Shown piece by piece: positions 1-64,000 of a DNA stretch of 64,000 nt. The notes under the pieces were generated by a model. That model ran no database searches. It worked only from the letters and a program-made list of their open reading frames with translations, and was not told the origin of the DNA. The position numbers and the translations under genes are program-made. How positions within the stretch are numbered: the first letter of the stretch is position 1; every line of letters begins with the position of its first letter. The stretch comes from Croceicoccus sp. (GTDB taxonomy: Bacteria > Pseudomonadota > Alphaproteobacteria > Sphingomonadales > Sphingomonadaceae), in the NCBI GenBank assembly GCA_002694745.1, contig NZMY01000014.1, positions 62,001 through 126,000 on the forward strand, read 5' to 3'.

Positions 1-317
1 AGCCAGCCCATGCGGGCGGTGCCGTTGAGCAGCCATTGCAGCTCGGCATGGGAGGGGACCTGCGCCTGGTTGAACAGCACCGACCGGTCGGCATCGATGC
101 CACAGGCGATCACTGCGGCCGCAATCTCGCGCGTGGCATTGGCGAGGCCCCTGGCGTCATGCGGCATCGAAATCGCGTGCAGGTCAGCCAGAAAGAAGAA
201 GCAGTCGCCCCCGGCCTTGCCCACCTGTTCCTGCAGCCGCGCCCAGTTGCGGATCGCGCCGAGGTAATTGCCGAGGTGGAGATTGCCGGTGGGCTGGATG
301 CCCGAGACGATACGCAT
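1..317 (-). CDS. trpS: Tryptophanyl-tRNA synthetase, N-terminal part (cut by window edge)
   Basis: Charges tRNA-Trp with tryptophan in the cytoplasm. Only the first 105 or so residues are present; the 3' part lies beyond the left edge. The protein begins MRIVSGIQPTGNLHLGNY, and PTGNLHLGN is the HIGH-type ATP-binding motif in the form typical of TrpRS (class I Rossmann fold). The ATG is the first in frame after the murJ stop, 17 bases downstream of murJ, so it probably shares a transcript with secB and murJ. Nothing unusual is visible in the part seen. Identification is confident; completeness cannot be judged. Confidence 0.93.
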   Translation of the reverse strand, partial: MRIVSGIQPTGNLHLGNYLGAIRNWARLQEQVGKAGGDCFFFLADLHAISMPHDARGLANATREIAAAVIACGIDADRSVLFNQAQVPSHAELQWLLNGTARMGW

Positions 318-334
318 GAAAATGGCCTTTGGGT

Positions 335-1927
335 TTATTCCGAGAGATCGACGGGTTTCGCCGCCCGCTTGCGCCGTAGCTGCGCAATCAGGTCCTTGTC
401 GAGCGCGCCGATCAGCCATGCGGTCACGAAGAACACCGCCATGCCCGCACCGACCAGCGCGCCCAGCGACCAGACGCGTTCAATCACCGTGCCGCCATAG
501 CGGTCCGCCATCAGGGGCACGAGGAACCACAGCGCCGCGCCCATTGCCGCCGTCGCCACCAGCTGGCGCGCGATGCGCCCGCCCAGCTTGGCGGTGAAAT
601 GGAACCAGCCGCGCATCTGCAGCACGGTATAGAGCGTCAGCACGTTGAGCGTGGAGGTGATCGCAGTCGCGGCGGCGAGCCCGACGATGCCATATCGCGG
701 CACGACATAGAAATTGATCGCGATATTGATGACCAGCGCGCCCGCCGCGATCCACACCGGCGTCTTGGTGTCGGCGCGGCTGAAGAAGGCGGGCTGGAAC
801 ACCTTGACCAGTACATAGGACGGCAGGCCCGCGACAAGCGCCATCACGATCCGGCCCATGATCAGGCCGTCGGTCGCGGTCATCTTGCCGCCGACGAAGA
901 ACGCAGTGGTAAAGGCGGGCGCGCAGATCGCCAGCGCTGCGGCGGCGGGCAGGGTGAGCAGCGTCGCCATTTCGACCGCGTTCGATTGCAGGCGCTGCGC
1001 CTCGCGCGTGTCGCCGGTCTGGATGTGGCGTGCCAGCATCGGCAGGATCGCGGTGCCCAGCGCAATGCCGACGATGCCCAGCGGCATCTGGTTGAGCCTG
1101 TCGGCCAGCTTGAGCAGCGTCAGCGAGCCTTGCGGCAGGCTGGTCGCGAAGAACGTGTCGACGAACTGGCTGATCTGGTAGATGCCCGCGCCGAAAGTGG
1201 CGGGCAGGATCAGCATGCCCAGTCGCTTCACCTCGGGCGTGAAATGGGGGCGGGTGATCTTCAGGGCCACGCCCGCCTTGCGCACTGCCCAGAACATATA
1301 GGCCAGCTGCACCGCGCCCGCGACCGGGACCGAGATGGCCAGCGCGGTGGCGATATCCGCCTCGCTGCCGCCGGTGTGGCCGATGTAATAGCCCGCGCCC
1401 AGACCGCTGATCAGCACGATATTGAGCAGCACCGGCACGAAGGCGCCCGGCGCGAAGCGCGAGCGTGCGTTCAATACGCCCGACAGCATGGCGACAAGGC
1501 TGACCAGCGCCAGATAGGGGAAGGTGACGCGGCTGAGCATCACCGACAGTTCGAACTTGCCCGGCCCCTCCTGATATTCGCGGGCGAGCAGCCACACGAT
1601 CCCCGGCATCGCCAGCATCGCCAGCGCCGAGAATCCCAGCAGGATCCACACGAAAACCGACAGCGTGTCATTGGCGAACCGGTTCGCTGCCGCCTCGCCT
1701 TCATCGGAATGGAGGCGGCGCGTGTACATCGGGACGAAGGCGACCGAGAACGCCCCTTCCGCGAACAGGCGGCGGAAGGTGTTCGGCAGGATGAAGGCCA
1801 GCTGGAACGCGTCCGCCGCCGCGCCCGCGCCCAGCACGCGGGCGAGCAGCATGTCGCGCGCGAAACCGAACACGCGGGAGAGCGCGGTGAGCCCTCCGAT
1901 CGTCCCGACATTGCGGACGAGGCTCAT
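335..1927 (-). CDS. murJ: Lipid II flippase MurJ
   Basis: Flips the peptidoglycan precursor lipid II across the inner membrane for wall synthesis. 530 residues, the usual size for MurJ/MviN, with about 14 hydrophobic segments. The start MSLVRNVGTIGGLTALSRVFGFARDM carries the N-terminal family signature (Leu-Ser-Arg-x-hydrophobic-Gly-hydrophobic-x-Arg-Asp, near residues 15-25) that lines the transport cavity. It lies 37 bases after secB and 17 bases before trpS on the same strand, which suggests one transcript. No truncation or frameshift is visible. Confidence 0.95.
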   Translation of the reverse strand: MSLVRNVGTIGGLTALSRVFGFARDMLLARVLGAGAAADAFQLAFILPNTFRRLFAEGAFSVAFVPMYTRRLHSDEGEAAANRFANDTLSVFVWILLGFSALAMLAMPGIVWLLAREYQEGPGKFELSVMLSRVTFPYLALVSLVAMLSGVLNARSRFAPGAFVPVLLNIVLISGLGAGYYIGHTGGSEADIATALAISVPVAGAVQLAYMFWAVRKAGVALKITRPHFTPEVKRLGMLILPATFGAGIYQISQFVDTFFATSLPQGSLTLLKLADRLNQMPLGIVGIALGTAILPMLARHIQTGDTREAQRLQSNAVEMATLLTLPAAAALAICAPAFTTAFFVGGKMTATDGLIMGRIVMALVAGLPSYVLVKVFQPAFFSRADTKTPVWIAAGALVINIAINFYVVPRYGIVGLAAATAITSTLNVLTLYTVLQMRGWFHFTAKLGGRIARQLVATAAMGAALWFLVPLMADRYGGTVIERVWSLGALVGAGMAVFFVTAWLIGALDKDLIAQLRRKRAAKPVDLSE

Positions 1928-1964
1928 CTATGGGGTCTTTTCAGCTCTGGTGCCGGGCGCAGGC

Positions 1965-2483
1965 TCAGGCTTCGCCGGCGGGCGGCTGAGTGCCTTCGCG
2001 GCGGCGCTGTTCCATCTGCTGCTGGTAGAGTCCCGCAAAGTCGATGGGGTCGAGCAGCAAGGGCGCATAGCCCGCGTCGCGCACCGCATCGGCAACGACC
2101 CGGCGCAGGAAGGGGAACAGGATGCGCGGCGCCTCGGCAAACAGGAACGCGTGGCTCTGCGCCTCGGGTACGTGGCGGATGCCGATCAGGCCGCAATAGG
2201 TCGCCTCGACGATATAGGCGGTGCCCTGCTGCGCGCGGGCGGTGCAGGTAACCTTCAGCGCAACCTCGTGCACCTCGTCGTCGATGCGGTCCGACTGGAT
2301 GTTGAACTGCACGTCCAGCTGGGGCGCATCGCTCCACTGATAGCTTTTCGGCGCGTTCGGATTCTCGACCGAGAGATCCTTCACATATTGCGAGATCAGC
2401 CCGATGGCGGGCTGGTTGTCCGCGCCGTTGCCTTCGTTCGCGTTCATGCCAAGATCGGTGAGGATGTTGCCTTCGTCGGCCAT
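1965..2483 (-). CDS. secB: Protein-export chaperone SecB
   Basis: Cytoplasmic homotetrameric chaperone that holds preproteins unfolded and passes them to SecA. 172 residues, close to the usual 150-170. The conserved core is present: QYVKDLSVENPNAP near residues 33-46 and the APQLDV segment that begins the substrate-binding sheet. The acidic N-terminal extension and acidic tail (EGTQPPAGEA) are typical of alphaproteobacterial SecB. First gene of the secB-murJ-trpS set, and divergent from the Tim44-like gene across about 240 bases that should hold both promoters. Confidence 0.94.
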   Translation of the reverse strand: MADEGNILTDLGMNANEGNGADNQPAIGLISQYVKDLSVENPNAPKSYQWSDAPQLDVQFNIQSDRIDDEVHEVALKVTCTARAQQGTAYIVEATYCGLIGIRHVPEAQSHAFLFAEAPRILFPFLRRVVADAVRDAGYAPLLLDPIDFAGLYQQQMEQRRREGTQPPAGEA

Positions 2484-2744
2484 GATGTCTTTCGTTTTTC
2501 GCTAAAGCCGCGCGCCCCTCGCGCGCAGGTGTCGGATGCGGCGCGTAGCATTGCCGCGCGGTGCGAGCAACCGATCGCTGCTGCGCTGCGGCGGGCTGTG
2601 CGCAAACGCCGGTTCCCGGCCCGATGGTGCAGCTAACGCGGTGTTCACATCGTTTGTATATTTGTGTTTGCTGCCTATTTAAGGCAAGTTCGCCCTTCAT
2701 GCCGGCGATGCGCTGGCCAAATGCTAATTACGGATGGATCACTT

Positions 2745-3422
2745 GTGATCGTCGAAATCGTCATTCTCGCCATGATCGCCGCCTTTCTGGGCCTGCGTCT
2801 CTATTCCGTCCTCGGCCGCCGTGCCGAGCATGAGGAGGAAATGCTGGGCCGCATGGCGCACACCCCCGAAGCGCAGGCGCCCGCGCCGCGTTCGCCGCAG
2901 GCGGATGGCACGGGCGCAGCCGATGAGCGGCAGCTTCCCGGCCTTGAACGCGCGCTGGCGGGCATTCCGCTGGGCGCGCAGCGCGCGGTGCGCGAGATTG
3001 CCAGTGCCGACCGCCGGTTCAGCCCGGTCACCTTCATCGAGGGTGCGAAGAGCGCCTATGCGATGATCCTGGAAGCGTTCTGGAAGGGCGACCGCGAGAC
3101 CTTGAACGAGCTGTGCGACGACGACGTCTATGCCAGCTTCGTTGCCGCGATCGACGCGCGCGAGGCGGCGGGCGAATCGGTTGAGAATCGCCTGATACGC
3201 ATCGAGGAAGCCGAGATCGTGGGCGCGGATTTCGACAATCCGATGGCGCGCATCACCGTGCGCTTCGCCGCGGATATCGCCGCGCTGACCAAGGACAAGG
3301 ACGGCAACATGATCGCGGGGTCGCTGGACGATGCGATCCAGTCGCGCGATGTCTGGACCTTCAGCCGCAAGGTCACCGCGATGCGGCCCGATTGGCTGCT
3401 CGACGAAACCGACGAAGGCTGA
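2745..3422 (+). CDS. Tim44/TimA-like inner-membrane anchored protein
   Basis: Bacterial member of the Tim44 family, whose mitochondrial relative tethers Hsp70 at the import channel; the bacterial role is poorly defined (membrane-associated, probably envelope quality control). I chose the GTG at 2745, giving 225 residues with a hydrophobic N-terminal anchor (VIVEIVILAMIAAFLGLRLY); GGA repeats lie 6-12 bases upstream. An in-frame ATG at 2721 would add eight residues. The C-terminal half from about FIEGAKSAYAMILEAFWKGD is the Tim44-like (NTF2-fold) domain. mltA follows almost directly, a neighbourhood I recall from sphingomonads. Confidence 0.85.
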   Translation: MIVEIVILAMIAAFLGLRLYSVLGRRAEHEEEMLGRMAHTPEAQAPAPRSPQADGTGAADERQLPGLERALAGIPLGAQRAVREIASADRRFSPVTFIEGAKSAYAMILEAFWKGDRETLNELCDDDVYASFVAAIDAREAAGESVENRLIRIEEAEIVGADFDNPMARITVRFAADIAALTKDKDGNMIAGSLDDAIQSRDVWTFSRKVTAMRPDWLLDETDEG

Positions 3423-3450
3423 TCCCGGCGCTCTGACGGAGAACGGGCCC

Positions 3451-4641
3451 GTGCTGCGCCGATCCGTGTTGCGCCAATCGGTGCTTGGCCGATCCATGTG
3501 GGGCAAAGGGGCCGCGCTTGCCTTTCTGGCCGCGCTGGCCGCCTGTGCCGGTCCCGCGCCCGAACCCGTTCCCCCGCCTGCGCCCGACCGCGCCGCCGAT
3601 GCCGCGCTGCAGGCCGGGCCTGCCGTCAGCACCCTGACAGTCGAACCCGGCGATGCCGCCGCGGCGCTGGCGTCCTTCGTCGAAAGCTGTCCCAAATTGC
3701 TGGCGCGCAGCGATGCCAGCGGGCTGACCCGCGGCGAGGACTGGCGCGAGGCCTGCGATGCGGCGCGCGTCTGGCCCGCCGCCACCGCGCGCGATTTCTT
3801 TGCAGGCTATTTCGAACCCGTGCGCGTGGCGCAGGGCGAGGGGTTTCTCACCGGCTATTTCGAACCGCAGATCGAAGGGGTTCGGGTCAGGACGCCGGGC
3901 TATGACGTGCCCGTCTATGCGATGCCCGACGATCTGGTGCGCCAGCCCCATTATGCGGGCGAAGGACGCGCGCCACTGGGCCGGGTGACCGAGGACGGGC
4001 GCTTCACCTCGTATTATGATCGGTCGGAGATCATCGATGGCGCGCTGGAGGGCCGCGCGCCGGTGATCGGCTGGGCGAAAGACCCGATCGATTTCTTCTT
4101 CCTGCAGATCCAGGGTTCGGGCCAGCTTCGCGCGCCCGATGGCAGCGTGATGCGAATCGGCTATGCCGGGCAGAACGGGCGCGAATATGTCGCCATCGGG
4201 CGCGTCCTGCGCGAACGCGGCGTGTTCCAGCCGGGCGAGGCGACGATGCAGGGGATTGTCGACTGGCTGCGCGCCAATCCCGCCGAAGCCGACGAGGTGA
4301 TGAACGCCAACAAGAGCTGGGTGTTCTTCCGCGAACTGACCGGCGACGGGCCGCTGGGCGCGCTGGAGGTTCCGGTCCGCCCGCATGCCAGCGTGGCCGC
4401 CGATCCGCGTTTCGTACCGCTGGGCGCGCCGGTGATCATAGACGCCGAGCATGACGAGGCCGACGGTATCTGGATCGCGCAGGACACGGGCGGCGCGATC
4501 AAGGGCGCGAATCGGCTCGACACCTTCTGGGGCGCGGGAGAGCGGGCCAAGGAGATCGCGGGCGGCATGTCGAGCGAGGCGGAGGTCACGCTGCTGCTGC
4601 CGCGCGGTACGCTGGCGCGGCTGCGCGCTGAGCGGCAGTGA
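3451..4641 (+). CDS. mltA: Membrane-bound lytic murein transglycosylase A
   Basis: Cleaves the MurNAc-GlcNAc bond of peptidoglycan to leave 1,6-anhydro ends, anchored to the outer membrane. The mature part carries the MltA core and the C-terminal 3D domain with the DTGGAIKGANRLDTFWG segment; 3D is named for its conserved aspartates. I placed the start at GTG 3451, about nine bases after GGAG. An internal ATG at 3496 begins MWGKGAALAFLAALAACAG, a lipoprotein signal with lipobox LAAC, and may be the true start although its ribosome site is poor. Its stop overlaps the next gene by GTGA, so the two are probably translationally coupled. Confidence 0.92.
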   Translation: MLRRSVLRQSVLGRSMWGKGAALAFLAALAACAGPAPEPVPPPAPDRAADAALQAGPAVSTLTVEPGDAAAALASFVESCPKLLARSDASGLTRGEDWREACDAARVWPAATARDFFAGYFEPVRVAQGEGFLTGYFEPQIEGVRVRTPGYDVPVYAMPDDLVRQPHYAGEGRAPLGRVTEDGRFTSYYDRSEIIDGALEGRAPVIGWAKDPIDFFFLQIQGSGQLRAPDGSVMRIGYAGQNGREYVAIGRVLRERGVFQPGEATMQGIVDWLRANPAEADEVMNANKSWVFFRELTGDGPLGALEVPVRPHASVAADPRFVPLGAPVIIDAEHDEADGIWIAQDTGGAIKGANRLDTFWGAGERAKEIAGGMSSEAEVTLLLPRGTLARLRAERQ

Positions 4642-5213
4642 AACCGCGCAAGGGACGCCAAGGCCGCGAACTGGATGAGGAAGAGCGGCGCGCGTGGGCG
4701 CATCTTGCCGCGACGGTCACGCCGATGCCGGGGCGCAAGCGTCCCGAAGCGGTAAAGCCCGCGCCTGAGAAAGGACCGCCGCCGCCGCCGCCCGCACCGA
4801 TGTTGCAGACCGCGCGGCCGCAGCATCCCGTCGCGCCGCCGCCGCCGCCGGTTCTGGGCGAGAATGGTGGTAGCCTCGACCGCGGCTGGGACCGCAAGCT
4901 GGGGCGCGGCACGATCGCTCCGGATTTCACGCTCGACCTGCACGGCCACACGCTCGACGCGGCATATCGCAGGCTGGAGGCGGGGATGACGCAGGCCGTT
5001 GCGCAGGGCGCGCGCGTGCTGCTGGTGGTGGCGGGCAAGCCGCGTCCTGTCAATGCGGCGGACAGGGCGCAAAGGCGCGGGGCGATTCGCGCGAAGCTGC
5101 TCGACTGGCTGGCGGCGGGACGGCACGCGGGGCATATCGCGGCCATACGCAAGGCGCATCCCAGGCACGGCGGGGCGGGCGCGCTTTACATCATCCTGAA
5201 ACGCCCGCGTTAG
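4638..5213 (+). CDS. Smr/MutS2-type endonuclease domain protein
   Basis: 191 residues with a C-terminal Smr domain, a small nicking-nuclease or RNA-binding fold found at the end of MutS2 and in stand-alone proteins. The LDLHGHTLDAAYRRL stretch carries the family LDxHG motif, and the domain ends with GAGALYIILKRPR, corresponding to the usual final G-x-G strand. The N-terminal third is basic and then proline-rich (PPPPPPAP), probably a disordered linker. It starts on GTG 4638, overlapping the mltA stop. It converges with the outer-membrane gene on the other strand with only seven bases between them. Confidence 0.87.
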   Translation: MKPRKGRQGRELDEEERRAWAHLAATVTPMPGRKRPEAVKPAPEKGPPPPPPAPMLQTARPQHPVAPPPPPVLGENGGSLDRGWDRKLGRGTIAPDFTLDLHGHTLDAAYRRLEAGMTQAVAQGARVLLVVAGKPRPVNAADRAQRRGAIRAKLLDWLAAGRHAGHIAAIRKAHPRHGGAGALYIILKRPR

Positions 5214-5220
5214 ACCCGCT

Positions 5221-6417
5221 TCAGTCCATGCCGCCGCCCCAGGCGTGGCCGAATTGGATATAGATAATGCCACCGTCCGGGCCGAATGCCACGTCCAGCC
5301 CGGCATCGACGCCCAGCTTGCGCGCGATGCGATAGCGAAAGCCGCCGCCGCCCGCGAAGACCGCGCCCGAATCCTCGAAGAAGCGGGACGATCCGGCATA
5401 GGCGGTGCCATACCCCGCAAAGCCCAGCACCGACCAGCGGGGCGAAAGCTGTCGTGTCACCTCGACTTCCGTACTCCACGCCGTGCCGCCTTGATAGCGG
5501 CCAGCCTGCACGCCGCGCAGATCAATGGATGGGGCAAAGAACGATGGGAAATCGCCGCGCGCCGCGTCGAGTTCGGTCTTGGCGCCCAGCGTCCATTTTT
5601 CGCCCAGCGGATAGAACGCGTAGACGTCGGCGTCATAGATCTCGAAATTGCGGTCGCTGCCGAAGATGCCGGAATTGAACTTGCCCTCGACAAAGGCGTT
5701 TAGGCCGCTGCGGGGCGTGACGGCATTGTCGCGGCTGTCGAAGTGAAAGCCCCAGCCGAGCGCGCCGGTGGTCAGCTTGCGTTCGAAATCGTTCTGAAAG
5801 GCATCGGGCAGGCCTTCGACTTCGGGCAGTTCGATGCGTGTCTTCAGGCCGCGGAAATCGGCGATGGGGCCCAGCGAAAAGCGCCGGTCGGCCAGATGCA
5901 GCCGCGCCGATCCGAACAGGCCATACTGATACTTGTTGGTGTATTCGATGCCGCCGGGCGCAAAGGCGGGATACATGTCGAGCGTTACCTTCCCGTGTCC
6001 CGCGCCAAAGCTGTACGACACGGCTCCGTCGAACGCCTGCCCCGACTGGAAGAAACCGAAGCCATAGGAGCCATTGCCGGTCTTTACCCCACCAAGCATA
6101 CGGCGCGTGGTGCGTTCCGGCTGGCCCGGCGTCATATCGACGAATTGGGCGACGATGCCGAAACCCCCGTCGACGGCCGGTTCGGTGATGATGACCGGCA
6201 TGGGAAAGAACCCGCCGGTGGAGAAACTCTCCGAAAAGTCGAGCTTGCCGTCCTCATCGTCGAAATAGGGGTCGAGCCAGCCGCCATGTTTGGCATCATG
6301 CGGGACATCGTCGGCTGGGGGACGCGGCGCGCTGCCTTCCTGCGCCAGCGCCGGACTTGCAAGGCAAAGCAGGGCGATGGACAGGCCCCGCCGAACATGA
6401 CGACCCGCGCTATTCAT
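5221..6417 (-). CDS. Outer-membrane beta-barrel protein, BamA/TamA surface-antigen (D15) type
   Basis: 398 residues from the ATG at 6417, preceded by AAGGCAAGG. A signal peptide (RRGLSIALLCLASPALAQ) is followed by an acidic segment and then alternating amphipathic strands ending ...YIQFGHAWGGGMD. The C-terminal barrel resembles the Omp85/bacterial surface antigen domain; no POTRA repeats are visible, so it looks like a barrel-only member of unknown cargo. The open frame extends upstream to 6792, but that part is antisense-like and lacks a ribosome site. Monocistronic in appearance; the ahpF terminator lies just upstream. Confidence 0.75.
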   Translation of the reverse strand: MNSAGRHVRRGLSIALLCLASPALAQEGSAPRPPADDVPHDAKHGGWLDPYFDDEDGKLDFSESFSTGGFFPMPVIITEPAVDGGFGIVAQFVDMTPGQPERTTRRMLGGVKTGNGSYGFGFFQSGQAFDGAVSYSFGAGHGKVTLDMYPAFAPGGIEYTNKYQYGLFGSARLHLADRRFSLGPIADFRGLKTRIELPEVEGLPDAFQNDFERKLTTGALGWGFHFDSRDNAVTPRSGLNAFVEGKFNSGIFGSDRNFEIYDADVYAFYPLGEKWTLGAKTELDAARGDFPSFFAPSIDLRGVQAGRYQGGTAWSTEVEVTRQLSPRWSVLGFAGYGTAYAGSSRFFEDSGAVFAGGGGFRYRIARKLGVDAGLDVAFGPDGGIIYIQFGHAWGGGMD

Positions 6418-6520
6418 CCTTGCCTTTCCACTGCGAACTTCCGGATTGCAGGATAGCGCGCACGCAGGGGGCGAATATCGGGGAAAGACCCGAGGAAATT
6501 CGGTGCGCCTCGGACATGGA

Positions 6521-6552
6521 AAAGGGCGCCCCGGTGAGACGGGACGCCCTTT
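6521..6552 (-). terminator. Rho-independent terminator after ahpF
   Basis: Read on the minus strand, an AAAGGGCG stem extended by GGG/CCC (one bulged base) closes over a short loop and ends in a run of T. It lies about 20 bases after the ahpF stop and before the outer-membrane gene. Confidence 0.75.
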
Positions 6553-6571
6553 CATGCGTTCGGCCCGAAGA

Positions 6572-8179
6572 TCAGGCGGGCTGGGCCACCTTCTCGGCTT
6601 GCGCGATCTCGTCCGCGGGTTCGGTGCGGATGAGATAATCGAAGGCCGAGAGGCCTGCGGTCGCGCCCTGCCCCATCGAGATGATGATCTGCTTGTAGGG
6701 CACGTTGGTTGCATCGCCCGCCGCGAACACGCCCGGCAGGTTGGTGGCGGCCTTGGCGTCGGTGACGATCTCGCCATGCTTCGACAGTTCAAGGCCCGAG
6801 TTCTTCAGCCATTCGGTGTTGGGGACCAGCCCGATCTGGATGAAGACGCCCTGCAGCTCGACCTTGTGCAGCTCGTTGGTCTCGCGGTCCTTGTATTCAA
6901 GGCCCGAGACGCGCTCGCCATCGCCCAGAATCTCGGTCGTGGCGGCCGAGGTGAGGATATCGACGTTCTGCATCGAACGCAGCTTGTCGACCAGCACCTG
7001 ATCGGCGCGCAGCTTGCTGTCGAATTCGATCAGGGTGACATGGCCGACGATATTGGCGAGGTCGATCGCCGCCTCGACGCCCGAGTTGCCGCCGCCGATG
7101 ACCGCGACATGCTTGCCCTTGAACAGCGGGCCGTCGCAGTGCGGGCAATAGGCGACGCCCTTGTTGCGATAGTCCATCTCGCCCGGCACGCCCAGATTGC
7201 GCCAGCGCGCGCCGGTGGTCAGGATCACGCTGCGGGCCTTGAGCGATGCGCCATTGGCCAGCACCACTTCGTGCATGCCGCCGGGCTGCGCGGCGGGGAT
7301 AAGCTTTTCCGCCGTCTGCAGGTTCATCACGTCGATGTCATACTCGCCCACATGCTGTTCCAGCGCGGCGGACAGCTTGGGCCCCTCGGTATAGGGGACG
7401 GAGATGAAGTTCTCGATCCCCATGGTGTCGAGCACCTGTCCGCCGAAACGCTCGGCCGCGATGCCGGTGGAGAAGCCCTTGCGCGCGGTATAGACCGCAG
7501 CCGACGCGCCCGCGGGGCCGCCGCCTACGATCAGCACTTCGAACGGTGCCTTGCCCGCGATCTTCTCGGCCTGCTTGGCGCCTGCGCTTGTGTCGATCTT
7601 GGCGAGGATTTCCTCGACGCTCATCTTGCCGCTGGCGAACATTTCGCCATGAAGGAAGGTGGCGGGGACGGCCATCACGCCGCGCTCCTCGACTTCATCC
7701 TGATAGGTGCCGCCCTCGATCAATGTCGCGGTGATGCGCGGGTTGTAGAGCGCCATCAGCGTCAGCGCCTGCACCACGTCGGGGCAATTGTGGCAGGACA
7801 GCGAGAAATACATCTCGAAGTCGAAATCGCCTTCCAGCCGCTCGATCTGGTCGAGAACGTCCTGCTCCACCTTAGGCGGGTGGCCGCCCGCCCACAGCAG
7901 GGCCAGCACCAGCGAGGTGAATTCATGGCCCAGCGGCAGGCCTGCAAAGCGCACCCATTTCTGCGGGTCGCTGGACCGGCGGATGATGAAGCTGGGCTTG
8001 CGGTCGTCGCTGCCGTCGAAACTCGCGCTGACCTTGTCGTTCAGCTCGGCGATTTCGTTCAGCAATTCGCGCGTGTCGTCGGACTTCTTGCCCTCACCCA
8101 ATGAGGCCACGAGTTCGATCGGCTCGCGCAGGTTTTCCAGATACTGCTTAAGCTGCTGTTTCAGATTGGCTTCAAGCAT
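6572..8179 (-). CDS. ahpF: Alkyl hydroperoxide reductase subunit F
   Basis: FAD and NADH-dependent disulfide reductase that regenerates the peroxiredoxin AhpC. 535 residues, full family length. The N-terminal tandem thioredoxin-fold domain carries CHNC at residues 129-132, and the thioredoxin-reductase-like C-terminal half has the FAD motif [12 protein letters not shown] (about 217-228), CPHC at 345-348 and an NAD-binding [11 protein letters not shown]. Both redox pairs sit where E. coli AhpF has them. It lies downstream of ahpC on the same strand with a strong hairpin between, which may lower ahpF expression relative to ahpC. Confidence 0.96.
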
Positions 8180-8223
8180 GGCGAGGGCCTCCTGTTGTGC
8201 GTAAATTCAGGGATTCCGGACGC

Positions 8224-8260
8224 AAAAGCGGCCCGGACGGCAGGACCATCCGGGCCGCTG
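8224..8260 (-). terminator. Hairpin with T-run between ahpC and ahpF
   Basis: Perfect 11-base arms (AGCGGCCCGGA / TCCGGGCCGCT) around an 11-base loop, followed on the minus strand by TTTTGCG. It looks like a terminator or attenuator after ahpC, allowing partial read-through into ahpF. AhpC is normally needed in excess over AhpF, which would fit. Confidence 0.75.
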
Positions 8261-8303
8261 TCGCTTTTGGGTGCCCCTTCAAGGGAAGAGGGCGTGTTCC
8301 TGA

Positions 8304-8870
8304 TCAAATCTTGCCGACGAGCTCGAGCGAGGGAGCCAGCGTGTCGCTGCCTTCTTCCCACTTCGCCGGGCAGACCTGGCCGGGGTTCTTGCGGACATAT
8401 TGCGCGGCCTTGATCTTGCGGACCAGTTCCTTGGCATTGCGGCCGACGCCTTCGCTGGTGATTTCCATGATCTGGATCACGCCATCGGGATCGACGACGA
8501 AGGTCGCGCGGTCGGCGAGGCCCATTTCCTCACGCAGCACGCCGAAATTGTTCGACAGCGTGTGCAGCTGGTCGCCCAGCATCGGGAACTTGATCTTGCC
8601 GATCTTGTCCGAGGTGTCGTGCCATGCCTTGTGGCTGAAATGGGTGTCGGTCGACACGCCGTACACTTCCACGCCCATGCCCTTCAGCGAATCATACTGC
8701 TCGGCAAGGTCTTCCAGCTCGGTCGGACAGACGAAGGTGAAGTCGGCGGGGTAGAAGAAGAAGACCGCCCAGTCGCCCTTCACGTCGCTGTCGCTGACGT
8801 CGAAGAAGTCCTTGCCGGCCTGAAAAGCGGTGGCTTTGAACGGCTTGATCGTGCTTCCGATGATACCCAT
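8304..8870 (-). CDS. ahpC: Alkyl hydroperoxide reductase subunit C (2-Cys peroxiredoxin)
   Basis: Cytoplasmic peroxidase that reduces hydrogen peroxide and organic hydroperoxides, recycled by AhpF. 188 residues from ATG 8870 ([11 protein letters not shown]), matching the E. coli protein; the open frame extends to 9008 but the extension is not part of the family. Peroxidatic Cys is at about residue 48 in FVCPTE and resolving Cys at about 167 in GQVCPAKW, with the typical C-terminal tail. A GGAG lies rather far (about 12 bases) upstream. A weak OxyR-like array lies 125-160 bases upstream. Confidence 0.96.
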
Positions 8871-8994
8871 ACGGTGTTTACTCCACTTGTGTTGAGCCCG
8901 GGCCGACTGAGGCGTGCCGGACATGATTTCCTGTTGCCGATCACAGATAGGTGCTGCACCCGCGAAGCCCAAGCGGAGAAAGCCGATGAGTTTG

Positions 8995-9031
8995 ATAGAA
9001 TTATTCAATGAAACGGAATTGATCGCTTTGT
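8995..9031 (-). promoter_or_regulatory. Possible OxyR-type binding array upstream of ahpC
   Basis: On the minus strand, four tetrads at 11-base steps (ACAA, AATT, ATTG, CTAT) partly match the OxyR pattern of alternating ATAG/CTAT blocks, about 10 of 16 positions. Its place upstream of ahpC makes OxyR control plausible, but the match is weak and no oxyR gene is in the window. Confidence 0.25.
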
Positions 9032-9119
9032 CCGATCATGGGCACGTGCCGCCGGCAGCAATCTGCAAGGCGCGGGGATAGCGCCTCGTTTCAGGAAATT
9101 CGCAAACGCTACAGCGGAT

Positions 9120-10211
9120 TCAGCCGCATTGCGCGCGGTTCAGCAGGAAGTGATCGGCCAGCGTCAGCGCCATCATCGCCTCGACCACGGGGACGCCGCG
9201 CAGACCCACGCAGGGATCGTGGCGGCCCTTAGTGACGATCTCGCCCTGCTCGAAACCGCCGGTGTCGTCCTTGCGAATCGTCGGGACGGGGATGAGGATC
9301 GAGCTGGTCGGCTTGAACGCGACGCGCACGCGGACCGGCTGGCCGGTGGAGATGCCGCCCGCGATCCCGCCTGCATGATTGGCGCCGAACGTGACCTCGC
9401 CCGTTTCTCCGTCGCCCGAGGGGCGCATCGGGTCGGCGTTCTGTTCGCCGGTCAGGCGCGCGGCTTCGAAGCCGTCGCCGATCTCCACGCCCTTGACCGC
9501 GTTGATGCCCATCATGGCGGAGGCAAGATCGGCATCCAGCTTGCCGTAAACGGGCGCCCCCCAGCCTGCGGGAACGCCGACCGCTTCGCATGTCACCACC
9601 GCTCCCAGCGACGAGCCTGAGCGGCGTGCGTAATCGAGCCGTTCGGCCCAGCGTTCCGCCGCGGCGGGGTCGGGGCAGAAGAACGGGTTGGTCGGAATCA
9701 GCGAGGCGTCGAAGCTGGCCTCGTCGATTGTGTCGCCACCCATTTCGGAGACCCAAGCGCGGACCGTGACGCCGGAAATCACCTTGCGCGCGATGGCGCC
9801 TGCCGCCACGCGCGCCGCGGTTTCGCGTGCGCTGGACCGCCCGCCGCCGCGATAGTCGCGGATGCCGTATTTCGCGTCATAGGCGTAATCGGCATGGCCG
9901 GGGCGATAGCTTTTCGCGATCTCCGAGTAGTCCTTGGACCGCTGGTCGGTATTCTCGATCATCAGGCTGATCGGCGTGCCGGTCGTCTGGCCTTCGAACA
10001 CGCCCGACAGGATCCGAACCTCGTCAGGTTCGCGGCGCTGGGTGGTGAAGCGGCTGGTGCCGGGGCGGCGCGCGTCGAGGAAGGGCTGGATGTCGGCTTC
10101 GCTCAGTTCGATGCGCGGCGGGCAGCCGTCGACCACCGCGCCCAGCGCCGGTCCGTGGCTCTCGCCCCAGGTGGTGAACCGCAGCACGCGGCCGAAACTG
10201 TTGACGCTCAT
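9120..10211 (-). CDS. aroC: Chorismate synthase
   Basis: Last step of the shikimate pathway: converts EPSP to chorismate with reduced FMN. 363 residues from ATG 10211 ([21 protein letters not shown]). The signature GESHG is near the N-terminus, and [12 protein letters not shown] and the [18 protein letters not shown] segment (about residues 124-140) are conserved family blocks. The longer open frame upstream lacks family similarity. It is transcribed away from the Spx/ArsC-like gene, with about 100 bases of shared promoter region. Confidence 0.96.
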
Positions 10212-10311
10212 TCCCTGTCCCCAAGCCTTTCGCGCCCTATTCCTGCGTTGCGCGCAAAAGTCCACCTGTCCTATCGCGGCCCGCATACGCAATGTTTCGC
10301 GAAAGGCCGAT

Positions 10312-10659
10312 ATGAGCACGACGATCTATGGCATACCCAACTGCGACACGGTCAAGAAGGCGCGCCAATGGCTTGACGGTGAAGGGATCGATTACGCGTT
10401 CCACGATTACAAGAAACAGGGCGTGCCCGGGGATCATCTGAAGGCGTGGATTACCGACATGGGCTGGGAGCCGCTGCTCAACAAGCGCGGCACCACGTTT
10501 CGCAAGCTGCCCGACGAGGACAAGCAGGACATCGATGCGGCCAAGGCCGAGCGATTGCTGCTGGACAACCCGTCGATGATCAAGCGGCCAGTGGCGGAAT
10601 ACGACGGCGGGCTGCTGGTGGGTTTCGACGCCGACGAATGGGCGGCTGCGCTGAAATAA
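10312..10659 (+). CDS. Spx/ArsC-family reductase (YffB type)
   Basis: 115-residue small thioredoxin-fold protein ([21 protein letters not shown]) with a single N-terminal cysteine at residue 11 and the ArsC-family KRPV motif near residue 90 ([12 protein letters not shown]). This is the YffB/Spx branch, often annotated as arsenate reductase-like; members are probably glutathione-dependent thiol reductases, and no ars genes are nearby to support a role in arsenic resistance. Its stop codon lies two bases before a Fur-box-like palindrome that precedes the siderophore-interacting gene, so the two genes are probably regulated separately. Confidence 0.85.
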
Positions 10660-10661
10660 AT

Positions 10662-10680
10662 ATTGCGACGCACTCGCAAT
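10662..10680. promoter_or_regulatory. Fur-box-like palindrome ahead of the siderophore-interacting protein gene
   Basis: The 19-base ATTGCGACGCACTCGCAAT has perfect 7-base arms around CGCAC. Its length and the TTGCGA...TCGCAA half sites resemble Fur operators described in alphaproteobacteria. It lies about 50 bases before the start of a gene of the family that reduces ferric siderophores, where iron repression by Fur would be expected. Confidence 0.55.
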
Positions 10681-10730
10681 TTGGGGCAGGCAGACTATCT
10701 GGACCATCAGCAATCGATGAAAGGATCATG

Positions 10731-11489
10731 ATGGCCCGCCCCGAACCGCGCACGCTCGCTCTCCTGTCTCGCACCCAGGTAACGCCCAACATGGTCCGCT
10801 TGCGGCTGGGCGGTTCGGGGATGGCCGGCTTTCCGGAAAACGCGGCGGGCGGATATGTAAAGCTGCGCCTTTCCGAGGGCGAGGACGGCGTAAAGCCCGT
10901 CGTGCGTACCTATACCATCCGCCACCAGACCGAAGACGCCATCGATGTCGATTTCGTGGTGCATGGGCTGAAAGATGAGCAGCCCGGTCCCGCCGTAAGC
11001 TGGGCGCTTGACGCGCAGCCGGGCGACACGATCCTCGTCGGCGGACCCGGTCCCGCCAAGCCGCTTCCCGAAGGGATGGACCGCTATCTCGTCGCCGGGG
11101 ACATGACCGCGCTGCCCGCCATCTCGGTCAATCTGGAAAGCCTGCCCGCTGACGCGCGCGGGACCGCCGTGATCGAAATCCAGCACGAGGACGACCGTCA
11201 GGACATTGCCGCGCCCGAAGGGTTCGATATCCAATGGCTGGTTAATCCGCACCCTGGCAGCGACCCGGAACTGCTGCTTGGCAGGCTGCGCGAACTGGGC
11301 TGGGAAGACGGAGAAACCTATGCGTGGGTGGCGGCGGAATTCGCCGCCATGCGGACGCTGCGCGATTACTTCCGCAGTGAACGCGGGCTTGGTCCCGACA
11401 GGCTCTATATCTCAAGCTATTGGAAGCAGGGCGAGGACGAGGACAGCCACCGCGTCGTCAAGCGCGCGGATCTGGAAACGGCAGGATGA
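10731..11489 (+). CDS. Siderophore-interacting protein (ferric-siderophore reductase, SIP/ViuB family)
   Basis: 252 residues. Members use NAD(P)H and FAD to reduce and release iron from imported siderophores in the cytoplasm. The N-terminal FAD-binding barrel includes the RTYTIRH motif (about residues 58-64; R-x-Y-[ST] binds flavin). The C-terminal SIP domain holds YLVAGDMTALPAI and WVAAEFAAMRTLRDYFR, the family signature. I chose ATG 10731 because AGGA is five bases upstream; ATG 10728 is immediately before it. The gene ends at 11489 and ubiG on the other strand ends at 11490, with no gap. An iron-responsive palindrome lies upstream. Confidence 0.88.
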   Translation: MARPEPRTLALLSRTQVTPNMVRLRLGGSGMAGFPENAAGGYVKLRLSEGEDGVKPVVRTYTIRHQTEDAIDVDFVVHGLKDEQPGPAVSWALDAQPGDTILVGGPGPAKPLPEGMDRYLVAGDMTALPAISVNLESLPADARGTAVIEIQHEDDRQDIAAPEGFDIQWLVNPHPGSDPELLLGRLRELGWEDGETYAWVAAEFAAMRTLRDYFRSERGLGPDRLYISSYWKQGEDEDSHRVVKRADLETAG

Positions 11490-12227
11490 TTAGCCGCGCC
11501 GCGCGGTGACGATATAGTTCAGCGACAGATCGCCCGACAGCTCCAGCCCGCGCATGGGCGAGAAGGCGATGCCGCGCGGCTCGCTCATTTCCAGCCCCGC
11601 GGCGGCGAGCAGTTCGCGCAGTTCCTCGGGAGTGACGAAATCCTGCCAGTGATGCGTGCCGCGCGGTACCATGCCCAGCCGTTCGGCCCCCTCGACCAGC
11701 AGCAGTTTCGAGCGTGCGGTGCGGTTGGGGGTGGAGATCACCATCAGACCGCCATCCGCCAGCCGTTCCTGCAATTGGTGGACGAAGGCGCCCTTGTCGG
11801 CGACATGCTCGATCACTTCCATCGCGGTGACGAGGTCAAAACGATTGGCCTGCAATTCCGCAAGTTCGCCAGCATGATAGGCGACATCCAGTCCGCCAGC
11901 CTGCGCATGGGCCCGCGCCGCGCCGATATTTTCCGCCGCCGCATCGACGCCCGTGACCTCTGCCCCCAGCCGCGCCAGCGGTTCGCACAGCAGGCCCGCG
12001 CCGCAGCCGACGTCCAGCGCGGTCTTGCCCGCCAGCGGATGGCGCGCACGCACGTCGCCGCCCCAGTGCAGGTCGATCGCTTCGCGGATATAGGCCAGCC
12101 GCACGGGGTTCAGCCGGTGGAGCATCGCCGAGGACCCCTTGGGATCCCACCAGTCCGCCGCCAGCGCGCCGAAATGGGCGGCTTCTTCGGGGCGGATGGT
12201 TACAGGTGATATTGTTGCATTGGCCAT
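11490..12227 (-). CDS. ubiG: Ubiquinone biosynthesis O-methyltransferase UbiG
   Basis: SAM-dependent methyltransferase that performs both O-methylations in ubiquinone synthesis. 245 residues, the normal length. The SAM motif ALDVGCGAGLLCEPLARLGAEVTGVD is near residues 68-95, and the N-terminal HFGALAADWWDPKGSSAMLHRLNPVR is a strong UbiG signature, followed later by MVPRGTHHWQDF. It is convergent with the SIP gene without any intergenic base and divergent from lysC. Confidence 0.95.
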   Translation of the reverse strand: MANATISPVTIRPEEAAHFGALAADWWDPKGSSAMLHRLNPVRLAYIREAIDLHWGGDVRARHPLAGKTALDVGCGAGLLCEPLARLGAEVTGVDAAAENIGAARAHAQAGGLDVAYHAGELAELQANRFDLVTAMEVIEHVADKGAFVHQLQERLADGGLMVISTPNRTARSKLLLVEGAERLGMVPRGTHHWQDFVTPEELRELLAAAGLEMSEPRGIAFSPMRGLELSGDLSLNYIVTARRG

Positions 12228-12310
12228 GCCTTACCCTTAACAGCGCGCCATTCATCCGGCCAGCATTCGCGTGGGCCGATCATGCAGGCAGACAGAAAAG
12301 GCGAAGCAGC

Positions 12311-13579
12311 TTGGCGCGCATCGTGATGAAATTCGGCGGCACCTCGATGGCGGGGACGGAGCGGATTCGCCGCGTCGCCAATATCGTGCGCCGCCAGCAG
12401 GCCGCGGGGCACGAGGTGGCGGTGGTCGTTTCGGCCATGGCGGGCGAGACCGACCGGCTGGTCAATTTCTGCCGCGAAGCCAATCCGCTGTACGACCCCG
12501 CCGAATATGACGTGGTTGTCGCCGCGGGCGAGCAGATCACCAGCGGGCTGCTGGCGCTGACGCTGCAGGCGCTGGGCTGCAAGGCGCGGTCGTGGCTGGG
12601 CTGGCAATTGCCGATCCATACCGACAATGCCCACGCCAAGACGCGCATCGGCGAGATCGACGCAGGCGAGGTGATCGCCAGCATGCAGGCGGGCGAGATC
12701 GCGGTGATCCCCGGTTTCCAGGGACTGGCCGAGGATGGCCGCGTCGCGACCTTAGGCCGGGGCGGCAGCGATACCAGCGCCGTCGCGGTCGCCGCTGCGG
12801 TCAAGGCCGACCGCTGCGACATCTATACCGATGTCGACGGCGTCTATACCACCGACCCGCGCATTGTCGCCAAGGCCCGCAAGCTGAAGGCCGTGACGTT
12901 CGAGGAAATGCTCGAGCTTGCCTCGGTTGGGTCGAAGGTGCTGCAGACCCGTTCGGTCAGCCTTGCGATGAAGGAAAAAGTGCCGGTGCAGGTGCTGTCG
13001 TCGTTCATCGACGACGATGCGCCGCTGGCCGATGAATTGCCCGGAACGCTGATCGTCAGCGAGGAAGAGCTTGAAGGACTCGACATGGAAAGCCAGCTGA
13101 TCACCGGCATCGCCGCCGACAAGAACGAAGCCAAAGTCATCCTGACCCGCGTGCCCGACCGCCCCGGCGCGGTGGCCAGCGTCTTCACCCCGCTGGCGGC
13201 GGCCAATATCAACGTCGACATGATCATCCAGAACGTGGGCCGCGACAAGGGCGAGACCGACGTAACCTTTACCGTGCCGGGCGCCGATCTTGTCCGCACG
13301 CAGGCTTTGCTGGAAGAGCAGAAGCCGCAGATCGGCTTTAATCGTATCATCACCGATCCCAAGGTCGCCAAGATCAGCGTCGTGGGCGTGGGCATGCGCA
13401 GCCATGCGGGCATCGCCAGCACCATGTTCAAGGCGCTGGCCGATCGCGGCATCAACATCCAGGCGATCTCGACCAGCGAGATCAAGGTGTCGGTGCTGAT
13501 CGACGAAGACGAGACCGAACTGGCCGTGCGCGTGCTGCACACCGCCTATGGGCTGGACGCGGTCGAGGACGCCGCCTGA
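12311..13579 (+). CDS. lysC: Aspartokinase
   Basis: Phosphorylates aspartate, the first step to lysine, threonine and methionine. Start taken as TTG 12311 (LARIVMKFGGTSMAG), giving 422 residues; GTG 12323 and ATG 12326 are in-frame alternatives but would clip the strand before KFGGTS. The kinase domain has KFGGTSMAG at the start and the GRGGSDTSAVAVAAA nucleotide-binding loop near residue 155. Two C-terminal ACT domains follow (from about LITGIAADKNEAKVILTRVPDRPG), the usual feedback-regulatory part. The non-ATG start may limit translation. Confidence 0.95.
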   Translation: MARIVMKFGGTSMAGTERIRRVANIVRRQQAAGHEVAVVVSAMAGETDRLVNFCREANPLYDPAEYDVVVAAGEQITSGLLALTLQALGCKARSWLGWQLPIHTDNAHAKTRIGEIDAGEVIASMQAGEIAVIPGFQGLAEDGRVATLGRGGSDTSAVAVAAAVKADRCDIYTDVDGVYTTDPRIVAKARKLKAVTFEEMLELASVGSKVLQTRSVSLAMKEKVPVQVLSSFIDDDAPLADELPGTLIVSEEELEGLDMESQLITGIAADKNEAKVILTRVPDRPGAVASVFTPLAAANINVDMIIQNVGRDKGETDVTFTVPGADLVRTQALLEEQKPQIGFNRIITDPKVAKISVVGVGMRSHAGIASTMFKALADRGINIQAISTSEIKVSVLIDEDETELAVRVLHTAYGLDAVEDAA

Positions 13580-13782
13580 CCGCCGCGATGGGCGGGTAAC
13601 AGCACCTCTCCCTGACGCGCCGCGCGCCAGTGGCCGCGAGGCGGTGATGGTGGTCCGGTTTCGCGAAGCCGGTGCGCCGACCCTGCCGGACATGCTCGCC
13701 GCTTTGTTTCGGTCGGTGCGTTTCGGCGGCCGGATCGCACGCCGCCGTCGCCTGTCATGCTGCATTCTCACACCGACAAACG

Positions 13783-13815
13783 AAAACCCCCGCCAGGCTG
13801 ATGCCGGGCGGGGGC
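13783..13815 (-). terminator. Terminator after the cytochrome c gene
   Basis: Perfect 8-base GC arms (GGCGGGGG / CCCCCGCC), followed on the minus strand by TTTTCG, about 30 bases past the stop of the cytochrome c gene. lysC ends on the opposite strand some 200 bases away. Confidence 0.75.
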
Positions 13816-13842
13816 CTTGGTGATTCGCTTTTTGCGCGGCGT

Positions 13843-14502
13843 TTATTCGCCGACGGGCGCGGTTGTGTCCGTGTCCGCCGCGACTTCCGGATAGGTCCCG
13901 GCGCTGGCGTCCGAAGCCTCGGTGCTGACGGTGGTGGGCTCGTCCACAGCGTCGATTTCGCCGGCTTCCTCGGCGGGCGCGGCCTCAACCTCGGGCAGGG
14001 GCAGGTTCGAACCCATGCTGTTCAGATAGGCGATGACATTGGCGCGGTCCTCGGGATTGCCGAGGCCGGCGAAGCTCATCTTGGTGCCGTTGGCGAAATT
14101 GCGCGGGCTGGTCAGCCATGCGTCCATATTCGCGAAATCCCAGTCGCCGCCATGGCTCGACAACGCCGAGCTATAGGCGAATCCGGCGGCATGCTTGCCG
14201 ATCGGCTTGCCCATGATGGCATAGAGATTGGGGCCGATCCCGTTGGGGCCGCCCTGCTCGATCGTGTGGCAGGCGACGCATTTGGCAAAGACCGCCTCGC
14301 CCTTGGCGACATCGGCGGTCGACAGCAGCATGGCCAGCGACGGCCCTTCGGCGCCGCCTTCTTCCTCCACGCCCTCGATCACATAGCCCAGGTTTTCGGG
14401 GCGTTCTGCGTCGAAGATGTGGCCGCTGATGCTGGACAGGCCCAGGGCGACGACGCCGCCGAACAGGGTCCAGCCGAAGATGGTATTGGTTCTGCCGTCC
14501 AT
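13843..14502 (-). CDS. Membrane-anchored c-type cytochrome (CycM/c552-like)
   Basis: 219 residues with an uncleaved-looking N-terminal anchor (NTIFGWTLFGGVVALGLSSI, residues 6-25) and one class I cytochrome c domain facing the periplasm. The heme site is CVACH at residues 75-79, and the axial Met is probably M142 in NGTKMSFAG. An acidic, Ala/Glu/Thr-rich tail of about 50 residues follows the domain. CycM-type proteins carry electrons from the bc1 complex to aa3 oxidase in alphaproteobacteria. The start at 14502 fits the family's MxGRxNTxxG beginning. Monocistronic, with its own terminator. Confidence 0.88.
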   Translation of the reverse strand: MDGRTNTIFGWTLFGGVVALGLSSISGHIFDAERPENLGYVIEGVEEEGGAEGPSLAMLLSTADVAKGEAVFAKCVACHTIEQGGPNGIGPNLYAIMGKPIGKHAAGFAYSSALSSHGGDWDFANMDAWLTSPRNFANGTKMSFAGLGNPEDRANVIAYLNSMGSNLPLPEVEAAPAEEAGEIDAVDEPTTVSTEASDASAGTYPEVAADTDTTAPVGE

Positions 14503-14700
14503 CAGAGAAAATATCCGTCTGCGTATGCGCGCGTGAAAGCGGTCGTGAATAGAAGCGATGTTTCGCGGCCGATTATGGCTCGCGCGTCGCTCTAAATAAG
14601 GGTTCGGCGCATGACAAGGGCGTTTCATGCCGCAATGCGATTAGCATGGCCCCTTAACGCTCTTGGCAGCCGCGCGGGGAGCGCCTAACGGCATCGACCC

Positions 14701-15615
14701 ATGAACGCGCCGATCAGCCAGCAAGCCAGCCCTTATGCCGCCCCGGCCATGGCGCTGGTCAACAAGATGACCCGTGCCGCGCTTGCGGAACCCGCGCGGG
14801 CCGTGTCATTCCAGGGCGCGCCGGGCGCCAATTCGCATATCGCGGCGTTGGAACACGACCCCGATTGCCTGCCCATGCCCTGTTTCTCGTTCGCCGACGC
14901 GATCGAGGCGGTGAAGGAAGGACGCGCCGCCCGCGCGATCATCCCGATCGAGAATTCGCATAACGGGCGCGTGGCCGACATCCATTTCCTGCTTCCCGAA
15001 TCGGGCCTTGCGATCACGGGCGAGCATTTCATGGAGATCCACCATCACCTGATGGCGCTGGGTAATGGGCCGTTCCGCGGCGTGATCAGCCATCCGCAGG
15101 CGCTGGGCCAGTGCCGCCACCGGCTGCGTGCCGACAGGCTGGTGCCGATGGATCATGCCGACACGGCGGGCGCCGCCGCTACGGTGTTCGAGCAGCAGGA
15201 CCCCGAACTGGCCGCCATCGCGCCCGAAATGGCGGCGGAGCTTTACGGCCTGAAGATCATCGCGCGCGATATCGAGGATGCGCACGATAATATGACGCGT
15301 TTCGTCGTGCTGGCGAAGGATGCGCTGGATCCCGCGACCATCGACGGCCCCGCGATGACGACCTTCGTGTTCGAGGTGCGCAATATTCCCGCCGCGCTCT
15401 ACAAGGCGCTGGGCGGGTTCGCGACCAATGGCGTGAACATGACCAAGCTGGAAAGCTATCAGAAGGGCGCCGCCTTTGCCGCGACCGAGTTCTATGCCGA
15501 TATCGTCGGCGCGCCGGGCCAGCCCGCGGTCGATCGCGCGCTGGAGGAGCTGGGGTTCTATTCAAAGCACCTGCGCATCCTCGGCAGCTATGGCCAGGCG
15601 CGCGAGCGCGGTTAA
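14701..15615 (+). CDS. pheA: Prephenate dehydratase (monofunctional, with ACT domain)
   Basis: Converts prephenate to phenylpyruvate for phenylalanine synthesis. 304 residues, without the chorismate mutase domain of the E. coli fusion protein. Catalytic-domain motifs are VSFQGAPGANSHIAAL (near residue 38), IPIENSHNGRV and DNMTRFVVL, containing the catalytic Thr-Arg-Phe. A C-terminal ACT domain begins around TTFVFEVRNIPAALYKAL; the Phe-binding ESRP motif of other PheA proteins reads ESYQ here. The ribosome site is weak. Chorismate is supplied by aroC, about 4.5 kb away. Confidence 0.93.
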   Translation: MNAPISQQASPYAAPAMALVNKMTRAALAEPARAVSFQGAPGANSHIAALEHDPDCLPMPCFSFADAIEAVKEGRAARAIIPIENSHNGRVADIHFLLPESGLAITGEHFMEIHHHLMALGNGPFRGVISHPQALGQCRHRLRADRLVPMDHADTAGAAATVFEQQDPELAAIAPEMAAELYGLKIIARDIEDAHDNMTRFVVLAKDALDPATIDGPAMTTFVFEVRNIPAALYKALGGFATNGVNMTKLESYQKGAAFAATEFYADIVGAPGQPAVDRALEELGFYSKHLRILGSYGQARERG

Positions 15616-15950
15616 GGCGCGGTTTGGGGCGCGAATCGGTTGGACGGCGGCGGCACCAAATTCGCGCTGCCGCATCACGGTCATGGGCGCGGTGCGACAG
15701 CGCGATCAGGACTGGTATCGCGCCGACCGACATCCCCCGACAACGGCCAGCACGTCATGCCGGTGCGAAACTTTCGCTGAGGTCCTGCTCCCCGGCATGA
15801 AACCCTATTATAAACGCTAGGTGAACAGGCAGCTAGTTCAAATTTGTGATATTTGATTTTTGACCCATCCCGATGGATTGGCTGGACAGCTTGGTGCGCG
15901 GCGCATCGCCTTCCCTTCCGCTTGTGCCGCATCGCCGCTAGGACCGGGCC
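15616..15950. other. Intergenic region without a recognisable gene
   Basis: About 335 bases between the prephenate dehydratase and GNAT genes. The first half is GC-rich; from about 15800 it is AT-rich (around CTATTATAAACG and AAATTTGTGATATTTG), which could hold the GNAT promoter. No tRNA fold, terminator or protein-like frame was seen. Confidence 0.5.
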
Positions 15951-16475
15951 ATGACGGATTTCACCCTGCGCGATGCGGTTGCCGGTGATGCGGCGGCGCT
16001 GTCTTTACTGGGGCGGCAGAGTTTCGCCGCGGCCTTCGGTCATCTCTATCGGCCAGAGGATCTCGCCGCGTTTCTGGACGAGACGCACGACCCTGCCAGA
16101 GTCGCGGGCGAAATTGCCGATCCGGCCTATATCCACCAGCTTGCCGTGGATGATGCAGGCCGCCTGATGGGCTATTGCAAGCTGACCGCCGACAGCGATT
16201 ATGCCAGCCATTCCGAAGCCCGCGCTCCGATGGGGTTGAGCCAGCTCTACACCGATCCGGCCTGTACCGGGCAAGGGTTGGGCGCGGCGCTTATGGACTG
16301 GGCGCTGGCCACGGCCCGCTCGCGCGGTGCGGACGCCGGCCAGCTATCGGTATGGAGCGAGAACCACGGAGCGCAGCGGTTCTATCAGCGGCACGGTTTT
16401 GCCAAGATCGCTGACATCGACTTCTGGGTCGGCAGCCACCGCGACGACGAGTTTCTTTACGAAAAGCGGCTGTGA
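15951..16475 (+). CDS. GNAT family N-acetyltransferase
   Basis: 174 residues with the single GNAT domain. The acetyl-CoA binding motif A is LYTDPACTGQGLGAALMDWALATARSRGA (about residues 90-118, with the R/Q-x-x-G-x-G/A loop as TGQGLGAAL), and motif B is LSVWSENHGAQRFYQRHGF. The substrate is unknown. AGGA lies about 10 bases before the ATG. It ends four bases before the stop of the ZntB-like transporter on the opposite strand. Confidence 0.88.
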   Translation: MTDFTLRDAVAGDAAALSLLGRQSFAAAFGHLYRPEDLAAFLDETHDPARVAGEIADPAYIHQLAVDDAGRLMGYCKLTADSDYASHSEARAPMGLSQLYTDPACTGQGLGAALMDWALATARSRGADAGQLSVWSENHGAQRFYQRHGFAKIADIDFWVGSHRDDEFLYEKRL

Positions 16476-16479
16476 CCGG

Positions 16480-17490
16480 TCACAGCCATTTCCAGCGCCA
16501 GAACAGGAACAATTGCACCGCCAGAATCGCCGTGCACAGGCCCACCACGTCCCAGAACGCATCGCCGTCGTTCACGCCCGGCATGCCGCCGACATTGATG
16601 CCCATCAGCCCGGTCAGAAAGCTGAGCGGCAGGAAGATCCCCGCCACGATGGTCAGCATATAGGTCGCCTTTTCGCTGCTGGCGACGGCGCGGGCGCGGA
16701 TCTCGTCCTGAAGCACAACGGCGCTTTCCATCGAGATGTCGATATCGTCGAGATAGCGGCGCAGGCGTTCGATCGTCTCGGCGATCTCGCGCCGGTCGTG
16801 CTCCTCGAACCAGGCGGGGGCATCGCGGCTGATGCGTTCCAGCGCCTCGTGCTGCGGGCTCATGTGGCGTTTCAGCGCAAGGCAGTTGCGGCGGATCGTG
16901 GTGATGCGGGTCAGCACTTCCTCGGGCTCGTCCTCGGGGTCCACATGCTCCAGCGTGTCGATATGGTCGTTCATGTCGATGATCGACCGGCTCATCCGCG
17001 CGATCATGTGTTCGGTGACCTGTGTGATCAGCGATCCCGCGTCGGTAGGGCCGATGCCCTGATCGATCTCGGCCAAGGTGTCGCGCGGCGTCTGCAGCCG
17101 TTCGCGCCGCAGCGTGATCAGCCGCCGCCCGTCGCACCACAATTGCATCGAGACCATGTCCTCGGGCTCGGCATTGGGGTTGAAATTGATGCCGCGCAGC
17201 GTGGCGACCAGCGTATTGCCCTCGCGAAAGGCGCGCGGGCGGGTGCGGTCGCTGACCAGCAGTTCGGCGGTCGGCTCGGACATGCCGATGCTGTCTTCCA
17301 GCCATTCCTGCACGCCGGGGCGCGTGCGGCAGACATGCATCCACAGCACTTCCTGGGGATGCGCGGCCGACGGCTTCCACTTGCGTGCCTCTTCCCAGTC
17401 CAGCTTGCGCCCGCCGCCCTTGCCATCGAGCACGCGGGCGAACAGCAGCGCATTGTCGCCGCTCTGGTCGTCGTAAAGCTGTTCTTCCAA
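16480..17490 (-). CDS. ZntB/CorA-family divalent metal transporter
   Basis: 336 residues: a large cytoplasmic N-terminal domain, long helices, then two C-terminal membrane segments (about YMLTIVAGIFLPLSFLTGLMGI and VVGLCTAILAVQLFLFW). Between them the CorA signature GMN appears as MGINVGGMPG, the form typical of the zinc-transporting ZntB branch. I chose TTG 17490, which has GGGAG eight bases upstream; ATG 17526 would add 12 residues. Metal specificity (zinc rather than magnesium) is inferred from this motif. It is divergent from ispG across about 100 bases. Confidence 0.82.
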   Translation of the reverse strand: MEEQLYDDQSGDNALLFARVLDGKGGGRKLDWEEARKWKPSAAHPQEVLWMHVCRTRPGVQEWLEDSIGMSEPTAELLVSDRTRPRAFREGNTLVATLRGINFNPNAEPEDMVSMQLWCDGRRLITLRRERLQTPRDTLAEIDQGIGPTDAGSLITQVTEHMIARMSRSIIDMNDHIDTLEHVDPEDEPEEVLTRITTIRRNCLALKRHMSPQHEALERISRDAPAWFEEHDRREIAETIERLRRYLDDIDISMESAVVLQDEIRARAVASSEKATYMLTIVAGIFLPLSFLTGLMGINVGGMPGVNDGDAFWDVVGLCTAILAVQLFLFWRWKWL

Positions 17491-17587
17491 AGATGCGTCT
17501 CCCTGTTCGCGGGATTGATGGCGCATCGCCGGAGTTGAGGCAAATGCGTCTTTGCCCCTTAACACAAGCGCCTGTATAGGAAGGCCC

Positions 17588-18754
17588 ATGTCTACAGACC
17601 GCATCGCAGCAATCCGGCCCTGGCGCATGATCGACCGCCGCAAGAGCCGCCAGATCATGGTGGGCCGCGTGCCCGTGGGCGGCGACGCCCCGATCAGCGT
17701 CCAGACGATGACCAACACGCTGACCAGCGACGCAGGCGCGACGATCGACCAGATCCGCCGCTGCGAGGATGCGGGCGCGGACATCGTGCGCGTGTCGTGC
17801 CCCGACGTCGAATCGACTGCGGCGCTGAAACAGATCGTGCGCGCCGCCGAGGTGCCGATCGTCGCGGACATCCATTTCCACTACAAGCGCGCGCTGGAAG
17901 CCGCCGATGCGGGCGCGGCCTGCCTGCGCATCAATCCCGGCAATATCGGCAGCAGCGAGCGCGTGGCCGAGGTCGTGCGCGCGGCCAAGGCCAATGGCTG
18001 CTCGATCCGCATCGGCGTGAACGCGGGCAGCCTGGAAAAGGACCTGCTGGAAAAATACGGCGAGCCGTGCCCCGATGCGCTGGTCGAATCGGCGCTGGAT
18101 CACATCAAGCTGCTGCAGGACCACGATTTCCACGAATACAAGGTCGCGGTGAAGGCCAGCGACGTGTTCCTGGCGGTCGCGGCCTATCAGGGCCTTGCCG
18201 AAGCGGTCGATTGCCCGCTGCATCTTGGCATTACCGAGGCGGGCGGGCTGATTGGCGGGACGGTGAAATCGGCGCTTGGAATCGGCAACCTGCTGTGGGC
18301 GGGCATCGGCGATACGCTGCGCGTGTCGCTGTCGGCAGAGCCCGAGGAGGAAGTGCGCGTCGGGTTCGAGATCCTGAAGGCGCTGGGCCTGCGTACCCGC
18401 GGCGTGCGCGTCGTGTCCTGCCCCAGCTGTGCGCGGCAGGGTTTCGACGTGATCCGCACGGTGCAGGCTCTGGAAGAGCGGTTGCAGCACATCAAGACGC
18501 CGCTCTCGCTGTCGGTGCTGGGCTGCGTGGTCAACGGACCGGGCGAGGCGCGCGAGACCGATATCGGCATCACCGGCGGCGGCAACGGCAAGCACATGGT
18601 CTATCTGTCGGGCGTCACCGACCACCATGTGCAGAGCGGTGACATGCTCGACCACATCGTCAAGCTGGTGGAGGCGAAGGCCGCCGAGATCGAGGGCGGC
18701 ATGACCGACGCCGGGAAGGCCGACGAGAGCAAGGCGGCGGAAGCCGCCGAATAG
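17588..18754 (+). CDS. ispG: 4-hydroxy-3-methylbut-2-enyl diphosphate synthase (flavodoxin)
   Basis: Iron-sulfur enzyme of the MEP isoprenoid pathway (GcpE) making HMBPP from MEcPP. 388 residues. The N-terminal TIM barrel begins at [15 protein letters not shown]. The C-terminal domain supplies the [4Fe-4S] cysteines in SCPSCARQ and [11 protein letters not shown], both intact. A charged Ala/Glu/Lys tail extends the C-terminus slightly. Isoprenoids made here feed the ubiquinone side chain (ubiG is nearby). An inverted repeat 27 bases after the stop may end transcription. Confidence 0.96.
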
Positions 18755-18780
18755 GCTGCGCCGCTGTCGGCCTGCGTGTT

Positions 18781-18808
18781 TTACGCCCGGTTAAGCAAGC
18801 GGGCGTAA
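18781..18808. repeat. 9-base inverted repeat after ispG
   Basis: TTACGCCCG and CGGGCGTAA flank a 10-base loop, between ispG and the retropepsin gene. There is no T-run, so it may be a factor-assisted terminator or an operator for the gene that starts nine bases later. Confidence 0.5.
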
Positions 18809-18817
18809 GATCCGGGC

Positions 18818-19354
18818 ATGACCGTGCACAGGATCTTCTGGATCGTCTTCGCCGCCAGCGTGGCCGGCGCCTTCATGACCGGCATGCCGGAGGGCGATGA
18901 GGCTCCTGCAACGCTGGAGAGCGGCGCGGTGTCGGCGGATCCGGCGGCGGCCATGGCGCTTTCCGGCCAGAAGGACCTGTGGGGCGGCGAAATCCAGTTG
19001 TCGCGCCGGGCAGACGGGCATTTCTATGCCAATCCCACGATCGGCGGCCAGCAACTCGACGTGATGGTCGATACGGGGGCGAGCTTCGTGGCGCTGACGG
19101 GCGATGACGCCCGCGCGGCGGGGCTGGACTGGAGCGAATCCGATCTGCAGCCGGTCGCGCGCGGCGCCAGCGGAGTCGTCGAGGGCGTGCCCGTGATGAT
19201 CGACCGCATCGAACTGGGCGGCACCGAGATGCGCGACATAGAGGGGGCCATCGTGCCCGAGGGGCTGCCGGTGACGCTGCTGGGGCAGAGCTATCTGCGC
19301 CGGTTTGAACGTGTCGAGATCGACGGCGATTCGATGATCCTGTCGCGTGACTGA
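18818..19354 (+). CDS. Retropepsin-like aspartic protease (TIGR02281 family)
   Basis: 178 residues. An N-terminal hydrophobic segment (HRIFWIVFAASVAGAFMTG) anchors it or serves as a signal, so the domain is probably periplasmic. The active-site motif is VDTGASFVALTGDDARAAGL, with the catalytic Asp in D-T-G; one Asp per chain means it must dimerise like retroviral proteases. The second conserved block ends in LLGQSYLRRFERVEIDGD. Family members are widespread in alphaproteobacteria; physiological substrates are unknown. Confidence 0.85.
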   Translation: MTVHRIFWIVFAASVAGAFMTGMPEGDEAPATLESGAVSADPAAAMALSGQKDLWGGEIQLSRRADGHFYANPTIGGQQLDVMVDTGASFVALTGDDARAAGLDWSESDLQPVARGASGVVEGVPVMIDRIELGGTEMRDIEGAIVPEGLPVTLLGQSYLRRFERVEIDGDSMILSRD

Positions 19355-19429
19355 GCTTGTCCCCGCCCATAAGGGCAGGAAATCGCGGTTAACTTTGAAG
19401 CCAGATCGGGTTTGGTATAGTCTTTCGTC

Positions 19430-20107
19430 ATGACGAGAAAGCGCACCGACATATCCGCCACCGCAGCCCTGCCACAGCGTGGAAACGGGCCTTCGATGGG
19501 CCGGCGGACGGTGCTGGGCGCGGCCATCGCGGCAGGTGCTTCGCTGGCTCTGCCGCGCACGGTTTTTGCCTCGGCCAGCCCGCTGACGCCGGCGCAGCGC
19601 CGCATTCTGGACGTCGCCAAGACGCAGATGGACCGCGCGGGCGACGTATTATGGCACCGCGACATGGCGGGCATCGCCGATTTCGGCGTGCATTCGTCGG
19701 TTCCGCGCTTTCATTTCGCCAATGTCGAGACGGGGACGGTGCGCAGCTTCCTCGTCGCGCATGGCACCGGCTCGGACCCCGAGCATGATGGCTGGCTCAA
19801 CAATTTTTCCAACACGCCGGGGTCCAATGCGACCAGCCGCGGGGCCTATGTCACCTATGAATGGTACAAGGGCCGCTATGGCACGTCGATCCGGCTGGGC
19901 GGGCTGGATCCTGACAATTCGAATGCGTTGCCGCGCTATATCGTGGCGCATCCCGCCGAATATGCGACCCGCGCGCATGTCGAGAAATGGGGGCGGCTGG
20001 GGCGGTCGAACGGCTGTTTCGCGATGGACCCCGCCGATTTCAACCAAGCCCTGTGGAACCTGTCGGGCGGGCGGCTGCTCTATGCCGACCGGCTAGGCAT
20101 TTCGTGA
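19430..20107 (+). CDS. Murein L,D-transpeptidase catalytic domain family protein (YkuD_2 type)
   Basis: 225 residues exported by a Tat-like signal (RRTVLGAAIAAGASLALP, about residues 25-42). The catalytic block is WGRLGRSNGCFAM with Cys at about residue 196, and a conserved His lies in RYIVAHPAEYATRAH. The family is related to YkuD L,D-transpeptidases that crosslink or trim peptidoglycan, but the exact reaction is unproven. Its stop overlaps a 31-codon membrane-peptide frame by GTGA, and a second L,D-transpeptidase lies convergent next door. Confidence 0.83.
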   Translation: MTRKRTDISATAALPQRGNGPSMGRRTVLGAAIAAGASLALPRTVFASASPLTPAQRRILDVAKTQMDRAGDVLWHRDMAGIADFGVHSSVPRFHFANVETGTVRSFLVAHGTGSDPEHDGWLNNFSNTPGSNATSRGAYVTYEWYKGRYGTSIRLGGLDPDNSNALPRYIVAHPAEYATRAHVEKWGRLGRSNGCFAMDPADFNQALWNLSGGRLLYADRLGIS

Positions 20108-20199
20108 CGCGCCGCGTGGTGGCGGCGCTGCTGGCCCTTGGCGCGCTGCTGCTGATCGGCTGGCTTGCGGCGCCGCAGATCCTGCCGATCAGCTACTGA
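20104..20199 (+). CDS. Putative 31-residue single-pass membrane peptide
   Basis: GTG at 20104 overlaps the TGA of the upstream L,D-transpeptidase (GTGA). The peptide is MTRRVVAALLALGALL followed by LIGWLAAPQILPISY: two positive residues and then one hydrophobic span. It is a plausible translationally coupled membrane microprotein or a cleavable-signal remnant. There is no family assignment, and short length alone cannot prove it is expressed. Confidence 0.4.
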   Translation: MTRRVVAALLALGALLLIGWLAAPQILPISY

Positions 20200-20205
20200 C
20201 GCGAA

Positions 20206-21621
20206 TCAGGCCCCCGGCGCCTCGATCGGGACGATCGGTTCGTCGGTCTTGTGCTGGCCCGTCTTGGGCACGCGCGCGGCGGCCATGCTGGCCAGCACCG
20301 GCTCGTCCCGGCCGTAGATGTCGTCGAAGCTGCGCATCTGGCCGTCGATGTCGCGGGCCATGGTGAAATAGGTTATATAGACCGGCAGCTCCTTGGTCAG
20401 CGGCACGCGCGTGTATTCGCGCGAATTCGCGATCTCGACCGCTTCCTCACTCGACAATCCGCCAAGGCCCTTGGCCATGATCATGGCCAGCTTCATCGCG
20501 TTCTCGGTCCGGATGCAGCCGTGGCTGAGCGCGCGATTGTCGTTGTTGAACAGCGACTTGGACGGCGTGTCATGCAAAAAGATCGCGTGCGGGTTCGGCA
20601 TGTCCAGCTTCATCAGGCCGAGCGAATTGCCCGGTCCGGGCTGCTGGACGACCACCGTCATGCCCGCTTCGGTCTTGTAGGCCTTGTACCCGTTGTTACG
20701 CGCATAGGAGGGGTTGCCCATGACCCGCGCGCCCAGCCCTTCGCCGACCACGATGGATTGCGGCACGGTCCAAGTCGGGTTGAAGATCACGCCCTCGACT
20801 TTCTCGGCCAGCTGCGGCGTGGCGGTGCGACCGGGCTTGCCGACGATGGTGCGGAACGAGGTGTGGACCTTGTTGTTGACGACCAGACGCAGCTGATATT
20901 CGGGCACGTTGGTCAGCAGATAGTTCTTGCCGAGATCGCGGCCCAGCCAGCGCCAGCGGTCCATGTTGGCGCGGATCTTGGCGCGCGAGGCCTTGTCGCC
21001 CTCGCTCGTCTCAAGCAGCATCTGTTTCAGCACCGCGTAATCCGGATGCGTGGGATTGAGCGAATCAAGCGCGGCGACGATCTGCCCCGACGCCAGCGCC
21101 TCCTCCAGCAGGGGCTTGATCGGCCGCAGCTTCCAGTCTGGATCCTCGACGAACCATTGATGGCGCGAATCCATTTCGGTGCGTCCGTCGCGCAGATCCT
21201 CGGCGACCCAGGTGAACAGGCGGGTTGCCGTCTCGTTCAGCCTTGCGCCGGGGCCCGCGGCGATGGCCGCTTGCAATTCGTCGGGCCGGTAATCCTTGGC
21301 GAACAGCCCCTCGCCCCCGATCGCGCGGATATAGCCGAGCAATTGCTCTGCCTGCGCCACCTGCCATGTCGGGGCCACGGTGAAATAATCGGTCGGGATT
21401 TCCTGAATGACCGGCGCCGATGTCAGTTCAACAGGGGCCGCAGGGGCCTGCTCGGTCGGAAACAGGGGCGCGGGCTGCGACTTGGCCGCAGCCGGCGCGG
21501 CCTGCGCCAGCGCATTGGCGGGCAGCGCGACAGCGCCCGCAATCAGGGCCGCAGAGCCCAGCATTCGAGTGACAAGACCCTTTCCCAAGGGCCGGTAAAC
21601 AATGCTATCCATGGTCATCAT
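20206..21621 (-). CDS. L,D-transpeptidase, YcbB/LdtD-like
   Basis: 471 residues: signal peptide (about 1-40, ending NALAQA), an N-terminal scaffold domain, a peptidoglycan-binding-like region and a YkuD catalytic domain with the SHGCIRTENAMKLA motif, Cys at about 369. YcbB-type enzymes make 3-3 crosslinks in peptidoglycan in the periplasm. CGGGAAAT precedes the start codons MMTM. It converges with the preceding L,D-transpeptidase, so two different transpeptidase families are side by side. Confidence 0.88.
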   Translation of the reverse strand: MMTMDSIVYRPLGKGLVTRMLGSAALIAGAVALPANALAQAAPAAAKSQPAPLFPTEQAPAAPVELTSAPVIQEIPTDYFTVAPTWQVAQAEQLLGYIRAIGGEGLFAKDYRPDELQAAIAAGPGARLNETATRLFTWVAEDLRDGRTEMDSRHQWFVEDPDWKLRPIKPLLEEALASGQIVAALDSLNPTHPDYAVLKQMLLETSEGDKASRAKIRANMDRWRWLGRDLGKNYLLTNVPEYQLRLVVNNKVHTSFRTIVGKPGRTATPQLAEKVEGVIFNPTWTVPQSIVVGEGLGARVMGNPSYARNNGYKAYKTEAGMTVVVQQPGPGNSLGLMKLDMPNPHAIFLHDTPSKSLFNNDNRALSHGCIRTENAMKLAMIMAKGLGGLSSEEAVEIANSREYTRVPLTKELPVYITYFTMARDIDGQMRSFDDIYGRDEPVLASMAAARVPKTGQHKTDEPIVPIEAPGA

Positions 21622-21936
21622 GATTTCCCGGTAGGCAGCCCGGCTATCCGGCTGCCATCATACTTCCGCATTCGCCTAATGGCTACAACGTCTCCATTCA
21701 TTGTAACGGACAGGACGCCGCGCGGTTTCGGCTCCGCTAATCCTCTTTACATGCTTTCGCCATGCTGAATCGTACGGGCGTGCGCCGTTCCACAGCCAAT
21801 TTTGACCTTTCTCAGCCTTGACGAGGCGGGCGATCCGGCCCATCGCCGCCGCAAACATTTCGCACCTGCAACCCGCGCCCTGCGAGCGGTTCTCAACTGT
21901 CTTGCGCGCGACCAGATCTGAAGGGAAAGGTCACCC
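21622..21936. other. Divergent promoter region between L,D-transpeptidase and aconitase
   Basis: About 315 bases without a protein-like frame. Base composition drops around 21670-21700 and 21760-21790, where promoters for the two divergent genes probably lie. A clear GAAGGGAAAGG ribosome site sits just before acnA at about 21920-21930. No RNA fold was recognised. Confidence 0.45.
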
Positions 21937-24618
<2,682 letters not shown>

Positions 24619-24643
24619 GCCGCGCGGCATTGCCGGAAATCGG

Positions 24644-24677
24644 AAAGGGCGGCCCTTTGCAAGGGGCCGCCCTTTTT
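24644..24677 (+). terminator. Rho-independent terminator after acnA
   Basis: Perfect 12-base arms AAAGGGCGGCCC / GGGCCGCCCTTT with an eight-base loop, followed by T residues, 25 bases after the acnA stop. Confidence 0.85.
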
Positions 24678-24702
24678 CATGTCTGGCGCCGGATTGGCGG
24701 CG

Positions 24703-25011
24703 TTATCCGCCCAATGCCGAACCGTGCTCCGCCTGCTTTTGCGCGAGGCTCTGCTTCGCATTGCTGACGGCACGCTCATAGCAGCGCTGCTCCGCCCGTG
24801 ACGGCGGTTCGAAGCCGCGATTGCGCGTGCAGACGGCGCGCGCCGCACTGCGGAGCTTGCGTTCGAGCCGCTCGGTGCTTTCGGCGCTGGCGAAATCCTG
24901 TGCCGAAACCGGCACGGTCTTGTGGCGTATCACCGGGTTTGCGTTTTCCGCGGAGGCAACCGTCGGCGCTGCGATGGTGCCCATGATGAATGCAATGGCG
25001 ATCGTGCGCAT
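24703..25011 (-). CDS. UrcA family protein (secreted, unknown function)
   Basis: 102 residues from ATG 25011, with a signal peptide (MRTIAIAFIMGTIAAPTVASA). The mature part has the UrcA-family pattern VPVSAQDFASAESTERLERKLRSAARAVC...RCYERAV, with two cysteines that may form a disulfide. UrcA-type proteins are common in Caulobacter and sphingomonads; their function is unknown. Monocistronic, downstream of ruvB on the same strand but separated by 160 bases. Confidence 0.8.
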   Translation of the reverse strand: MRTIAIAFIMGTIAAPTVASAENANPVIRHKTVPVSAQDFASAESTERLERKLRSAARAVCTRNRGFEPPSRAEQRCYERAVSNAKQSLAQKQAEHGSALGG

Positions 25012-25171
25012 GGCTTGTTCCTTTGTGATCGGGAGGGCTGGACGCCCCCTGTGCTCAAAGGAATAAGGCCGCATTTTCAACGATGCAGCGCCGCATCGAC
25101 CGGTGCATCACCCGCTTCTGCCAAGCGAATGGCGGGCCGACGAAGCGCTTCGAATGCCCGCCGAACGGCGA

Positions 25172-26218
25172 TCAGTCCTCGAACAGCCTGCCCTGCGGCA
25201 GATCGGGCGGGGGCAGATCGGGCTGGGGCGGGGACAGGCCAAGATGCCGCCAGCCGCGATCGTTGAGGCAGCGGCCCCGCGCCGTGCGGGCGACAAGGCC
25301 AAGCTGGATCAGATAGGGCTCGATCACTTCCTCGATCGTGTCGCGCGGTTCGGACAGGCCCGCGGCCAGCGTTTCGACCCCGACCGGGCCGCCCTTGTAG
25401 ATATCCGCGATCATGTGGAGATAGCGCCGGTCCTGCGCGTCGAGGCCGAGCGAGTCGACCTCCAGCCTCGTCAGCGCGTCGTCGGCGATCTGGTCGGTTA
25501 TCGTCGGGGCCTTCGCCACCTCGGCGAAATCGCGTACGCGGCGCAGCAATCTGCCCGAAACGCGGGGCGTGCCGCGCGAACGGCGGGCAATCTCGCGCGC
25601 GCCGCCGGGATCGATTCCGATATTGAGCAGCCGCGCCCCGCGCGAGACCACCTTTTCCAGTTCCTCGACCGTATAGAAATTGAGCCGCACCGGAATGCCG
25701 AACCGGTCGCGCAGCGGAGTCGTCAGCAGGCCCTGCCGCGTCGTCGCGCCGACCAGCGTGAAGGGCGGCAGGTCGATCCGCACGCTGCGGGCGGCGGGGC
25801 CTTCACCGATGATGAGGTCGAGCGCGCGGTCCTCCATCGCGGGATAGAGCACTTCCTCGACCACGGGATTGAGGCGGTGAATCTCGTCGATGAAGAGGAC
25901 GTCGCCTTCTTCCAGATTGGTCAGCAGCGCGGCCAGATCGCCCGATTTCGCGATAACCGGACCCGAGGTCGCCCGGAAACCGACACCCAGTTCGCGCGCC
26001 ACGATTTGCGCCAATGTCGTCTTGCCGAGGCCGGGCGGGCCGAAGAACAGCACATGGTCCATCGCCTCTCCGCGCGAGCGTGCCGCCTCGATAAAGACGC
26101 GCAGGTTCTCGCGCGCGGCCTGCTGGCCCACGAACTCCTCAAGCGTCTTGGGCCGCAGCGCGGCGTCCGGATCGTCGGGCTGCCGCTCGGGCGAGTGGAG
26201 GGGGACGGGATCGGCCAT
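25172..26218 (-). CDS. ruvB: Holliday junction branch migration helicase RuvB
   Basis: AAA+ motor that drives branch migration of Holliday junctions together with RuvA. 348 residues. Walker A is [11 protein letters not shown], Walker [10 protein letters not shown], and the C-terminal winged helix ends in ...[14 protein letters not shown]. It starts at 26218, where ATG overlaps the TGA of the DsrE-like gene (ATGA), so translation is coupled. The order on the minus strand is ruvA, DsrE-like, ruvB. Confidence 0.97.
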
Positions 26219-26760
26219 CAGAACGGGTTCAACGCATAGCCCTGCTGTTGCAGCAGCGCATGGGCGGTCATCGCGGACAGCGCCATTTCGACGCCGGGGA
26301 GCAGATCGCTCTTGGCGATGCCCATCGCGGCGGCGCTTTGCCCGCACAGGATGACGCGCACGCCGTTGTCCAGCAGCGCGGCGACGATCGCGGCATTGGC
26401 GTTGTCCTTGCCGTCCCTGCGCTTTCCATAGGCGGCTTCGTTCAGAAGATCGACGCCCGCCGCGCCGTGGACCACGACTGCCAGATGGATATTCTGTTCG
26501 GGCACGCCCGCGCGGACATGCATGTTGAAGAAGCGCGCCAGCGTCACCAATCCGCGATTGGCCTCTCCGGCAGGGGCCGCATCGCTGAGGTCGAAGGCCA
26601 TTTTGAATTCGGTACCTTCGGGGATCGGCATGTCGCTTTCCACCTCGGCCACGGGGCCGAAAGGAAAGACGGGGCCGGGCGTCATGCTGCTTGGCAATTC
26701 CTTTGCCGCCGCAGGGACGGAAAGCGCCAGCAAGGGGGCGATCAGAATTCTGCGCATCAT
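26218..26760 (-). CDS. DsrE-family protein with signal peptide, between ruvA and ruvB
   Basis: 180 residues with an N-terminal signal ([18 protein letters not shown]) and a DsrE/DsrF-like fold in the C-terminal two-thirds ([52 protein letters not shown]). The single cysteine in VILCGQSA is where DsrE-type sulfur-relay proteins place theirs. Despite its export signal it sits inside the ruv operon with 4-base overlaps on both sides. Function is unknown; a role in DNA repair would be surprising for a periplasmic protein. Confidence 0.78.
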
Positions 26761-27359
26761 CCTGCGGCCTTCTTCAGCGCGGCCCGGATCAGCGCGGTTT
26801 CGCTCGCGTCCGCGCCCAGTTCGCCCTCGGCCTCGGCCACGGCCTTGGCGGCGATGGCGGGCTTGAAGCCGAGGTTTTCCAAGGCCGATACCGCATCGGC
26901 GCTGCTGCTGCCGACCGGTGCCGCGACCGTGCCGCCTGCACCCGCCACCACCGGCATGCCGCCGGCCTTGTCCTTCAGCTCGTTGACGATTCGGCCCGCC
27001 AGCTTGGGGCCGACTCCGTTTGCGCGCGCCACCATGGCGGCGTCGCCCTTGGCGCAGGCCTGCTGCAATTCCTCGGTCGACAGCGCGGACAGGATCGCCA
27101 GCGCAACCTTGGACCCTACGCCCTGCACGCCGTGCAGCAGGCGGAACCAGTCGCGCTCCGCCCCGCGGGCAAAGCCGATCAGGCGCATGTCGTTCTCGCT
27201 CACCTGCAGATCGGTATAGAGCGTGCAGGCCTCGCCCTTTTCGCCCAGCGCGGACAATGTCCGGGCCGAGCAATGGACCAGATAGCCGACGCCGCCCACG
27301 TCGATCACCGCCCAGTCCGTGCCGGTTTCGTCCAGCCTGCCTGCAAGTTTCGCGATCAT
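26757..27359 (-). CDS. ruvA: Holliday junction branch migration protein RuvA
   Basis: Tetrameric DNA-binding partner of RuvB. 200 residues: OB-fold N-terminal domain ([30 protein letters not shown]), tandem HhH motifs ([17 protein letters not shown] and [19 protein letters not shown]), a Gly/Ala linker and a C-terminal UBA-like domain ending [12 protein letters not shown] that contacts RuvB. Its stop overlaps the DsrE-like start. First gene of the ruvA-DsrE-ruvB set. Confidence 0.96.
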
Positions 27360-27455
27360 GATTGCTGCCTAGCGGTGTTTCCGCTTTGTTTCGAGGGGGG
27401 AACGAAATCCACCCACAAGGCTTCGAATAACAGAGGTTACGAAAAGGAACGGGAT

Positions 27456-27719
27456 ATGGCTGGCGGATGGTCGCGAGATGGCGCGGTGCAGGACCAGATC
27501 GACGATACGGTCAATGACGCGGTGGCAAGCGCCCGCGCGCGCATGCCGGTGGGCGAGGGTCTGGAATATTGCCAGACCTGCGGAGAGAAGATCCCCGAGA
27601 AGAGGCGCAAGGCCCTGCCGGGCGTGCGCACCTGCGTGCCGTGCCAGTCCGCGAACGACCGCAGCGTTCGCCACAGCGCGATCAATCGGCGTGGCAGCAA
27701 GGACAGCCAGCTGCGCTGA
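27456..27719 (+). CDS. DksA/TraR-family C4 zinc-finger protein
   Basis: 87 residues with a four-cysteine zinc finger: C39 and C42 (YCQTCGEKIPEKRR), C60 and C63 (TCVPCQS). The short N-terminal helix lacks the long coiled coil of true DksA, as in TraR and YbiI-like proteins. Such proteins may act in the secondary channel of RNA polymerase; here that is inferred only from family. It is divergent from ruvA by about 95 bases, with AAAAGGA before the ATG. Confidence 0.85.
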   Translation: MAGGWSRDGAVQDQIDDTVNDAVASARARMPVGEGLEYCQTCGEKIPEKRRKALPGVRTCVPCQSANDRSVRHSAINRRGSKDSQLR

Positions 27720-27734
27720 TCGGCTCTTACGCCG

Positions 27735-28985
27735 TCAGGCCAGCGATGCGGCCGGTCCCGATGCCTGATCGAACAATTCCAGGATGGAGCGCGCCTGCGC
27801 CTGCTTGGTAAAGTCGCGCCGGGCCTTGCGTATCGCGCCCTGCGCCAGCCTTGCCCTTTCCGCCTCGTCATGAAGGCGAAGCAGGGCATCGGCCAGCCCG
27901 TCCGAATCCTCGAAATCCACAAGCAGGCCGTTTTCGCCATGCTCGATCTGGTCGGACGCGCCGCCGCCGGGGGTGCGGACGGGGACCAGCCCGGTCGCCA
28001 TGCCCTCGACGACCACCAGACCGTATCCCTCGACCCGGCTGGGCAGGACAAATGCGTCGCTGGCCCAGTAATAGCTCAGGACATCGGACTTGAACCCGTC
28101 GAAGCGAAAGACCGATCGGTCCTTGTCCGACTGATACGCGTAGTCTCGGATTTCCTGCTCCTCCTCGTCGGTGCCGCTTCCGACAAGGATCGCGCGGATC
28201 GGAGGGTCCATCGCCGCGCCCGCCTTGCGGGTTGCCTGAACGAGGAGGTCGATGCCCTTGTTCCAGCTTAACCGTCCGATTTGCAGGCAGACGAATTCCC
28301 GCTCGCCAAGCTGCAGTCGTTCGCGCGAGATGCGGCGCTGTTCGGCGGTGGGCGGGTGGAACCGCCCCTCGTCGATCGCGCCCACGACTTTCTGGATCCG
28401 GTGCGCGACGGGGCGGCATTCGCGGGCAAGCTGGGCGCGGGTTTCTTCAGACAGGACGACGATCGCATCGACCGCAAAGGCGCAAACGACCGCGCGTGCG
28501 GGCATGGACAGCGAGGCGTTGGTCTTGCCCACCACATCCAATTTTCCCGCGTGAAAGGACGGATGATACGTCGCCACCACCGGTACGCGCGCAAACAGGG
28601 ACAGCAGCCGCCCCCATATGATCATGCCAAGGCCATGCACGTTCACGCTGTCGATGTCGTTCCTGCGCATGAAGGCGCGGATCGTGCGCCAGTCGGACAG
28701 GCGCGGCTTGTTGCCAAGGCCCGGGATGCACAGCACTTCGTCGCACAGGCGGTCGACCTGCCCGACCCGCTCTTCATCGGCGCCAGCCTCATAGATGGCG
28801 CTGGTGACGAAATAGACCTTGCAGCCCTGTTCCTTCAGTCCTGCCGCAAGCGTCATGCAATAGGAATAGATCCCGTCATTGCAGTCGGTCTTGCACATCA
28901 GGAACATCACGTGGCGCGTCCGCTTCGCGGATGCGGTCTTTTGCGGCCTGCCGGCCATCGGATGAACTTCGGCGAGGCTGTTCAT
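27735..28985 (-). CDS. Glycosyltransferase family 4
   Basis: 416 residues, GT-B fold. The C-terminal nucleotide-sugar domain has LQIGRLSWNKGIDLLVQA and the family E-x7-E motif in SRVEGYGLVVVEGMATG. The N-terminal acceptor domain includes RHVMFLMCKTDCNDGIYSYCMTLAAGL and VNVHGLGMIIWG. No signal peptide, so it is cytoplasmic. The acceptor is unknown (exopolysaccharide or lipid glycan are both possible), since no other glycan genes adjoin. It lies downstream of ruvC with about 150 bases between, including a perfect palindrome close to its start that may be an operator. Confidence 0.85.
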   Translation of the reverse strand: MNSLAEVHPMAGRPQKTASAKRTRHVMFLMCKTDCNDGIYSYCMTLAAGLKEQGCKVYFVTSAIYEAGADEERVGQVDRLCDEVLCIPGLGNKPRLSDWRTIRAFMRRNDIDSVNVHGLGMIIWGRLLSLFARVPVVATYHPSFHAGKLDVVGKTNASLSMPARAVVCAFAVDAIVVLSEETRAQLARECRPVAHRIQKVVGAIDEGRFHPPTAEQRRISRERLQLGEREFVCLQIGRLSWNKGIDLLVQATRKAGAAMDPPIRAILVGSGTDEEEQEIRDYAYQSDKDRSVFRFDGFKSDVLSYYWASDAFVLPSRVEGYGLVVVEGMATGLVPVRTPGGGASDQIEHGENGLLVDFEDSDGLADALLRLHDEAERARLAQGAIRKARRDFTKQAQARSILELFDQASGPAASLA

Positions 28986-29010
28986 GACAAAACCCCCGTT
29001 TCATCGGCGC

Positions 29011-29027
29011 CTTTTCGACTCGAAAAG
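29011..29027. repeat. 17-base palindrome upstream of the glycosyltransferase gene
   Basis: CTTTTCGACTCGAAAAG has perfect 8-base arms around one base, 26-42 bases before the glycosyltransferase start. There is no T-run, so an operator is more likely than a terminator for ruvC. Confidence 0.5.
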
Positions 29028-29133
29028 CAGTGCGCCAGGGGGGGCAGAGTCCGCGCCTCGGGCCATGTCTGCAACAACATTTCGCAAGTGCAGCACAGCA
29101 ATTCCGGGGGGTACGATGGTAAACGGCGCAGAT

Positions 29134-29607
29134 TCAAAGCCTTCGCACAAGATGAGCGTGGGCGATTGCGACGGCCAGTGCATCGGCTGCGTCCGATCCG
29201 GCGATTTCTGCGCCCGGAAGCAGCACTTTCAGCATCGCCTGCACCTGATTCTTGTCGGCCCCGCCCGTGCCCACCACCGATTTCTTGACGACCTTGGTGG
29301 AATGTTCGTGCACCGCCAGCCCCGCCGCGCCGCATGCCGCCAGCACCACGCCGCGGGCATGAGCCAGTTTCAGCGTCGATTGCGGGTTCTTGTTGACGAA
29401 CACCTCTTCGGCGGCGGCGACATCAGGGCGGTATCTGGCGATGACTTCGGCCAGCGCCTGCTGAAGCGCGGCGAGGCGGAAGGCCATCTCGTCCTTGCTG
29501 CTGGTCGGCACCTGTCCGTTGGCGACATGGGACAGGCGCGACCCGTCCTTGCGGATCACGCCCCAGCCCGTGCAGGTCAGCGAAGGATCGAGTCCCAAAA
29601 CAATCAT
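29134..29607 (-). CDS. ruvC: Holliday junction resolvase RuvC
   Basis: Endonuclease that cuts Holliday junctions symmetrically. 157 residues. Catalytic acids sit in LGLDPSL (Asp7), AAEEVFV (Glu near 67) and [16 protein letters not shown] (two Asp near 139-142), all present. It is separated from ruvAB by the zinc-finger and glycosyltransferase genes. The start codon at 29607 lies within a short 11-base tandem repeat. yebC and DUF3147 are upstream on the same strand, a common neighbourhood for ruvC. Confidence 0.96.
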
Positions 29608-29635
29608 CGCACGATCATCGTACGATCATGCTCTG
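29603..29635. repeat. 11-base tandem repeats over the ruvC start
   Basis: Three imperfect copies with an 11-base period (AATCATCGCAC, GATCATCGTAC, GATCATGCTCT), one overlapping the ruvC start codon. The middle contains the palindrome ATCGTACGAT. This could be a regulatory array or simply slippage. Confidence 0.4.
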
Positions 29636-29657
29636 ACGAACCCTGGAGCCGCGGAGG

Positions 29658-30008
29658 TCAAAGCGGAAGGCCAAGGCGCGGCGCGAGCGCCTGCATCAGC
29701 AGGTACAGGGTGACGGTCAGCAGGCATCCGGCCCCCAGCGCCAGCCAGAAGGCCATGCCATGGCGCAGCAGCACAGGGATCAATAGGAACATCGGAAGCG
29801 AGGGCAGCACGTACCAGAAGGTCGCCTCGGCATGGCGGGCCATGTTCTCGGCGTCGGGGCGGGCGTGCCACAGGAAGATCATGCCCAGCACCGACACCAG
29901 CGGCAGCGAGGCGACCAGCGCGCCCAGCGTCGGCAGGCGGCGACCGATCTCGGCGATGGCCGCGATCATGACGCCGGCCAGCAGCGCCTTCGCGGCCAGG
30001 GCCAGCAT
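29658..30008 (-). CDS. DUF3147-type small membrane protein
   Basis: 116 residues with four hydrophobic segments (about LAAKALLAGVMIAAIAEI, LGALVASLPLVSVLGMIFLW, FWYVLPSLPMFLLIPVLL, FWLALGAGCLLTVTLYLLM). It matches the DUF3147 inner-membrane family as I recall it; function is unknown. ATG 30008 overlaps the yebC stop by ATGA, so translation is coupled to yebC. ruvC follows about 50 bases later. Confidence 0.72.
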   Translation of the reverse strand: MLALAAKALLAGVMIAAIAEIGRRLPTLGALVASLPLVSVLGMIFLWHARPDAENMARHAEATFWYVLPSLPMFLLIPVLLRHGMAFWLALGAGCLLTVTLYLLMQALAPRLGLPL

Positions 30009-30751
30009 CAGCCGAGCTTTTCCATCACGTCGTCGGACACTTCGTAATTGCCCCAGACGGTCTGGACGTCGTCGTCGTCGTCCAGCGCATCGACCAGCTT
30101 GAACAATGTGCCTGCGGTGTCCTCGTCGACGTCGACGGTGATGTTGGGCTTCCACGCCAGCTTGACGTTCTCGGCCTCGCCCAGCGATTTTTCGAGGTTT
30201 CCGGCGACTTCGTGCAGCGCTTCCATCTGGGTCCAGATGACGTGGCCGTCCTCCGACGATTCGACGTCGTCGGCGCCGGCCTCGATCGCGGCCTCAAGCA
30301 CTTTTTCCTCGTCACCGGCGCTGGCGGGGTATTCGATCAGGCCCAGCCGTTCGAAGCCGTGCGAAACCGCACCCGCGGTGCCCAGGTTTCCGCCGTTCTT
30401 GCTGAACGCGGTGCGCACATTGGTCGCGGTGCGGTTGCGGTTGTCGGTCAGCGCCTCGACGATCAGGGCCACGCCGCCGGGGCCATAGCCCTCGTAACGG
30501 ATTTCCTCGTAATCGTCGCCTTCGTTGGCCGATGCCTTGTCGATCGCGCGCTGGATATTGTCCTTGGGCATCGACTGCGCCTTGGCGTTGTTCACGGCCA
30601 GGCGCAGGCGCGGGTTCATGTCGGGATCGGGCGTGCCCATCTTGGCCGCCACGGTGATCTCGCGCGAGAGCTTGGAGAACATGGCGGAGCGCTTCTTGTC
30701 CTGCGCGCCCTTGCGATGCATGATGTTCTTGAATTTGGAATGGCCGGCCAT
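30008..30751 (-). CDS. yebC: YebC/PmpR family transcriptional or translational regulator
   Basis: 247 residues, full length. It begins [21 protein letters not shown] and contains [21 protein letters not shown], both strong family signatures, and ends in the acidic [19 protein letters not shown] block. It acts in the cytoplasm; described roles include DNA-binding regulation and help with difficult translation stretches. It heads the yebC-DUF3147-ruvC group. Confidence 0.95.
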
Positions 30752-31079
30752 TGCCGCTTACGTCCTCAGTGTTGTTCGGTGTGCTTGTTCGGCTTTGGGC
30801 GCCCCTTACAGCAGGGGGCAGGGGCAGGGCAAGCGCGCGCGAAAAGTGACAAAGGTTACATGTCCTACACTCTCTGTCACCCGGTGCGAGGCCGCAGGAA
30901 TGCTGGTGTTCGCGGCCAAAAGTGACACGCCGGGGGGTCGGGGGAAATTTCACGGATTTGAAAGAGCATGCGTCACCTGATGACGAGCCCGATAGAAAAC
31001 GGCGCGCGAGTAGGACAATAAAACGACGCGAAAATAAGACGACGCGATAATCAAACGACGCAGGGGGGGCGCAGCAGCC
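30752..31079. other. Non-coding region with direct repeats
   Basis: About 328 bases between yebC and the VOC gene with no protein-like frame. AAAAGTGACA occurs at 30842-30851 and again at 30918-30927, 76 bases apart. A 16-base tandem repeat array lies at its right end. Promoters for both divergent genes should lie here. Confidence 0.5.
31015..31062. repeat. Three 16-base tandem repeats upstream of the VOC gene
   Basis: Successive copies ACAATAAAACGACGCG, AAAATAAGACGACGCG and ATAATCAAACGACGCA share A-rich left halves and the constant ACGACGC core. A degenerate copy (GATAGAAAACGGCGCG, 30991-31006) precedes them. The array ends 17 bases before the VOC start, so it could be an activator array or an iteron-like element. 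Confidence 0.6.
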
Positions 31080-31460
31080 ATGACCATCAGCCGCATCGAC
31101 CATATCAATATCAGCACGACCGATTTTGCCGCGACGGTCGCCTTTTACCGCGACATGCTGGGGCTGGTCCCCAAGCCGCCGCCGGGGATGGATCCCGAGC
31201 TGAACAGCTGGATGGTGGACGGGGCGGGCAATGCGCTGATCCACGTGAATACCCGCCCCGCCCCGCGCGAGCCGGGCCCGATCAACCATGTCGCCTTTGC
31301 CTGCACCGGCTATGACGACTACCTCGCCCGCCTGCGCGGCGCGGGGCACGAGGTGACGGAAAGCGATTTGCGCGACACCGCGGGCGTGCGGCAGATCTTC
31401 GTGTTCGGGCCGGAGGGGACGAGAGTGGAGTTGAATTTCAAAGAGCCGCCCGCGTCGTAA
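31080..31460 (+). CDS. VOC-family (glyoxalase/dioxygenase fold) protein
   Basis: 126 residues with two beta-alpha-beta-beta-beta modules. RIDHINISTTDFAATVAFYRDMLGL supplies the first metal-ligand His, NHVAFACTGYDDYLARLRGAG the second, and VFGPEGTRVELNF the Glu ligand, giving a probable His-His-Glu metal site. The reaction is not identifiable: lyase, dioxygenase and resistance proteins all share the fold. Preceded by GGGGGG and a tandem-repeat array. Confidence 0.82.
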   Translation: MTISRIDHINISTTDFAATVAFYRDMLGLVPKPPPGMDPELNSWMVDGAGNALIHVNTRPAPREPGPINHVAFACTGYDDYLARLRGAGHEVTESDLRDTAGVRQIFVFGPEGTRVELNFKEPPAS

Positions 31461-31729
31461 GGCGAGCATCGCAACGCGAGCGCAGCCTTAAGGCGCCAGT
31501 GGCGGCGACCCGGACGCCAAGAGCCTTTGGGACCGCAAGGGCCATCAGGCCCGCAGCGTGTCGTTCGACGTCACAGCCGCGGCTTTGCCATGGCTGGGGC
31601 CTGGCGCGGAGGTGAGCGAACGACGGCTTGCGGGGTTGTCGCGGGTTGGCTTGAGGGACGGATAGTCGAGATTAGCGAACTTGCAGTTCATGCAAATCCG
31701 AGAGAACCGCTCGCTTCATAGACAAGGTT

Positions 31730-31758
31730 TGCAAGCGCGATAGATCATGGCGCTTGCA
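31730..31758. repeat. 9-base inverted repeat upstream of the GH140-like gene
   Basis: TGCAAGCGC and GCGCTTGCA flank an 11-base spacer, about 90 bases before the glycosidase start. A possible hairpin or a spaced operator. Confidence 0.5.
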
Positions 31759-31777
31759 GGTCCTGAAAACTCGCTTA

Positions 31778-31791
31778 TGACACCGGTTACC
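31778..31791. promoter_or_regulatory. Weak LacI-family-like operator before the GH140-like gene
   Basis: TGACACCGGTTACC is centred on CCGG, like operators bound by some LacI-family sugar repressors, although only four of seven half-site positions are symmetric. It lies about 55 bases before the glycosidase start. Confidence 0.3.
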
Positions 31792-31845
31792 GCCTCGCAA
31801 GGCAATAACATCGAGGAGGCGTAATTCTGACGGGAGATACTTGCG

Positions 31846-33216
31846 ATGCGCGCCTTTTTCTTGAGTACAGTCGTGATTGCCATGCTGCAGTCTGCGCCAG
31901 TCGTACAAGCTCAAGCCCGCATTGAAGTGGCACCCGACGGGCGGCATCTGCAGGAAGAGGATGGCAAGCCGTTTTTTTATCTTGGTGACACCGCATGGGC
32001 TCTTTTCCACCGGCTGACACGAGAAGAGGCGGACCAGTATCTGCGGGACCGCGCCGCCAAGGGATTTACCGTCATCCAGGCCGTCGCTCTGGCAGAACTG
32101 CAGGGGTTGGACACGCCAAACGCCTATGGAGAGCTACCGCTCGTCAACAGGGATCCGTCAACACCGAATGAAGCCTATTTCGCTCATATCGATCATGTCA
32201 TTTCACGGGCGAACCAGCTGGGTCTGACCGTGGGACTTCTCCCGTCCTGGGGCCATTACTGGCGTGATGGCGACCGGAGAATTTTCGATGTAGAAAGCGC
32301 ACGCTCCTACGGACGATTCCTTGGCAATCGCTATCGCGACGCCAATGTAATCTGGATCCTTGGCGGCGATTCCAACGTCAGGTCTGATCAAGAGCGTTCG
32401 ATCATCGATGCAATTGCCCATGGGCTTGAGGACGGTGATGGCGGCAAACACCTTATCACCTTCCATCCGCGCGGCCCCGGCTTGGCATCGGAGCAATTGC
32501 GCGATGCGGAATGGCTCGACTTCTACATGAACCAGTCCTCCCACGCAGCGCGCAATCTCGATACGGGTCTCTATGTCGAACATGACCTCGCGCTCGAGCC
32601 CAAGCGGCCAGTGATCGACGGCGAACCTCGCTATGAGGGAATTCCAGTCGGTTTCTACAACGAAGGCTACGATCCCCGTCTGCGCTTCAACGATGACGAT
32701 GCACGGCAGGCGGCCTGGTGGTCCGTATTGGCGGGGGCGGCCGGGCATACCTATGGCAATAACAATGTCTGGCAAATGTGGGCTGCTGGACGGGAACCGG
32801 CGATCGGTGCCAACCGCCCATGGTTCGATGCAATTCAGGACCCAGGTGCCCGGCAAATGGGCTTCCTTCGTCACTTCATGGAAGAGCACGAGTTCCAGAC
32901 CCTCGAGCCGCGTCAGGATATTATACTGGACGGCCCTGCACATGGAGCGGCGAAAATTCGCGCCGCTCGCGCATCAGACGGTTCGCGCATAATCGTCTAT
33001 TCGCCTCAGGGCGAACCCTTCACCCTCGATCTGGGCGAGCTGGCTGGCGGCGGCATGCACACGCAGACATGGTTCGACCCGCGCTACGGTGCTGAATATC
33101 CGTTCCGCACCGAGCAAAACCAGGGCATCCAATCGTTTGATCCGCCCTCCTCCGGGCCGGGGACAGACTGGGTCTTGTTGCTGGAGGTTGAAGCCGAACA
33201 CGGTTCATCTCCATAG
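31846..33216 (+). CDS. DUF4038/GH140-type glycoside hydrolase, secreted
   Basis: 456 residues with a signal peptide (MRAFFLSTVVIAMLQSAPVVQA). The DUF4038 TIM-barrel runs from about residue 30 (GKPFFYLGDTAWALFHRLTREEA) and a small C-terminal beta domain follows (about 370-450, YSPQGEPFTLDLGELAG). Candidate catalytic acids are the Asp in LGGDSNVR and the Glu in PVIDGEPRYEG, corresponding to the GH140 pattern. Known GH140 members are apiosidases acting on pectin rhamnogalacturonan II, so plant-wall substrate is an inference. GGGAG precedes the ATG. GC content and codon use are visibly lower than neighbouring genes, suggesting horizontal acquisition. Confidence 0.8.
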   Translation: MRAFFLSTVVIAMLQSAPVVQAQARIEVAPDGRHLQEEDGKPFFYLGDTAWALFHRLTREEADQYLRDRAAKGFTVIQAVALAELQGLDTPNAYGELPLVNRDPSTPNEAYFAHIDHVISRANQLGLTVGLLPSWGHYWRDGDRRIFDVESARSYGRFLGNRYRDANVIWILGGDSNVRSDQERSIIDAIAHGLEDGDGGKHLITFHPRGPGLASEQLRDAEWLDFYMNQSSHAARNLDTGLYVEHDLALEPKRPVIDGEPRYEGIPVGFYNEGYDPRLRFNDDDARQAAWWSVLAGAAGHTYGNNNVWQMWAAGREPAIGANRPWFDAIQDPGARQMGFLRHFMEEHEFQTLEPRQDIILDGPAHGAAKIRAARASDGSRIIVYSPQGEPFTLDLGELAGGGMHTQTWFDPRYGAEYPFRTEQNQGIQSFDPPSSGPGTDWVLLLEVEAEHGSSP

Positions 33217-33403
33217 GCTTGGAGGTTTGGCAGATCTGTCTGAGGTCCAACCATGTGACGTGGTAAGCGTCCCCAAACTCGTCGCATCCTAAACCATAGC
33301 TCGAACCGCAATACCCCCCGAAATCAAACCTTAGCAGCTTTATCAAGCTTTCCGCACCATCCCCCCAGGGCACCACCCCCTTTCCCGCTCGTTACCCTGA
33401 CGC

Positions 33404-34687
33404 ATGGACAAACCGCTTTTCGAATTTGCGCCCTATCACCTGCTGATGGCCGGGTGCGGGCTGGTGATCATTTTCGCCTATTGGCTGCCGCGCTGGATTT
33501 CGGGGAAAGAGCCTGCCGCGTCGGGTCTGCTGATCATCGGCGGGCTGGCGGTGTTCGGGATCGTGCCCGGAATTCCGCAGGTGTTCAGCCCGGTCAACCG
33601 CCCCGGTTTCTGGGAAATCGCGTCGGAATTCGCGGTCATCATCGCGCTGTTCGGCACGGGCATCCGGATCGACCGGATCGCGGGGCGGGGGCTGTGGACG
33701 CCGACGGTGCGGCTGCTGGCGGTCGCGATGCCGCTGTGCATGGTCGCGGTGGCTGTGATGGGTACGCTGGCGGGCTTCGCATTGGGCAGCGCCATCCTGC
33801 TGGCCGCGGTGCTGGCGCCGACCGATCCGGTGCTGGCCGCCGACGTGCAGGTGGGCGCGCCGCTGGAGGGCCGCGAGCATCCGGTGCGCTTTGCGCTGAC
33901 GGCCGAGGCGGGGCTGAATGACGGGCTGGCGTTTCCGTTCGTCTATCTGGCGATCTTCGTCACCTCGATGGGGCTGGACCTGCAGGGCTGGGGCCTGGAA
34001 TGGGCGGGGTTCTACCTGCTCTACAAGATCGCGGTGGGGGTGCTGGCGGGCGTGCTCGCGGGCAAGCTGCTGGGGGCGGCGCTGTTTACCTGGCCGCGCG
34101 GGAATCCGCTGGCGGAAACGGGATCCGGCGTGATCGCGATGGCAGGCGTGCTGTTCACCTATGGCCTGACAGAGCTGGTCGAGGGATACGGTTTTATCGC
34201 GGCCTTCGTCATGGGCGTAGTGCTGCGCCTGCAAGAGCATGAGCACCAGTTCCATGGCCGCCTGCACAGCTTCTCGGAGGCGCTGGAGCATGCGGTGACG
34301 GCGATCTTGCTGGTGCTGCTGGGCGGGGCGATCCCCGATCTGCTGCCCTATCTGGGCTGGCGAGAGGCGATCATCGGGCTGGCGCTGGTGTTTGCGATCC
34401 GGCCCGCGTTCGGCATGCTGGCGCTGCTGGGGACGGATATGACGGTGAAGCAGCGCGGCGTGGTCGCGTTCTATGGCGTGCGGGGCATGGGGTCGATCTA
34501 TTACCTGGCCTATGCGGCGGGCGCGATCGACCTGCAGGACGCGGGGCCGCTGTGGGCGGTGGTCACTTTCACCATCGTGCTGTCGACACTGGTGCACGGG
34601 TTCAGCGCGGGTTCGGTGGTGAGTGCGGCGACATCTGATGAGGCGAAGGCGGCGGGGGCGAGAAAACCGGGGGCCAAAGAAGCCTGA
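33404..34687 (+). CDS. Cation:proton antiporter (CPA1/NhaP-type)
   Basis: 427 residues, about 12 membrane segments. Motifs include VLAPTDPVLAADVQVG and ALTAEAGLNDGLAFPFVYLAI (about residues 140-180), where the TDP and ND signatures mark the ion-binding acidic residues of the CPA1 family. It exchanges Na+ or K+ for protons at the inner membrane. No ion specificity can be read. It lies upstream of the PAP2 gene on the same strand with an inverted repeat between. Confidence 0.88.
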   Translation: MDKPLFEFAPYHLLMAGCGLVIIFAYWLPRWISGKEPAASGLLIIGGLAVFGIVPGIPQVFSPVNRPGFWEIASEFAVIIALFGTGIRIDRIAGRGLWTPTVRLLAVAMPLCMVAVAVMGTLAGFALGSAILLAAVLAPTDPVLAADVQVGAPLEGREHPVRFALTAEAGLNDGLAFPFVYLAIFVTSMGLDLQGWGLEWAGFYLLYKIAVGVLAGVLAGKLLGAALFTWPRGNPLAETGSGVIAMAGVLFTYGLTELVEGYGFIAAFVMGVVLRLQEHEHQFHGRLHSFSEALEHAVTAILLVLLGGAIPDLLPYLGWREAIIGLALVFAIRPAFGMLALLGTDMTVKQRGVVAFYGVRGMGSIYYLAYAAGAIDLQDAGPLWAVVTFTIVLSTLVHGFSAGSVVSAATSDEAKAAGARKPGAKEA

Positions 34688-34711
34688 CCGGCGTGGGTGC
34701 GCGGGGCTTCA

Positions 34712-34731
34712 GCGATATTTAACCATATCGC
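34712..34731. repeat. 7-base inverted repeat between antiporter and PAP2 genes
   Basis: GCGATAT and ATATCGC around TTAACC. It could be a weak terminator after the antiporter or an operator before the PAP2 gene. Confidence 0.4.
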
Positions 34732-34773
34732 GGCATTGCCATGGCAGGAGCAACCGCCGGGTAATCCCATTCG

Positions 34774-35841
34774 ATGAGCGTGCACGATCCAGATTGCCTT
34801 ACCCCTCAGCGTGAAGGGGGGCACCATGAAGAAAAGCGTCTGCGCGAGGCGGAGCCCTATGGCGGCTGGCCTCTGCCCGAGGTCGCGATCCTACTGGCGG
34901 GGATCTGCGCGGCGCTGGTGGTCGCGTTCGTCAATGATTTGCCGATCTTGCTGCCCAGCCAGAAGGCACTGGGTGCGTTCGGAGTGCATTACCTTGTCCC
35001 GGTGGTGACGCTGATCGGGTGGGGATTGCTGATTCTGCGCAACCGCCAGCCCAGGGTGCTGGTCTATCTGGCGGCTGCTTTCGTCTGCTATCTCGGCGTA
35101 CTGATCGTGCACTTCAATCTGAAGCTGTGGGTGACGGCGGTGAACGGCGCGAACCATGACGCGGCCTTCATGCGCTCCGACCGGGCCCTGCAGCCGGTGG
35201 TCGATGCCTGTTTCGCGGTCCGGCACTGGCTGGCGGACCGGCTGGGCAATATCGACGCGGCCTATCTGTTTGCCTTTATCGCCATGTTCTACGCCAGCTT
35301 CATCGTGCACGCGGTGCGCGATATCGCGGTGTTCCGGCGGCTGGTGGTGGCGGTGTTCTGCGTCCATCTGCTCGGGGCGGCGGGCTATCTGACGTGGCCT
35401 GCGCTGGGGCCGTTCATCTACGAGGACGGGGCCAATGCCGTCGCCAGCGCCGCGCAGGCCGACATGCAGCGGCTGGTCGCGGCGATCCGGGCGGGCGGCG
35501 CGGACTGGCTGGCGGTGCATGGCCGCGCCAATCTGCTGGCGGGCCCTGCGGCGATGCCGTCGCTGCACACCGCCGTATCGGCGATCTTCGTGATCTTTGC
35601 CTGGCGCCACGAACGCTGGCTGCTGTGCGCCTATGTGCCGCTGTTCGCCTTCATCCTGGTCGAGGCGGTGGCGACGCGCTGGCATTATGTCGTCGACCTG
35701 GCGGCGGGCGGCGTGCTGGCGTTTGCCTGCGTGGCCATCGCCGATCTGGTCTATCGCCCGGCGAAACGCGCTTCGCGGGCGCTGGACGATACGCCTTGGT
35801 CCGCCGCCGGGGAGCCTAAAGCAGCAATTGCCACCAGCTGA
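34774..35841 (+). CDS. PAP2-superfamily (inositolphosphotransferase/phosphatase-like) membrane protein
   Basis: 355 residues with several membrane spans. The PAP2 catalytic motifs are MPSLHTAVSA (containing the S-L-H-T of motif 2, about residue 263) and TRWHYVVDLAAGG (motif 3, catalytic His). This SLHT/HYxxD pattern is the Aur1/Ipt1-like branch (PAP2_3), which acts on lipid phosphates or transfers phosphoinositol; the substrate is unknown. Its 3' end overlaps the convergent GNAT gene by 26 bases. Confidence 0.83.
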   Translation: MSVHDPDCLTPQREGGHHEEKRLREAEPYGGWPLPEVAILLAGICAALVVAFVNDLPILLPSQKALGAFGVHYLVPVVTLIGWGLLILRNRQPRVLVYLAAAFVCYLGVLIVHFNLKLWVTAVNGANHDAAFMRSDRALQPVVDACFAVRHWLADRLGNIDAAYLFAFIAMFYASFIVHAVRDIAVFRRLVVAVFCVHLLGAAGYLTWPALGPFIYEDGANAVASAAQADMQRLVAAIRAGGADWLAVHGRANLLAGPAAMPSLHTAVSAIFVIFAWRHERWLLCAYVPLFAFILVEAVATRWHYVVDLAAGGVLAFACVAIADLVYRPAKRASRALDDTPWSAAGEPKAAIATS

Positions 35842-36307
35842 CGTCGCGCCAGTCCTCCAGCTTCCAGCCGACCTCTTTATAGACGCCGACCTGTTCGAAG
35901 CCGAAGCTCTTGTGCAATGCGATGCTGGGGTCGTTCGGTAACGAAATGCCCGCGAAAGCCGCGTGATAGCGGTCCTTCAGCATCGGCAGCAGCGCCGAAT
36001 ACAGGGCGGTGCCCACGCCGCGCCGCGCCATCGACGGATCGACATAGACCGCCACGTCGCACGACGAGCTGTAGGCATCGCGCGAGCGGTGCGGGCTGCC
36101 ATAGGCATAGCCGATCACCGCCATGCCTCGCACCGCGACCAGCCAGCCATAGGTGCCGCCCCACGCGCTGATGCGCTTCAGCATTTCGCCTGCAGATGGC
36201 GGCTGGGTTTCGAAGCTGATCCATGTGTCGGTGACGAAGGGGGCGTAGATCGCGGCGCAGGAGGCGGCGTCGTCCGCCCGCGCGCGCCTGATGCGGAAAT
36301 CAGTCAA
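35816..36307 (-). CDS. GNAT acetyltransferase, phosphinothricin-acetyltransferase-like
   Basis: 163 residues from TTG 36307 (LTDFRIRRARADDAASCAAIYAPFV). The motif DTWISFETQPPSAGEM and the acetyl-CoA loop VDPSMARRGVGTALYSALL (about residues 92-110) match the Bar/Pat/YncA branch, which acetylates phosphinothricin, methionine sulfoximine or related amino acids. The open frame extends far upstream, but the extension is unlike any acetyltransferase. The start codon is uncertain, as no strong ribosome site is visible. It converges on the PAP2 gene with a 26-base overlap. Confidence 0.82.
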   Translation of the reverse strand: MTDFRIRRARADDAASCAAIYAPFVTDTWISFETQPPSAGEMLKRISAWGGTYGWLVAVRGMAVIGYAYGSPHRSRDAYSSSCDVAVYVDPSMARRGVGTALYSALLPMLKDRYHAAFAGISLPNDPSIALHKSFGFEQVGVYKEVGWKLEDWRDVSWWQLLL

Positions 36308-36345
36308 GCTGTTATCAATCCGGTTCTGTTGGGTCTGGTTCGGCT

Positions 36346-36705
36346 TCAGGCCAGCACGACCGCGGTGCCCGACACGCTGACCATCAGCATCGAGCCGTTC
36401 TGGCCCAGCACCTCGTAATCGATTTCGACGCCGATCACGCCATTGCCGCCCAGCGACAAAGCCTCCTGCCGCATTTCGGCCAGCGCTTCCTTGCGCGCGC
36501 GGGCCAGCACTTCCTCGTACTTGCCCGAACGTCCGCCGACGAGGTCGGTGATCGAGGCGAAGATGTCGCGGAACAGGTTCGCGCCGACGATCACCTCGCC
36601 CGTGACGATGCCCAGATAGTCGCGCACCGCGCGCCCTTCGACCACGGCGGTGGTGGTGACCAGCATGCCGCCGCCGTCGCCTTCGTTGCTCCAGGGATTG
36701 GCCAT
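36346..36705 (-). CDS. YbjQ family (UPF0145) protein
   Basis: 119 residues: [34 protein letters not shown] and later [29 protein letters not shown] are the conserved YbjQ blocks, ending in a strand [14 protein letters not shown]. Sometimes labelled heavy-metal-binding domain; the function is not known. AGGAGAG lies just before the ATG. It is 38 bases upstream of the GNAT gene, possibly one transcript. Confidence 0.9.
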
Positions 36706-36858
36706 CGTCTCGCTCTCCTGCCTGACGGGGCCAGCGCCGCCCCGATGTCCTCGCTGGGCACCGCTTTAGCCTGCCCGCGCGCGCTGGCAAGCCACCCGGC
36801 GGACCAGAGGACAGGCAGCGGCGACCGGCCGAGTATGGGTGTCAGGCAGGCGCGGCGT

Positions 36859-38466
36859 TTACTGGCCGCCAGCCTCCGCGACCGGTGTGAAAAGCAGGTC
36901 CCTGTAATCCCAGCTGAAATCCGCCACGGGTGAGACCGCCTTCATCGTGATCCGGTCGACCGCGCCATCGGCGTCCAGCTGGAAGGTGACATAGGCAGGC
37001 TCGAACCCCTCCTCGCTATAGCGGGTGACGAAGGTGTCGTATTGCCAGTGCTCCAGCGTAGCGGTGACGCCCTGCCAGTGCGGGTAATCGACCTTGAGCG
37101 CGCCGTTCCGCTCGGTGATGCTTATCGTGCCGAACCATGGGTCGTTGTAGCGTCCCGCATAGGCCGACAGCGGGCGCGAGGGGCCGACGTCGGCGGGCTT
37201 CGCCTCGGGCGCGGCGAGCGCCTTGGCGGCATTGCCGAAATAATCGTCGATGAACTTGCCGAAGGCGGCGGGCCAGTCGTTGCCCTCGATCCCAAGGTAG
37301 TGGTCGATCAGTTCGAACTGCAGGCCGGTCAGCAGGCCCGCTTCCTCGCTGTTGGTGGCAAGAAAGATGCCGACATCCTGTTCGGGCAGCAGGATCAGCC
37401 GCGTGATCGATCCATAGACGCCGCCGCCGTGCATGATAACCCGCGTGCCGTGATAGTCGCGCACGTTCCAGCCCAGCGCATAGGTGTTGAACAGCGGCGC
37501 GGTCTGGTCGAGCGGGGCGGGAAAGCCGGGGGCGGGCATCAGAACCGCGGGCTTCCACATTTCGCGGCCCTGTTCCTCGCTGAACAGGCGCCTGTCCTCG
37601 GGGCCGGTATCGGGCAGGTCGCCGTGGGCCAGCTGCGCCTCGATCCAGCGGGCCATGTCGTTGGCGCTGGCGGCGATCCCGCCCGCCGGCGCGGCGACCT
37701 GCGCGACGACAAGCGAATCGTCCAGCCGCTCCATCGTGCCAAGGCCGCGGATCGGGCCGTCGATGCGCGCATGCGGATCGGCGATCAGCCTTTCGTCGCC
37801 GCGCTGGTCGTTCTGCACCGTGGCGCGGGTCATGCCGGCGGGGCGCAGGATGCGTTCGGTGGTGAACTGTTCCCAGCTTTGCCCGCTGACCCGTTCGATC
37901 AGGCGGCCCGCAACCATGTAGAGGATGTTGTCATAGGCATAGCTGCCGCGGAAATCGTTCTTGATCGGGATATTGCCCAGCCGCTCGACCACGTCGGCGC
38001 GTGTCAGGCTGCTGCGCGGCACGAACAGCAGATCGCCCGCGCCCAGCCCCAGCCCGCTGCGATGGACGAGCAGGTCGCGCACCGTCATCTCGCGCGTGAT
38101 CCATGCGTCGGCCATGCGGAATTCGGGCATGTGGTCGATCACCGGATCGTCCCACGCGATCTTGCCGTCGTCGACGAGTATGGCGAGCCCGGCGGCGGTG
38201 AACGCCTTGGTGACCGAACCGATCGCGAAATTGGTGTCGGCGGTGACCTGCACGGGATTGTCCAGATCGGTGACGCCGAAGCCCTTGGCGAAGGTGACTT
38301 CGCCGTTTTCGACAATGGCGACCGATGCGCCGGGCGCGCCGAATGTGTCCAGCAGCGCGTCCACCCGCGCTTCCAGTTCGGCGGGCGGTTCGGCGGCGGC
38401 CGGGGCCGCGGCAAGGCACAGGACGAGCGAGACGGGCGCCAGCAGGCGCGGCAATGTGCGGATCAT
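36859..38466 (-). CDS. Serine hydrolase, class C beta-lactamase-like, exported
   Basis: 535 residues with a signal peptide (RTLPRLLAPVSLVLCLAAAPAAA). The beta-lactamase/transpeptidase fold has nucleophile Ser84 in IGSVTKAF (S-x-x-K), Tyr in YAYDNILY (Y-x-N) and a third motif HGGGVYGS. A C-terminal lipocalin-like domain of about 120 residues (PLSAYAGRYNDPWFGTISI onward) follows, as in D-aminopeptidases and esterases of the family. Last gene of a four-gene operon with a peptide transporter and dipeptide epimerase; ATGA overlap with the transporter. A D-aminopeptidase or peptidase role on small peptides is inferred from this context. Confidence 0.83.
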   Translation of the reverse strand: MIRTLPRLLAPVSLVLCLAAAPAAAEPPAELEARVDALLDTFGAPGASVAIVENGEVTFAKGFGVTDLDNPVQVTADTNFAIGSVTKAFTAAGLAILVDDGKIAWDDPVIDHMPEFRMADAWITREMTVRDLLVHRSGLGLGAGDLLFVPRSSLTRADVVERLGNIPIKNDFRGSYAYDNILYMVAGRLIERVSGQSWEQFTTERILRPAGMTRATVQNDQRGDERLIADPHARIDGPIRGLGTMERLDDSLVVAQVAAPAGGIAASANDMARWIEAQLAHGDLPDTGPEDRRLFSEEQGREMWKPAVLMPAPGFPAPLDQTAPLFNTYALGWNVRDYHGTRVIMHGGGVYGSITRLILLPEQDVGIFLATNSEEAGLLTGLQFELIDHYLGIEGNDWPAAFGKFIDDYFGNAAKALAAPEAKPADVGPSRPLSAYAGRYNDPWFGTISITERNGALKVDYPHWQGVTATLEHWQYDTFVTRYSEEGFEPAYVTFQLDADGAVDRITMKAVSPVADFSWDYRDLLFTPVAEAGGQ

Positions 38467-39827
38467 GACGGTATGGCCTCCGGATTGGGTCGCGGGATAG
38501 TGTCGTGGGCGTCGTTCTCGCCCGATGCGGCATCGGTGGCCGCGCGGGCGGCGAACACCGCGCGCGCGGGTCTGTCGAGCATGCGCAGGAACAGCGCGGC
38601 GGCTGCGGCGATGGCAGCCAGCAGCGCGAAATAGGCGGGCACCGGAAGCACGCTCCACAGGCTGCCGACAAGGCCGCCCGCAAGGCTGCCGGTGAAGGTG
38701 GCGAAGAACCAGCTCGCCACCGTGCTCGCACCCAGGCGCTGCGGGGCGAGGCGTGCAAAGATGCCGAGGCCATTGGGCAGGATGTAAAGTTCGCCCGTGG
38801 TCAGGACGACGAAGAAAGCGACGAGCCACAGCCAGCTGGCGCGCGCGCCGTCCTGCACGCCCGCGACCAGCGCCAGCAGTACATAGGCGCCCGCCACGAT
38901 CAGCGCGCCGATCGCCATCTTATGCAGCGGCGAAGCCTCTGTCCCCGCCGCCGCCTGCCGCCGCCAGCGTGCCAGCAGGAAGGGCGTCATCAGGATCACC
39001 AGCAGCGGATTAAGCGACTGGAACCATGTCATCGGGATCTCCAGCGATCCCGCCGCGCGGTCCACCCCGCTGTCGGCCCACAGCGCGACCGTGTTGCCGA
39101 CCTGCTCGTAGGCGCTGCGGAAGACGGTCACCGCCAGCAGCAGCCCGCCCAGCAGCATCAATGTCGCCCGGTCGAAGCCGTCCCAGAATTTCACCTTGCC
39201 GCCTGTGGGCGTGACCGTCGAGCGATCCTCCACCGGAAGATATTTCCCGCCCCAGACATAGATCGCGAGTCCCGCCGCCATGCCGATGCCCGCCGCGCCG
39301 AAACCGTAGTGCCAGCCGTAGAATTCGCCCAATGTCCCGCAGATCAGCGGCGCGAGGAAGCCGCCGATGTTCACGCCGACGTAGTAGATATTATAGGCCC
39401 ACGGGCGGCGCGGATCGTTCGCCGAATACAGATCGTTGATCTGGCTGGGCAGGCTGGGAAGGAAGAACCCGTTGCCCAGCGCAATCGTGCCCAGCGCGAT
39501 GTAGAACAATGGCTCGAAGGTCATCATGAAATGACCCAGCGCCATGATCGACCCGCCAAGGATCACCGCACGGCGCTTGCCCAGCCAGCGGTCGGCGATG
39601 ATCCCGCCGAAGATCGGCGTGAAATAGGCAAAGGCGGTATAGGTGCCGTAGATGACCGAGGACATGCCCTGCTCGATCAGCAGTTCCATCGTCATGTAAT
39701 AGACGAGCAGCGCGCGCATGCCGTAGTAGGAGAACGTCTCCCACATATTGGTCAGTATCAGGATCGTCAGCCCGCGCGGCTGGCCGAACCAGCTCTTGCC
39801 GTCAGCGGGAGGGGCGCCGCCGGTCAC
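38463..39827 (-). CDS. POT/PTR2-family proton-dependent peptide transporter
   Basis: 454 residues, about 12 membrane spans, inner membrane. The PTR2 signature is FAYFTPIFGGIIADRWLGKRRAV (residues near 65-87), and the N-terminal WETFSYYGMRALLVYYM carries the conserved ExxERFxYY-type proton-coupling helix in the form ETFSYYG. It imports di- and tripeptides. It lies between the epimerase and the second serine hydrolase, with 4-base overlaps at both ends, so the genes are co-translated. Confidence 0.9.
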   Translation of the reverse strand: MTGGAPPADGKSWFGQPRGLTILILTNMWETFSYYGMRALLVYYMTMELLIEQGMSSVIYGTYTAFAYFTPIFGGIIADRWLGKRRAVILGGSIMALGHFMMTFEPLFYIALGTIALGNGFFLPSLPSQINDLYSANDPRRPWAYNIYYVGVNIGGFLAPLICGTLGEFYGWHYGFGAAGIGMAAGLAIYVWGGKYLPVEDRSTVTPTGGKVKFWDGFDRATLMLLGGLLLAVTVFRSAYEQVGNTVALWADSGVDRAAGSLEIPMTWFQSLNPLLVILMTPFLLARWRRQAAAGTEASPLHKMAIGALIVAGAYVLLALVAGVQDGARASWLWLVAFFVVLTTGELYILPNGLGIFARLAPQRLGASTVASWFFATFTGSLAGGLVGSLWSVLPVPAYFALLAAIAAAAALFLRMLDRPARAVFAARAATDAASGENDAHDTIPRPNPEAIPS

Positions 39828-40828
39828 GGCGCGTCGGGCCCGCCCCAGATGTCGTCGCCCGCCCAGATCGTGCCGTCACTGTAGGTGACCGAAGGCTCGC
39901 GGTCCTGCGCGAGGAAGGTCGGGCCGTCGAGGTCGACGAAATCGCACAATTGCGCGAGGACGAAGGCTGGGGCCATCGCAAGGCTGGTGCCGACCATGTT
40001 GCCGACCATCACCTGCAGGCCCGCCTCGCGGCTGGCCTTCGCGATCTTCAGCGCCTCTGTCAGCCCGCCGCATTTGTCGAGCTTGATGTTGTTGACGGTA
40101 AACCGCCCGGCGAGGCCCGGCACATCCGCGCTGGTGAGCGCGCTTTCGTCCGCCGCGACCGGCATGGGGCTGGTGAAGCCTTCGAGATCGGCTTCGCGCC
40201 CGCGCGCCAGCGGCTGTTCCAGCAGCGACACCCGGCAGGCGTCGAGCGCGGCGGCCAGTTCGCCCAGCTCGGCAAGCGTGAAGCCCTGATTGGCATCGAC
40301 GCCCAGCCAGACATCGGGCCGCGCAAGCCGGATGGCGCGCACGCGTTCGATGTCGAGATTAAGTTCGCCGGTCAGCTTGACCTTTATGGCGCGGGCGGCG
40401 GCATAGGCCTTTGCCCCTGCCGCCATCTTTTCGGGGCTGTCCGCGCCCAGCGTGAAGGTCGTGACGACGGGCCTAGGCGCGTCGATCCCGGCCAGTTGCC
40501 ATGCGGGGACGCCCTTCTGCTTCGCCTCGAGATCCCAGAGCGCGCAGTCGACCGCGTTGCGGCCCCCGCCCGCGGGCATCAGGTCCTGCAGCGCGGCGCG
40601 GTCGATGCCCGCTTCGATCCCGCCGCGCGCGGCCTCTATGTCGGCGATCATGTTGTCGGCGTCGTCGTTCAGATAATAGACCCCGCCGCCTTCGCCGCGG
40701 CCGGTGTGGGTGCCGTCGGACAGGGTGGCGACGACCACCTCGGTCTCCTCGAACACATGGCCCGAGATGCGGAAAGGGGCGGCAAGGCGCAGTTTTTCGC
40801 GCCTTGTGTCCAGCGTAAGATGGCTCAT
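39824..40828 (-). CDS. Dipeptide epimerase (L-Ala-D/L-Glu epimerase type, enolase superfamily)
   Basis: 334 residues. The enolase-superfamily barrel has the K-x-K pair in AIKVKLTG, metal ligands in VDANQGF, LLEQPL and AADES, and the second acid/base Lys in NNIKLDKCGG. The DGT/DxD specificity element near the C-terminus (MVGNMVGTSLAMAPA) is typical of AE epimerases, which convert L-Ala-D-Glu from peptidoglycan to L-Ala-L-Glu. It overlaps both neighbours by ATGA. Together with a peptide transporter this suggests use of muropeptides or D-containing dipeptides. Confidence 0.87.
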   Translation of the reverse strand: MSHLTLDTRREKLRLAAPFRISGHVFEETEVVVATLSDGTHTGRGEGGGVYYLNDDADNMIADIEAARGGIEAGIDRAALQDLMPAGGGRNAVDCALWDLEAKQKGVPAWQLAGIDAPRPVVTTFTLGADSPEKMAAGAKAYAAARAIKVKLTGELNLDIERVRAIRLARPDVWLGVDANQGFTLAELGELAAALDACRVSLLEQPLARGREADLEGFTSPMPVAADESALTSADVPGLAGRFTVNNIKLDKCGGLTEALKIAKASREAGLQVMVGNMVGTSLAMAPAFVLAQLCDFVDLDGPTFLAQDREPSVTYSDGTIWAGDDIWGGPDAP

Positions 40829-42849
40829 CAGTAGTTCGTCCCGATGCCGAAGAGATGGAAGGCGGCGGCCAGCCAGACCATGACGATGCCGGCCAGCAGC
40901 AGCAGCACGCTCCAGACCTTTGCGGTCCAGCGGCGGCGGCCGGTCCAGACCTGCCACAGATACCAGGCGAACACCGCCAGACCGCCGATGAAGACGACCA
41001 GCGTCAGCACCTGCAGCACGATGGTGATGGCATCGAACGCCCCGCCCAGATTGGTAAGGTCGGCGAACATCATCGTGATGAGGACGCCCCAGCCGACCAG
41101 CACCAGCACCATCAGCAGCGCGGCAAGGCGCGACAGGCGGTAGCCGAGCCTCTGGCGGCCCTCCAGCGGCAAAGGCGCGCCGTAATGGCGGCGCACCAGT
41201 GCGCGCACCGGCCACAGCAGGGCGGTCAGCAGCAGGATCACCAGCGCGGCACCGATCAGCGGCATCAGCAGCGCGGCGTTCTTGTACCACACGGGGCGTT
41301 CGAACACGGTGAAGGCCGACATGATCGACAGGCTGAAACGCGTGACCTCGCCGTCCTCGACCCGCGCGGCGAGGCGGGTGTGGCTGTTGAGGTCCTGCCA
41401 GACGAAGGGCTCGACCTCGACCCATTTGGCGGGGCGGCCGGCCAGGCCCATGCCGGGCGGCAGGATCAGCTCGCCATCGGGGCCGACCGACACGGTGGAC
41501 TGCCCGATCAGCTGGGTGATGTTGAGGAACGTCGAATCCGCGCGGCGCGAAGCCACCCAGTTGCCCGCCAGCATCTGCGCGTGCCGTGCCGATTCCTCGG
41601 GCGGGACGCGGCTGGTGATCGGATCGCCGGGGAAGTACCGGTCGGCGAATTCGGTGAACAGGTTGATGCGCACGCCATTGACCGCGCCTTCCTCGCCCCC
41701 GCTGTTGAACGAGGCATAGAGGCCAACGTCTTCGTCCATGAACAGGTGCAGCGAGGTGTGGAAGCCGCCGAGGTCGCCGAGATGGGCGATCACCCGCTCG
41801 TCATTGATGTTGGTTTCGAAGAAACCCATCATCATGCGGTCGAGCGGGGGCAGCAGCGTGGTCGCCGTTGTGTGCATGTAGCGGGCGGTTTCAGGCTTCA
41901 GGATGCGATTGCCGTTCAGCTCGCCATTGTTGAGATGCGCCATCATGAAGCGCGCCATGTCCTCGCCGGTCGAGGACATCGATCCGGCGGGCGCGGGGCC
42001 GACGATCTCGAACGGCACGACCTCGCCCGACATCTTGTCATAGCCGGTCGCCATGTTCGGCTGCAGATTGGCGGGCAGCGGCTGGCGAAAGCTGGAATTG
42101 TCCATGCCCAGCGGGCCGAAGATATGCCGCTCGACATAATCGTCGAAAGGCTCGCCCGATACGCGCTCGACGATATAGCCGGCGAGCGAGGTGCCGTAGT
42201 TGGAATAGGCGGGCGTGGTGCCGGGCGCGAAGATGCGCCGGGGGATCCAGCGCTTCAGCAGCTCGTCATAGGGCGGGATCGCGTCGCGGTCGCTGCCGAT
42301 CAGGTCCTTCACCTGCTCTTCGAAACCGGCGGTATGCGTCATCAGCTGGCGCATCGTCACCGGCTGGCCGTCATAGGCGGGAATCTCGAAGTCGAGATAT
42401 TGGTTGATGTCGGCGTCGAGGTCGATCTTGCCCTGTTCGACCTGCTGCATGACCGCGGTCCAGGTGATCAGCTTGGATACCGAACCGGGGCGGAACAGGG
42501 TCTTTTCGGGGTCGACCGGCGTGCGGCTTTCGACATCGGCATAGCCGAAGCCGCGCTGGGTCAGGATCTCGCCGTCCTTGACGACCACCACCACCGCGCC
42601 CGCGATGTCGCCGTCGCCGATCGCATAGGGCATGTAGCCGTCGAGCCATGCGTCGAGGTCGTTCTTGGTCAACGGCGCGCCATTGCCGTCCGGCATGGTG
42701 GAATCGCCCGATGCGGAGGCCGCGTTGGCGGGCTGCGCCTGTTCCGGCGCCCCCGGGGCGGGGGCCTGTGCCATCAGCATCGTGCCGAGCGAAGCGAGAA
42801 GCATGCAGAGCGCGAGCACGCCCGCGAAGGGAAATCTGACTATGCGCAT
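40828..42849 (-). CDS. Serine hydrolase with C-terminal membrane domain
   Basis: 673 residues from ATG 42849, chosen because GGGGG lies a few bases upstream and MRIVRFPFAGVLALCMLLASLGTMLMAQ is a signal peptide. The beta-lactamase-like domain spans about 55-410: Ser123 in PGSVSKLI, Tyr in AYSNYGTSLAG, and H-L-G-D as third motif. A beta-rich linker is followed by about five membrane segments (KNAALLMPLIGAALVILLLTALL to VLLLLAGIVMVWLAAAF). Related to pbp4b/EstB-type hydrolases; the substrate is unknown. First gene of the epimerase/POT operon, divergent from the XRE-cupin regulator. Confidence 0.83.
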   Translation of the reverse strand: MRIVRFPFAGVLALCMLLASLGTMLMAQAPAPGAPEQAQPANAASASGDSTMPDGNGAPLTKNDLDAWLDGYMPYAIGDGDIAGAVVVVVKDGEILTQRGFGYADVESRTPVDPEKTLFRPGSVSKLITWTAVMQQVEQGKIDLDADINQYLDFEIPAYDGQPVTMRQLMTHTAGFEEQVKDLIGSDRDAIPPYDELLKRWIPRRIFAPGTTPAYSNYGTSLAGYIVERVSGEPFDDYVERHIFGPLGMDNSSFRQPLPANLQPNMATGYDKMSGEVVPFEIVGPAPAGSMSSTGEDMARFMMAHLNNGELNGNRILKPETARYMHTTATTLLPPLDRMMMGFFETNINDERVIAHLGDLGGFHTSLHLFMDEDVGLYASFNSGGEEGAVNGVRINLFTEFADRYFPGDPITSRVPPEESARHAQMLAGNWVASRRADSTFLNITQLIGQSTVSVGPDGELILPPGMGLAGRPAKWVEVEPFVWQDLNSHTRLAARVEDGEVTRFSLSIMSAFTVFERPVWYKNAALLMPLIGAALVILLLTALLWPVRALVRRHYGAPLPLEGRQRLGYRLSRLAALLMVLVLVGWGVLITMMFADLTNLGGAFDAITIVLQVLTLVVFIGGLAVFAWYLWQVWTGRRRWTAKVWSVLLLLAGIVMVWLAAAFHLFGIGTNY

Positions 42850-42960
42850 GGAACCCCCAAAATCCGACCCATGTTGCCTCGACCGCGTTTCGCGGCTAAC
42901 CTCGAGCGGCAAACTTTTGACGTAATCGGGACATAATGATCCTAATCAGAGAATTGTCAA

Positions 42961-43617
42961 ATGGGGAAATCTGAAGCGATCTCCTCGCCGGACCGGCATC
43001 CGACGCTGGGCAGCCTGCTGAAGGGGCTGCGCAGCCGGAAGGGCTGGACGCTCAAGGAAATGAGCGCGGAAACCGGCATCCCCGTATCGACGCTGTCAAA
43101 GGTCGAGCATGACCGGCTGACGCTGACCTATGACAAGCTGATGCAGCTGAGCCAGCGGCTGGGCATTCGGCTGTCCGAGCTGTTCGCCGAGCCGGCGGAG
43201 CGCGAGGAGGACCGGGCGGTCACCGGACGGCGCAGCATCGGCCGGGCCGACCGCGCGGTGCGGGTGACGACGCCCAATTACGACTATCACTACATGTGCC
43301 CCGAACTGCGGCAGAAGATGATGATCCCGATCATCACCACGATCCGCGCCCGCACGGCAGAGGAGTTCGGCAGGCTGGTGCGCCATCCGGGCGAGGAATA
43401 TATCCACGTCCTCGACGGCAGCATCGTCGTGCATACCGAGTTCTACGAACCGGTCACGCTGCACAAGGGCGATGGCATCTATATCGATTCCGACATGGGC
43501 CACGCCTATGTCGTCGCCGACGGCTGCGACGAGGCGCAGGTGCTGGGCGTGTGTTCGAGCCGCGAACAGGATTTCGCCGACTCGCTGATGTCGATCTACG
43601 GCCCCGAACGAGGGTAG
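42961..43617 (+). CDS. XRE-family regulator with C-terminal cupin
   Basis: 218 residues. An HTH_XRE domain at about 17-70 (LLKGLRSRKGWTLKEMSAETGIPVSTLSKVEHDRLTL) and a cupin barrel at about 135-205 (HPGEEYIHVLDGSIVVHTEF, DSDMGHAYV). Such regulators bind DNA through the HTH and sense a small ligand through the cupin. It reads divergently from the serine-hydrolase/epimerase/POT operon, 111 bases away, so it is the likely local regulator, with a dipeptide or amino acid as a possible effector. Confidence 0.9.
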   Translation: MGKSEAISSPDRHPTLGSLLKGLRSRKGWTLKEMSAETGIPVSTLSKVEHDRLTLTYDKLMQLSQRLGIRLSELFAEPAEREEDRAVTGRRSIGRADRAVRVTTPNYDYHYMCPELRQKMMIPIITTIRARTAEEFGRLVRHPGEEYIHVLDGSIVVHTEFYEPVTLHKGDGIYIDSDMGHAYVVADGCDEAQVLGVCSSREQDFADSLMSIYGPERG

Positions 43618-43642
43618 CCCCCGCCTGCGCCGCGCGCCGCGA

Positions 43643-44677
43643 TCAGACCGCGATGCGCAGCGGGATGCGGGCCAGCATGGTGTGCGCGGTCATATAGAGC
43701 GCCGCGCCGCCGTCCTCGCCCCGCCCGATCGCGCAATTGGCGATGGCCGTGCCCGTGCCGATCAGACCCAGCAACGTGCCGTCCGGCGACAGCACATGGA
43801 CGCCGCCGGGTCCGGTGGCGAAGACATGGCCCGCCTTGTCGGTCTTGATCCCGTCGGGAAGGCCGGGAAGGCCCTTCTCGTGCCATGCGGTCATGTCGTG
43901 GAACAGCCGCGCCGGACCGGTCGGCGTGCCGTCCGCCCCCAGCGGATAGGCCAGCACCTGCGGTCGCTGCTCGTCCGACAGCGCAAGATAGAGCGTGCGT
44001 TCGTCGGGCGAGAGCGCGACGCCGTTGGGCCTGCGGTGTTCGTCCAGCAGCAGCAAGGTCCCGTCGGGCCGGCGCAGGTACAGCCCGTTGGAGGTCACTT
44101 CGCGCAGCGGCGATTGCTCAGCATCGGCGAAGCCATAGGGCGGATCGGTGAAATAGATCGCGCCGCTGCGCGCCATGGTCAGATCGTTGGGGCTGTTAAA
44201 GCGCTTGCCGTCGTAGCGGTCCACCAGCACCGTGCGCTGCATCGTCGCAAGATCGCGCGCCGAGATATTGCGCGACCCGCTGTCGGCGAAGACCAGTCGG
44301 CCCATGGAATCTATCGCCATGCCGTTCGCCCCCGCCTCGCGGATCTCGGGCGGGACGGTGCCCTCGAGGCCCGAGGGGCGGAGGAATTCCTCCACCTCTC
44401 CGCCGGGGACATAGCGGTACATCACATTATTGCCGGGGTCGTTGAACAGCAGATAGCCCGCGGGCACCCACACCGGCCCTTCGGCCCAGCCATAGCCGGT
44501 GGCGAGCACTTCGGGGCGGGCGGCAGGGTCGACGATCTGCAAAAGCGCGGGATCGAACTGCTCTACCCCGCCGACATATTCGCGTGGCGGCGGCGGGGCG
44601 CCTTCCATGCGCGCGGCGCAGGCGGCCAGCGGTGCGGCGGCCATGCCGGCGATCAGCGCCCGGCGCGTGACGTTCAT
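43643..44677 (-). CDS. SMP-30/gluconolactonase family protein, exported
   Basis: 344 residues. The N-terminus has twin arginines and a lipobox (TRRALIAGMAAAPLAAC), so it is probably a Tat- or Sec-exported lipoprotein. The beta-propeller includes GYGWAEGPVWVPAG, FNSPNDLTMARSGAIYFTDPPYG and HRRPNGVALSPDERTLY, which supply metal ligands Glu, Asn and Asp typical of SMP-30 lactonases. It probably hydrolyses sugar lactones to sugar acids. It overlaps the GntP permease upstream by ATGA, and the permease could import the acid product. Confidence 0.87.
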   Translation of the reverse strand: MNVTRRALIAGMAAAPLAACAARMEGAPPPPREYVGGVEQFDPALLQIVDPAARPEVLATGYGWAEGPVWVPAGYLLFNDPGNNVMYRYVPGGEVEEFLRPSGLEGTVPPEIREAGANGMAIDSMGRLVFADSGSRNISARDLATMQRTVLVDRYDGKRFNSPNDLTMARSGAIYFTDPPYGFADAEQSPLREVTSNGLYLRRPDGTLLLLDEHRRPNGVALSPDERTLYLALSDEQRPQVLAYPLGADGTPTGPARLFHDMTAWHEKGLPGLPDGIKTDKAGHVFATGPGGVHVLSPDGTLLGLIGTGTAIANCAIGRGEDGGAALYMTAHTMLARIPLRIAV

Positions 44678-46020
44678 GCGAACGGCCAAAGGATCGCCGC
44701 CATGACGAACATGATGCAGCCTGCGATTGTCGAGCATATGGTCCAACTCCTGAGTGTCTGCGCTTCGGTGAGGCCAAGGAACTGCTTGACCAGCCAGAAG
44801 CCGGTATCGTTGACATGGCTGACCACCGTGGCGCCCGCGCCGATGGCCACGGTAACCAGCGCGACCTGCGCCGGCGAAAGCCCTGCGGCCGCGATCAGCG
44901 GCGCGGCGAGGCCGCCTGCCGTCACCATCGCCACCGTCGCCGAACCCTGCGCCACGCGGACGAAAGCGGACAGCAGGAAGGCGAAGACGAGCGGCGAAAG
45001 ATTGGCCGAGGCGACGAGATCGGTGATCCGCTCGCCCGCGCCCGACTGGATCAGCACTTCCTTGTAGGCTGCGCCCGCCCCGACGACGAGGACCATCAGG
45101 CCTGCCGGTGCCAGCGCGCGGGTCATGACGTCGGATATGATCCCCAGCGATGCGTGCGACACGAAGCGCAGCCACAGGGCCACGAAGGCGCAGGCGATCA
45201 GCAAGGCGCTGAACGGGTGGCCGATGAACAGCACGGCCTGGCGGAGCGGGCTGGCGGGCATCAGCCATTCGGCCACGGCAGCCAGCATGATCAGGGCCAG
45301 TGGCACCAGCATGCCCGCCAGCGCGGGACCGAAACCGATGGGATGGATCGGCGCGGCACCCTCGTTCAGGCGGGGCGGGGGCGACAGATCGCCGAACCCG
45401 GGCGCACCATGGGCCAGCCTGGCATAGATCGGGCCTGCGACGATGGCGGCGGGTATGCCGCAGGCAAAGCCGTAGATTACCATCAGCCCGTAATCGGTGC
45501 CCAGCAGTTCCGCCACCGCGACCGCCCCCGGATGCGGCGGCAGCAGCGCATGCATGACCATCAGCGCGGCCAGCAGCGGAAGCGCGAAGAAGGTGACCCG
45601 CCGACCCGACCTGAGCGAAAGAGTGGTGACCAGCGGGGCGAGCACGATGAAGGCGACATCGAAGAACAGCGGTATGCCGACGATGATGCCGATCGCGGTC
45701 AGCGCCCATGTCGCGCGCTTCTCTCCGAATGCGGCCAGCAGCCGGTGGGCGAGCGCGGCGACGCCGCCGCTCGCCTCCAGCAATCCGCCCAGCATCGCGC
45801 CGAGGCCGATGACCACCGCGACGAAGCCCAGCGCCTGTCCGGTGCCGGTGCGCACCGCCTCGATCACCTCGTCGGGTTTGCCGCCCAGCGCGAGGCCGGT
45901 GCCGAGCGCGACCACCAGCAGCGCAATGAAGGCGGGCACCTTGAAGCGCAGCACCAGGCCGATCAGCGCCGCGATGCTGAGTGCGACGATGACGAGGACG
46001 GGTCCGGTACCGGCGCTCAT
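44674..46020 (-). CDS. GntP-family gluconate:H+ symporter
   Basis: 448 residues, 12-14 membrane spans. GntP features include IVGIPLFFDVAFIVLAPL and LPPHPGAVAVAELLGTDYG in the first half, and RVAQGSATVAMVTAGG and SHVNDTGFWLVKQFLGL in the second. It imports gluconate or related sugar acids with protons. Eight bases separate it from the GH3 gene upstream and it overlaps the lactonase downstream, so glycosidase, permease and lactonase are co-transcribed. Confidence 0.92.
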   Translation of the reverse strand: MSAGTGPVLVIVALSIAALIGLVLRFKVPAFIALLVVALGTGLALGGKPDEVIEAVRTGTGQALGFVAVVIGLGAMLGGLLEASGGVAALAHRLLAAFGEKRATWALTAIGIIVGIPLFFDVAFIVLAPLVTTLSLRSGRRVTFFALPLLAALMVMHALLPPHPGAVAVAELLGTDYGLMVIYGFACGIPAAIVAGPIYARLAHGAPGFGDLSPPPRLNEGAAPIHPIGFGPALAGMLVPLALIMLAAVAEWLMPASPLRQAVLFIGHPFSALLIACAFVALWLRFVSHASLGIISDVMTRALAPAGLMVLVVGAGAAYKEVLIQSGAGERITDLVASANLSPLVFAFLLSAFVRVAQGSATVAMVTAGGLAAPLIAAAGLSPAQVALVTVAIGAGATVVSHVNDTGFWLVKQFLGLTEAQTLRSWTICSTIAGCIMFVMAAILWPFA

Positions 46021-46027
46021 CGTAATA

Positions 46028-48313
46028 TCAGCCCAGCGTGACTTGCGTGGCGAGCGCGGCCCCCGCCAGCGCACCGGCGGCGAGGTCGTAGGCGGACGGC
46101 ACGGCGATGGCGGTCGTCAGGCGGATGTCGTCGGACGATGCGCCGACCATGCATTCGACCGGCCCTGCCGCGACCTTCCAGCCGTCGTCCCAATAGGCGA
46201 ACTGGTCGCTGGAAAGCGCGAAGCCGACCCGCCGCGATTCGCCGGGGGCGAGCGTGATCCTTGCGAAACCGCGTAGTTCCCTGACCGGACGCGCAAGGCC
46301 GGGGACGGGGGCACGGATATAGAGCTGCACCACCTCGTCCGCTGCGACAGGGCCCGAATTGGTGACGGTGACGGCGACCATGTGGTTTTTCGCGCCCTGC
46401 CCTTCGGCGCGCAGGTCGGAATAGTCGAACCGGCTATAGGAGAGGCCGTGGCCGAACGGGAACAGCGGACCAATATCGGCGTCGCGATAGCGCGCGCTGT
46501 CGACGGCGAGATCCGGATTGGCGGGGCGGCCCGTCGGGGGATGCGCGTAGAACAGGGGCAGCTGTCCGCCGTTTCGCGGTATGCCCATCGGCAGGCGCCC
46601 AGCCGGAGACACGCGGCCCATCAGCACGTCGGCGATGGCATGGCCGCTCTCATTGCCGAGGAACCATGTTTCTAGCACCGCCGGGATACCCTCCAGCGCC
46701 GATTCCAGCGCGAGCGGACGGCCATTCATCAGCACGGCGACGATGGGCTTGCCGGTGGCGCGCAGCGCCTCGATCAGGGCAAGCTGCGCGCCGGGGAGGG
46801 TGATGTCCGACCGGCTGCGCGCCTCGCCCGAATAATCGTAATCCTCGCCCAGAGCGATGATGGTGATGTCCGCTTGTTCGGCTGCCGCGACGGCGGCGGG
46901 GATGCCCGCAGTATCGCCGCTGCGCGTATCGACGCCGGGGGCGAAGCGGACCGTCGCCCGTTCGGCCAGCGCTTGCCGCAGCGTTATCGATTCGTCCTTG
47001 TTCCCGCGCGCGCGCCATGATCCCAGCGTGCTGTTGGCATCGTCCGCCAGCGCGCCGATCAGCGCGATGGTCCGGCCCGAACGGATCGGCAGCGTCGCGC
47101 CTTCGTTGCGCAGCAATACGATGGAGCGCTCCGCCGCGCGGCGGGCGGCGGCGCGGTGGTCCGCCGATTGCAGCACGGTCTTTTCGCGCGCGGCATCGCC
47201 GAAACGATAGGGATCGTCGAACAGGCCCAGCCGCGCCTTGGCGGCAAGGATGCGGCCCACCGCTTCGTCGACCAGCGGCAGCAGCGACGGATCGGCCGCT
47301 ACCGCCGGGGCGAGGTGGTCGGCATAGGTGTTGCTCGTCATATCCATGTCGACGCTGGCCCGCAGCGCCAGCGCCGCGGCCTGCGCAGGGGTCGCCGCCG
47401 CGCCGTGGGCGATCAGCTCCTTAATCGCGTTCCAGTCGCTGACCACCAGTCCCTGATAGTCCCATTCCTCGCGCAAAATGCCGCGCACCAGCGCTTCGTT
47501 GCCCGTCGTGGGCACGCCGGACAGATCGTTGAACGCGGTCATCATCGTGCCGACGCCTGCATGGGATGCGGCATGGAACGGCGCGAGATAGGTTTCGCGC
47601 AATGTGCGTTCGGACAATTCGGCGCTGTCGTAATCGCGCCCGCCGATCGCTGCGCCATAGGCGCCCATGTGCTTGGCGCAGGCCAGCACCGTGTCGGGAT
47701 TGGCGGGGTCCGCCGTCTGGAAGCCCTCGATCTGCGCGACTGCGATGCGCGCGCCCAGATAGGGGTCCTCGCCCGCGCCTTCGACCACGCGGCCCCAGCG
47801 CGCGTCGCGGGCGATGTCGATCATCGGCGCGAAGGTCCAGTGCAGCCCGCTGACCGAAGCCTCAACCGCCGCAATCCGGGCGGCCTGGTGCGCGACATCG
47901 GGATCGAAACTGGCCGCCATCGCCAGCGGCACGGGGAAGATCGTGCGATAGCCGTGCACGACATCCATCGCGAACAGCAGCGGAATGCCCAGCCGCGATT
48001 CCTCGACCGCGACGCGTTGCAGCGCCTGCAGCGGCTGCGCCCCCGCGACATGCAGGAAGGACCCGACGCGGCCTGCGCGCACCTTGTCCAGCGCGGCCTC
48101 GTCCAGCCGGGAATTCAGCGCGATCTGGCGTCCGCCCGCGATCTGGACCATCTGGCCGATCTTCTCGTCCAGCGTCATCGCGGCGAGCAGCGTGTCGATG
48201 CGGTTTCGCTGCGCGGAAGACAGTTTTTGTGCAGGCGCGGCGAGCGCGGGAAAGCGGGCGGTGGCGGCGAGCAGCGTGCCTGCCGCGATCAGGCTGCGGC
48301 GGTCGAGCTTCAT
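46028..48313 (-). CDS. GH3 beta-glucosidase, BglX-type, periplasmic
   Basis: 761 residues with a signal peptide (RRSLIAAGTLLAATARFPALAA, Tat-like). GH3 N-terminal barrel: GRVVEGAGEDPYLGARIAVAQIEGFQ and the nucleophile Asp in YQGLVVSDWNAIKEL. The (alpha/beta) sandwich domain includes IALGEDYDYSGEARSRSDITLPGAQ, where the acid/base Glu lies, and a C-terminal fibronectin-like domain ends the protein. It releases glucose or related sugars from beta-linked oligosaccharides. It overlaps the upstream oxidoreductase gene by ATGA. Confidence 0.92.
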   Translation of the reverse strand: MKLDRRSLIAAGTLLAATARFPALAAPAQKLSSAQRNRIDTLLAAMTLDEKIGQMVQIAGGRQIALNSRLDEAALDKVRAGRVGSFLHVAGAQPLQALQRVAVEESRLGIPLLFAMDVVHGYRTIFPVPLAMAASFDPDVAHQAARIAAVEASVSGLHWTFAPMIDIARDARWGRVVEGAGEDPYLGARIAVAQIEGFQTADPANPDTVLACAKHMGAYGAAIGGRDYDSAELSERTLRETYLAPFHAASHAGVGTMMTAFNDLSGVPTTGNEALVRGILREEWDYQGLVVSDWNAIKELIAHGAAATPAQAAALALRASVDMDMTSNTYADHLAPAVAADPSLLPLVDEAVGRILAAKARLGLFDDPYRFGDAAREKTVLQSADHRAAARRAAERSIVLLRNEGATLPIRSGRTIALIGALADDANSTLGSWRARGNKDESITLRQALAERATVRFAPGVDTRSGDTAGIPAAVAAAEQADITIIALGEDYDYSGEARSRSDITLPGAQLALIEALRATGKPIVAVLMNGRPLALESALEGIPAVLETWFLGNESGHAIADVLMGRVSPAGRLPMGIPRNGGQLPLFYAHPPTGRPANPDLAVDSARYRDADIGPLFPFGHGLSYSRFDYSDLRAEGQGAKNHMVAVTVTNSGPVAADEVVQLYIRAPVPGLARPVRELRGFARITLAPGESRRVGFALSSDQFAYWDDGWKVAAGPVECMVGASSDDIRLTTAIAVPSAYDLAAGALAGAALATQVTLG

Positions 48314-49452
48314 GCGCCTGCGGGTCCGGTTGCGAGGGTTTCGGGCAGCCGGATGGCGCGGCCTTCGCGTGCGGACCGGTAAATCGCCTCTATGATGCTG
48401 AGGTCGCGCCAGCCTTCCTCGCCCGAGGCGCGCGGCTGGGTGCCCGCCATGATCGCCTGCGGCAGATGATCGAGCTGCGCCGCGAACTGGTTCTTGTCCG
48501 GTGGAGGCAAGTTTATCTCCTGCGTCTGCCCGTCCCGTTCCACCCACAGCCGATGGCCGGTATAGGCGGTCGCCGGTTCGGCGCGAAGCCAGCCTTCCGT
48601 ACCGTGAAGGCGGAAGTTGTTATGGTTCGAGGAATAGGAGCTGACGCAGCTGGCCATGATGCCCGAGGGAAAGCGCAGCACGAAGTCGATCCGGTCCTCC
48701 ACGCTTGCGAAACGAGGGTCGCTGCGGTCGGTCGATTCCATGGCGGTGACCTCGACCGGTTCCTCGCCCGCCAGATAGCGTGCGGCCTGCAGGCTGTAGA
48801 TGCCGATATCCATCAGCGATCCGCCGCCCGACATCGGACGTTCCAGCCGCCATTGGTTCGGCTGCGCATAAAACCCGTGTTCCGAGGTGATGATCTGCGT
48901 CGGCCCCAGATCGCCGCTTTGCGCGAGCGCCATCGCGTGCAGATTGTGCGGTTCGAACTGCGAGCGATAGCCGATCATCAGCTTCGTGCCCGCCTTGCGG
49001 CAGGCCGCGATCATCGCCTCGCATTCGGCGGCGCTGACCGCCATCGGTTTTTCGCACATGACATGCTTGCCCGCCTGCGCCGCGCGGATCGAATATTCGG
49101 CATGCATCGCATTGGGCAGCACGACATAGACGATGTCGATGTCCGGATTGTCGCGGATGGAATCGTAATCGGCATAGCTGTAGCGGTGCGTGACAGGGAT
49201 GCCGTATTCTTCGCCGTATCGTTCCAGCTTTTCCGGCGTGCCGCTGACCAGCGCGGTCAGCCTTGCGAATTCGCAGTCGCGGAACTGCGGCATGATCTGC
49301 TGCGTCGCGTAATAGCCGAGGCCGACGATGGCATAGCCGAGCTTGCGTTGCGGCTGCGCTGCGTTCGCACGCGCCCCGCTGCCGAGGCCATAGGCCACCG
49401 CGAGACCCGCGCCCGCGCCTGCCATGATCGTACGCCGGTTTGCCGTCATCAT
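48310..49452 (-). CDS. Gfo/Idh/MocA family oxidoreductase, exported
   Basis: 380 residues. A Tat-like signal (NRRTIMAGAGAGLAVAYGLGSGARA) precedes a Rossmann fold (KLGYAIVGLGYYATQQIMPQF), and MCEKPMAVSAAECEAMI is the conserved E-K-P active-site block. The form resembles periplasmic glucose-fructose oxidoreductase, which carries its own NADP. MM at the start leaves 49452 or 49449 possible. It heads the oxidoreductase-GH3-GntP-lactonase operon: a sugar would be released, oxidised to a lactone, opened and imported as acid. That pathway is an inference from order. Confidence 0.88.
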   Translation of the reverse strand: MMTANRRTIMAGAGAGLAVAYGLGSGARANAAQPQRKLGYAIVGLGYYATQQIMPQFRDCEFARLTALVSGTPEKLERYGEEYGIPVTHRYSYADYDSIRDNPDIDIVYVVLPNAMHAEYSIRAAQAGKHVMCEKPMAVSAAECEAMIAACRKAGTKLMIGYRSQFEPHNLHAMALAQSGDLGPTQIITSEHGFYAQPNQWRLERPMSGGGSLMDIGIYSLQAARYLAGEEPVEVTAMESTDRSDPRFASVEDRIDFVLRFPSGIMASCVSSYSSNHNNFRLHGTEGWLRAEPATAYTGHRLWVERDGQTQEINLPPPDKNQFAAQLDHLPQAIMAGTQPRASGEEGWRDLSIIEAIYRSAREGRAIRLPETLATGPAGA

Positions 49453-49497
49453 CCCTCATCCCCCGCCCGCGGCCCGTTCTTGTGCGCCGTCGATTGA

Positions 49498-49511
49498 TGG
49501 TAGCGGTATCA
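49498..49511. promoter_or_regulatory. LacI-operator-like palindrome upstream of the sugar operon
   Basis: TGGTAGCGGTATCA differs at two positions from a perfect TGGTAGCGCTACCA, a pattern used by several LacI-family sugar repressors. It sits 46-59 bases before the start of the Gfo/Idh/MocA gene and resembles the site at 50977. Confidence 0.45.
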
Positions 49512-49585
49512 TGGGTTGCCGGGATTGGGAAGGCCGGGGTTGTGAAGGCCAGCCTTCCCCGCTTCGCGCCAGCTGCCTTGCGCGC

Positions 49586-50866
49586 CTATTCGGGCGGGAT
49601 ACCCGCATAGTCCGCGCCATAGACGGCATCGCGGAAACCGTGATGCAGCGCATTGTCGAACGGCACCTTTTGCGTGGCGAAGACCACCGCCATGTCCTGC
49701 GCCGGATCGACCCAGAACAGCATCGAGGGAAAGCCGTCCCAGAAGAATTCGCCGACCGTGCCGCGGTTTTCCTCCGCCGTGGCAGGCGGAGCGGTGCGCA
49801 CGAAGAAGTCGAGGCCGAAGCCGCCGCTCCCCTTGCCGGGCAGCCACATGCGGTTTTCGGTGGGGATGCGCGGGTCGAGCATGTCGGTCGACATCAGGCG
49901 GATCGTTTCGGGCTGCACGATGCGCTGGCCGTCAAGCTCGCCCTCGTTCAGCAGCATGCGGGCAAAGCGCATGTAATCGTCGACCGTGGTGACAATGCCC
50001 GCGCCGCCCATCGTCATCGGCTTGCCCGCGAAATTGGGTTCCAGCCAGATCTCGCGCGGCATGGGCTGCAGCGCGCCGCTTTCATCCGCGACATAAATGC
50101 GCGCGAGACGGTCCAGATCGCCGCTCTCGCGCTTCCACGCGCTGTCGGTCATGGCTAGCGGGGTGAAGATATTGGCCGCGACATAATCGTCGAACGCCAT
50201 GCCCGACAGCACCTCGACAAGGCGGGCCTGCACGTCGACGCTGGCGGAATAGATCCAGCGGGTGCCCGGATCAGCCAGCAGCGGCACCTGCGCCATCTTT
50301 TGCGAAAACTGCGCCAGCGTGTTGTCGGGCGAAAGCGGCTGCAGCTGCGCCCAGACGACATCGGCCGGTTCCTCCGACCCGCCATAGGTAAAGCCCGCCG
50401 TGTGGCGCAGCACGTCGCGCACGGTGGGCGGGCGTAAGGGATCGCGCAGCACCGGCTGGCCGTCGGGGCCAAGCCCGGTCGCGACCTTCAGATCCTTGTA
50501 TTCCGGCAGGTGCCAGTAGAGCGGGTCGTCGAGCCCGAACTTGCCCTGTTCCCACAATTGCATCAGCGCGATGCCGGTCACCGGCTTGGTCATCGAGAAT
50601 ATCTGCACCAGCGTGTCGCGCGCGAACGGGCGTTCGTCCTCTCGCGAGGCGAGCCCGGCGCTGTCGAAGCAGACCTCGCGTCCGTCCTTCCAGACAAGGG
50701 CGGAGGCCCCGACTGTCCGGCCCTGCGCCACCGCGCTGTCGAGGAAGCTGCCGATCGCGGCGCAATCCGGTGCGTAGCTGCGATCCGCCATATCGTTTGC
50801 AGCCGGCAGCGTCGCGCAGCCGGCCAGCGCGAGCGCGCCCGCCGATGCCAGTGCCTGTTTCATCAT
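49586..50866 (-). CDS. Serine hydrolase lipoprotein, class C beta-lactamase-like
   Basis: 426 residues, with a lipoprotein signal whose lipobox is ALAGC (Cys17). The nucleophile is Ser91 in FSMTKPV (S-x-x-K), Tyr is in WIYSASVDVQA and the third motif appears as part of the GGFGLDF region. It lacks the extra C-terminal domain of its relatives at 36859 and 40828. EstB-like esterase or transacylase activity is likely; the substrate is unknown. It is transcribed toward the sugar operon but about 130 bases upstream of it, with an operator-like site between. Confidence 0.83.
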   Translation of the reverse strand: MMKQALASAGALALAGCATLPAANDMADRSYAPDCAAIGSFLDSAVAQGRTVGASALVWKDGREVCFDSAGLASREDERPFARDTLVQIFSMTKPVTGIALMQLWEQGKFGLDDPLYWHLPEYKDLKVATGLGPDGQPVLRDPLRPPTVRDVLRHTAGFTYGGSEEPADVVWAQLQPLSPDNTLAQFSQKMAQVPLLADPGTRWIYSASVDVQARLVEVLSGMAFDDYVAANIFTPLAMTDSAWKRESGDLDRLARIYVADESGALQPMPREIWLEPNFAGKPMTMGGAGIVTTVDDYMRFARMLLNEGELDGQRIVQPETIRLMSTDMLDPRIPTENRMWLPGKGSGGFGLDFFVRTAPPATAEENRGTVGEFFWDGFPSMLFWVDPAQDMAVVFATQKVPFDNALHHGFRDAVYGADYAGIPPE

Positions 50867-50976
50867 AGATCTGTCTCCCCACCCGAATCCGGCCGATCAC
50901 GGCCCATCAGTCGCTACGCCGATCCCATGCTGGAACCTTGACGCGGCGGTATCTGTAACCCGCTTGCAGCGATAAA

Positions 50977-50990
50977 TGGTAGCGCTAACT
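50977..50990. promoter_or_regulatory. LacI-operator-like palindrome upstream of the PA14-GH3 gene
   Basis: TGGTAGCGCTAACT has TAGCGCTA at its centre, very like operators of LacI-family regulators in Caulobacter (xylose) and sphingomonads. It lies about 80-95 bases before the GH3 start and between two divergent genes. Confidence 0.55.
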
Positions 50991-51071
50991 ATTGACCCCC
51001 CGGGCGCTGCAAGGCACTGATCGCTTGAAGAATGAGCGGCGGCATCAAGACCGCCCATGGAGAGAGCCCCC

Positions 51072-53771
51072 GTGAAGCATCGTTTCAAGACTTTCGCCGT
51101 CCCCGTGATCCTGACGCTGACCACGGCGCTGACCACGGGCTGCGCGTCCACCGCCTCGCAGCCGCCTGCCGCCACCGCATCGGCCCCCACGGAAGACGCG
51201 GCCGGATACGCGGCCTATCTCGACACGTCGCTCGATTTCGAGACGCGGGCCAGGGATCTCGTTTCGCGCATGACGCTGGAGGAGAAGGCGAGGCAGGCGG
51301 GGCATACCGCGCCCGCGATCCCGCGGCTGAAGGTGCCGGGCTATAACTGGTGGAACGAGGGGCTGCACGGCGTCGCGCGCGCGGGCGTCGCCACCGTGCT
51401 CCCGCAGGCCATCGGCATGGCGGCGACATGGGACACCGAACGGATGCACGAAAGCGCGACCGTCATTTCCGACGAGTTCCGCGCCAAATATCTCGACACG
51501 CTGCAGCCCGACGGGTCGAGCGGGTTCTACCAGGGGCTGACCGTGTGGTCGCCCAACATCAACATCTTCCGCGATCCGCGCTGGGGCCGGGGGCAGGAAA
51601 CCTATGGCGAGGATCCGGTGCTGACCGGCGCCATCGCCAATGCCTTCATCGGCGGGCTGCAGGGCGACGATCCGAAATATTACAAGACCATCGCCACGTC
51701 GAAGCATTACGCGGTGCATTCGGGGCCGGAACAGGGCCGCCATCAGCAGGATTTCCACCCGACCGCAAAGGATCTGGAAGAAACCTATCTTCCCGCGTTT
51801 CGCACCACCGTGATCGACGGAGAGGTCGGTTCGATCATGTGCGCCTATAACGCGCTCTACGGTATTCCCGCCTGCGCCAGCGACTTCCTGATGGAGGAGC
51901 GGCTGCGGCAGGACTGGGGCTTTGACGGCTATGTCGTGACCGATTGCGGCGGCGCGGCCAATATCTACCGCGACGATGCGCTGGCTTATGAGCGGGACCG
52001 CGTGAAGGGCGTCGCGCTGGGTTTCAAGGCGGGCATGGATGTCATCTGCGGCGATTACCGCGACGGGCTGAACACCGAGCCGGAGCAGATCGTCGAGGGC
52101 GTGCAGACCGGCGTGCTGCCGGAGGACGTGCTGGACCGCGCGCTGGTGCGCCTGTTTACCGCGCGCATGCAGCTGGGCATGTTCGATCCCTATGAAACGC
52201 TGCCCTGGGCGGACATCACCGCGCAGGATTTCGACACGCCGGAACACCGTGCCAAATCGCTGGAGATGGCGAAGGCCTCGATGGTGCTGCTGAAGAACGA
52301 GGGGAACCTGCTGCCGCTGAAATCCGCGCCGCGCCGGATCGCGGTGGTGGGACCGAACGCGGACAGTTTCGACACGCTGGTCGGCAATTACTATGGGACG
52401 CCCAGCGATCCGGTGACCGTGCTCGACGGGCTGCGGGCGCGTTTTCCCGACAGCCGGATCGACTATGTGCAGGGCACCGGCCTGATCGGCGCGCCCGAAT
52501 CCGATGTCGATGCCTCGGTCCTGTGCGCCGATGCGGCGTGCACGCGGCCGGGCCTGACGGCGGAGCATTTCGACAACCGCGAACTGCAAGGCACGCCGAC
52601 CGAGACCACGGTCGAGGAGCGGCCCTATGTCCAGTGGCGCAGCGACGGGCGCGAGACGTCGATCCGCTGGACCGGCTTCATCAAGGCGCCCGAGACGGGG
52701 ACCTATAATTTCCGCTTCGCGTCCGAGAACGGTTACCGCGTCTATGTCGATGGCAAGCCGGTGGTCGAGGAATGGGGCGTGGGCGATGCGCCCTCGATCA
52801 TGTCGGGCACGACCACGCTGGAGGCCGGGAAGATCTATCCGATCCGGGTCGAGGCATGGCAGCGCGGGCAGCGCGGCGAGCAGTTCCTTGTCTGGAACCG
52901 ACCCGACGACACCGGCGCGCGCGCGGTCGAGGCGGCGCGGGATGCCGATCTGGTGATCTTCGTCGGCGGGCTGTCGGCGCGGATCGAGGGCGAGGAGATG
53001 AAGGTCGAGGCCGACGGCTTCGTGGGTGGCGACCGCACCAAGATCGACCTGCCGGCCCCGCAGCAGGCGTTGCTGAAACAGGTGCATGCGACCGGCAAGC
53101 CGATGGTCCTCGTCCTGATGAACGGCAGCGCGCTGGCGGTGAACTGGGCGGACCAGAACGTGCCCGCCATCGTCGAGGCATGGTATCCCGGCGGCAGCGG
53201 CGGTCACGCGGTGGCGCAGCTGATCGCGGGCGATTACAGCCCCGCCGGACGCCTGCCGGTCACCTTCTATCGCGGGGTGGACGATCTGCCGGGCTTTACC
53301 GATTATTCGATGCGCAACCGCACCTATAAATATCACACGGGCGAGGTGCTCTATCCGTTCGGGCATGGGTTGGCCTACACCAGCTTTGCCTATTCGGATC
53401 CGCAGGTTGTGGTGAACGCCGACGGCACGGTGACCGTCACGGTCGATGTCGCCAATACCGGCGCGATGGACAGCGACGAGGTGGTGCAGCTTTATCTGTC
53501 GCGTCCCGACCAGCCCGACCAGCCGATCCGTTCGCTGGCCGCCTTCGACCGCATCAGCCTTGCGCAGGGCGAGAAGCGCAGCGTGACCTTCACGCTGGAC
53601 GAGCGCGCGCTGAGCACCGTCGATGCGCAGGGCGTGCGTGCCGTTCGGCCCGGACAGGTCGATGTGTGGGTCGGCGGCGGACAGCCGGTGTCGAGGCCGG
53701 GGCTGCAGGCCGCGCCGGGCGTCCGGGCCGGTTTCCGGATTGCCGGTGACGTGAAGGTGCTGCCGAAATAG
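51072..53771 (+). CDS. GH3 glycosidase with PA14 insertion (beta-glucosidase/beta-xylosidase type), lipoprotein
   Basis: 899 residues from GTG 51072, preferred because GGAGAGA lies about seven bases upstream; ATG 51057 would add five residues. The N-terminal signal ends in a lipobox-like LTTGC. Nucleophile Asp is in GYVVTDCGGAANI; the WWNEGLHGVARAG and YGEDPVLTGAIANAFIGGLQ blocks resemble bacterial beta-xylosidases and beta-glucosidases. A PA14 domain (about residues 495-620, WTGFIKAPETGTYNFRFASENGYRVYV) is inserted in the second domain and may bind sugar. A fibronectin-like domain closes it. A LacI-type palindrome lies upstream. Confidence 0.9.
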   Translation: MKHRFKTFAVPVILTLTTALTTGCASTASQPPAATASAPTEDAAGYAAYLDTSLDFETRARDLVSRMTLEEKARQAGHTAPAIPRLKVPGYNWWNEGLHGVARAGVATVLPQAIGMAATWDTERMHESATVISDEFRAKYLDTLQPDGSSGFYQGLTVWSPNINIFRDPRWGRGQETYGEDPVLTGAIANAFIGGLQGDDPKYYKTIATSKHYAVHSGPEQGRHQQDFHPTAKDLEETYLPAFRTTVIDGEVGSIMCAYNALYGIPACASDFLMEERLRQDWGFDGYVVTDCGGAANIYRDDALAYERDRVKGVALGFKAGMDVICGDYRDGLNTEPEQIVEGVQTGVLPEDVLDRALVRLFTARMQLGMFDPYETLPWADITAQDFDTPEHRAKSLEMAKASMVLLKNEGNLLPLKSAPRRIAVVGPNADSFDTLVGNYYGTPSDPVTVLDGLRARFPDSRIDYVQGTGLIGAPESDVDASVLCADAACTRPGLTAEHFDNRELQGTPTETTVEERPYVQWRSDGRETSIRWTGFIKAPETGTYNFRFASENGYRVYVDGKPVVEEWGVGDAPSIMSGTTTLEAGKIYPIRVEAWQRGQRGEQFLVWNRPDDTGARAVEAARDADLVIFVGGLSARIEGEEMKVEADGFVGGDRTKIDLPAPQQALLKQVHATGKPMVLVLMNGSALAVNWADQNVPAIVEAWYPGGSGGHAVAQLIAGDYSPAGRLPVTFYRGVDDLPGFTDYSMRNRTYKYHTGEVLYPFGHGLAYTSFAYSDPQVVVNADGTVTVTVDVANTGAMDSDEVVQLYLSRPDQPDQPIRSLAAFDRISLAQGEKRSVTFTLDERALSTVDAQGVRAVRPGQVDVWVGGGQPVSRPGLQAAPGVRAGFRIAGDVKVLPK

Positions 53772-53895
53772 GGCGATCCGTTCCGATCCCGGCGCGCGCG
53801 GCGGTGCCGCCGATTTGCGGCCAAGCTATTGATGGGCTTTTAAAAATCCGTCAAAGTTTCTAGGTTGCGCGCGTCACCGGAAAGGATTTGCCCGC

Positions 53896-55740
53896 ATGTA
53901 TCGTCTGCTTCCCGTCCTCCTTCTCGCCGGCTGCGCCGCACAGACGGAGGGCGTGCCCGCGGCTCCACCGGTGCAGGGCGCGCCATCGCAGACGGGGGGC
54001 ACCGCGCAATCGACTGCGCAGCAGGATGCGCGCCTGCTGAATTTCCTCGACGCGGCCTTCGATGCGCAGGTGGCGCTCAGCCCGGAATCGCTGACCAGCC
54101 TGGGGTCGAAGCAGGATTACGGGAAGCTCGACGATTACACGCTGGAGGCGGAGGCGCGCTCGCTCGCGCTGGCCGAGCGGCAGCTGGCCGAGATGCGCGC
54201 GCAGTTCGATCCCGCGACCCTGGGGCCTTCGGCGCGGCTCAGCTATGAACTCTTCGAACGGCAGGTGGAGCGCGAGCGCGAGGGCGCGCGGTTCAGCGCC
54301 TATGCGTTCCCGGTGTCGACCAATGGCACCCCGGCGGGCGAGATACCCGTGTTCCTCATCAACCAGCACAAGATCGACAGCAGCGCCGATGCCGAGGCCT
54401 ATATCGCCCGGCTGCGCGACAGCCAGCGCGTGATGAACGAGACGGTGGCGGTGATGCGGCAGCAGGCCGCGATGGGCATCGTGCCGCCCGAAATGGTCTT
54501 TGAACCCGCGACCGCCGATGCGCGCAGCATCCTGCAAGGCGCGCCTTTCACCGCGGGCGAGGACAATCCGCTGTGGGCCGATTTTCAGGAAAAGGTGAAC
54601 GCGCTGGCGATTGCCGACGCGGAAAAGACCCGGCTGCTGAACGAGGGGCGCGCCGCGCTGGTCGGGCCGTTCCGCAGCGGGGTGGACACGCTGATCGCTG
54701 GCATCGCGGCGGTCCAGCCGCAGGCCAGGGGCAATGACGGGGCGTGGAGCCTGCCCGACGGCGATGCGTATTACGCCAACCGGCTGGCAGACTGGACCAC
54801 CACCGACCTTACCGCCGACCAGATCCACGCCATCGGGCTGGAGCAGGTCGCGGCGATCCGCGCGGAGATGGAGGCGGTGAAGCGGGAGATCGGCTTTACC
54901 GGCACGCTGGAGGAATTCTTCACCGCGCTGCGCAGCGATCCGGCCTATAAATATCCCGACACCGCCGAGGGGCGCGAGAATTATCTTGAGGAAGCGCGCA
55001 CGCTGATCGCGAACGTGATGGCCAAGGCCCCGCAATATTTCGAGCGCCTGCCCAAGGCCGCGCTGGAAGTGCGCGCGGTCGAGCCGTTCCGCGAGGATAC
55101 GGCGTCGGTCGCCTTCTACAACCGGCCTGCGCCCGATGGATCGCGGCCCGGCATCTTCTATGTCAATCTGGCCGACATGAACCAGGTCAACCGCGTGCAG
55201 ACCGACGCCATCGCCGCGCATGAAGGCGCGCCCGGCCACCATTTCCAGATCGCCCGCGCGCAGGAACTGGAAGGCCTGCCCAAGTTCCGCCGCTTTGGCG
55301 GGTACGGCGCCTATTCCGAGGGGTGGGGCCTGTATTCCGAACGGCTGGCGGACGAGATGGGCGTCTATACCACGCCCGAGCAGCGTTTCGGCATGCTGTC
55401 GCTGCAGATATGGCGGGCGATCCGCCTCGTGCTCGACACCGGCATTCATTCCAAGCGCTGGTCGCGTGAGCGGGCCATCGACTATTTCCGCGCGAACTCG
55501 CCCAATTCGGAGCGGGACATCAGGAAGGAAGTCGACCGCTACATCAACAATCCGGGGCAGGCGACCAGCTATATGATCGGCCAGCTGAAGATCGCGGAAC
55601 TGCGCGCACGGGCCGAGCGCGAGCTGGGGCCGGATTTCGACATCCGCGCCTTTCACGAGGCGGTGCTGGGGCAGGGCGCGCTGCCGCTGGACGCATTGGA
55701 GCGGCAGGTCGATGCCTATATCGCCCGGGCCAGGGGTTGA
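53896..55740 (+). CDS. DUF885 family lipoprotein, probable zinc metallopeptidase
   Basis: 614 residues with a lipoprotein signal (MYRLLPVLLLAGC). DUF885 proteins are helical M3/M32-like peptidases; the zinc motif is AAHEGAPGHHFQ (about residues 442-451, an HExxx-HH variant), followed by the second ligand region YGAYSEGWGLYSERLADEMG. Probably periplasmic, acting on peptides of unknown sequence. It lies downstream of the GH3 gene but about 120 bases away, so it may have its own promoter. Confidence 0.87.
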   Translation: MYRLLPVLLLAGCAAQTEGVPAAPPVQGAPSQTGGTAQSTAQQDARLLNFLDAAFDAQVALSPESLTSLGSKQDYGKLDDYTLEAEARSLALAERQLAEMRAQFDPATLGPSARLSYELFERQVEREREGARFSAYAFPVSTNGTPAGEIPVFLINQHKIDSSADAEAYIARLRDSQRVMNETVAVMRQQAAMGIVPPEMVFEPATADARSILQGAPFTAGEDNPLWADFQEKVNALAIADAEKTRLLNEGRAALVGPFRSGVDTLIAGIAAVQPQARGNDGAWSLPDGDAYYANRLADWTTTDLTADQIHAIGLEQVAAIRAEMEAVKREIGFTGTLEEFFTALRSDPAYKYPDTAEGRENYLEEARTLIANVMAKAPQYFERLPKAALEVRAVEPFREDTASVAFYNRPAPDGSRPGIFYVNLADMNQVNRVQTDAIAAHEGAPGHHFQIARAQELEGLPKFRRFGGYGAYSEGWGLYSERLADEMGVYTTPEQRFGMLSLQIWRAIRLVLDTGIHSKRWSRERAIDYFRANSPNSERDIRKEVDRYINNPGQATSYMIGQLKIAELRARAERELGPDFDIRAFHEAVLGQGALPLDALERQVDAYIARARG

Positions 55741-55842
55741 CCCCGCGCCGCCGAAGAACGCAGCGGTGATCCGGCGCCACGCCGTGCGCAGGACGGGCCC
55801 CGGCACGGCCCCCGGTATGGCCCCCGGTACGGCAAAGCCGTG

Positions 55843-56136
55843 ATGGGGATGTTCGAGCATTTGGCTATCGCCGTGGTGCTGCAATTCGCGATCGCGCGGC
55901 TGACGCGCAGCTGGTGGCTGGGCGCGGGGATCGCGTCGGCCTATTTCGTCGGCCGCGAAATCGCGCAGGCGGAGTATCGCTGGATCGAGCTATATGGCGG
56001 CGGGCTTCGGGCGGACATGCCTTGGTGGGGCCCGTTCGACCTTCGGGTGTGGACCACCGCCGATCAATGGCTGGACTGGATTGGACCGGTGGCCGCGACG
56101 AACCTGATCGCATGGGTGATGCACCGGCGCGGTTGA
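55843..56136 (+). CDS. Small putative membrane protein, unknown
   Basis: 97 residues from ATG 55843 (GTG 55840 and ATG 55849 are close alternatives). Hydrophobic segments at the N-terminus (HLAIAVVLQFAIARL, WLGAGIASAYFVG) and C-terminus (WIGPVAATNLIAWVM) flank a polar loop rich in Trp (MPWWGPFDLRVWTTADQWLDW). No family recognised. It converges with the outer-membrane protein gene of the Fap-like cluster, with 15 bases between the stops. Confidence 0.6.
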   Translation: MGMFEHLAIAVVLQFAIARLTRSWWLGAGIASAYFVGREIAQAEYRWIELYGGGLRADMPWWGPFDLRVWTTADQWLDWIGPVAATNLIAWVMHRRG

Positions 56137-56151
56137 AACCGATCCGCCCCT

Positions 56152-57441
56152 TCAGAACGCGAATGGTACGCGCAGCGTGGTGCGAAGGTCGGGCGCGTCT
56201 TCGGTCGCGCCGACTTCCACGGCCCAGTTGACGCTGATCCGGTCGGTCGCGCGATAGGTGATGCCGAACAGCAGCCGCCCCAGCTGAAGATCGCGCGACA
56301 CGGTGTCGCGCACGTCGGGCCAGCTGGGCGTGGGGTCGAGCAGGCTGGTGGTCGTCCTTGTGCCAAAGGCCCATGTGTGGGCGTAGCCCAGGTTCACGCT
56401 GGTGCGCTGGTTGAACGAGATGCCGATGCCCGCCGATGCCGCGATGGAATCGCCCGGATCGACATAGGAAATCCGCACCGGCGGGATCACTGTGTCCACC
56501 GACCGTCCGAAGTTGAAATTATAGCCGAGCGTGCCGAACAGCACGACCGGATCGCTGGGCAGGATCGCGGTCACGCTGGGCGACAGCGCGAAGAAGCCCG
56601 CGCCCGTCGCGGCCTTGAGCGCGCGGCCCAGATCGTCGCGCGGAACGTCGAAAGGATCGGATCCGGTTGGGATCACGCCCTGCAGGTTCGCCAGCACATA
56701 AGGCGCCCCGTCGCGCCCGTCGATGATCTGGTAGCGCGCCGTGAGTTCGAGATCGCCGATGCCGTTACCCTTGACCGAATTGTTGATGGTCGCCGCCTCG
56801 TCATTGTTGGTGCTGCCCGCGATGGGCGCCACGATCGAGGTGTCGCTGCGATAGATGAACGGCAGGCGCGCGCCGATCTCGATACGGTCCGCAAGGCCAT
56901 AGCGCAGGCCGAGGCTGCCGGTCAGTATGTCCTGACGGCTCTCGTTGATGTCGAACACGCCGATCAGCACCGCCTCGACCAGTTCGACGCCGCGGAACAC
57001 CGCGCGGTTGCGGTCGGCGCGGGCGTAATCGAACTGCGCTTCGGCGATCAGCCGCCCGGTGGGGGTGACCACGCTGCTCTGGTTGTCGAGCACCGCGATC
57101 TCGATCGGGCGGTCGTCATCCTCGGGCGCGACGCCGACGCGTTGCAGGGGGACGGTTTCGTTGGGGGCGGACGCGGCCACCGCGGTTTCGGCGGGCGATG
57201 ACGGGACGGCTGATGGGGCGGCGGGGGAAGCGGCGGCGACGGCGGGCGCGGCGCTGTCGAGGCGGCGGCGCAGTTCTGCGATCTCCTCGCGTTGGCGGTC
57301 GAGTTGTTCCTGTTGTTGGCGGATCATCTCCATCGCCCGGTCGAGCTCCGCGCGAATGTCCTCGCCGGGTTGCTGCGCGTGGGCGGCGGTGCCGAGCATG
57401 GTGCTTGCCATTATTGCCGCGATATTCGCCTTTGCCGACAT
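56152..57441 (-). CDS. Outer-membrane beta-barrel with N-terminal coiled coil, FapF-like
   Basis: 429 residues. Signal peptide (ANIAAIMASTMLGTAAHA), then a predicted coiled coil at about 28-65 (LDRAMEMIRQQQEQLDRQREE onward), an Ala/Pro/Ser linker of about 35 residues, and a barrel from about 105 to the terminal Phe (...TLRVPFAF, a typical outer-membrane protein end). FapF of Pseudomonas, the trimeric channel that secretes Fap amyloid, has exactly this order: coiled coil, linker/plug, barrel. Other transporter-type barrels could look similar, but the neighbouring C39 lipoprotein and repeat proteins support FapF. Last gene of the operon, 34 bases after the preceding one. Confidence 0.68.
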   Translation of the reverse strand: MSAKANIAAIMASTMLGTAAHAQQPGEDIRAELDRAMEMIRQQQEQLDRQREEIAELRRRLDSAAPAVAAASPAAPSAVPSSPAETAVAASAPNETVPLQRVGVAPEDDDRPIEIAVLDNQSSVVTPTGRLIAEAQFDYARADRNRAVFRGVELVEAVLIGVFDINESRQDILTGSLGLRYGLADRIEIGARLPFIYRSDTSIVAPIAGSTNNDEAATINNSVKGNGIGDLELTARYQIIDGRDGAPYVLANLQGVIPTGSDPFDVPRDDLGRALKAATGAGFFALSPSVTAILPSDPVVLFGTLGYNFNFGRSVDTVIPPVRISYVDPGDSIAASAGIGISFNQRTSVNLGYAHTWAFGTRTTTSLLDPTPSWPDVRDTVSRDLQLGRLLFGITYRATDRISVNWAVEVGATEDAPDLRTTLRVPFAF

Positions 57442-57475
57442 GTCCCCCCCTTTTGCATCCGGACGCTCCGTCCGA

Positions 57476-58207
57476 TCAAATCCGCGAACGCATGATCCCC
57501 AGTGAAACATCCTCGACCCGCAGCATCGCCGATCCCAGCACGTCGGGGCCGACATTGCCCAGTTCGATGGACAGGGTGGTGCGCGTGTCGATGGCGCGCT
57601 CGCTGCCGGTGTTGAGAATGGCCGATCCCAGCGCGCTGCCGGTCAGATGCATGATGCGGATGTCGGCGCCCTGCAGTTCGACGCCGCCCACGCGCTCGCC
57701 TACGATGCTGTGGATCACGCCATTGGGGGTGGCGACCGCCTCGGTCAGGTCGACGGGGTGCAGGCCGGCAATCGCGGCGGGCGTCTGGCCGTTGGCCGCA
57801 GCCGGTTCGATTTGTGGCGCTGGCCGCTGGACGGTGATGCTGAACCCGTTTTGCCGGTCATAGGACAGGCTGGGCCCGGAATATGGAGTAGCCTGGGGCC
57901 CGGCGGAGGTGCCGGTCTGCGCGGGCAGGGCCACGGTTTCGCCGTCGGCGGGAGCATAGGCCGCCACGACCGGCGCGCCCTCGGCGATGCGCGTCACGGT
58001 TTGCAGCACCACGCTGCCGTCCAGCGCGGTGACCGTGTCGATGCTGAGTGAGACGTCGATCCCGCCGGGCAGGCGAATGCCGCCGCGCTGCTGCGCCAGC
58101 ACATCGTCGGGCACGGCGCTTGCCGCCGCGAACGGCCCCGCGCCGGTTTCGGCTGCTGCGCCCTGCACCGCGACCGCCTGCAGCATCATGGCCGCTTCCT
58201 CGATCAT
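57476..58207 (-). CDS. Unrecognised protein in the FapE position
   Basis: 243 residues, no clear signal peptide (starts MIEEAAMMLQAVAVQGAAAE). It is rich in Ala, Gly, Val and Thr with several predicted strands; the C-terminal part (DIRIMHLTGSALGSAILNTG, TTLSIELGNVGPDVLGSAMLR) looks repetitive, as two similar GSA(I/M)L blocks. In Pseudomonas fap operons the gene between fapD and fapF is fapE, a minor secreted component; I see no certain sequence match, only position. It overlaps the C39 gene by ATGA. Confidence 0.5.
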   Translation of the reverse strand: MIEEAAMMLQAVAVQGAAAETGAGPFAAASAVPDDVLAQQRGGIRLPGGIDVSLSIDTVTALDGSVVLQTVTRIAEGAPVVAAYAPADGETVALPAQTGTSAGPQATPYSGPSLSYDRQNGFSITVQRPAPQIEPAAANGQTPAAIAGLHPVDLTEAVATPNGVIHSIVGERVGGVELQGADIRIMHLTGSALGSAILNTGSERAIDTRTTLSIELGNVGPDVLGSAMLRVEDVSLGIMRSRI

Positions 58208-58908
58208 GAGATGTCCCGGTAGAACGGCGCGGCCAGCATCAGCGCCTGGTGGCTGACCGGCTCTGCCATGGGGCTTCCGATGGGGGCGCGGGCATAGCTG
58301 GCCCATTGCGCATCGGAACTGAAGCTGCGGCGCCCGCGCTCCTGTTCCTCGGTCAGCACGAAATAGATCGAGTTCCACGCCTGCAGGAATTCGTCCCTGG
58401 GCATGACCGTGATGCCCAGCGAGGGATCGCCTAGCAGAACCTCGTCCCCGCGAACGCCCTTTACGACCACGAAATGCCGGTATTGTTTGACTGCGATCAG
58501 CGCGATGCCGGGCACTCCGCTGGCCGCGATCTGGTCGAGGTCGACCTGATATCCATCCGCCGCCAGCCCGCGGCTGGCCAGCCACGATTTCATGTCGAGC
58601 AGCGAGAAGCCGAGCGCGCGGATCTGGTCCCTGTCGCCATGCGCCCACATGCCGCGAAAAGTGGTCTTCTCGTCCACGTCATAATCGTAGTGATAGCGCA
58701 GCAGGGTGGCGAGCGCGGCCGAGCCGCAGCTGAAATCATATTGCTGGGCAATGACGCCGGAAAAGCGGGTTTCCTGAAGCGATCGCACCGGAACGGCGAT
58801 GTCGCCCGCGCCCGACATGCCCATGGCGAAACGCTTCGGGCCGCCGTCGACCTGCCCCGCGCATCCTGTCAGCGCAAGGGCGAGAGCGGTGACGAACAGG
58901 CGGATCAC
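58204..58908 (-). CDS. C39-family cysteine peptidase lipoprotein, FapD-like
   Basis: 234 residues, GTG start at 58908 overlapping the upstream stop (GTGA). A lipoprotein signal (ALALALTGC, Cys16) precedes a C39 peptidase domain with a full triad: Cys61 in QQYDFSCGSAALATLL, His145 in KQYRHFVVVKG and Asp161 in LLGDPSLG. C39 domains process leader peptides, usually after Gly-Gly. FapD of the Fap amyloid system is a C39-type protein, and the DFSCGSAALATLL block is close to what I remember of FapD. A stand-alone lipid-anchored C39 would process subunits in the periplasm. Confidence 0.75.
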   Translation of the reverse strand: MIRLFVTALALALTGCAGQVDGGPKRFAMGMSGAGDIAVPVRSLQETRFSGVIAQQYDFSCGSAALATLLRYHYDYDVDEKTTFRGMWAHGDRDQIRALGFSLLDMKSWLASRGLAADGYQVDLDQIAASGVPGIALIAVKQYRHFVVVKGVRGDEVLLGDPSLGITVMPRDEFLQAWNSIYFVLTEEQERGRRSFSSDAQWASYARAPIGSPMAEPVSHQALMLAAPFYRDIS

Positions 58909-59318
58909 TGGCCCGGACTGATCGAGATATTGACGTTCATCGCCGCGTTGATCGCGACATTATTGCCGGTATTGACGTTCAGGATCGACAGGCCCGACAT
59001 GTTCTGGAACGCATTGCCGTCGATCTCGGCAGCCCCGGTCACCGCGTGGTCGCCGACGCTGTTGTTCGCGACCCCGGCCTTCAGATCGGCCTGCGAATAT
59101 TGCCGCGTATCCTCGCGCCCGGCGATGGATTGCAAGGTGTCGTCGGACACGGCGGCGCTGGCGAACGGGGCGCTGGTAAGTTCCTTGGGCTGGGCCTGTG
59201 CACTGGATGCGTGGGGTTCAGAATCGGGTCGGGCCGCCGCATCCTGCGCCAGCGCGGGCGGGGCGGACAGCGCGAGGGCCGCGGCTGCCGCAAGGCCGAT
59301 CGACAATCTGCTTTTCAT
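58905..59318 (-). CDS. Small secreted protein, candidate minor fibre subunit (FapB/FapA-like position)
   Basis: 137 residues with a clean signal peptide (RLSIGLAAAAALALSAPPALA). The mature N-terminus is Ala/Ser/Pro-rich; the C-terminus (about residues 100-134) has AFQNMSGLSILNVNTG followed by NAAMNVNISIS. The same pattern, AFQN..G...LN.NTG......NA.V.V, ends the repeat protein encoded just upstream, so the two share a domain. In Fap systems such shared motifs belong to the amyloid subunits. It lies 64 bases after the repeat gene and is coupled by GTGA to the C39 gene. Confidence 0.6.
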   Translation of the reverse strand: MKSRLSIGLAAAAALALSAPPALAQDAAARPDSEPHASSAQAQPKELTSAPFASAAVSDDTLQSIAGREDTRQYSQADLKAGVANNSVGDHAVTGAAEIDGNAFQNMSGLSILNVNTGNNVAINAAMNVNISISPGQ

Positions 59319-59382
59319 GTCTCTCTCCCCGGTCATGGCCGGCCCCTGCCGCAGGGCATGGGGCCGGCCATTGCCGATTGCT

Positions 59383-60408
59383 TCAGAAGCTGACGTCGCG
59401 GGTGGACACGGCCACCGAGACATTCGCGTTCTGTACGGATCCGACGCCCGTGTTCTGGTTCAGCGCCTGCATTCCGGCGAAATTCTGGAATGCACTGCCG
59501 CTGGTCGTCAGGCTGTTGTCCGCGGTGGCCATTTCGCCATCGGGGGCGCCCGATCCATAGGTGACGCCGACCCCGCTGACATAGCTGGACAGCGAGGCGG
59601 CGGCGACGATCGCGCCGTCGCCAAAGACCGATGCGCTGTCCGAGGCGTCGATCGAATGATCATTGCCCGAATCGCGCACCGTCATGGCCCAGTTGCTGAC
59701 CGAGTTATCGGAGTTGTCGTTCATGCTGTCGTTGGTGGAGTTGTCGGAATTGTCGTTCATGCTGTCGCTGGTCGACTTGTCGTTGCCGACATCCCGCTGC
59801 TCGGTGACATAGCTGGCGTTTTGCCGGTTGTCGGAATTGTTCGAGCTGTCGTTCACGGTGCTACCGTTATTGGCCGCGAACCGCCCGCCCGATGCCGAGC
59901 TGTTGGCCGAATTGTCGCTGTTATCGCTGTTGTCGCTGTTGTTGCTGTTGTCGCTGTTGTTGCTATTGTCGTTGTTGCTGTTGTTGGTCGACTTGTCGTT
60001 CATCGCATCGGCGACTTCATAGGTGGAATTGTCCGAATTGTCGGTCATCGAGTTATCGGAGTTATCCGTCATCGAGTTGTCCGAATAATCGGCCATCGAA
60101 TTGTCGGAATTGTCCGTCATCGAGTTATCCGAATTGTCGGTCATCGAATTGTCGGAGGCATCGACCCGCGAATAGTCGTTCCCCGAATCCCTCGTAGTGA
60201 TCGAGTTGTCGGACGAATCGTTGTTCATGTTGTTGTTGTCGCTGGTGGCGGTGGAGCCTCCGTTGGCGCCGGTCTGGCCGCCGCTGGCCGCGCTATTGAC
60301 GGAATTGTCCGAATAGTTGCGGTCGTTGTTGGTGTTGTCCTGCGCAAATGCCGGTGCGGCGATCAGCAGGGCTGCGAGAGAGCAGCCTTGAAAAAAAGCG
60401 GTCTTCAT
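59383..60408 (-). CDS. Secreted Ser-Asp-Asn repeat protein, candidate major fibre subunit (FapC-like position)
   Basis: 341 residues with a signal peptide (KTAFFQGCSLAALLIAAPAFA). The middle is almost entirely Ser, Asp and Asn: 5.5 copies of an 8-residue repeat SDNSMTDN (residues 85-128), an Asn/Ser/Asp run (140-170) and two copies of a 12-residue unit SMNDNSDNSTND (216-239). RD(S/V)GND recurs at about 73, 205 and 245, and ASGG blocks at about 41 and 172. The C-terminus has the AFQN..G...LNQNTG motif shared with the next gene. FapC, the Pseudomonas amyloid, is repeat-rich and signal-bearing, but its repeats are unlike these. Composition also fits a calcium-binding or matrix protein. Confidence 0.6.
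   Translation of the reverse strand: MKTAFFQGCSLAALLIAAPAFAQDNTNNDRNYSDNSVNSAASGGQTGANGGSTATSDNNNMNNDSSDNSITTRDSGNDYSRVDASDNSMTDNSDNSMTDNSDNSMADYSDNSMTDNSDNSMTDNSDNSTYEVADAMNDKSTNNSNNDNSNNSDNSNNSDNSDNSDNSANSSASGGRFAANNGSTVNDSSNNSDNRQNASYVTEQRDVGNDKSTSDSMNDNSDNSTNDSMNDNSDNSVSNWAMTVRDSGNDHSIDASDSASVFGDGAIVAAASLSSYVSGVGVTYGSGAPDGEMATADNSLTTSGSAFQNFAGMQALNQNTGVGSVQNANVSVAVSTRDVSF
59692..59763 (-). repeat. Two 36-base coding repeats (SMNDNSDNS units)
   Basis: Residues 216-227 and 228-239 of the repeat protein are near-identical 12-residue units (SMNDNSDNSTND, SMNDNSDNSVSN). Confidence 0.75.
60025..60156 (-). repeat. 24-base coding tandem repeats (8-residue SDNSMTDN units)
   Basis: Five full copies and a half copy encode residues 85-128 of the repeat protein; one copy reads SDNSMADY. 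Copies differ at silent positions (TTATCC/TTGTCG variants), which implies selection for the protein repeat rather than recent slippage alone. Confidence 0.8.
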
Positions 60409-60569
60409 GGTCGGGCCTTCCTCTTCCAAAGTTGGCCACCCGCCCTTTTTGCGAATCCGGCGAGTGGAGCTGCATGGCAGCGTGCCAATGCTATCGACCA
60501 ATCTCCTTTGCTGCTCCAACCCCCAGAGGTGGGTAAAAGAACACCCCCAAATGAAGGCGAGACTCTTAT

Positions 60570-60586
60570 ATGTATGTTACTTACAT
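60570..60586. repeat. Inverted repeat at the luxR-type stop, upstream of the Fap-like operon
   Basis: ATGTATGTTACTTACAT has 5-base arms (ATGTA/TACAT) around seven bases, in an AT-rich patch about 165 bases before the repeat-protein start. It is a candidate operator for the adjacent LuxR-type regulator. Confidence 0.35.
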
Positions 60587-61699
60587 GACGGCATGTGCCA
60601 TATTTGGCTGAAACAGCCTTGGTGCGCCTTTTAACAATAATGTTATCAGCTCTGTCTGGCGGCTTGTCTCGGTTTTGGCGAAGACCTGCTTGAGATAGGA
60701 CCGGGCCGTCTGCTCCTGAATGCCCAGCCGTTCGGCTGCTTCCGCAAGCAGGTCTCCCGCCACCAGTGCGCAGGTCAGCTGGGTTTCGCGGTGCGACAGG
60801 CCGTGCAGGCGGCACACCGGCTCTATCATGGCGTTGAGGTTTTCCTCAGGATCGACCGCATGGGCGGTGATGACGGGTTCAGCCGTGCCGTTGCCTGCGG
60901 TCATCGGACCGGACAGCGCAATGCTCAGCGGGCGGCGGCGCCCCCTGCGAACGGCGAGAACGGGATTGAGGTCGACCTTGGCGCACGGACCCGCGCACAG
61001 ATGTTCGATTGCGGCGTGCAGGCGCACGGTATCGGTCAGCGAAGCGCACACCAGTTGCTCGCCGCTGCGGCGCAAGCCGTCGCCTTGCGTGAAAATGGCC
61101 TCGGCAGCCGCATTTGCGTAGGCGATATGCGAATGGCAATCGAGAACGATCGTGGCCATGCCGCTTCCCTCGATCGCGCCATGCAGGCTGCGCACCGTTT
61201 GCTGGAGCCGCCGATTGGCGAGCATTTGCCGGAAGTGAGAGATAACGAAGGGGCGCAGCGTCTCGAGCGCGGCGGCCAGACCCTCACTCGCATCCCCGTT
61301 CGTCATCGGGGTGCCCGCGAGTGTCAGCGTGCCGTCGTCCAGCGGTATGGCGGCGACGAACATGCTGCTGCGCCATGAGACGCGGAACGAACCGGGTTCA
61401 AGCGGATCGTCACCCAGTTCCGCCAGAGTCATGATTGTCTGCATGCGGTGCCACTCGAAAGAGAAGCGATGGCCGGGATCGTCGCTGGCCAGCAAGACAC
61501 TTTCGGCATGGGCGCCGTGCCAGATGGCGTAGAGTTCGGCACAGGCGCAAAAGCGGCGCAGAGCCGCGATCATCTCGTCGCCGTGCCCCGCATGATCGGG
61601 CAGATCTGGCCATGCCTCCGCCTCCGCCGGCGCCGCGGCGTTGAGGTGGCGGGATTGCATGTCCCGCCGCATATCGGAAACTATCGAATCATATGCCAC
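60581..61699 (-). CDS. LuxR-family regulator with PAS-like sensor region
   Basis: 372 residues from GTG 61699 (GGGGGA upstream). The C-terminal HTH_LuxR spans about 305-360 (LSHRETQLTCALVAGDLLAEAAERLGIQEQTARSYLKQVFAKTE). Before it lies a PAS-like segment (MATIVLDCHSHIAYANAAAEAIFTQGDGL). No receiver domain or autoinducer-binding signature is visible. Same strand as, and 172 bases upstream of, the Fap-like operon, so it is its most likely regulator; control is inferred from position only. An inverted repeat overlaps its stop codon. Confidence 0.87.
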   Translation of the reverse strand: MAYDSIVSDMRRDMQSRHLNAAAPAEAEAWPDLPDHAGHGDEMIAALRRFCACAELYAIWHGAHAESVLLASDDPGHRFSFEWHRMQTIMTLAELGDDPLEPGSFRVSWRSSMFVAAIPLDDGTLTLAGTPMTNGDASEGLAAALETLRPFVISHFRQMLANRRLQQTVRSLHGAIEGSGMATIVLDCHSHIAYANAAAEAIFTQGDGLRRSGEQLVCASLTDTVRLHAAIEHLCAGPCAKVDLNPVLAVRRGRRRPLSIALSGPMTAGNGTAEPVITAHAVDPEENLNAMIEPVCRLHGLSHRETQLTCALVAGDLLAEAAERLGIQEQTARSYLKQVFAKTETSRQTELITLLLKGAPRLFQPNMAHAVM

Positions 61700-62187
61700 G
61701 CCGCGTCCCCCGCAAGTGACTTCACATCGTCAGCAAGAGAGGCGAGCGAGAGCGGCGGCCCCGTATGGAGCCGTCAGGCAATCACGAAATCGTTCCTCTC
61801 CATTCTTGCAATGTCGGCTGCACATCCGTGCGGGCGTAAACATGTCGCCCGTCATTATGACGGATGGTCAGTGGTCGGTCTGCAAGCCCTGGCCTGAGCG
61901 CGCGGCAAGCACGAAGGCCTTCCCGCTCTGGCATTTGCCCGTCAATTTAAGGTCGGATGCGAATTTTGCGAGTATCCTTACGGGGTAATGCCGGGATCAA
62001 ATTCTCGCCCAGCCCGCTGCGAACCGCCGCCTGCTGCCATCCGCCTTGCGTCGGCGCGCCCGTCTCCAGCATTGCGAATTCGGTGACCCGCGATCTGGCT
62101 GGCTCCTGTTCCGCCTGAAGCGCAGGCGATGACAGCGGACCGGTCTGTGGTAGATATGGACCGACAGGATGCGCCGGGTGCGAGATC
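61700..62187. other. Intergenic region between the LuxR-type and serine hydrolase genes
   Basis: About 490 bases with no protein-like frame on either strand; the overlapping open frames have poor composition. Composition drops around 61930-61990. It should contain promoters for the divergent regulator and hydrolase. No RNA fold or repeat was recognised. Confidence 0.45.
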
Positions 62188-63321
62188 GTGCAGCGAAACA
62201 AGCTTTGCCTGAATGCGGTCGCGGCGGCGATGCTGGCTGCGCTTGCCGCACCCGCTGCCGCCGATCCCGGCGGTGCCGCGCCGCCACTGGAAGACGCATC
62301 TGCCCGCACTGCCGAGGTGATGCGGGCCGCGGGGCTTCCCGGCGAACTGGTCGTCACCGATGTCGCGGGGGCGGAGCGGTCGTTTGCATTCGGGCTGGCC
62401 GACCGCGAAGCAGGGACCCCGAACAGGATCGGGCAGCCATGGATCTGGGCATCGGTCACCAAGCAGGTCACCGCCACGCTGGTGATGCAGGAGGTCGATC
62501 GCGGCCGGATTTCCCTCGACGCCCCCGTCGGGAAATATCTTCCGGCGTTCGGGGGCAATCGGGAAATCACCATACGCGAATTGCTGCAGCACCGCTCCGG
62601 CCTTCCCAATCCCTCCGCCGACGCGGCATCGGGGTTCTACACGCAATCCGGCGAACACATCACGGACCGGGGCCGCACCGCAGGTTTTTGCGCGGGCCCG
62701 ACGGCCAAGGCAAACGGCGGTGACTGGGAATACAACAATTGCGATTACATGGTGCTGGGCGCCGTCCTCGAAGCCGTGACGGGTCTGGGCTATGACGCGC
62801 TTGTGGAGGAGCGCCTCGTTCGGCCGCTGGGGCTGGACGGGCCGCATCTGGCCGTCGACGGGGCCGCCTGGGGCGGCGCTGCGGCAAGGGGGTATGGCGC
62901 GTCCGGGCGGGTGGCCGAGATCAATGTCGCGACCGGCGGCGCTGCCGCGGCGCTGCTCGGCACCGCGCGCGATCTCGCTCGTCTCGACCGCGCATGGATG
63001 GGGGGCGGCCTGCTGTCGGCTGAGGCCCGCGACATGGCGTGGAAGGGCGATCCCGCGCTCGGCTTTATGGCGCTTGGCGTGTGGTCTTATCCGGCGGGAC
63101 TGAACGGATGCGCCGCGCCCGTGCATCTGGTCGAACGGCGCGGTGATTTTGGCGGGACCCAGGTTCGCAACGTGATCGCGCCATCGCTGGGCCGGGCCGT
63201 GGTGCTGTTCACCAACGATGCCTCGGCAGAATTCGGCGAGGTGTGGCAGGCCAAGGGCCTGACCTATGATCTGCTGTCGGCGGCCTTTTGCCCAGACCCT
63301 GCGAACTTGCGCGAAGACTGA
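62188..63321 (+). CDS. Serine hydrolase, class C beta-lactamase-like, exported
   Basis: 377 residues from GTG 62188, with a signal peptide (NKLCLNAVAAAMLAALAAPAAA). The nucleophile is Ser89 in WASVTKQV (S-x-x-K) and Y-x-N appears as WEYNNCDYMVLG. The third motif is the RRGDFGGTQVRN region. Four cysteines (GFCAG, NNCDY, NGCAA, AFCPD) could form two disulfides in the periplasm. Short form without an extra domain. It is the fourth SxxK hydrolase in this window; its substrate is unknown. Confidence 0.83.
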   Translation: MQRNKLCLNAVAAAMLAALAAPAAADPGGAAPPLEDASARTAEVMRAAGLPGELVVTDVAGAERSFAFGLADREAGTPNRIGQPWIWASVTKQVTATLVMQEVDRGRISLDAPVGKYLPAFGGNREITIRELLQHRSGLPNPSADAASGFYTQSGEHITDRGRTAGFCAGPTAKANGGDWEYNNCDYMVLGAVLEAVTGLGYDALVEERLVRPLGLDGPHLAVDGAAWGGAAARGYGASGRVAEINVATGGAAAALLGTARDLARLDRAWMGGGLLSAEARDMAWKGDPALGFMALGVWSYPAGLNGCAAPVHLVERRGDFGGTQVRNVIAPSLGRAVVLFTNDASAEFGEVWQAKGLTYDLLSAAFCPDPANLRED

Positions 63322-63581
63322 CAAGCCGAAGTATCGCGGGCGATGACAGGCCCGTTTTACCCGCCCTTAACTTTGTTTCCGTAATGTCCGAAGCCAAGGC
63401 ATGGAGTGATTTGTTCTGCCGAACGGGATCGAACAGGCGCGATCAAGGAGAAGTTGAGAGTGTCTTTTTCAGGTCGCGCAGTGCATGATGCATGCCTGTT
63501 TACTATCGATACTGCATCGCCCGGGCGTGCATCGGTGTCGGGCAGCGCGACGAAGACGGCAGGGACCGGAGCTTTCGGGTG

Positions 63582-64000
63582 ATGAATTTCCTCGACAACT
63601 ATCTCGACAAGCTGATTTTCCTGGTCAGCGCGGCGTTGGTCTTCATTCCGCTCGAACGCGTGTTTCCGCGGGTCAGGCGGCAGGGCTGGATCCGCGACAA
63701 TCTCAAGCTCGACGTGATGTACATGTTGCTGGGGGCGGTTGCGATCATGCTGCTTTCGGCCATCTTCATCACCGTGGCGGTCGTCCTCCTCGGTCCGCTG
63801 GTGCCGGAATCGGCCCGGTCCTTCGTCCGCTCGCAGAATTTCGTGGTGCAGGCGCTGATGCTGATCGTCGCGGGGGATCTGTATTATTACTGGGCCCACC
63901 GGCTGTTTCATACCTTGCCGGTCCTGTGGAAGTTCCATGCCATTCATCATTCGATCGAGGACATGGACTGGATCGCGGCGCACCGCACGCATCCCGTCGA
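63582..64000 (+). CDS. Sterol desaturase/fatty acid hydroxylase family protein, N-terminal part (cut by window edge)
   Basis: 139 residues seen. Membrane segments (KLIFLVSAALVFIPLERVF, MYMLLGAVAIMLLSAIFITVAVVLL) precede the di-iron histidine boxes HRLFH and HAIHH; later His residues (HRTHP) begin the third box at the edge. The family hydroxylates or desaturates lipids, carotenoids or sterol-like compounds in the membrane. Start at ATG 63582 with GGAG about 10 bases upstream; GTG 63579 is in frame just before. The rest lies outside the window. Confidence 0.88.
   Translation, partial: MNFLDNYLDKLIFLVSAALVFIPLERVFPRVRRQGWIRDNLKLDVMYMLLGAVAIMLLSAIFITVAVVLLGPLVPESARSFVRSQNFVVQALMLIVAGDLYYYWAHRLFHTLPVLWKFHAIHHSIEDMDWIAAHRTHPV

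Follow-up and report, generated by a model that had tools for sequence, protein, structure and literature searches.

The operon and its conserved gene order

The window, i.e., the whole stretch of 64,000 nucleotides that was analysed, carries five genes on the minus strand between positions 56152 and 60408, in the order R-S-D-E-F. R (59383..60408, 341 aa from the ATG) is a predicted secreted repeat subunit and S (58905..59318, 137 aa) a predicted secreted small subunit. D (58204..58908, 234 aa, with a GTG start) encodes a C39 cysteine peptidase lipoprotein, a FapD homologue predicted to be periplasmic, E (57476..58207, 243 aa) a distant FapE homologue, and F (56152..57441, 429 aa) a putative outer-membrane transporter homologous to FapF. 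An earlier note on this DNA had described a Fap-like secretion operon of five genes in this order, with three of the four junctions overlapping or shorter than 40 bases. The gene coordinates agree with this arrangement: R and S are separated by 64 bases, S and D as well as D and E overlap by 4, and E and F are 34 bases apart. Upstream of R lies X (60581..61699, minus strand), a LuxR-type gene and candidate regulator of the operon, with GerE helix-turn-helix and PAS-like matches that both stay under the Pfam cut-offs (PF00196, 3.1e-4 and 20.8 bits with a cut-off of 23.5; PAS_4, 0.034).

Of the 61 uncut named loci, for the most part from Sphingomonadales, 56 show the same collinear order R-S-D-E-F, so the arrangement is not due to chance. 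A homologue of X is found upstream of R in 44 of these 56 loci (36 on the same strand, 8 divergent). Loci from the genome search were picked by their FapF or FapD score and their counts are therefore not random samples; for 13 chosen loci, the inspection was confined to proteins that had passed a filter on composition or motif. Signal peptides were identified by eye, as were D's lipobox and F's coiled coil. Judged by the homology of D, E and F and by gene order, the five-gene operon is a relative of the Fap amyloid-fibre export machine of Pseudomonas, with a different type of putative fibre protein.

The putative export proteins F, D and E

F is built from a signal peptide, a coiled coil (approximately residues 28-64, DNA approximately 57250-57360; both by eye), a linker and a C-terminal barrel. 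The protein matches the NCBIfam FapF profile with 7e-37 and 127 bits, the curated equivalog cut-off of 700 being far above this score, and the FapF chains 5o65, 5o67 and 5o68 of the PDB with a best value of 1.2e-26 over residues 107-429. These matches bear out the FapF-type coiled-coil and barrel protein of the earlier note, though in a sister clade, and by homology F would form a coiled-coil-fronted β-barrel transporter. A PTG motif (P258-T259-G260) is present without change in all 14 window-type F proteins aligned.

D had been taken for a C39-peptidase lipoprotein, and the profiles confirm this. It has a C39 domain (PF03412, 2.2e-18) and matches the NCBIfam FapD profile with 7.6e-45 and 153 bits, again with an equivalog cut-off (330) far above the score. 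The catalytic residues Q55, C61, H145 and D161 are present and are kept in 93 or 94 of the 94 aligned rows, one cut row (L085) having been excluded; an LTGC lipobox can be read by eye.

The fourth protein, E, had been called unknown and can now be described as a distant FapE homologue. A profile was built from 56 E proteins of non-Fap loci and run against the 2115 ORFs of 29 Fap-type loci; its top 20 matches were all FapE-position proteins (best 2.7e-9), and three FapE proteins of the Pseudomonas group were weakly matched (L143, 2.7e-4; L142, 0.22; L144, 0.39). The NCBIfam FapE profile matches 2 of 41 E family members, with a best value of 0.0024 and two unrelated families close by at 0.0034 and 0.0082; the family alignment (A3) comprises 41 of the 56 E proteins. 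E is thus a FapE-type protein between D and F, with distant homology and faint NCBIfam support. Its weakly signal-peptide-like N-terminus (by eye; poor in the window protein) is followed by a leader motif and a β-rich domain. The AlphaFold2 model of E has a pLDDT of 77, and comparison with the PDB gave no convincing match.

The subunits R and S and their C-terminal repeat

R consists of a signal peptide (by eye), a long low-complexity region rich in N, D and S, and a conserved C-terminal part of approximately 80 aa, with a Fap-like repeat at 59404..59502 (minus strand, approximately residues 303-335). At the DNA level, tandem repeats with periods of 6 to 72 and scores of 55 to 202 are present within the gene. 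S is made up of a signal peptide (by eye), the leader motif, a linker and one degenerate Fap-like repeat at the C-terminus (58917..59027, minus strand, approximately residues 98-134); its structural model has a low pLDDT of 66.

Among the 101 loci examined, the window counted, the S profile matches in 50 and the R profile in 22 (alignments A2 and A4 hold 44 of the 50 S and 12 of the 22 R, respectively). R or a polar R-like protein lies upstream of S in all 30 loci with enough sequence, the other 20 of the 50 S loci being too short; 18 of these 30 are counted by the R profile, irrespective of the distance to S, which in L119 amounts to approximately 1.2 kb. In a whole-genome search, the S profile matched only S, the C-terminus of R (0.0034) and the leader of E (0.0146) at E <= 1, while the E profile listed E and then the C-terminus of S (0.078).

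The C-terminal motif that the earlier note had seen in both R and S is real, as a family comparison with hhalign gave an E-value of 3.3e-9 and none of 150 column shuffles reached the score. The C-termini of both families also align with the Fap repeats (S, 4.6e-4; R, 1.9e-5; 0 of 150 column shuffles each), a result that depends on profile-profile comparison over 31-35 columns. The C-termini of E match S and not the Fap repeats, for which 35 of 150 column shuffles reached the score. At the level of single sequences, window S scores 6.6 bits with the Fap-repeat HMM (reached by 3 of 3000 shuffles) and window R is not significant (1047 of 3000). With this HMM the S proteins mostly stay within shuffle range, the best of the 50 having 10.2 bits, and in three multi-repeat relatives no domain was found at E <= 1, with shuffled copies on top among the matches listed.

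These relatives illustrate how far the repeat number varies. In L165 and L162, both with F in the window-type clade, the protein at the position of R has 26 and 11 distinct repeat copies, respectively (by regular expression). In L171, phmmer detects three additional copies of the C-terminus of this protein. The repeats of L165 and L162 align with S (2e-6), FapB/C (8.8e-5) and R (1e-4), values obtained with hhalign without shuffle control. FapB and FapC feature approximately three imperfect repeats each, and ORFs with at least two Fap repeats were found in 29 of 29 canonical loci, whereas R and S have one degenerate repeat apiece. This single repeat, together with the polar stretch in R, supports the earlier suggestion of a new subunit type.

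A leader motif in E, FapE and S

What FapD acts on was described as unclear in 2017, when GG motifs in FapE were seen as a clue (PMC5557850), and in 2018 its substrate was "yet to be determined" (PMC6173800). According to a passage in a 2025 review, FapD "is thought to process" FapE and FapF (PMC12822426). E, canonical FapE and S have in common a leader of the form h-x4-L-x2-h-x-G-x, with hydrophobic residues at positions -12, -7 and often -4. In the window it reads AVPDDVLAQQRGG in E (58079..58117, minus strand, residues 31-43), the proposed cleavage site of D, and AVSDDTLQSIAGR in S (59115..59153, minus strand, residues 56-68), with hydrophobic residues at -12, -7 and -4.

A regular expression for this leader, composed after viewing the sequences, matches 51 of 56 E, 27 of 29 FapE and 40 of 50 S (shuffled maxima 21, 12 and 10, respectively) and, in D, F and R, is no more frequent than in shuffled sequences; some matches lie off the leader (E of L156 and L168, FapE of L073, S of L092 and L171). 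A matrix derived from 46 E proteins scores above the 99% shuffle level in 36 of 50 S and 28 of 29 FapE, and elsewhere in 3 of 22 R, 4 of 95 D, 5 of 100 F and 1 of 56 FapB/C. For window E, the score with this matrix, itself trained on the E family, was matched by 0 of 2000 shuffles; the window S leader is weak by the same measure (equalled by 61 of 2000). Among anchored copies, where the anchor itself fixes G at -2 and L/M at -7, a hydrophobic residue stands at -12 in 96% of E, 97% of FapE and 92% of S, at -4 in 54, 93 and 55%, and at -15 in just 52, 21 and 13%, respectively. In the AlphaFold2 model of E, residues 9-16 (E residues 34-41) form a predicted helix within the leader.

This pattern resembles the double-glycine leaders of C39 proteases such as ComA and LahT, both in the hydrophobic -12, -7 and often -4 with G at -2 and in the C39 domain with conserved Q, C, H and D. 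The ComA code is I(-12), L(-7) and I(-4) before a double glycine (PMC10885120). Known C39 substrates end in GG, GA or GS, whereas here G occupies -1 in 96% of E and K/R take this place in 29 of 29 FapE and 45% of S, and -15 is not conserved. Furthermore, the protease here would be a stand-alone periplasmic lipoprotein acting on substrates with Sec-type signal regions. As the leader is common to E, FapE and S and has ComA-like spacing, it offers a precise candidate site for FapD, and it is likely, judging from the motif, to be where the FapD-type protease D cuts. Published mass spectra of Pseudomonas FapE speak against this site, as they contained no peptide from about the first 70 residues (PMC5557850). 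The FapE motif (approximately residues 32-41 in the L142 ORF) is nearer to the N-terminus than the end of this published stretch.

Relation to canonical Fap

A tree was built from the 100 F proteins in the first set of loci, less the cut L123, hence with 99 rows. It places 29 Fap rows in one clade and 60 window-type rows in another, with an SH-aLRT of 99 each, obtained by a quick method without bootstrap. Window F sits in the 60-row sister clade and not in the canonical Fap clade, and the window-type clade has members outside Alphaproteobacteria. Canonical Fap with multi-repeat FapB/C is present in the same bacterial family in 19 loci (L064-L082); these have homologous D, E and F but differ in their multi-repeat subunits and in the F clade. 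The two types coexist in G104, G812 and G530 by the tree, and in a fourth genome, G860, on the basis of score alone for the canonical copy. The operon can thus not be regarded as the alphaproteobacterial version of Fap, as the earlier note had it. Fap had already been reported in Erythrobacter, Porphyrobacter and Novosphingobium (Rouse 2018, PMC6173800), and since canonical Fap in Sphingomonadales is published, Fap in an alphaproteobacterium is not new as such. For the sister clade and its subunits, no paper was found among the open-access articles searched.

Compared with fapABCDEF of Pseudomonas, the operon keeps the order of its FapD, FapE and FapF homologues, is headed by two predicted secreted subunits with an alignable C-terminal repeat, and has a leader motif that FapE has as well. 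It differs in its sister-clade position, the LuxR-type gene upstream, the degenerate single repeats (26 and 11 copies in two relatives) versus approximately three, the leader motif in S, which FapB/C lack, and the long polar low-complexity region of R. A scan of six genes with NCBIfam, which may hold no FapA model, listed no FapA family; fapA is often deleted in known operons (PMC3792158).

Proposed mechanism and alternative explanations

The products of the operon probably make up a FapD-E-F-type machine for fibre secretion, which would work as follows. All five proteins would cross the inner membrane via Sec, and F would be placed in the outer membrane as a coiled-coil-fronted barrel. The periplasmic lipoprotein D would then cut the N-terminal leader off E and S at the L-x4-G-x motif, thereby licensing E, S and R to leave through F. 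Once outside the cell, S and R may stack through their C-terminal Fap-like repeats into a cross-β, amyloid-like fibre core; the long stretch of R rich in N, D and S would be exposed as a hydrophilic coat, and E would act as anchor or initiator.

Alternatively, D, E and F may export R and S as a non-amyloid polar adhesive or surface coat, possibly ion-binding, in which the repeat serves only as a secretion or docking signal. R is indeed mostly polar and of low complexity with one repeat only, its counterparts in L086, L089 and L091 are rich in acidic DDDG repeats, and a recognition signal would explain as well why C-terminal features of S are common to R and E. This remains the most serious rival, albeit a doubtful one, as the repeat can be aligned with the amyloid repeats of FapB/C and, as one would expect if its role were structural, is multiplied in two members of the clade, L165 and L162.

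It is improbable that the operon is merely a diverged orthologue of canonical fap, with R for FapB and S for FapC. The identical D-E-F order and the few family members matched by the NCBIfam FapE and FapB profiles fit such a reading, but the F tree separates both clades, and canonical multi-repeat operons exist in this bacterial family, in some genomes together with the window type. Still less credible is a COG4313/phenol-MetA-type uptake channel or a system such as Fil, a putative pilus system of Acinetobacter, in place of a fibre exporter. F matches PF13557 above its cut-off (4.9e-7), and Fil likewise combines a C39 peptidase with an outer-membrane protein, with matches to FilC (3.4e-14) and FilB (4.4e-31). 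These are outscored by FapF and FapD, however, and fall below the NCBIfam cut-offs (FilB, 108 bits versus 475; FilC, 53 versus 630); further Fil families were not listed for the six genes scanned, in a library that may not hold models for all of them. COG4313 channels also carry the PTG motif (PMC6173800), but the conserved linkage to FapE, a C39 protease and two proteins with signal-like N-termini argues against an uptake channel.

Implications

On balance, we slightly favour a broader view, in which the sister clade is a second major Fap-type lineage with a repeat number from one to more than 25, FapD matures FapE and a subunit through a periplasmic, ComA-like double-glycine leader code, and the same code makes canonical FapE a substrate of FapD. 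The 2025 review describes Fap as evolutionarily "fixed", with almost invariably three repeats, based on a screen that demanded FapB/C-repeat homologues (PMC12822426). The subunits of the sister clade mostly have shuffle-range scores with the repeat HMM built here, which is of the kind used in the review and distinct from the review's own models, so a screen demanding FapB/C repeats may well pass by this clade. For FapD, a candidate site can now be named at the level of residues, in Pseudomonas Fap as in sphingomonads, which single substitutions can probe.

Operon Layout and Homology of the Secretion Proteins

The five genes lie on the minus strand at window positions 56152-60408 in the order R-S-D-E-F, and encode a repeat protein (R, 341 aa), a small protein (S, 137 aa), a C39-peptidase lipoprotein (D, 234 aa), a protein that the earlier note left as unknown (E, 243 aa) and a coiled-coil barrel (F, 429 aa). 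Successive genes are separated by a 64-base gap (R/S), 4-base overlaps (S/D and D/E) and a 34-base gap (E/F), so that the tight same-strand arrangement described previously, with three of four junctions being 4-base overlaps or under 40 bases, holds. A LuxR-type gene is located upstream of R on the same strand (60581-61699). The unit is flanked by genes for a DUF885 protein (53896-55740; PF05960, 3.3e-180) and a beta-lactamase-family serine hydrolase (62188-63321; PF00144, 1.7e-45).

The profile check suggested in the earlier note was positive for both F and D. F matches the NCBIfam FapF model at 7e-37 and solved FapF chains at 1.2e-26 (residues 107-429), and its PTG motif is invariant in all 14 aligned window-type F proteins. 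D is recognised by the FapD (7.6e-45) and FilB (4.4e-31) models; in its alignment of 94 rows, residues Q55, C61, H145 and D161 are each kept in 93 or 94. Both proteins score far under the curated NCBI cut-offs. Family-profile searches with E of the window alone gave no meaningful match. When a profile of 56 E proteins from non-Fap loci was searched against 29 Fap-type loci (2115 ORFs), the best 20 matches were all the FapE-position protein (best 2.7e-9, twentieth 0.014), the first other ORF following at 0.018. The FapE proteins of the Pseudomonas group are matched weakly (2.7e-4 in L143, 0.22 in L142, 0.39 in L144). The NCBIfam FapE model touches two E members out of 41 (best 0.0024), and unrelated families reach 0.0034 and 0.0082. 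Of the 44 S members, the FapB model touches one at E <= 0.01 (2.7e-4) and three at E <= 10. The proposed Fap-like machine is upheld for D and F, and its unknown gene becomes a distant FapE; the operon almost certainly encodes Fap-type secretion. By eye, the signal peptide of E (57476-58207) looks poor both in the window and in locus L122, while that of several other homologues looks normal, and the start site or export route taken for E is tentative.

Conservation and Relation to Canonical Fap

Searching genome contigs with F (alignment A1) yielded 66 named loci, none of them placed in the tree described below, mainly from Sphingomonas, Erythrobacter and other Sphingomonadales, with two Halomonas, a Rhodospirillales, a Parvularculaceae and Ferruginivarius as further hosts. 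Five are cut at F, leaving 61, of which 56 carry R-S-D-E-F in order on one strand. A LuxR homologue lies upstream of these on the same strand in 36 and on the opposite strand in eight. In the remaining five of the 61, F is directed towards E-D, and S is present in four. Among the 50 S loci of the first locus set, 30 extend 900 bases or more beyond S on its upstream side, the other 20 being too short; all 30 encode there either R by profile (18) or, within 400 bases, a polar low-complexity protein (12), a composition shown by 97 of all 2562 ORFs.

FapF matches occur in three of the 14 genomes examined for the genus (one of the three being that of the window), in 74 of 396 genomes of the order and in 42 of 398 in a phylum-wide draw. 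Within the order, 19 matches score 321-405 bits and 39 score 115-182 bits, the remainder being weaker and mostly partial. Reading of the loci identified the high-scoring group as canonical operons. With L083 and nine reference loci taken from the phylum-wide search added, they form the Fap-type set of 29 loci, all of which contain ORFs with at least two Fap repeats (56 ORFs, 151 repeats; six loci also inspected by eye). A quick tree method without bootstrap, applied to 99 F proteins, separates the 29 Fap rows from 60 window-type rows as two clades, both with an SH-aLRT of 99. Ten rows of a third D-F type served as outgroup; eight of them group at the root, and L090 and L096 lie beside the window-type clade. 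By this tree the operon belongs to a sister clade of Fap and is not Fap itself. The "divergent alphaproteobacterial version" of the earlier note is divergent indeed, but not confined to its class, as window-type rows also come from outside it (L151-L161, L179, L180). Both kinds occur in one genome by tree in G104, G812 and G530, and by score in a fourth, G860, whose canonical copy is outside the tree.

Canonical multi-repeat fap operons were also seen in Alphaproteobacteria (L064-L083), 19 of 20 in the window's own family; in L074 the F gene is on the opposite strand from D-E. The third kind of locus (L172-L178, L181, L090, L096) combines a C39 peptidase and a FapF-like barrel, and S and E were not detected in it.

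The earlier note's statement that Fap has been described mainly in beta-, gamma- and deltaproteobacteria agrees with the restriction to these classes in one survey (Dueholm 2013; PMC3792158). A later one adds 25 genera, among them Erythrobacter, Porphyrobacter and Novosphingobium, and describes fapD and fapF lying together in five more phyla (Rouse 2018; PMC6173800). No publication on the sister clade or its subunit range was found in the literature searched.

The Subunits and Their C-Terminal Repeat

The common C-terminal motif of R and S noted earlier was recovered (hhalign E 3.3e-9). Compared with the 151 canonical FapB/C repeats, the C-termini of the R and S families align at 1.9e-5 (35 columns) and 4.6e-4 (31 columns), respectively, a score reached by none of 150 column shuffles in either case. 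Against this, the repeat HMM run on single sequences is no more than suggestive for S of the window (3 of 3000 shuffles as high) and negative for R (1047 of 3000); among the families, its score is above the 99% shuffle level for 14 of the 50 S and 3 of the 22 R proteins.

Several R-position proteins of the clade carry more than one copy. That of L165 (2138 aa; 8029-14445, minus strand) contains 26 copies by regex, spaced at about 74 residues, and that of L162 (838 aa; 1909-4425, plus strand) 12 matches, two of which overlap, leaving 11 distinct copies. These repeats are Fap-like, of the QQNNG type, and the genes adjoin window-type S, D and E. By hhalign, without shuffle control, they match S (2e-6), FapB/C (8.8e-5) and R (1e-4). 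In L171, phmmer detected three further copies of the protein's own C-terminus; in L163 no repeat copies were seen. The canonical repeat HMM found no domain at E <= 1 in the L165, L162 and L171 proteins. Such multi-copy relatives indicate the nature of the C-terminal segment of R and S.

In L086, L089 and L091, an R-type protein with acidic DDNSDDDG repeats, presumably calcium-binding-like, adjoins F; S, D and E were not found in the fetched stretch. Fap is described as 'fixed' at three repeats in a 2025 review (PMC12822426).

A Leader Shared by E, FapE and S

A leader motif follows the signal region in E, canonical FapE and S, and is not a feature of R, D, F or FapB/C at the family level. It is present in 51 of 56 E, 27 of 29 FapE and 40 of 50 S proteins (shuffle maxima 21, 12 and 10), and stays at the shuffle mean in D (17/95; 17.6), F (34/100; 30.6) and R (2/22; 4.0). 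The pattern was composed post hoc, from sequences already inspected, and a few of its matches lie off the leader. A matrix trained on 46 E proteins, with the 99% shuffle level as threshold, detects 36 of 50 S and 28 of 29 FapE, compared with 3 of 22 R, 4 of 95 D, 5 of 100 F and 1 of 56 FapB/C.

For spacing, counted from the proposed cleavage site, proteins were anchored by their L/M at -7 and G at -2, while neighbouring charges and -3/-1 served as tie-breakers; these columns are therefore set by construction. Among the anchored proteins (50/56 E, 29/29 FapE, 38/50 S), a hydrophobic residue occupies -12 in 96, 97 and 92%, -4 in 54, 93 and 55%, and -15 in 52, 21 and 13%, respectively. The recognition code of ComA, as given in a review (PMC10885120), is F(-15), I(-12), L(-7), I(-4) followed by a double glycine. 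Positions -12 and -7 therefore fit; at -4 the agreement is good for FapE and holds for roughly half of the E and S proteins, whereas -15 disagrees. A helix covers the motif in the AF2 model of E (residues 34-41; pLDDT 77) and in the low-confidence model of S (residues 59-66).

Searched against the whole 4.02 Mb genome at E <= 1, the S profile finds three places, namely S itself, the C-terminus of R (0.0034) and the leader of E (0.0146), and the E profile finds E and the S C-terminus (0.078). S thus has its leader in common with E and its tail in common with R. Weak points are residue -1, which is K/R in all FapE and 45% of S, and the leader copy in S of the window (61 of 2000 shuffles as high).

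In Rouse 2017 (PMC5557850), FapC secretion is abolished by FapD C38A and the FapD target is left unclear: Fap proteins are without canonical C39 sequences, but both FapE and FapF have GG and GA motifs that point to processing. A further weak point is that its mass spectra lack the N-terminus of FapE, with no peptides over about 70 residues, further in than the motif. The 2025 review holds that FapE and FapF are thought to be processed by FapD (PMC12822426). A position-specific leader common to FapE, E and S was not found in print in the literature searched.

Proposed Mechanism

Homology, gene order, the shared leader and the shared tail are observed features of the unit; the steps of export are proposed on this basis. 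D would cut E and S just past the leader, and leader cleavage by D is considered probable. F would then export R, S and E. The C-terminal tails may form a cross-beta core, which the polar stretch of R would coat, and amyloid-like fibres are the likely product.
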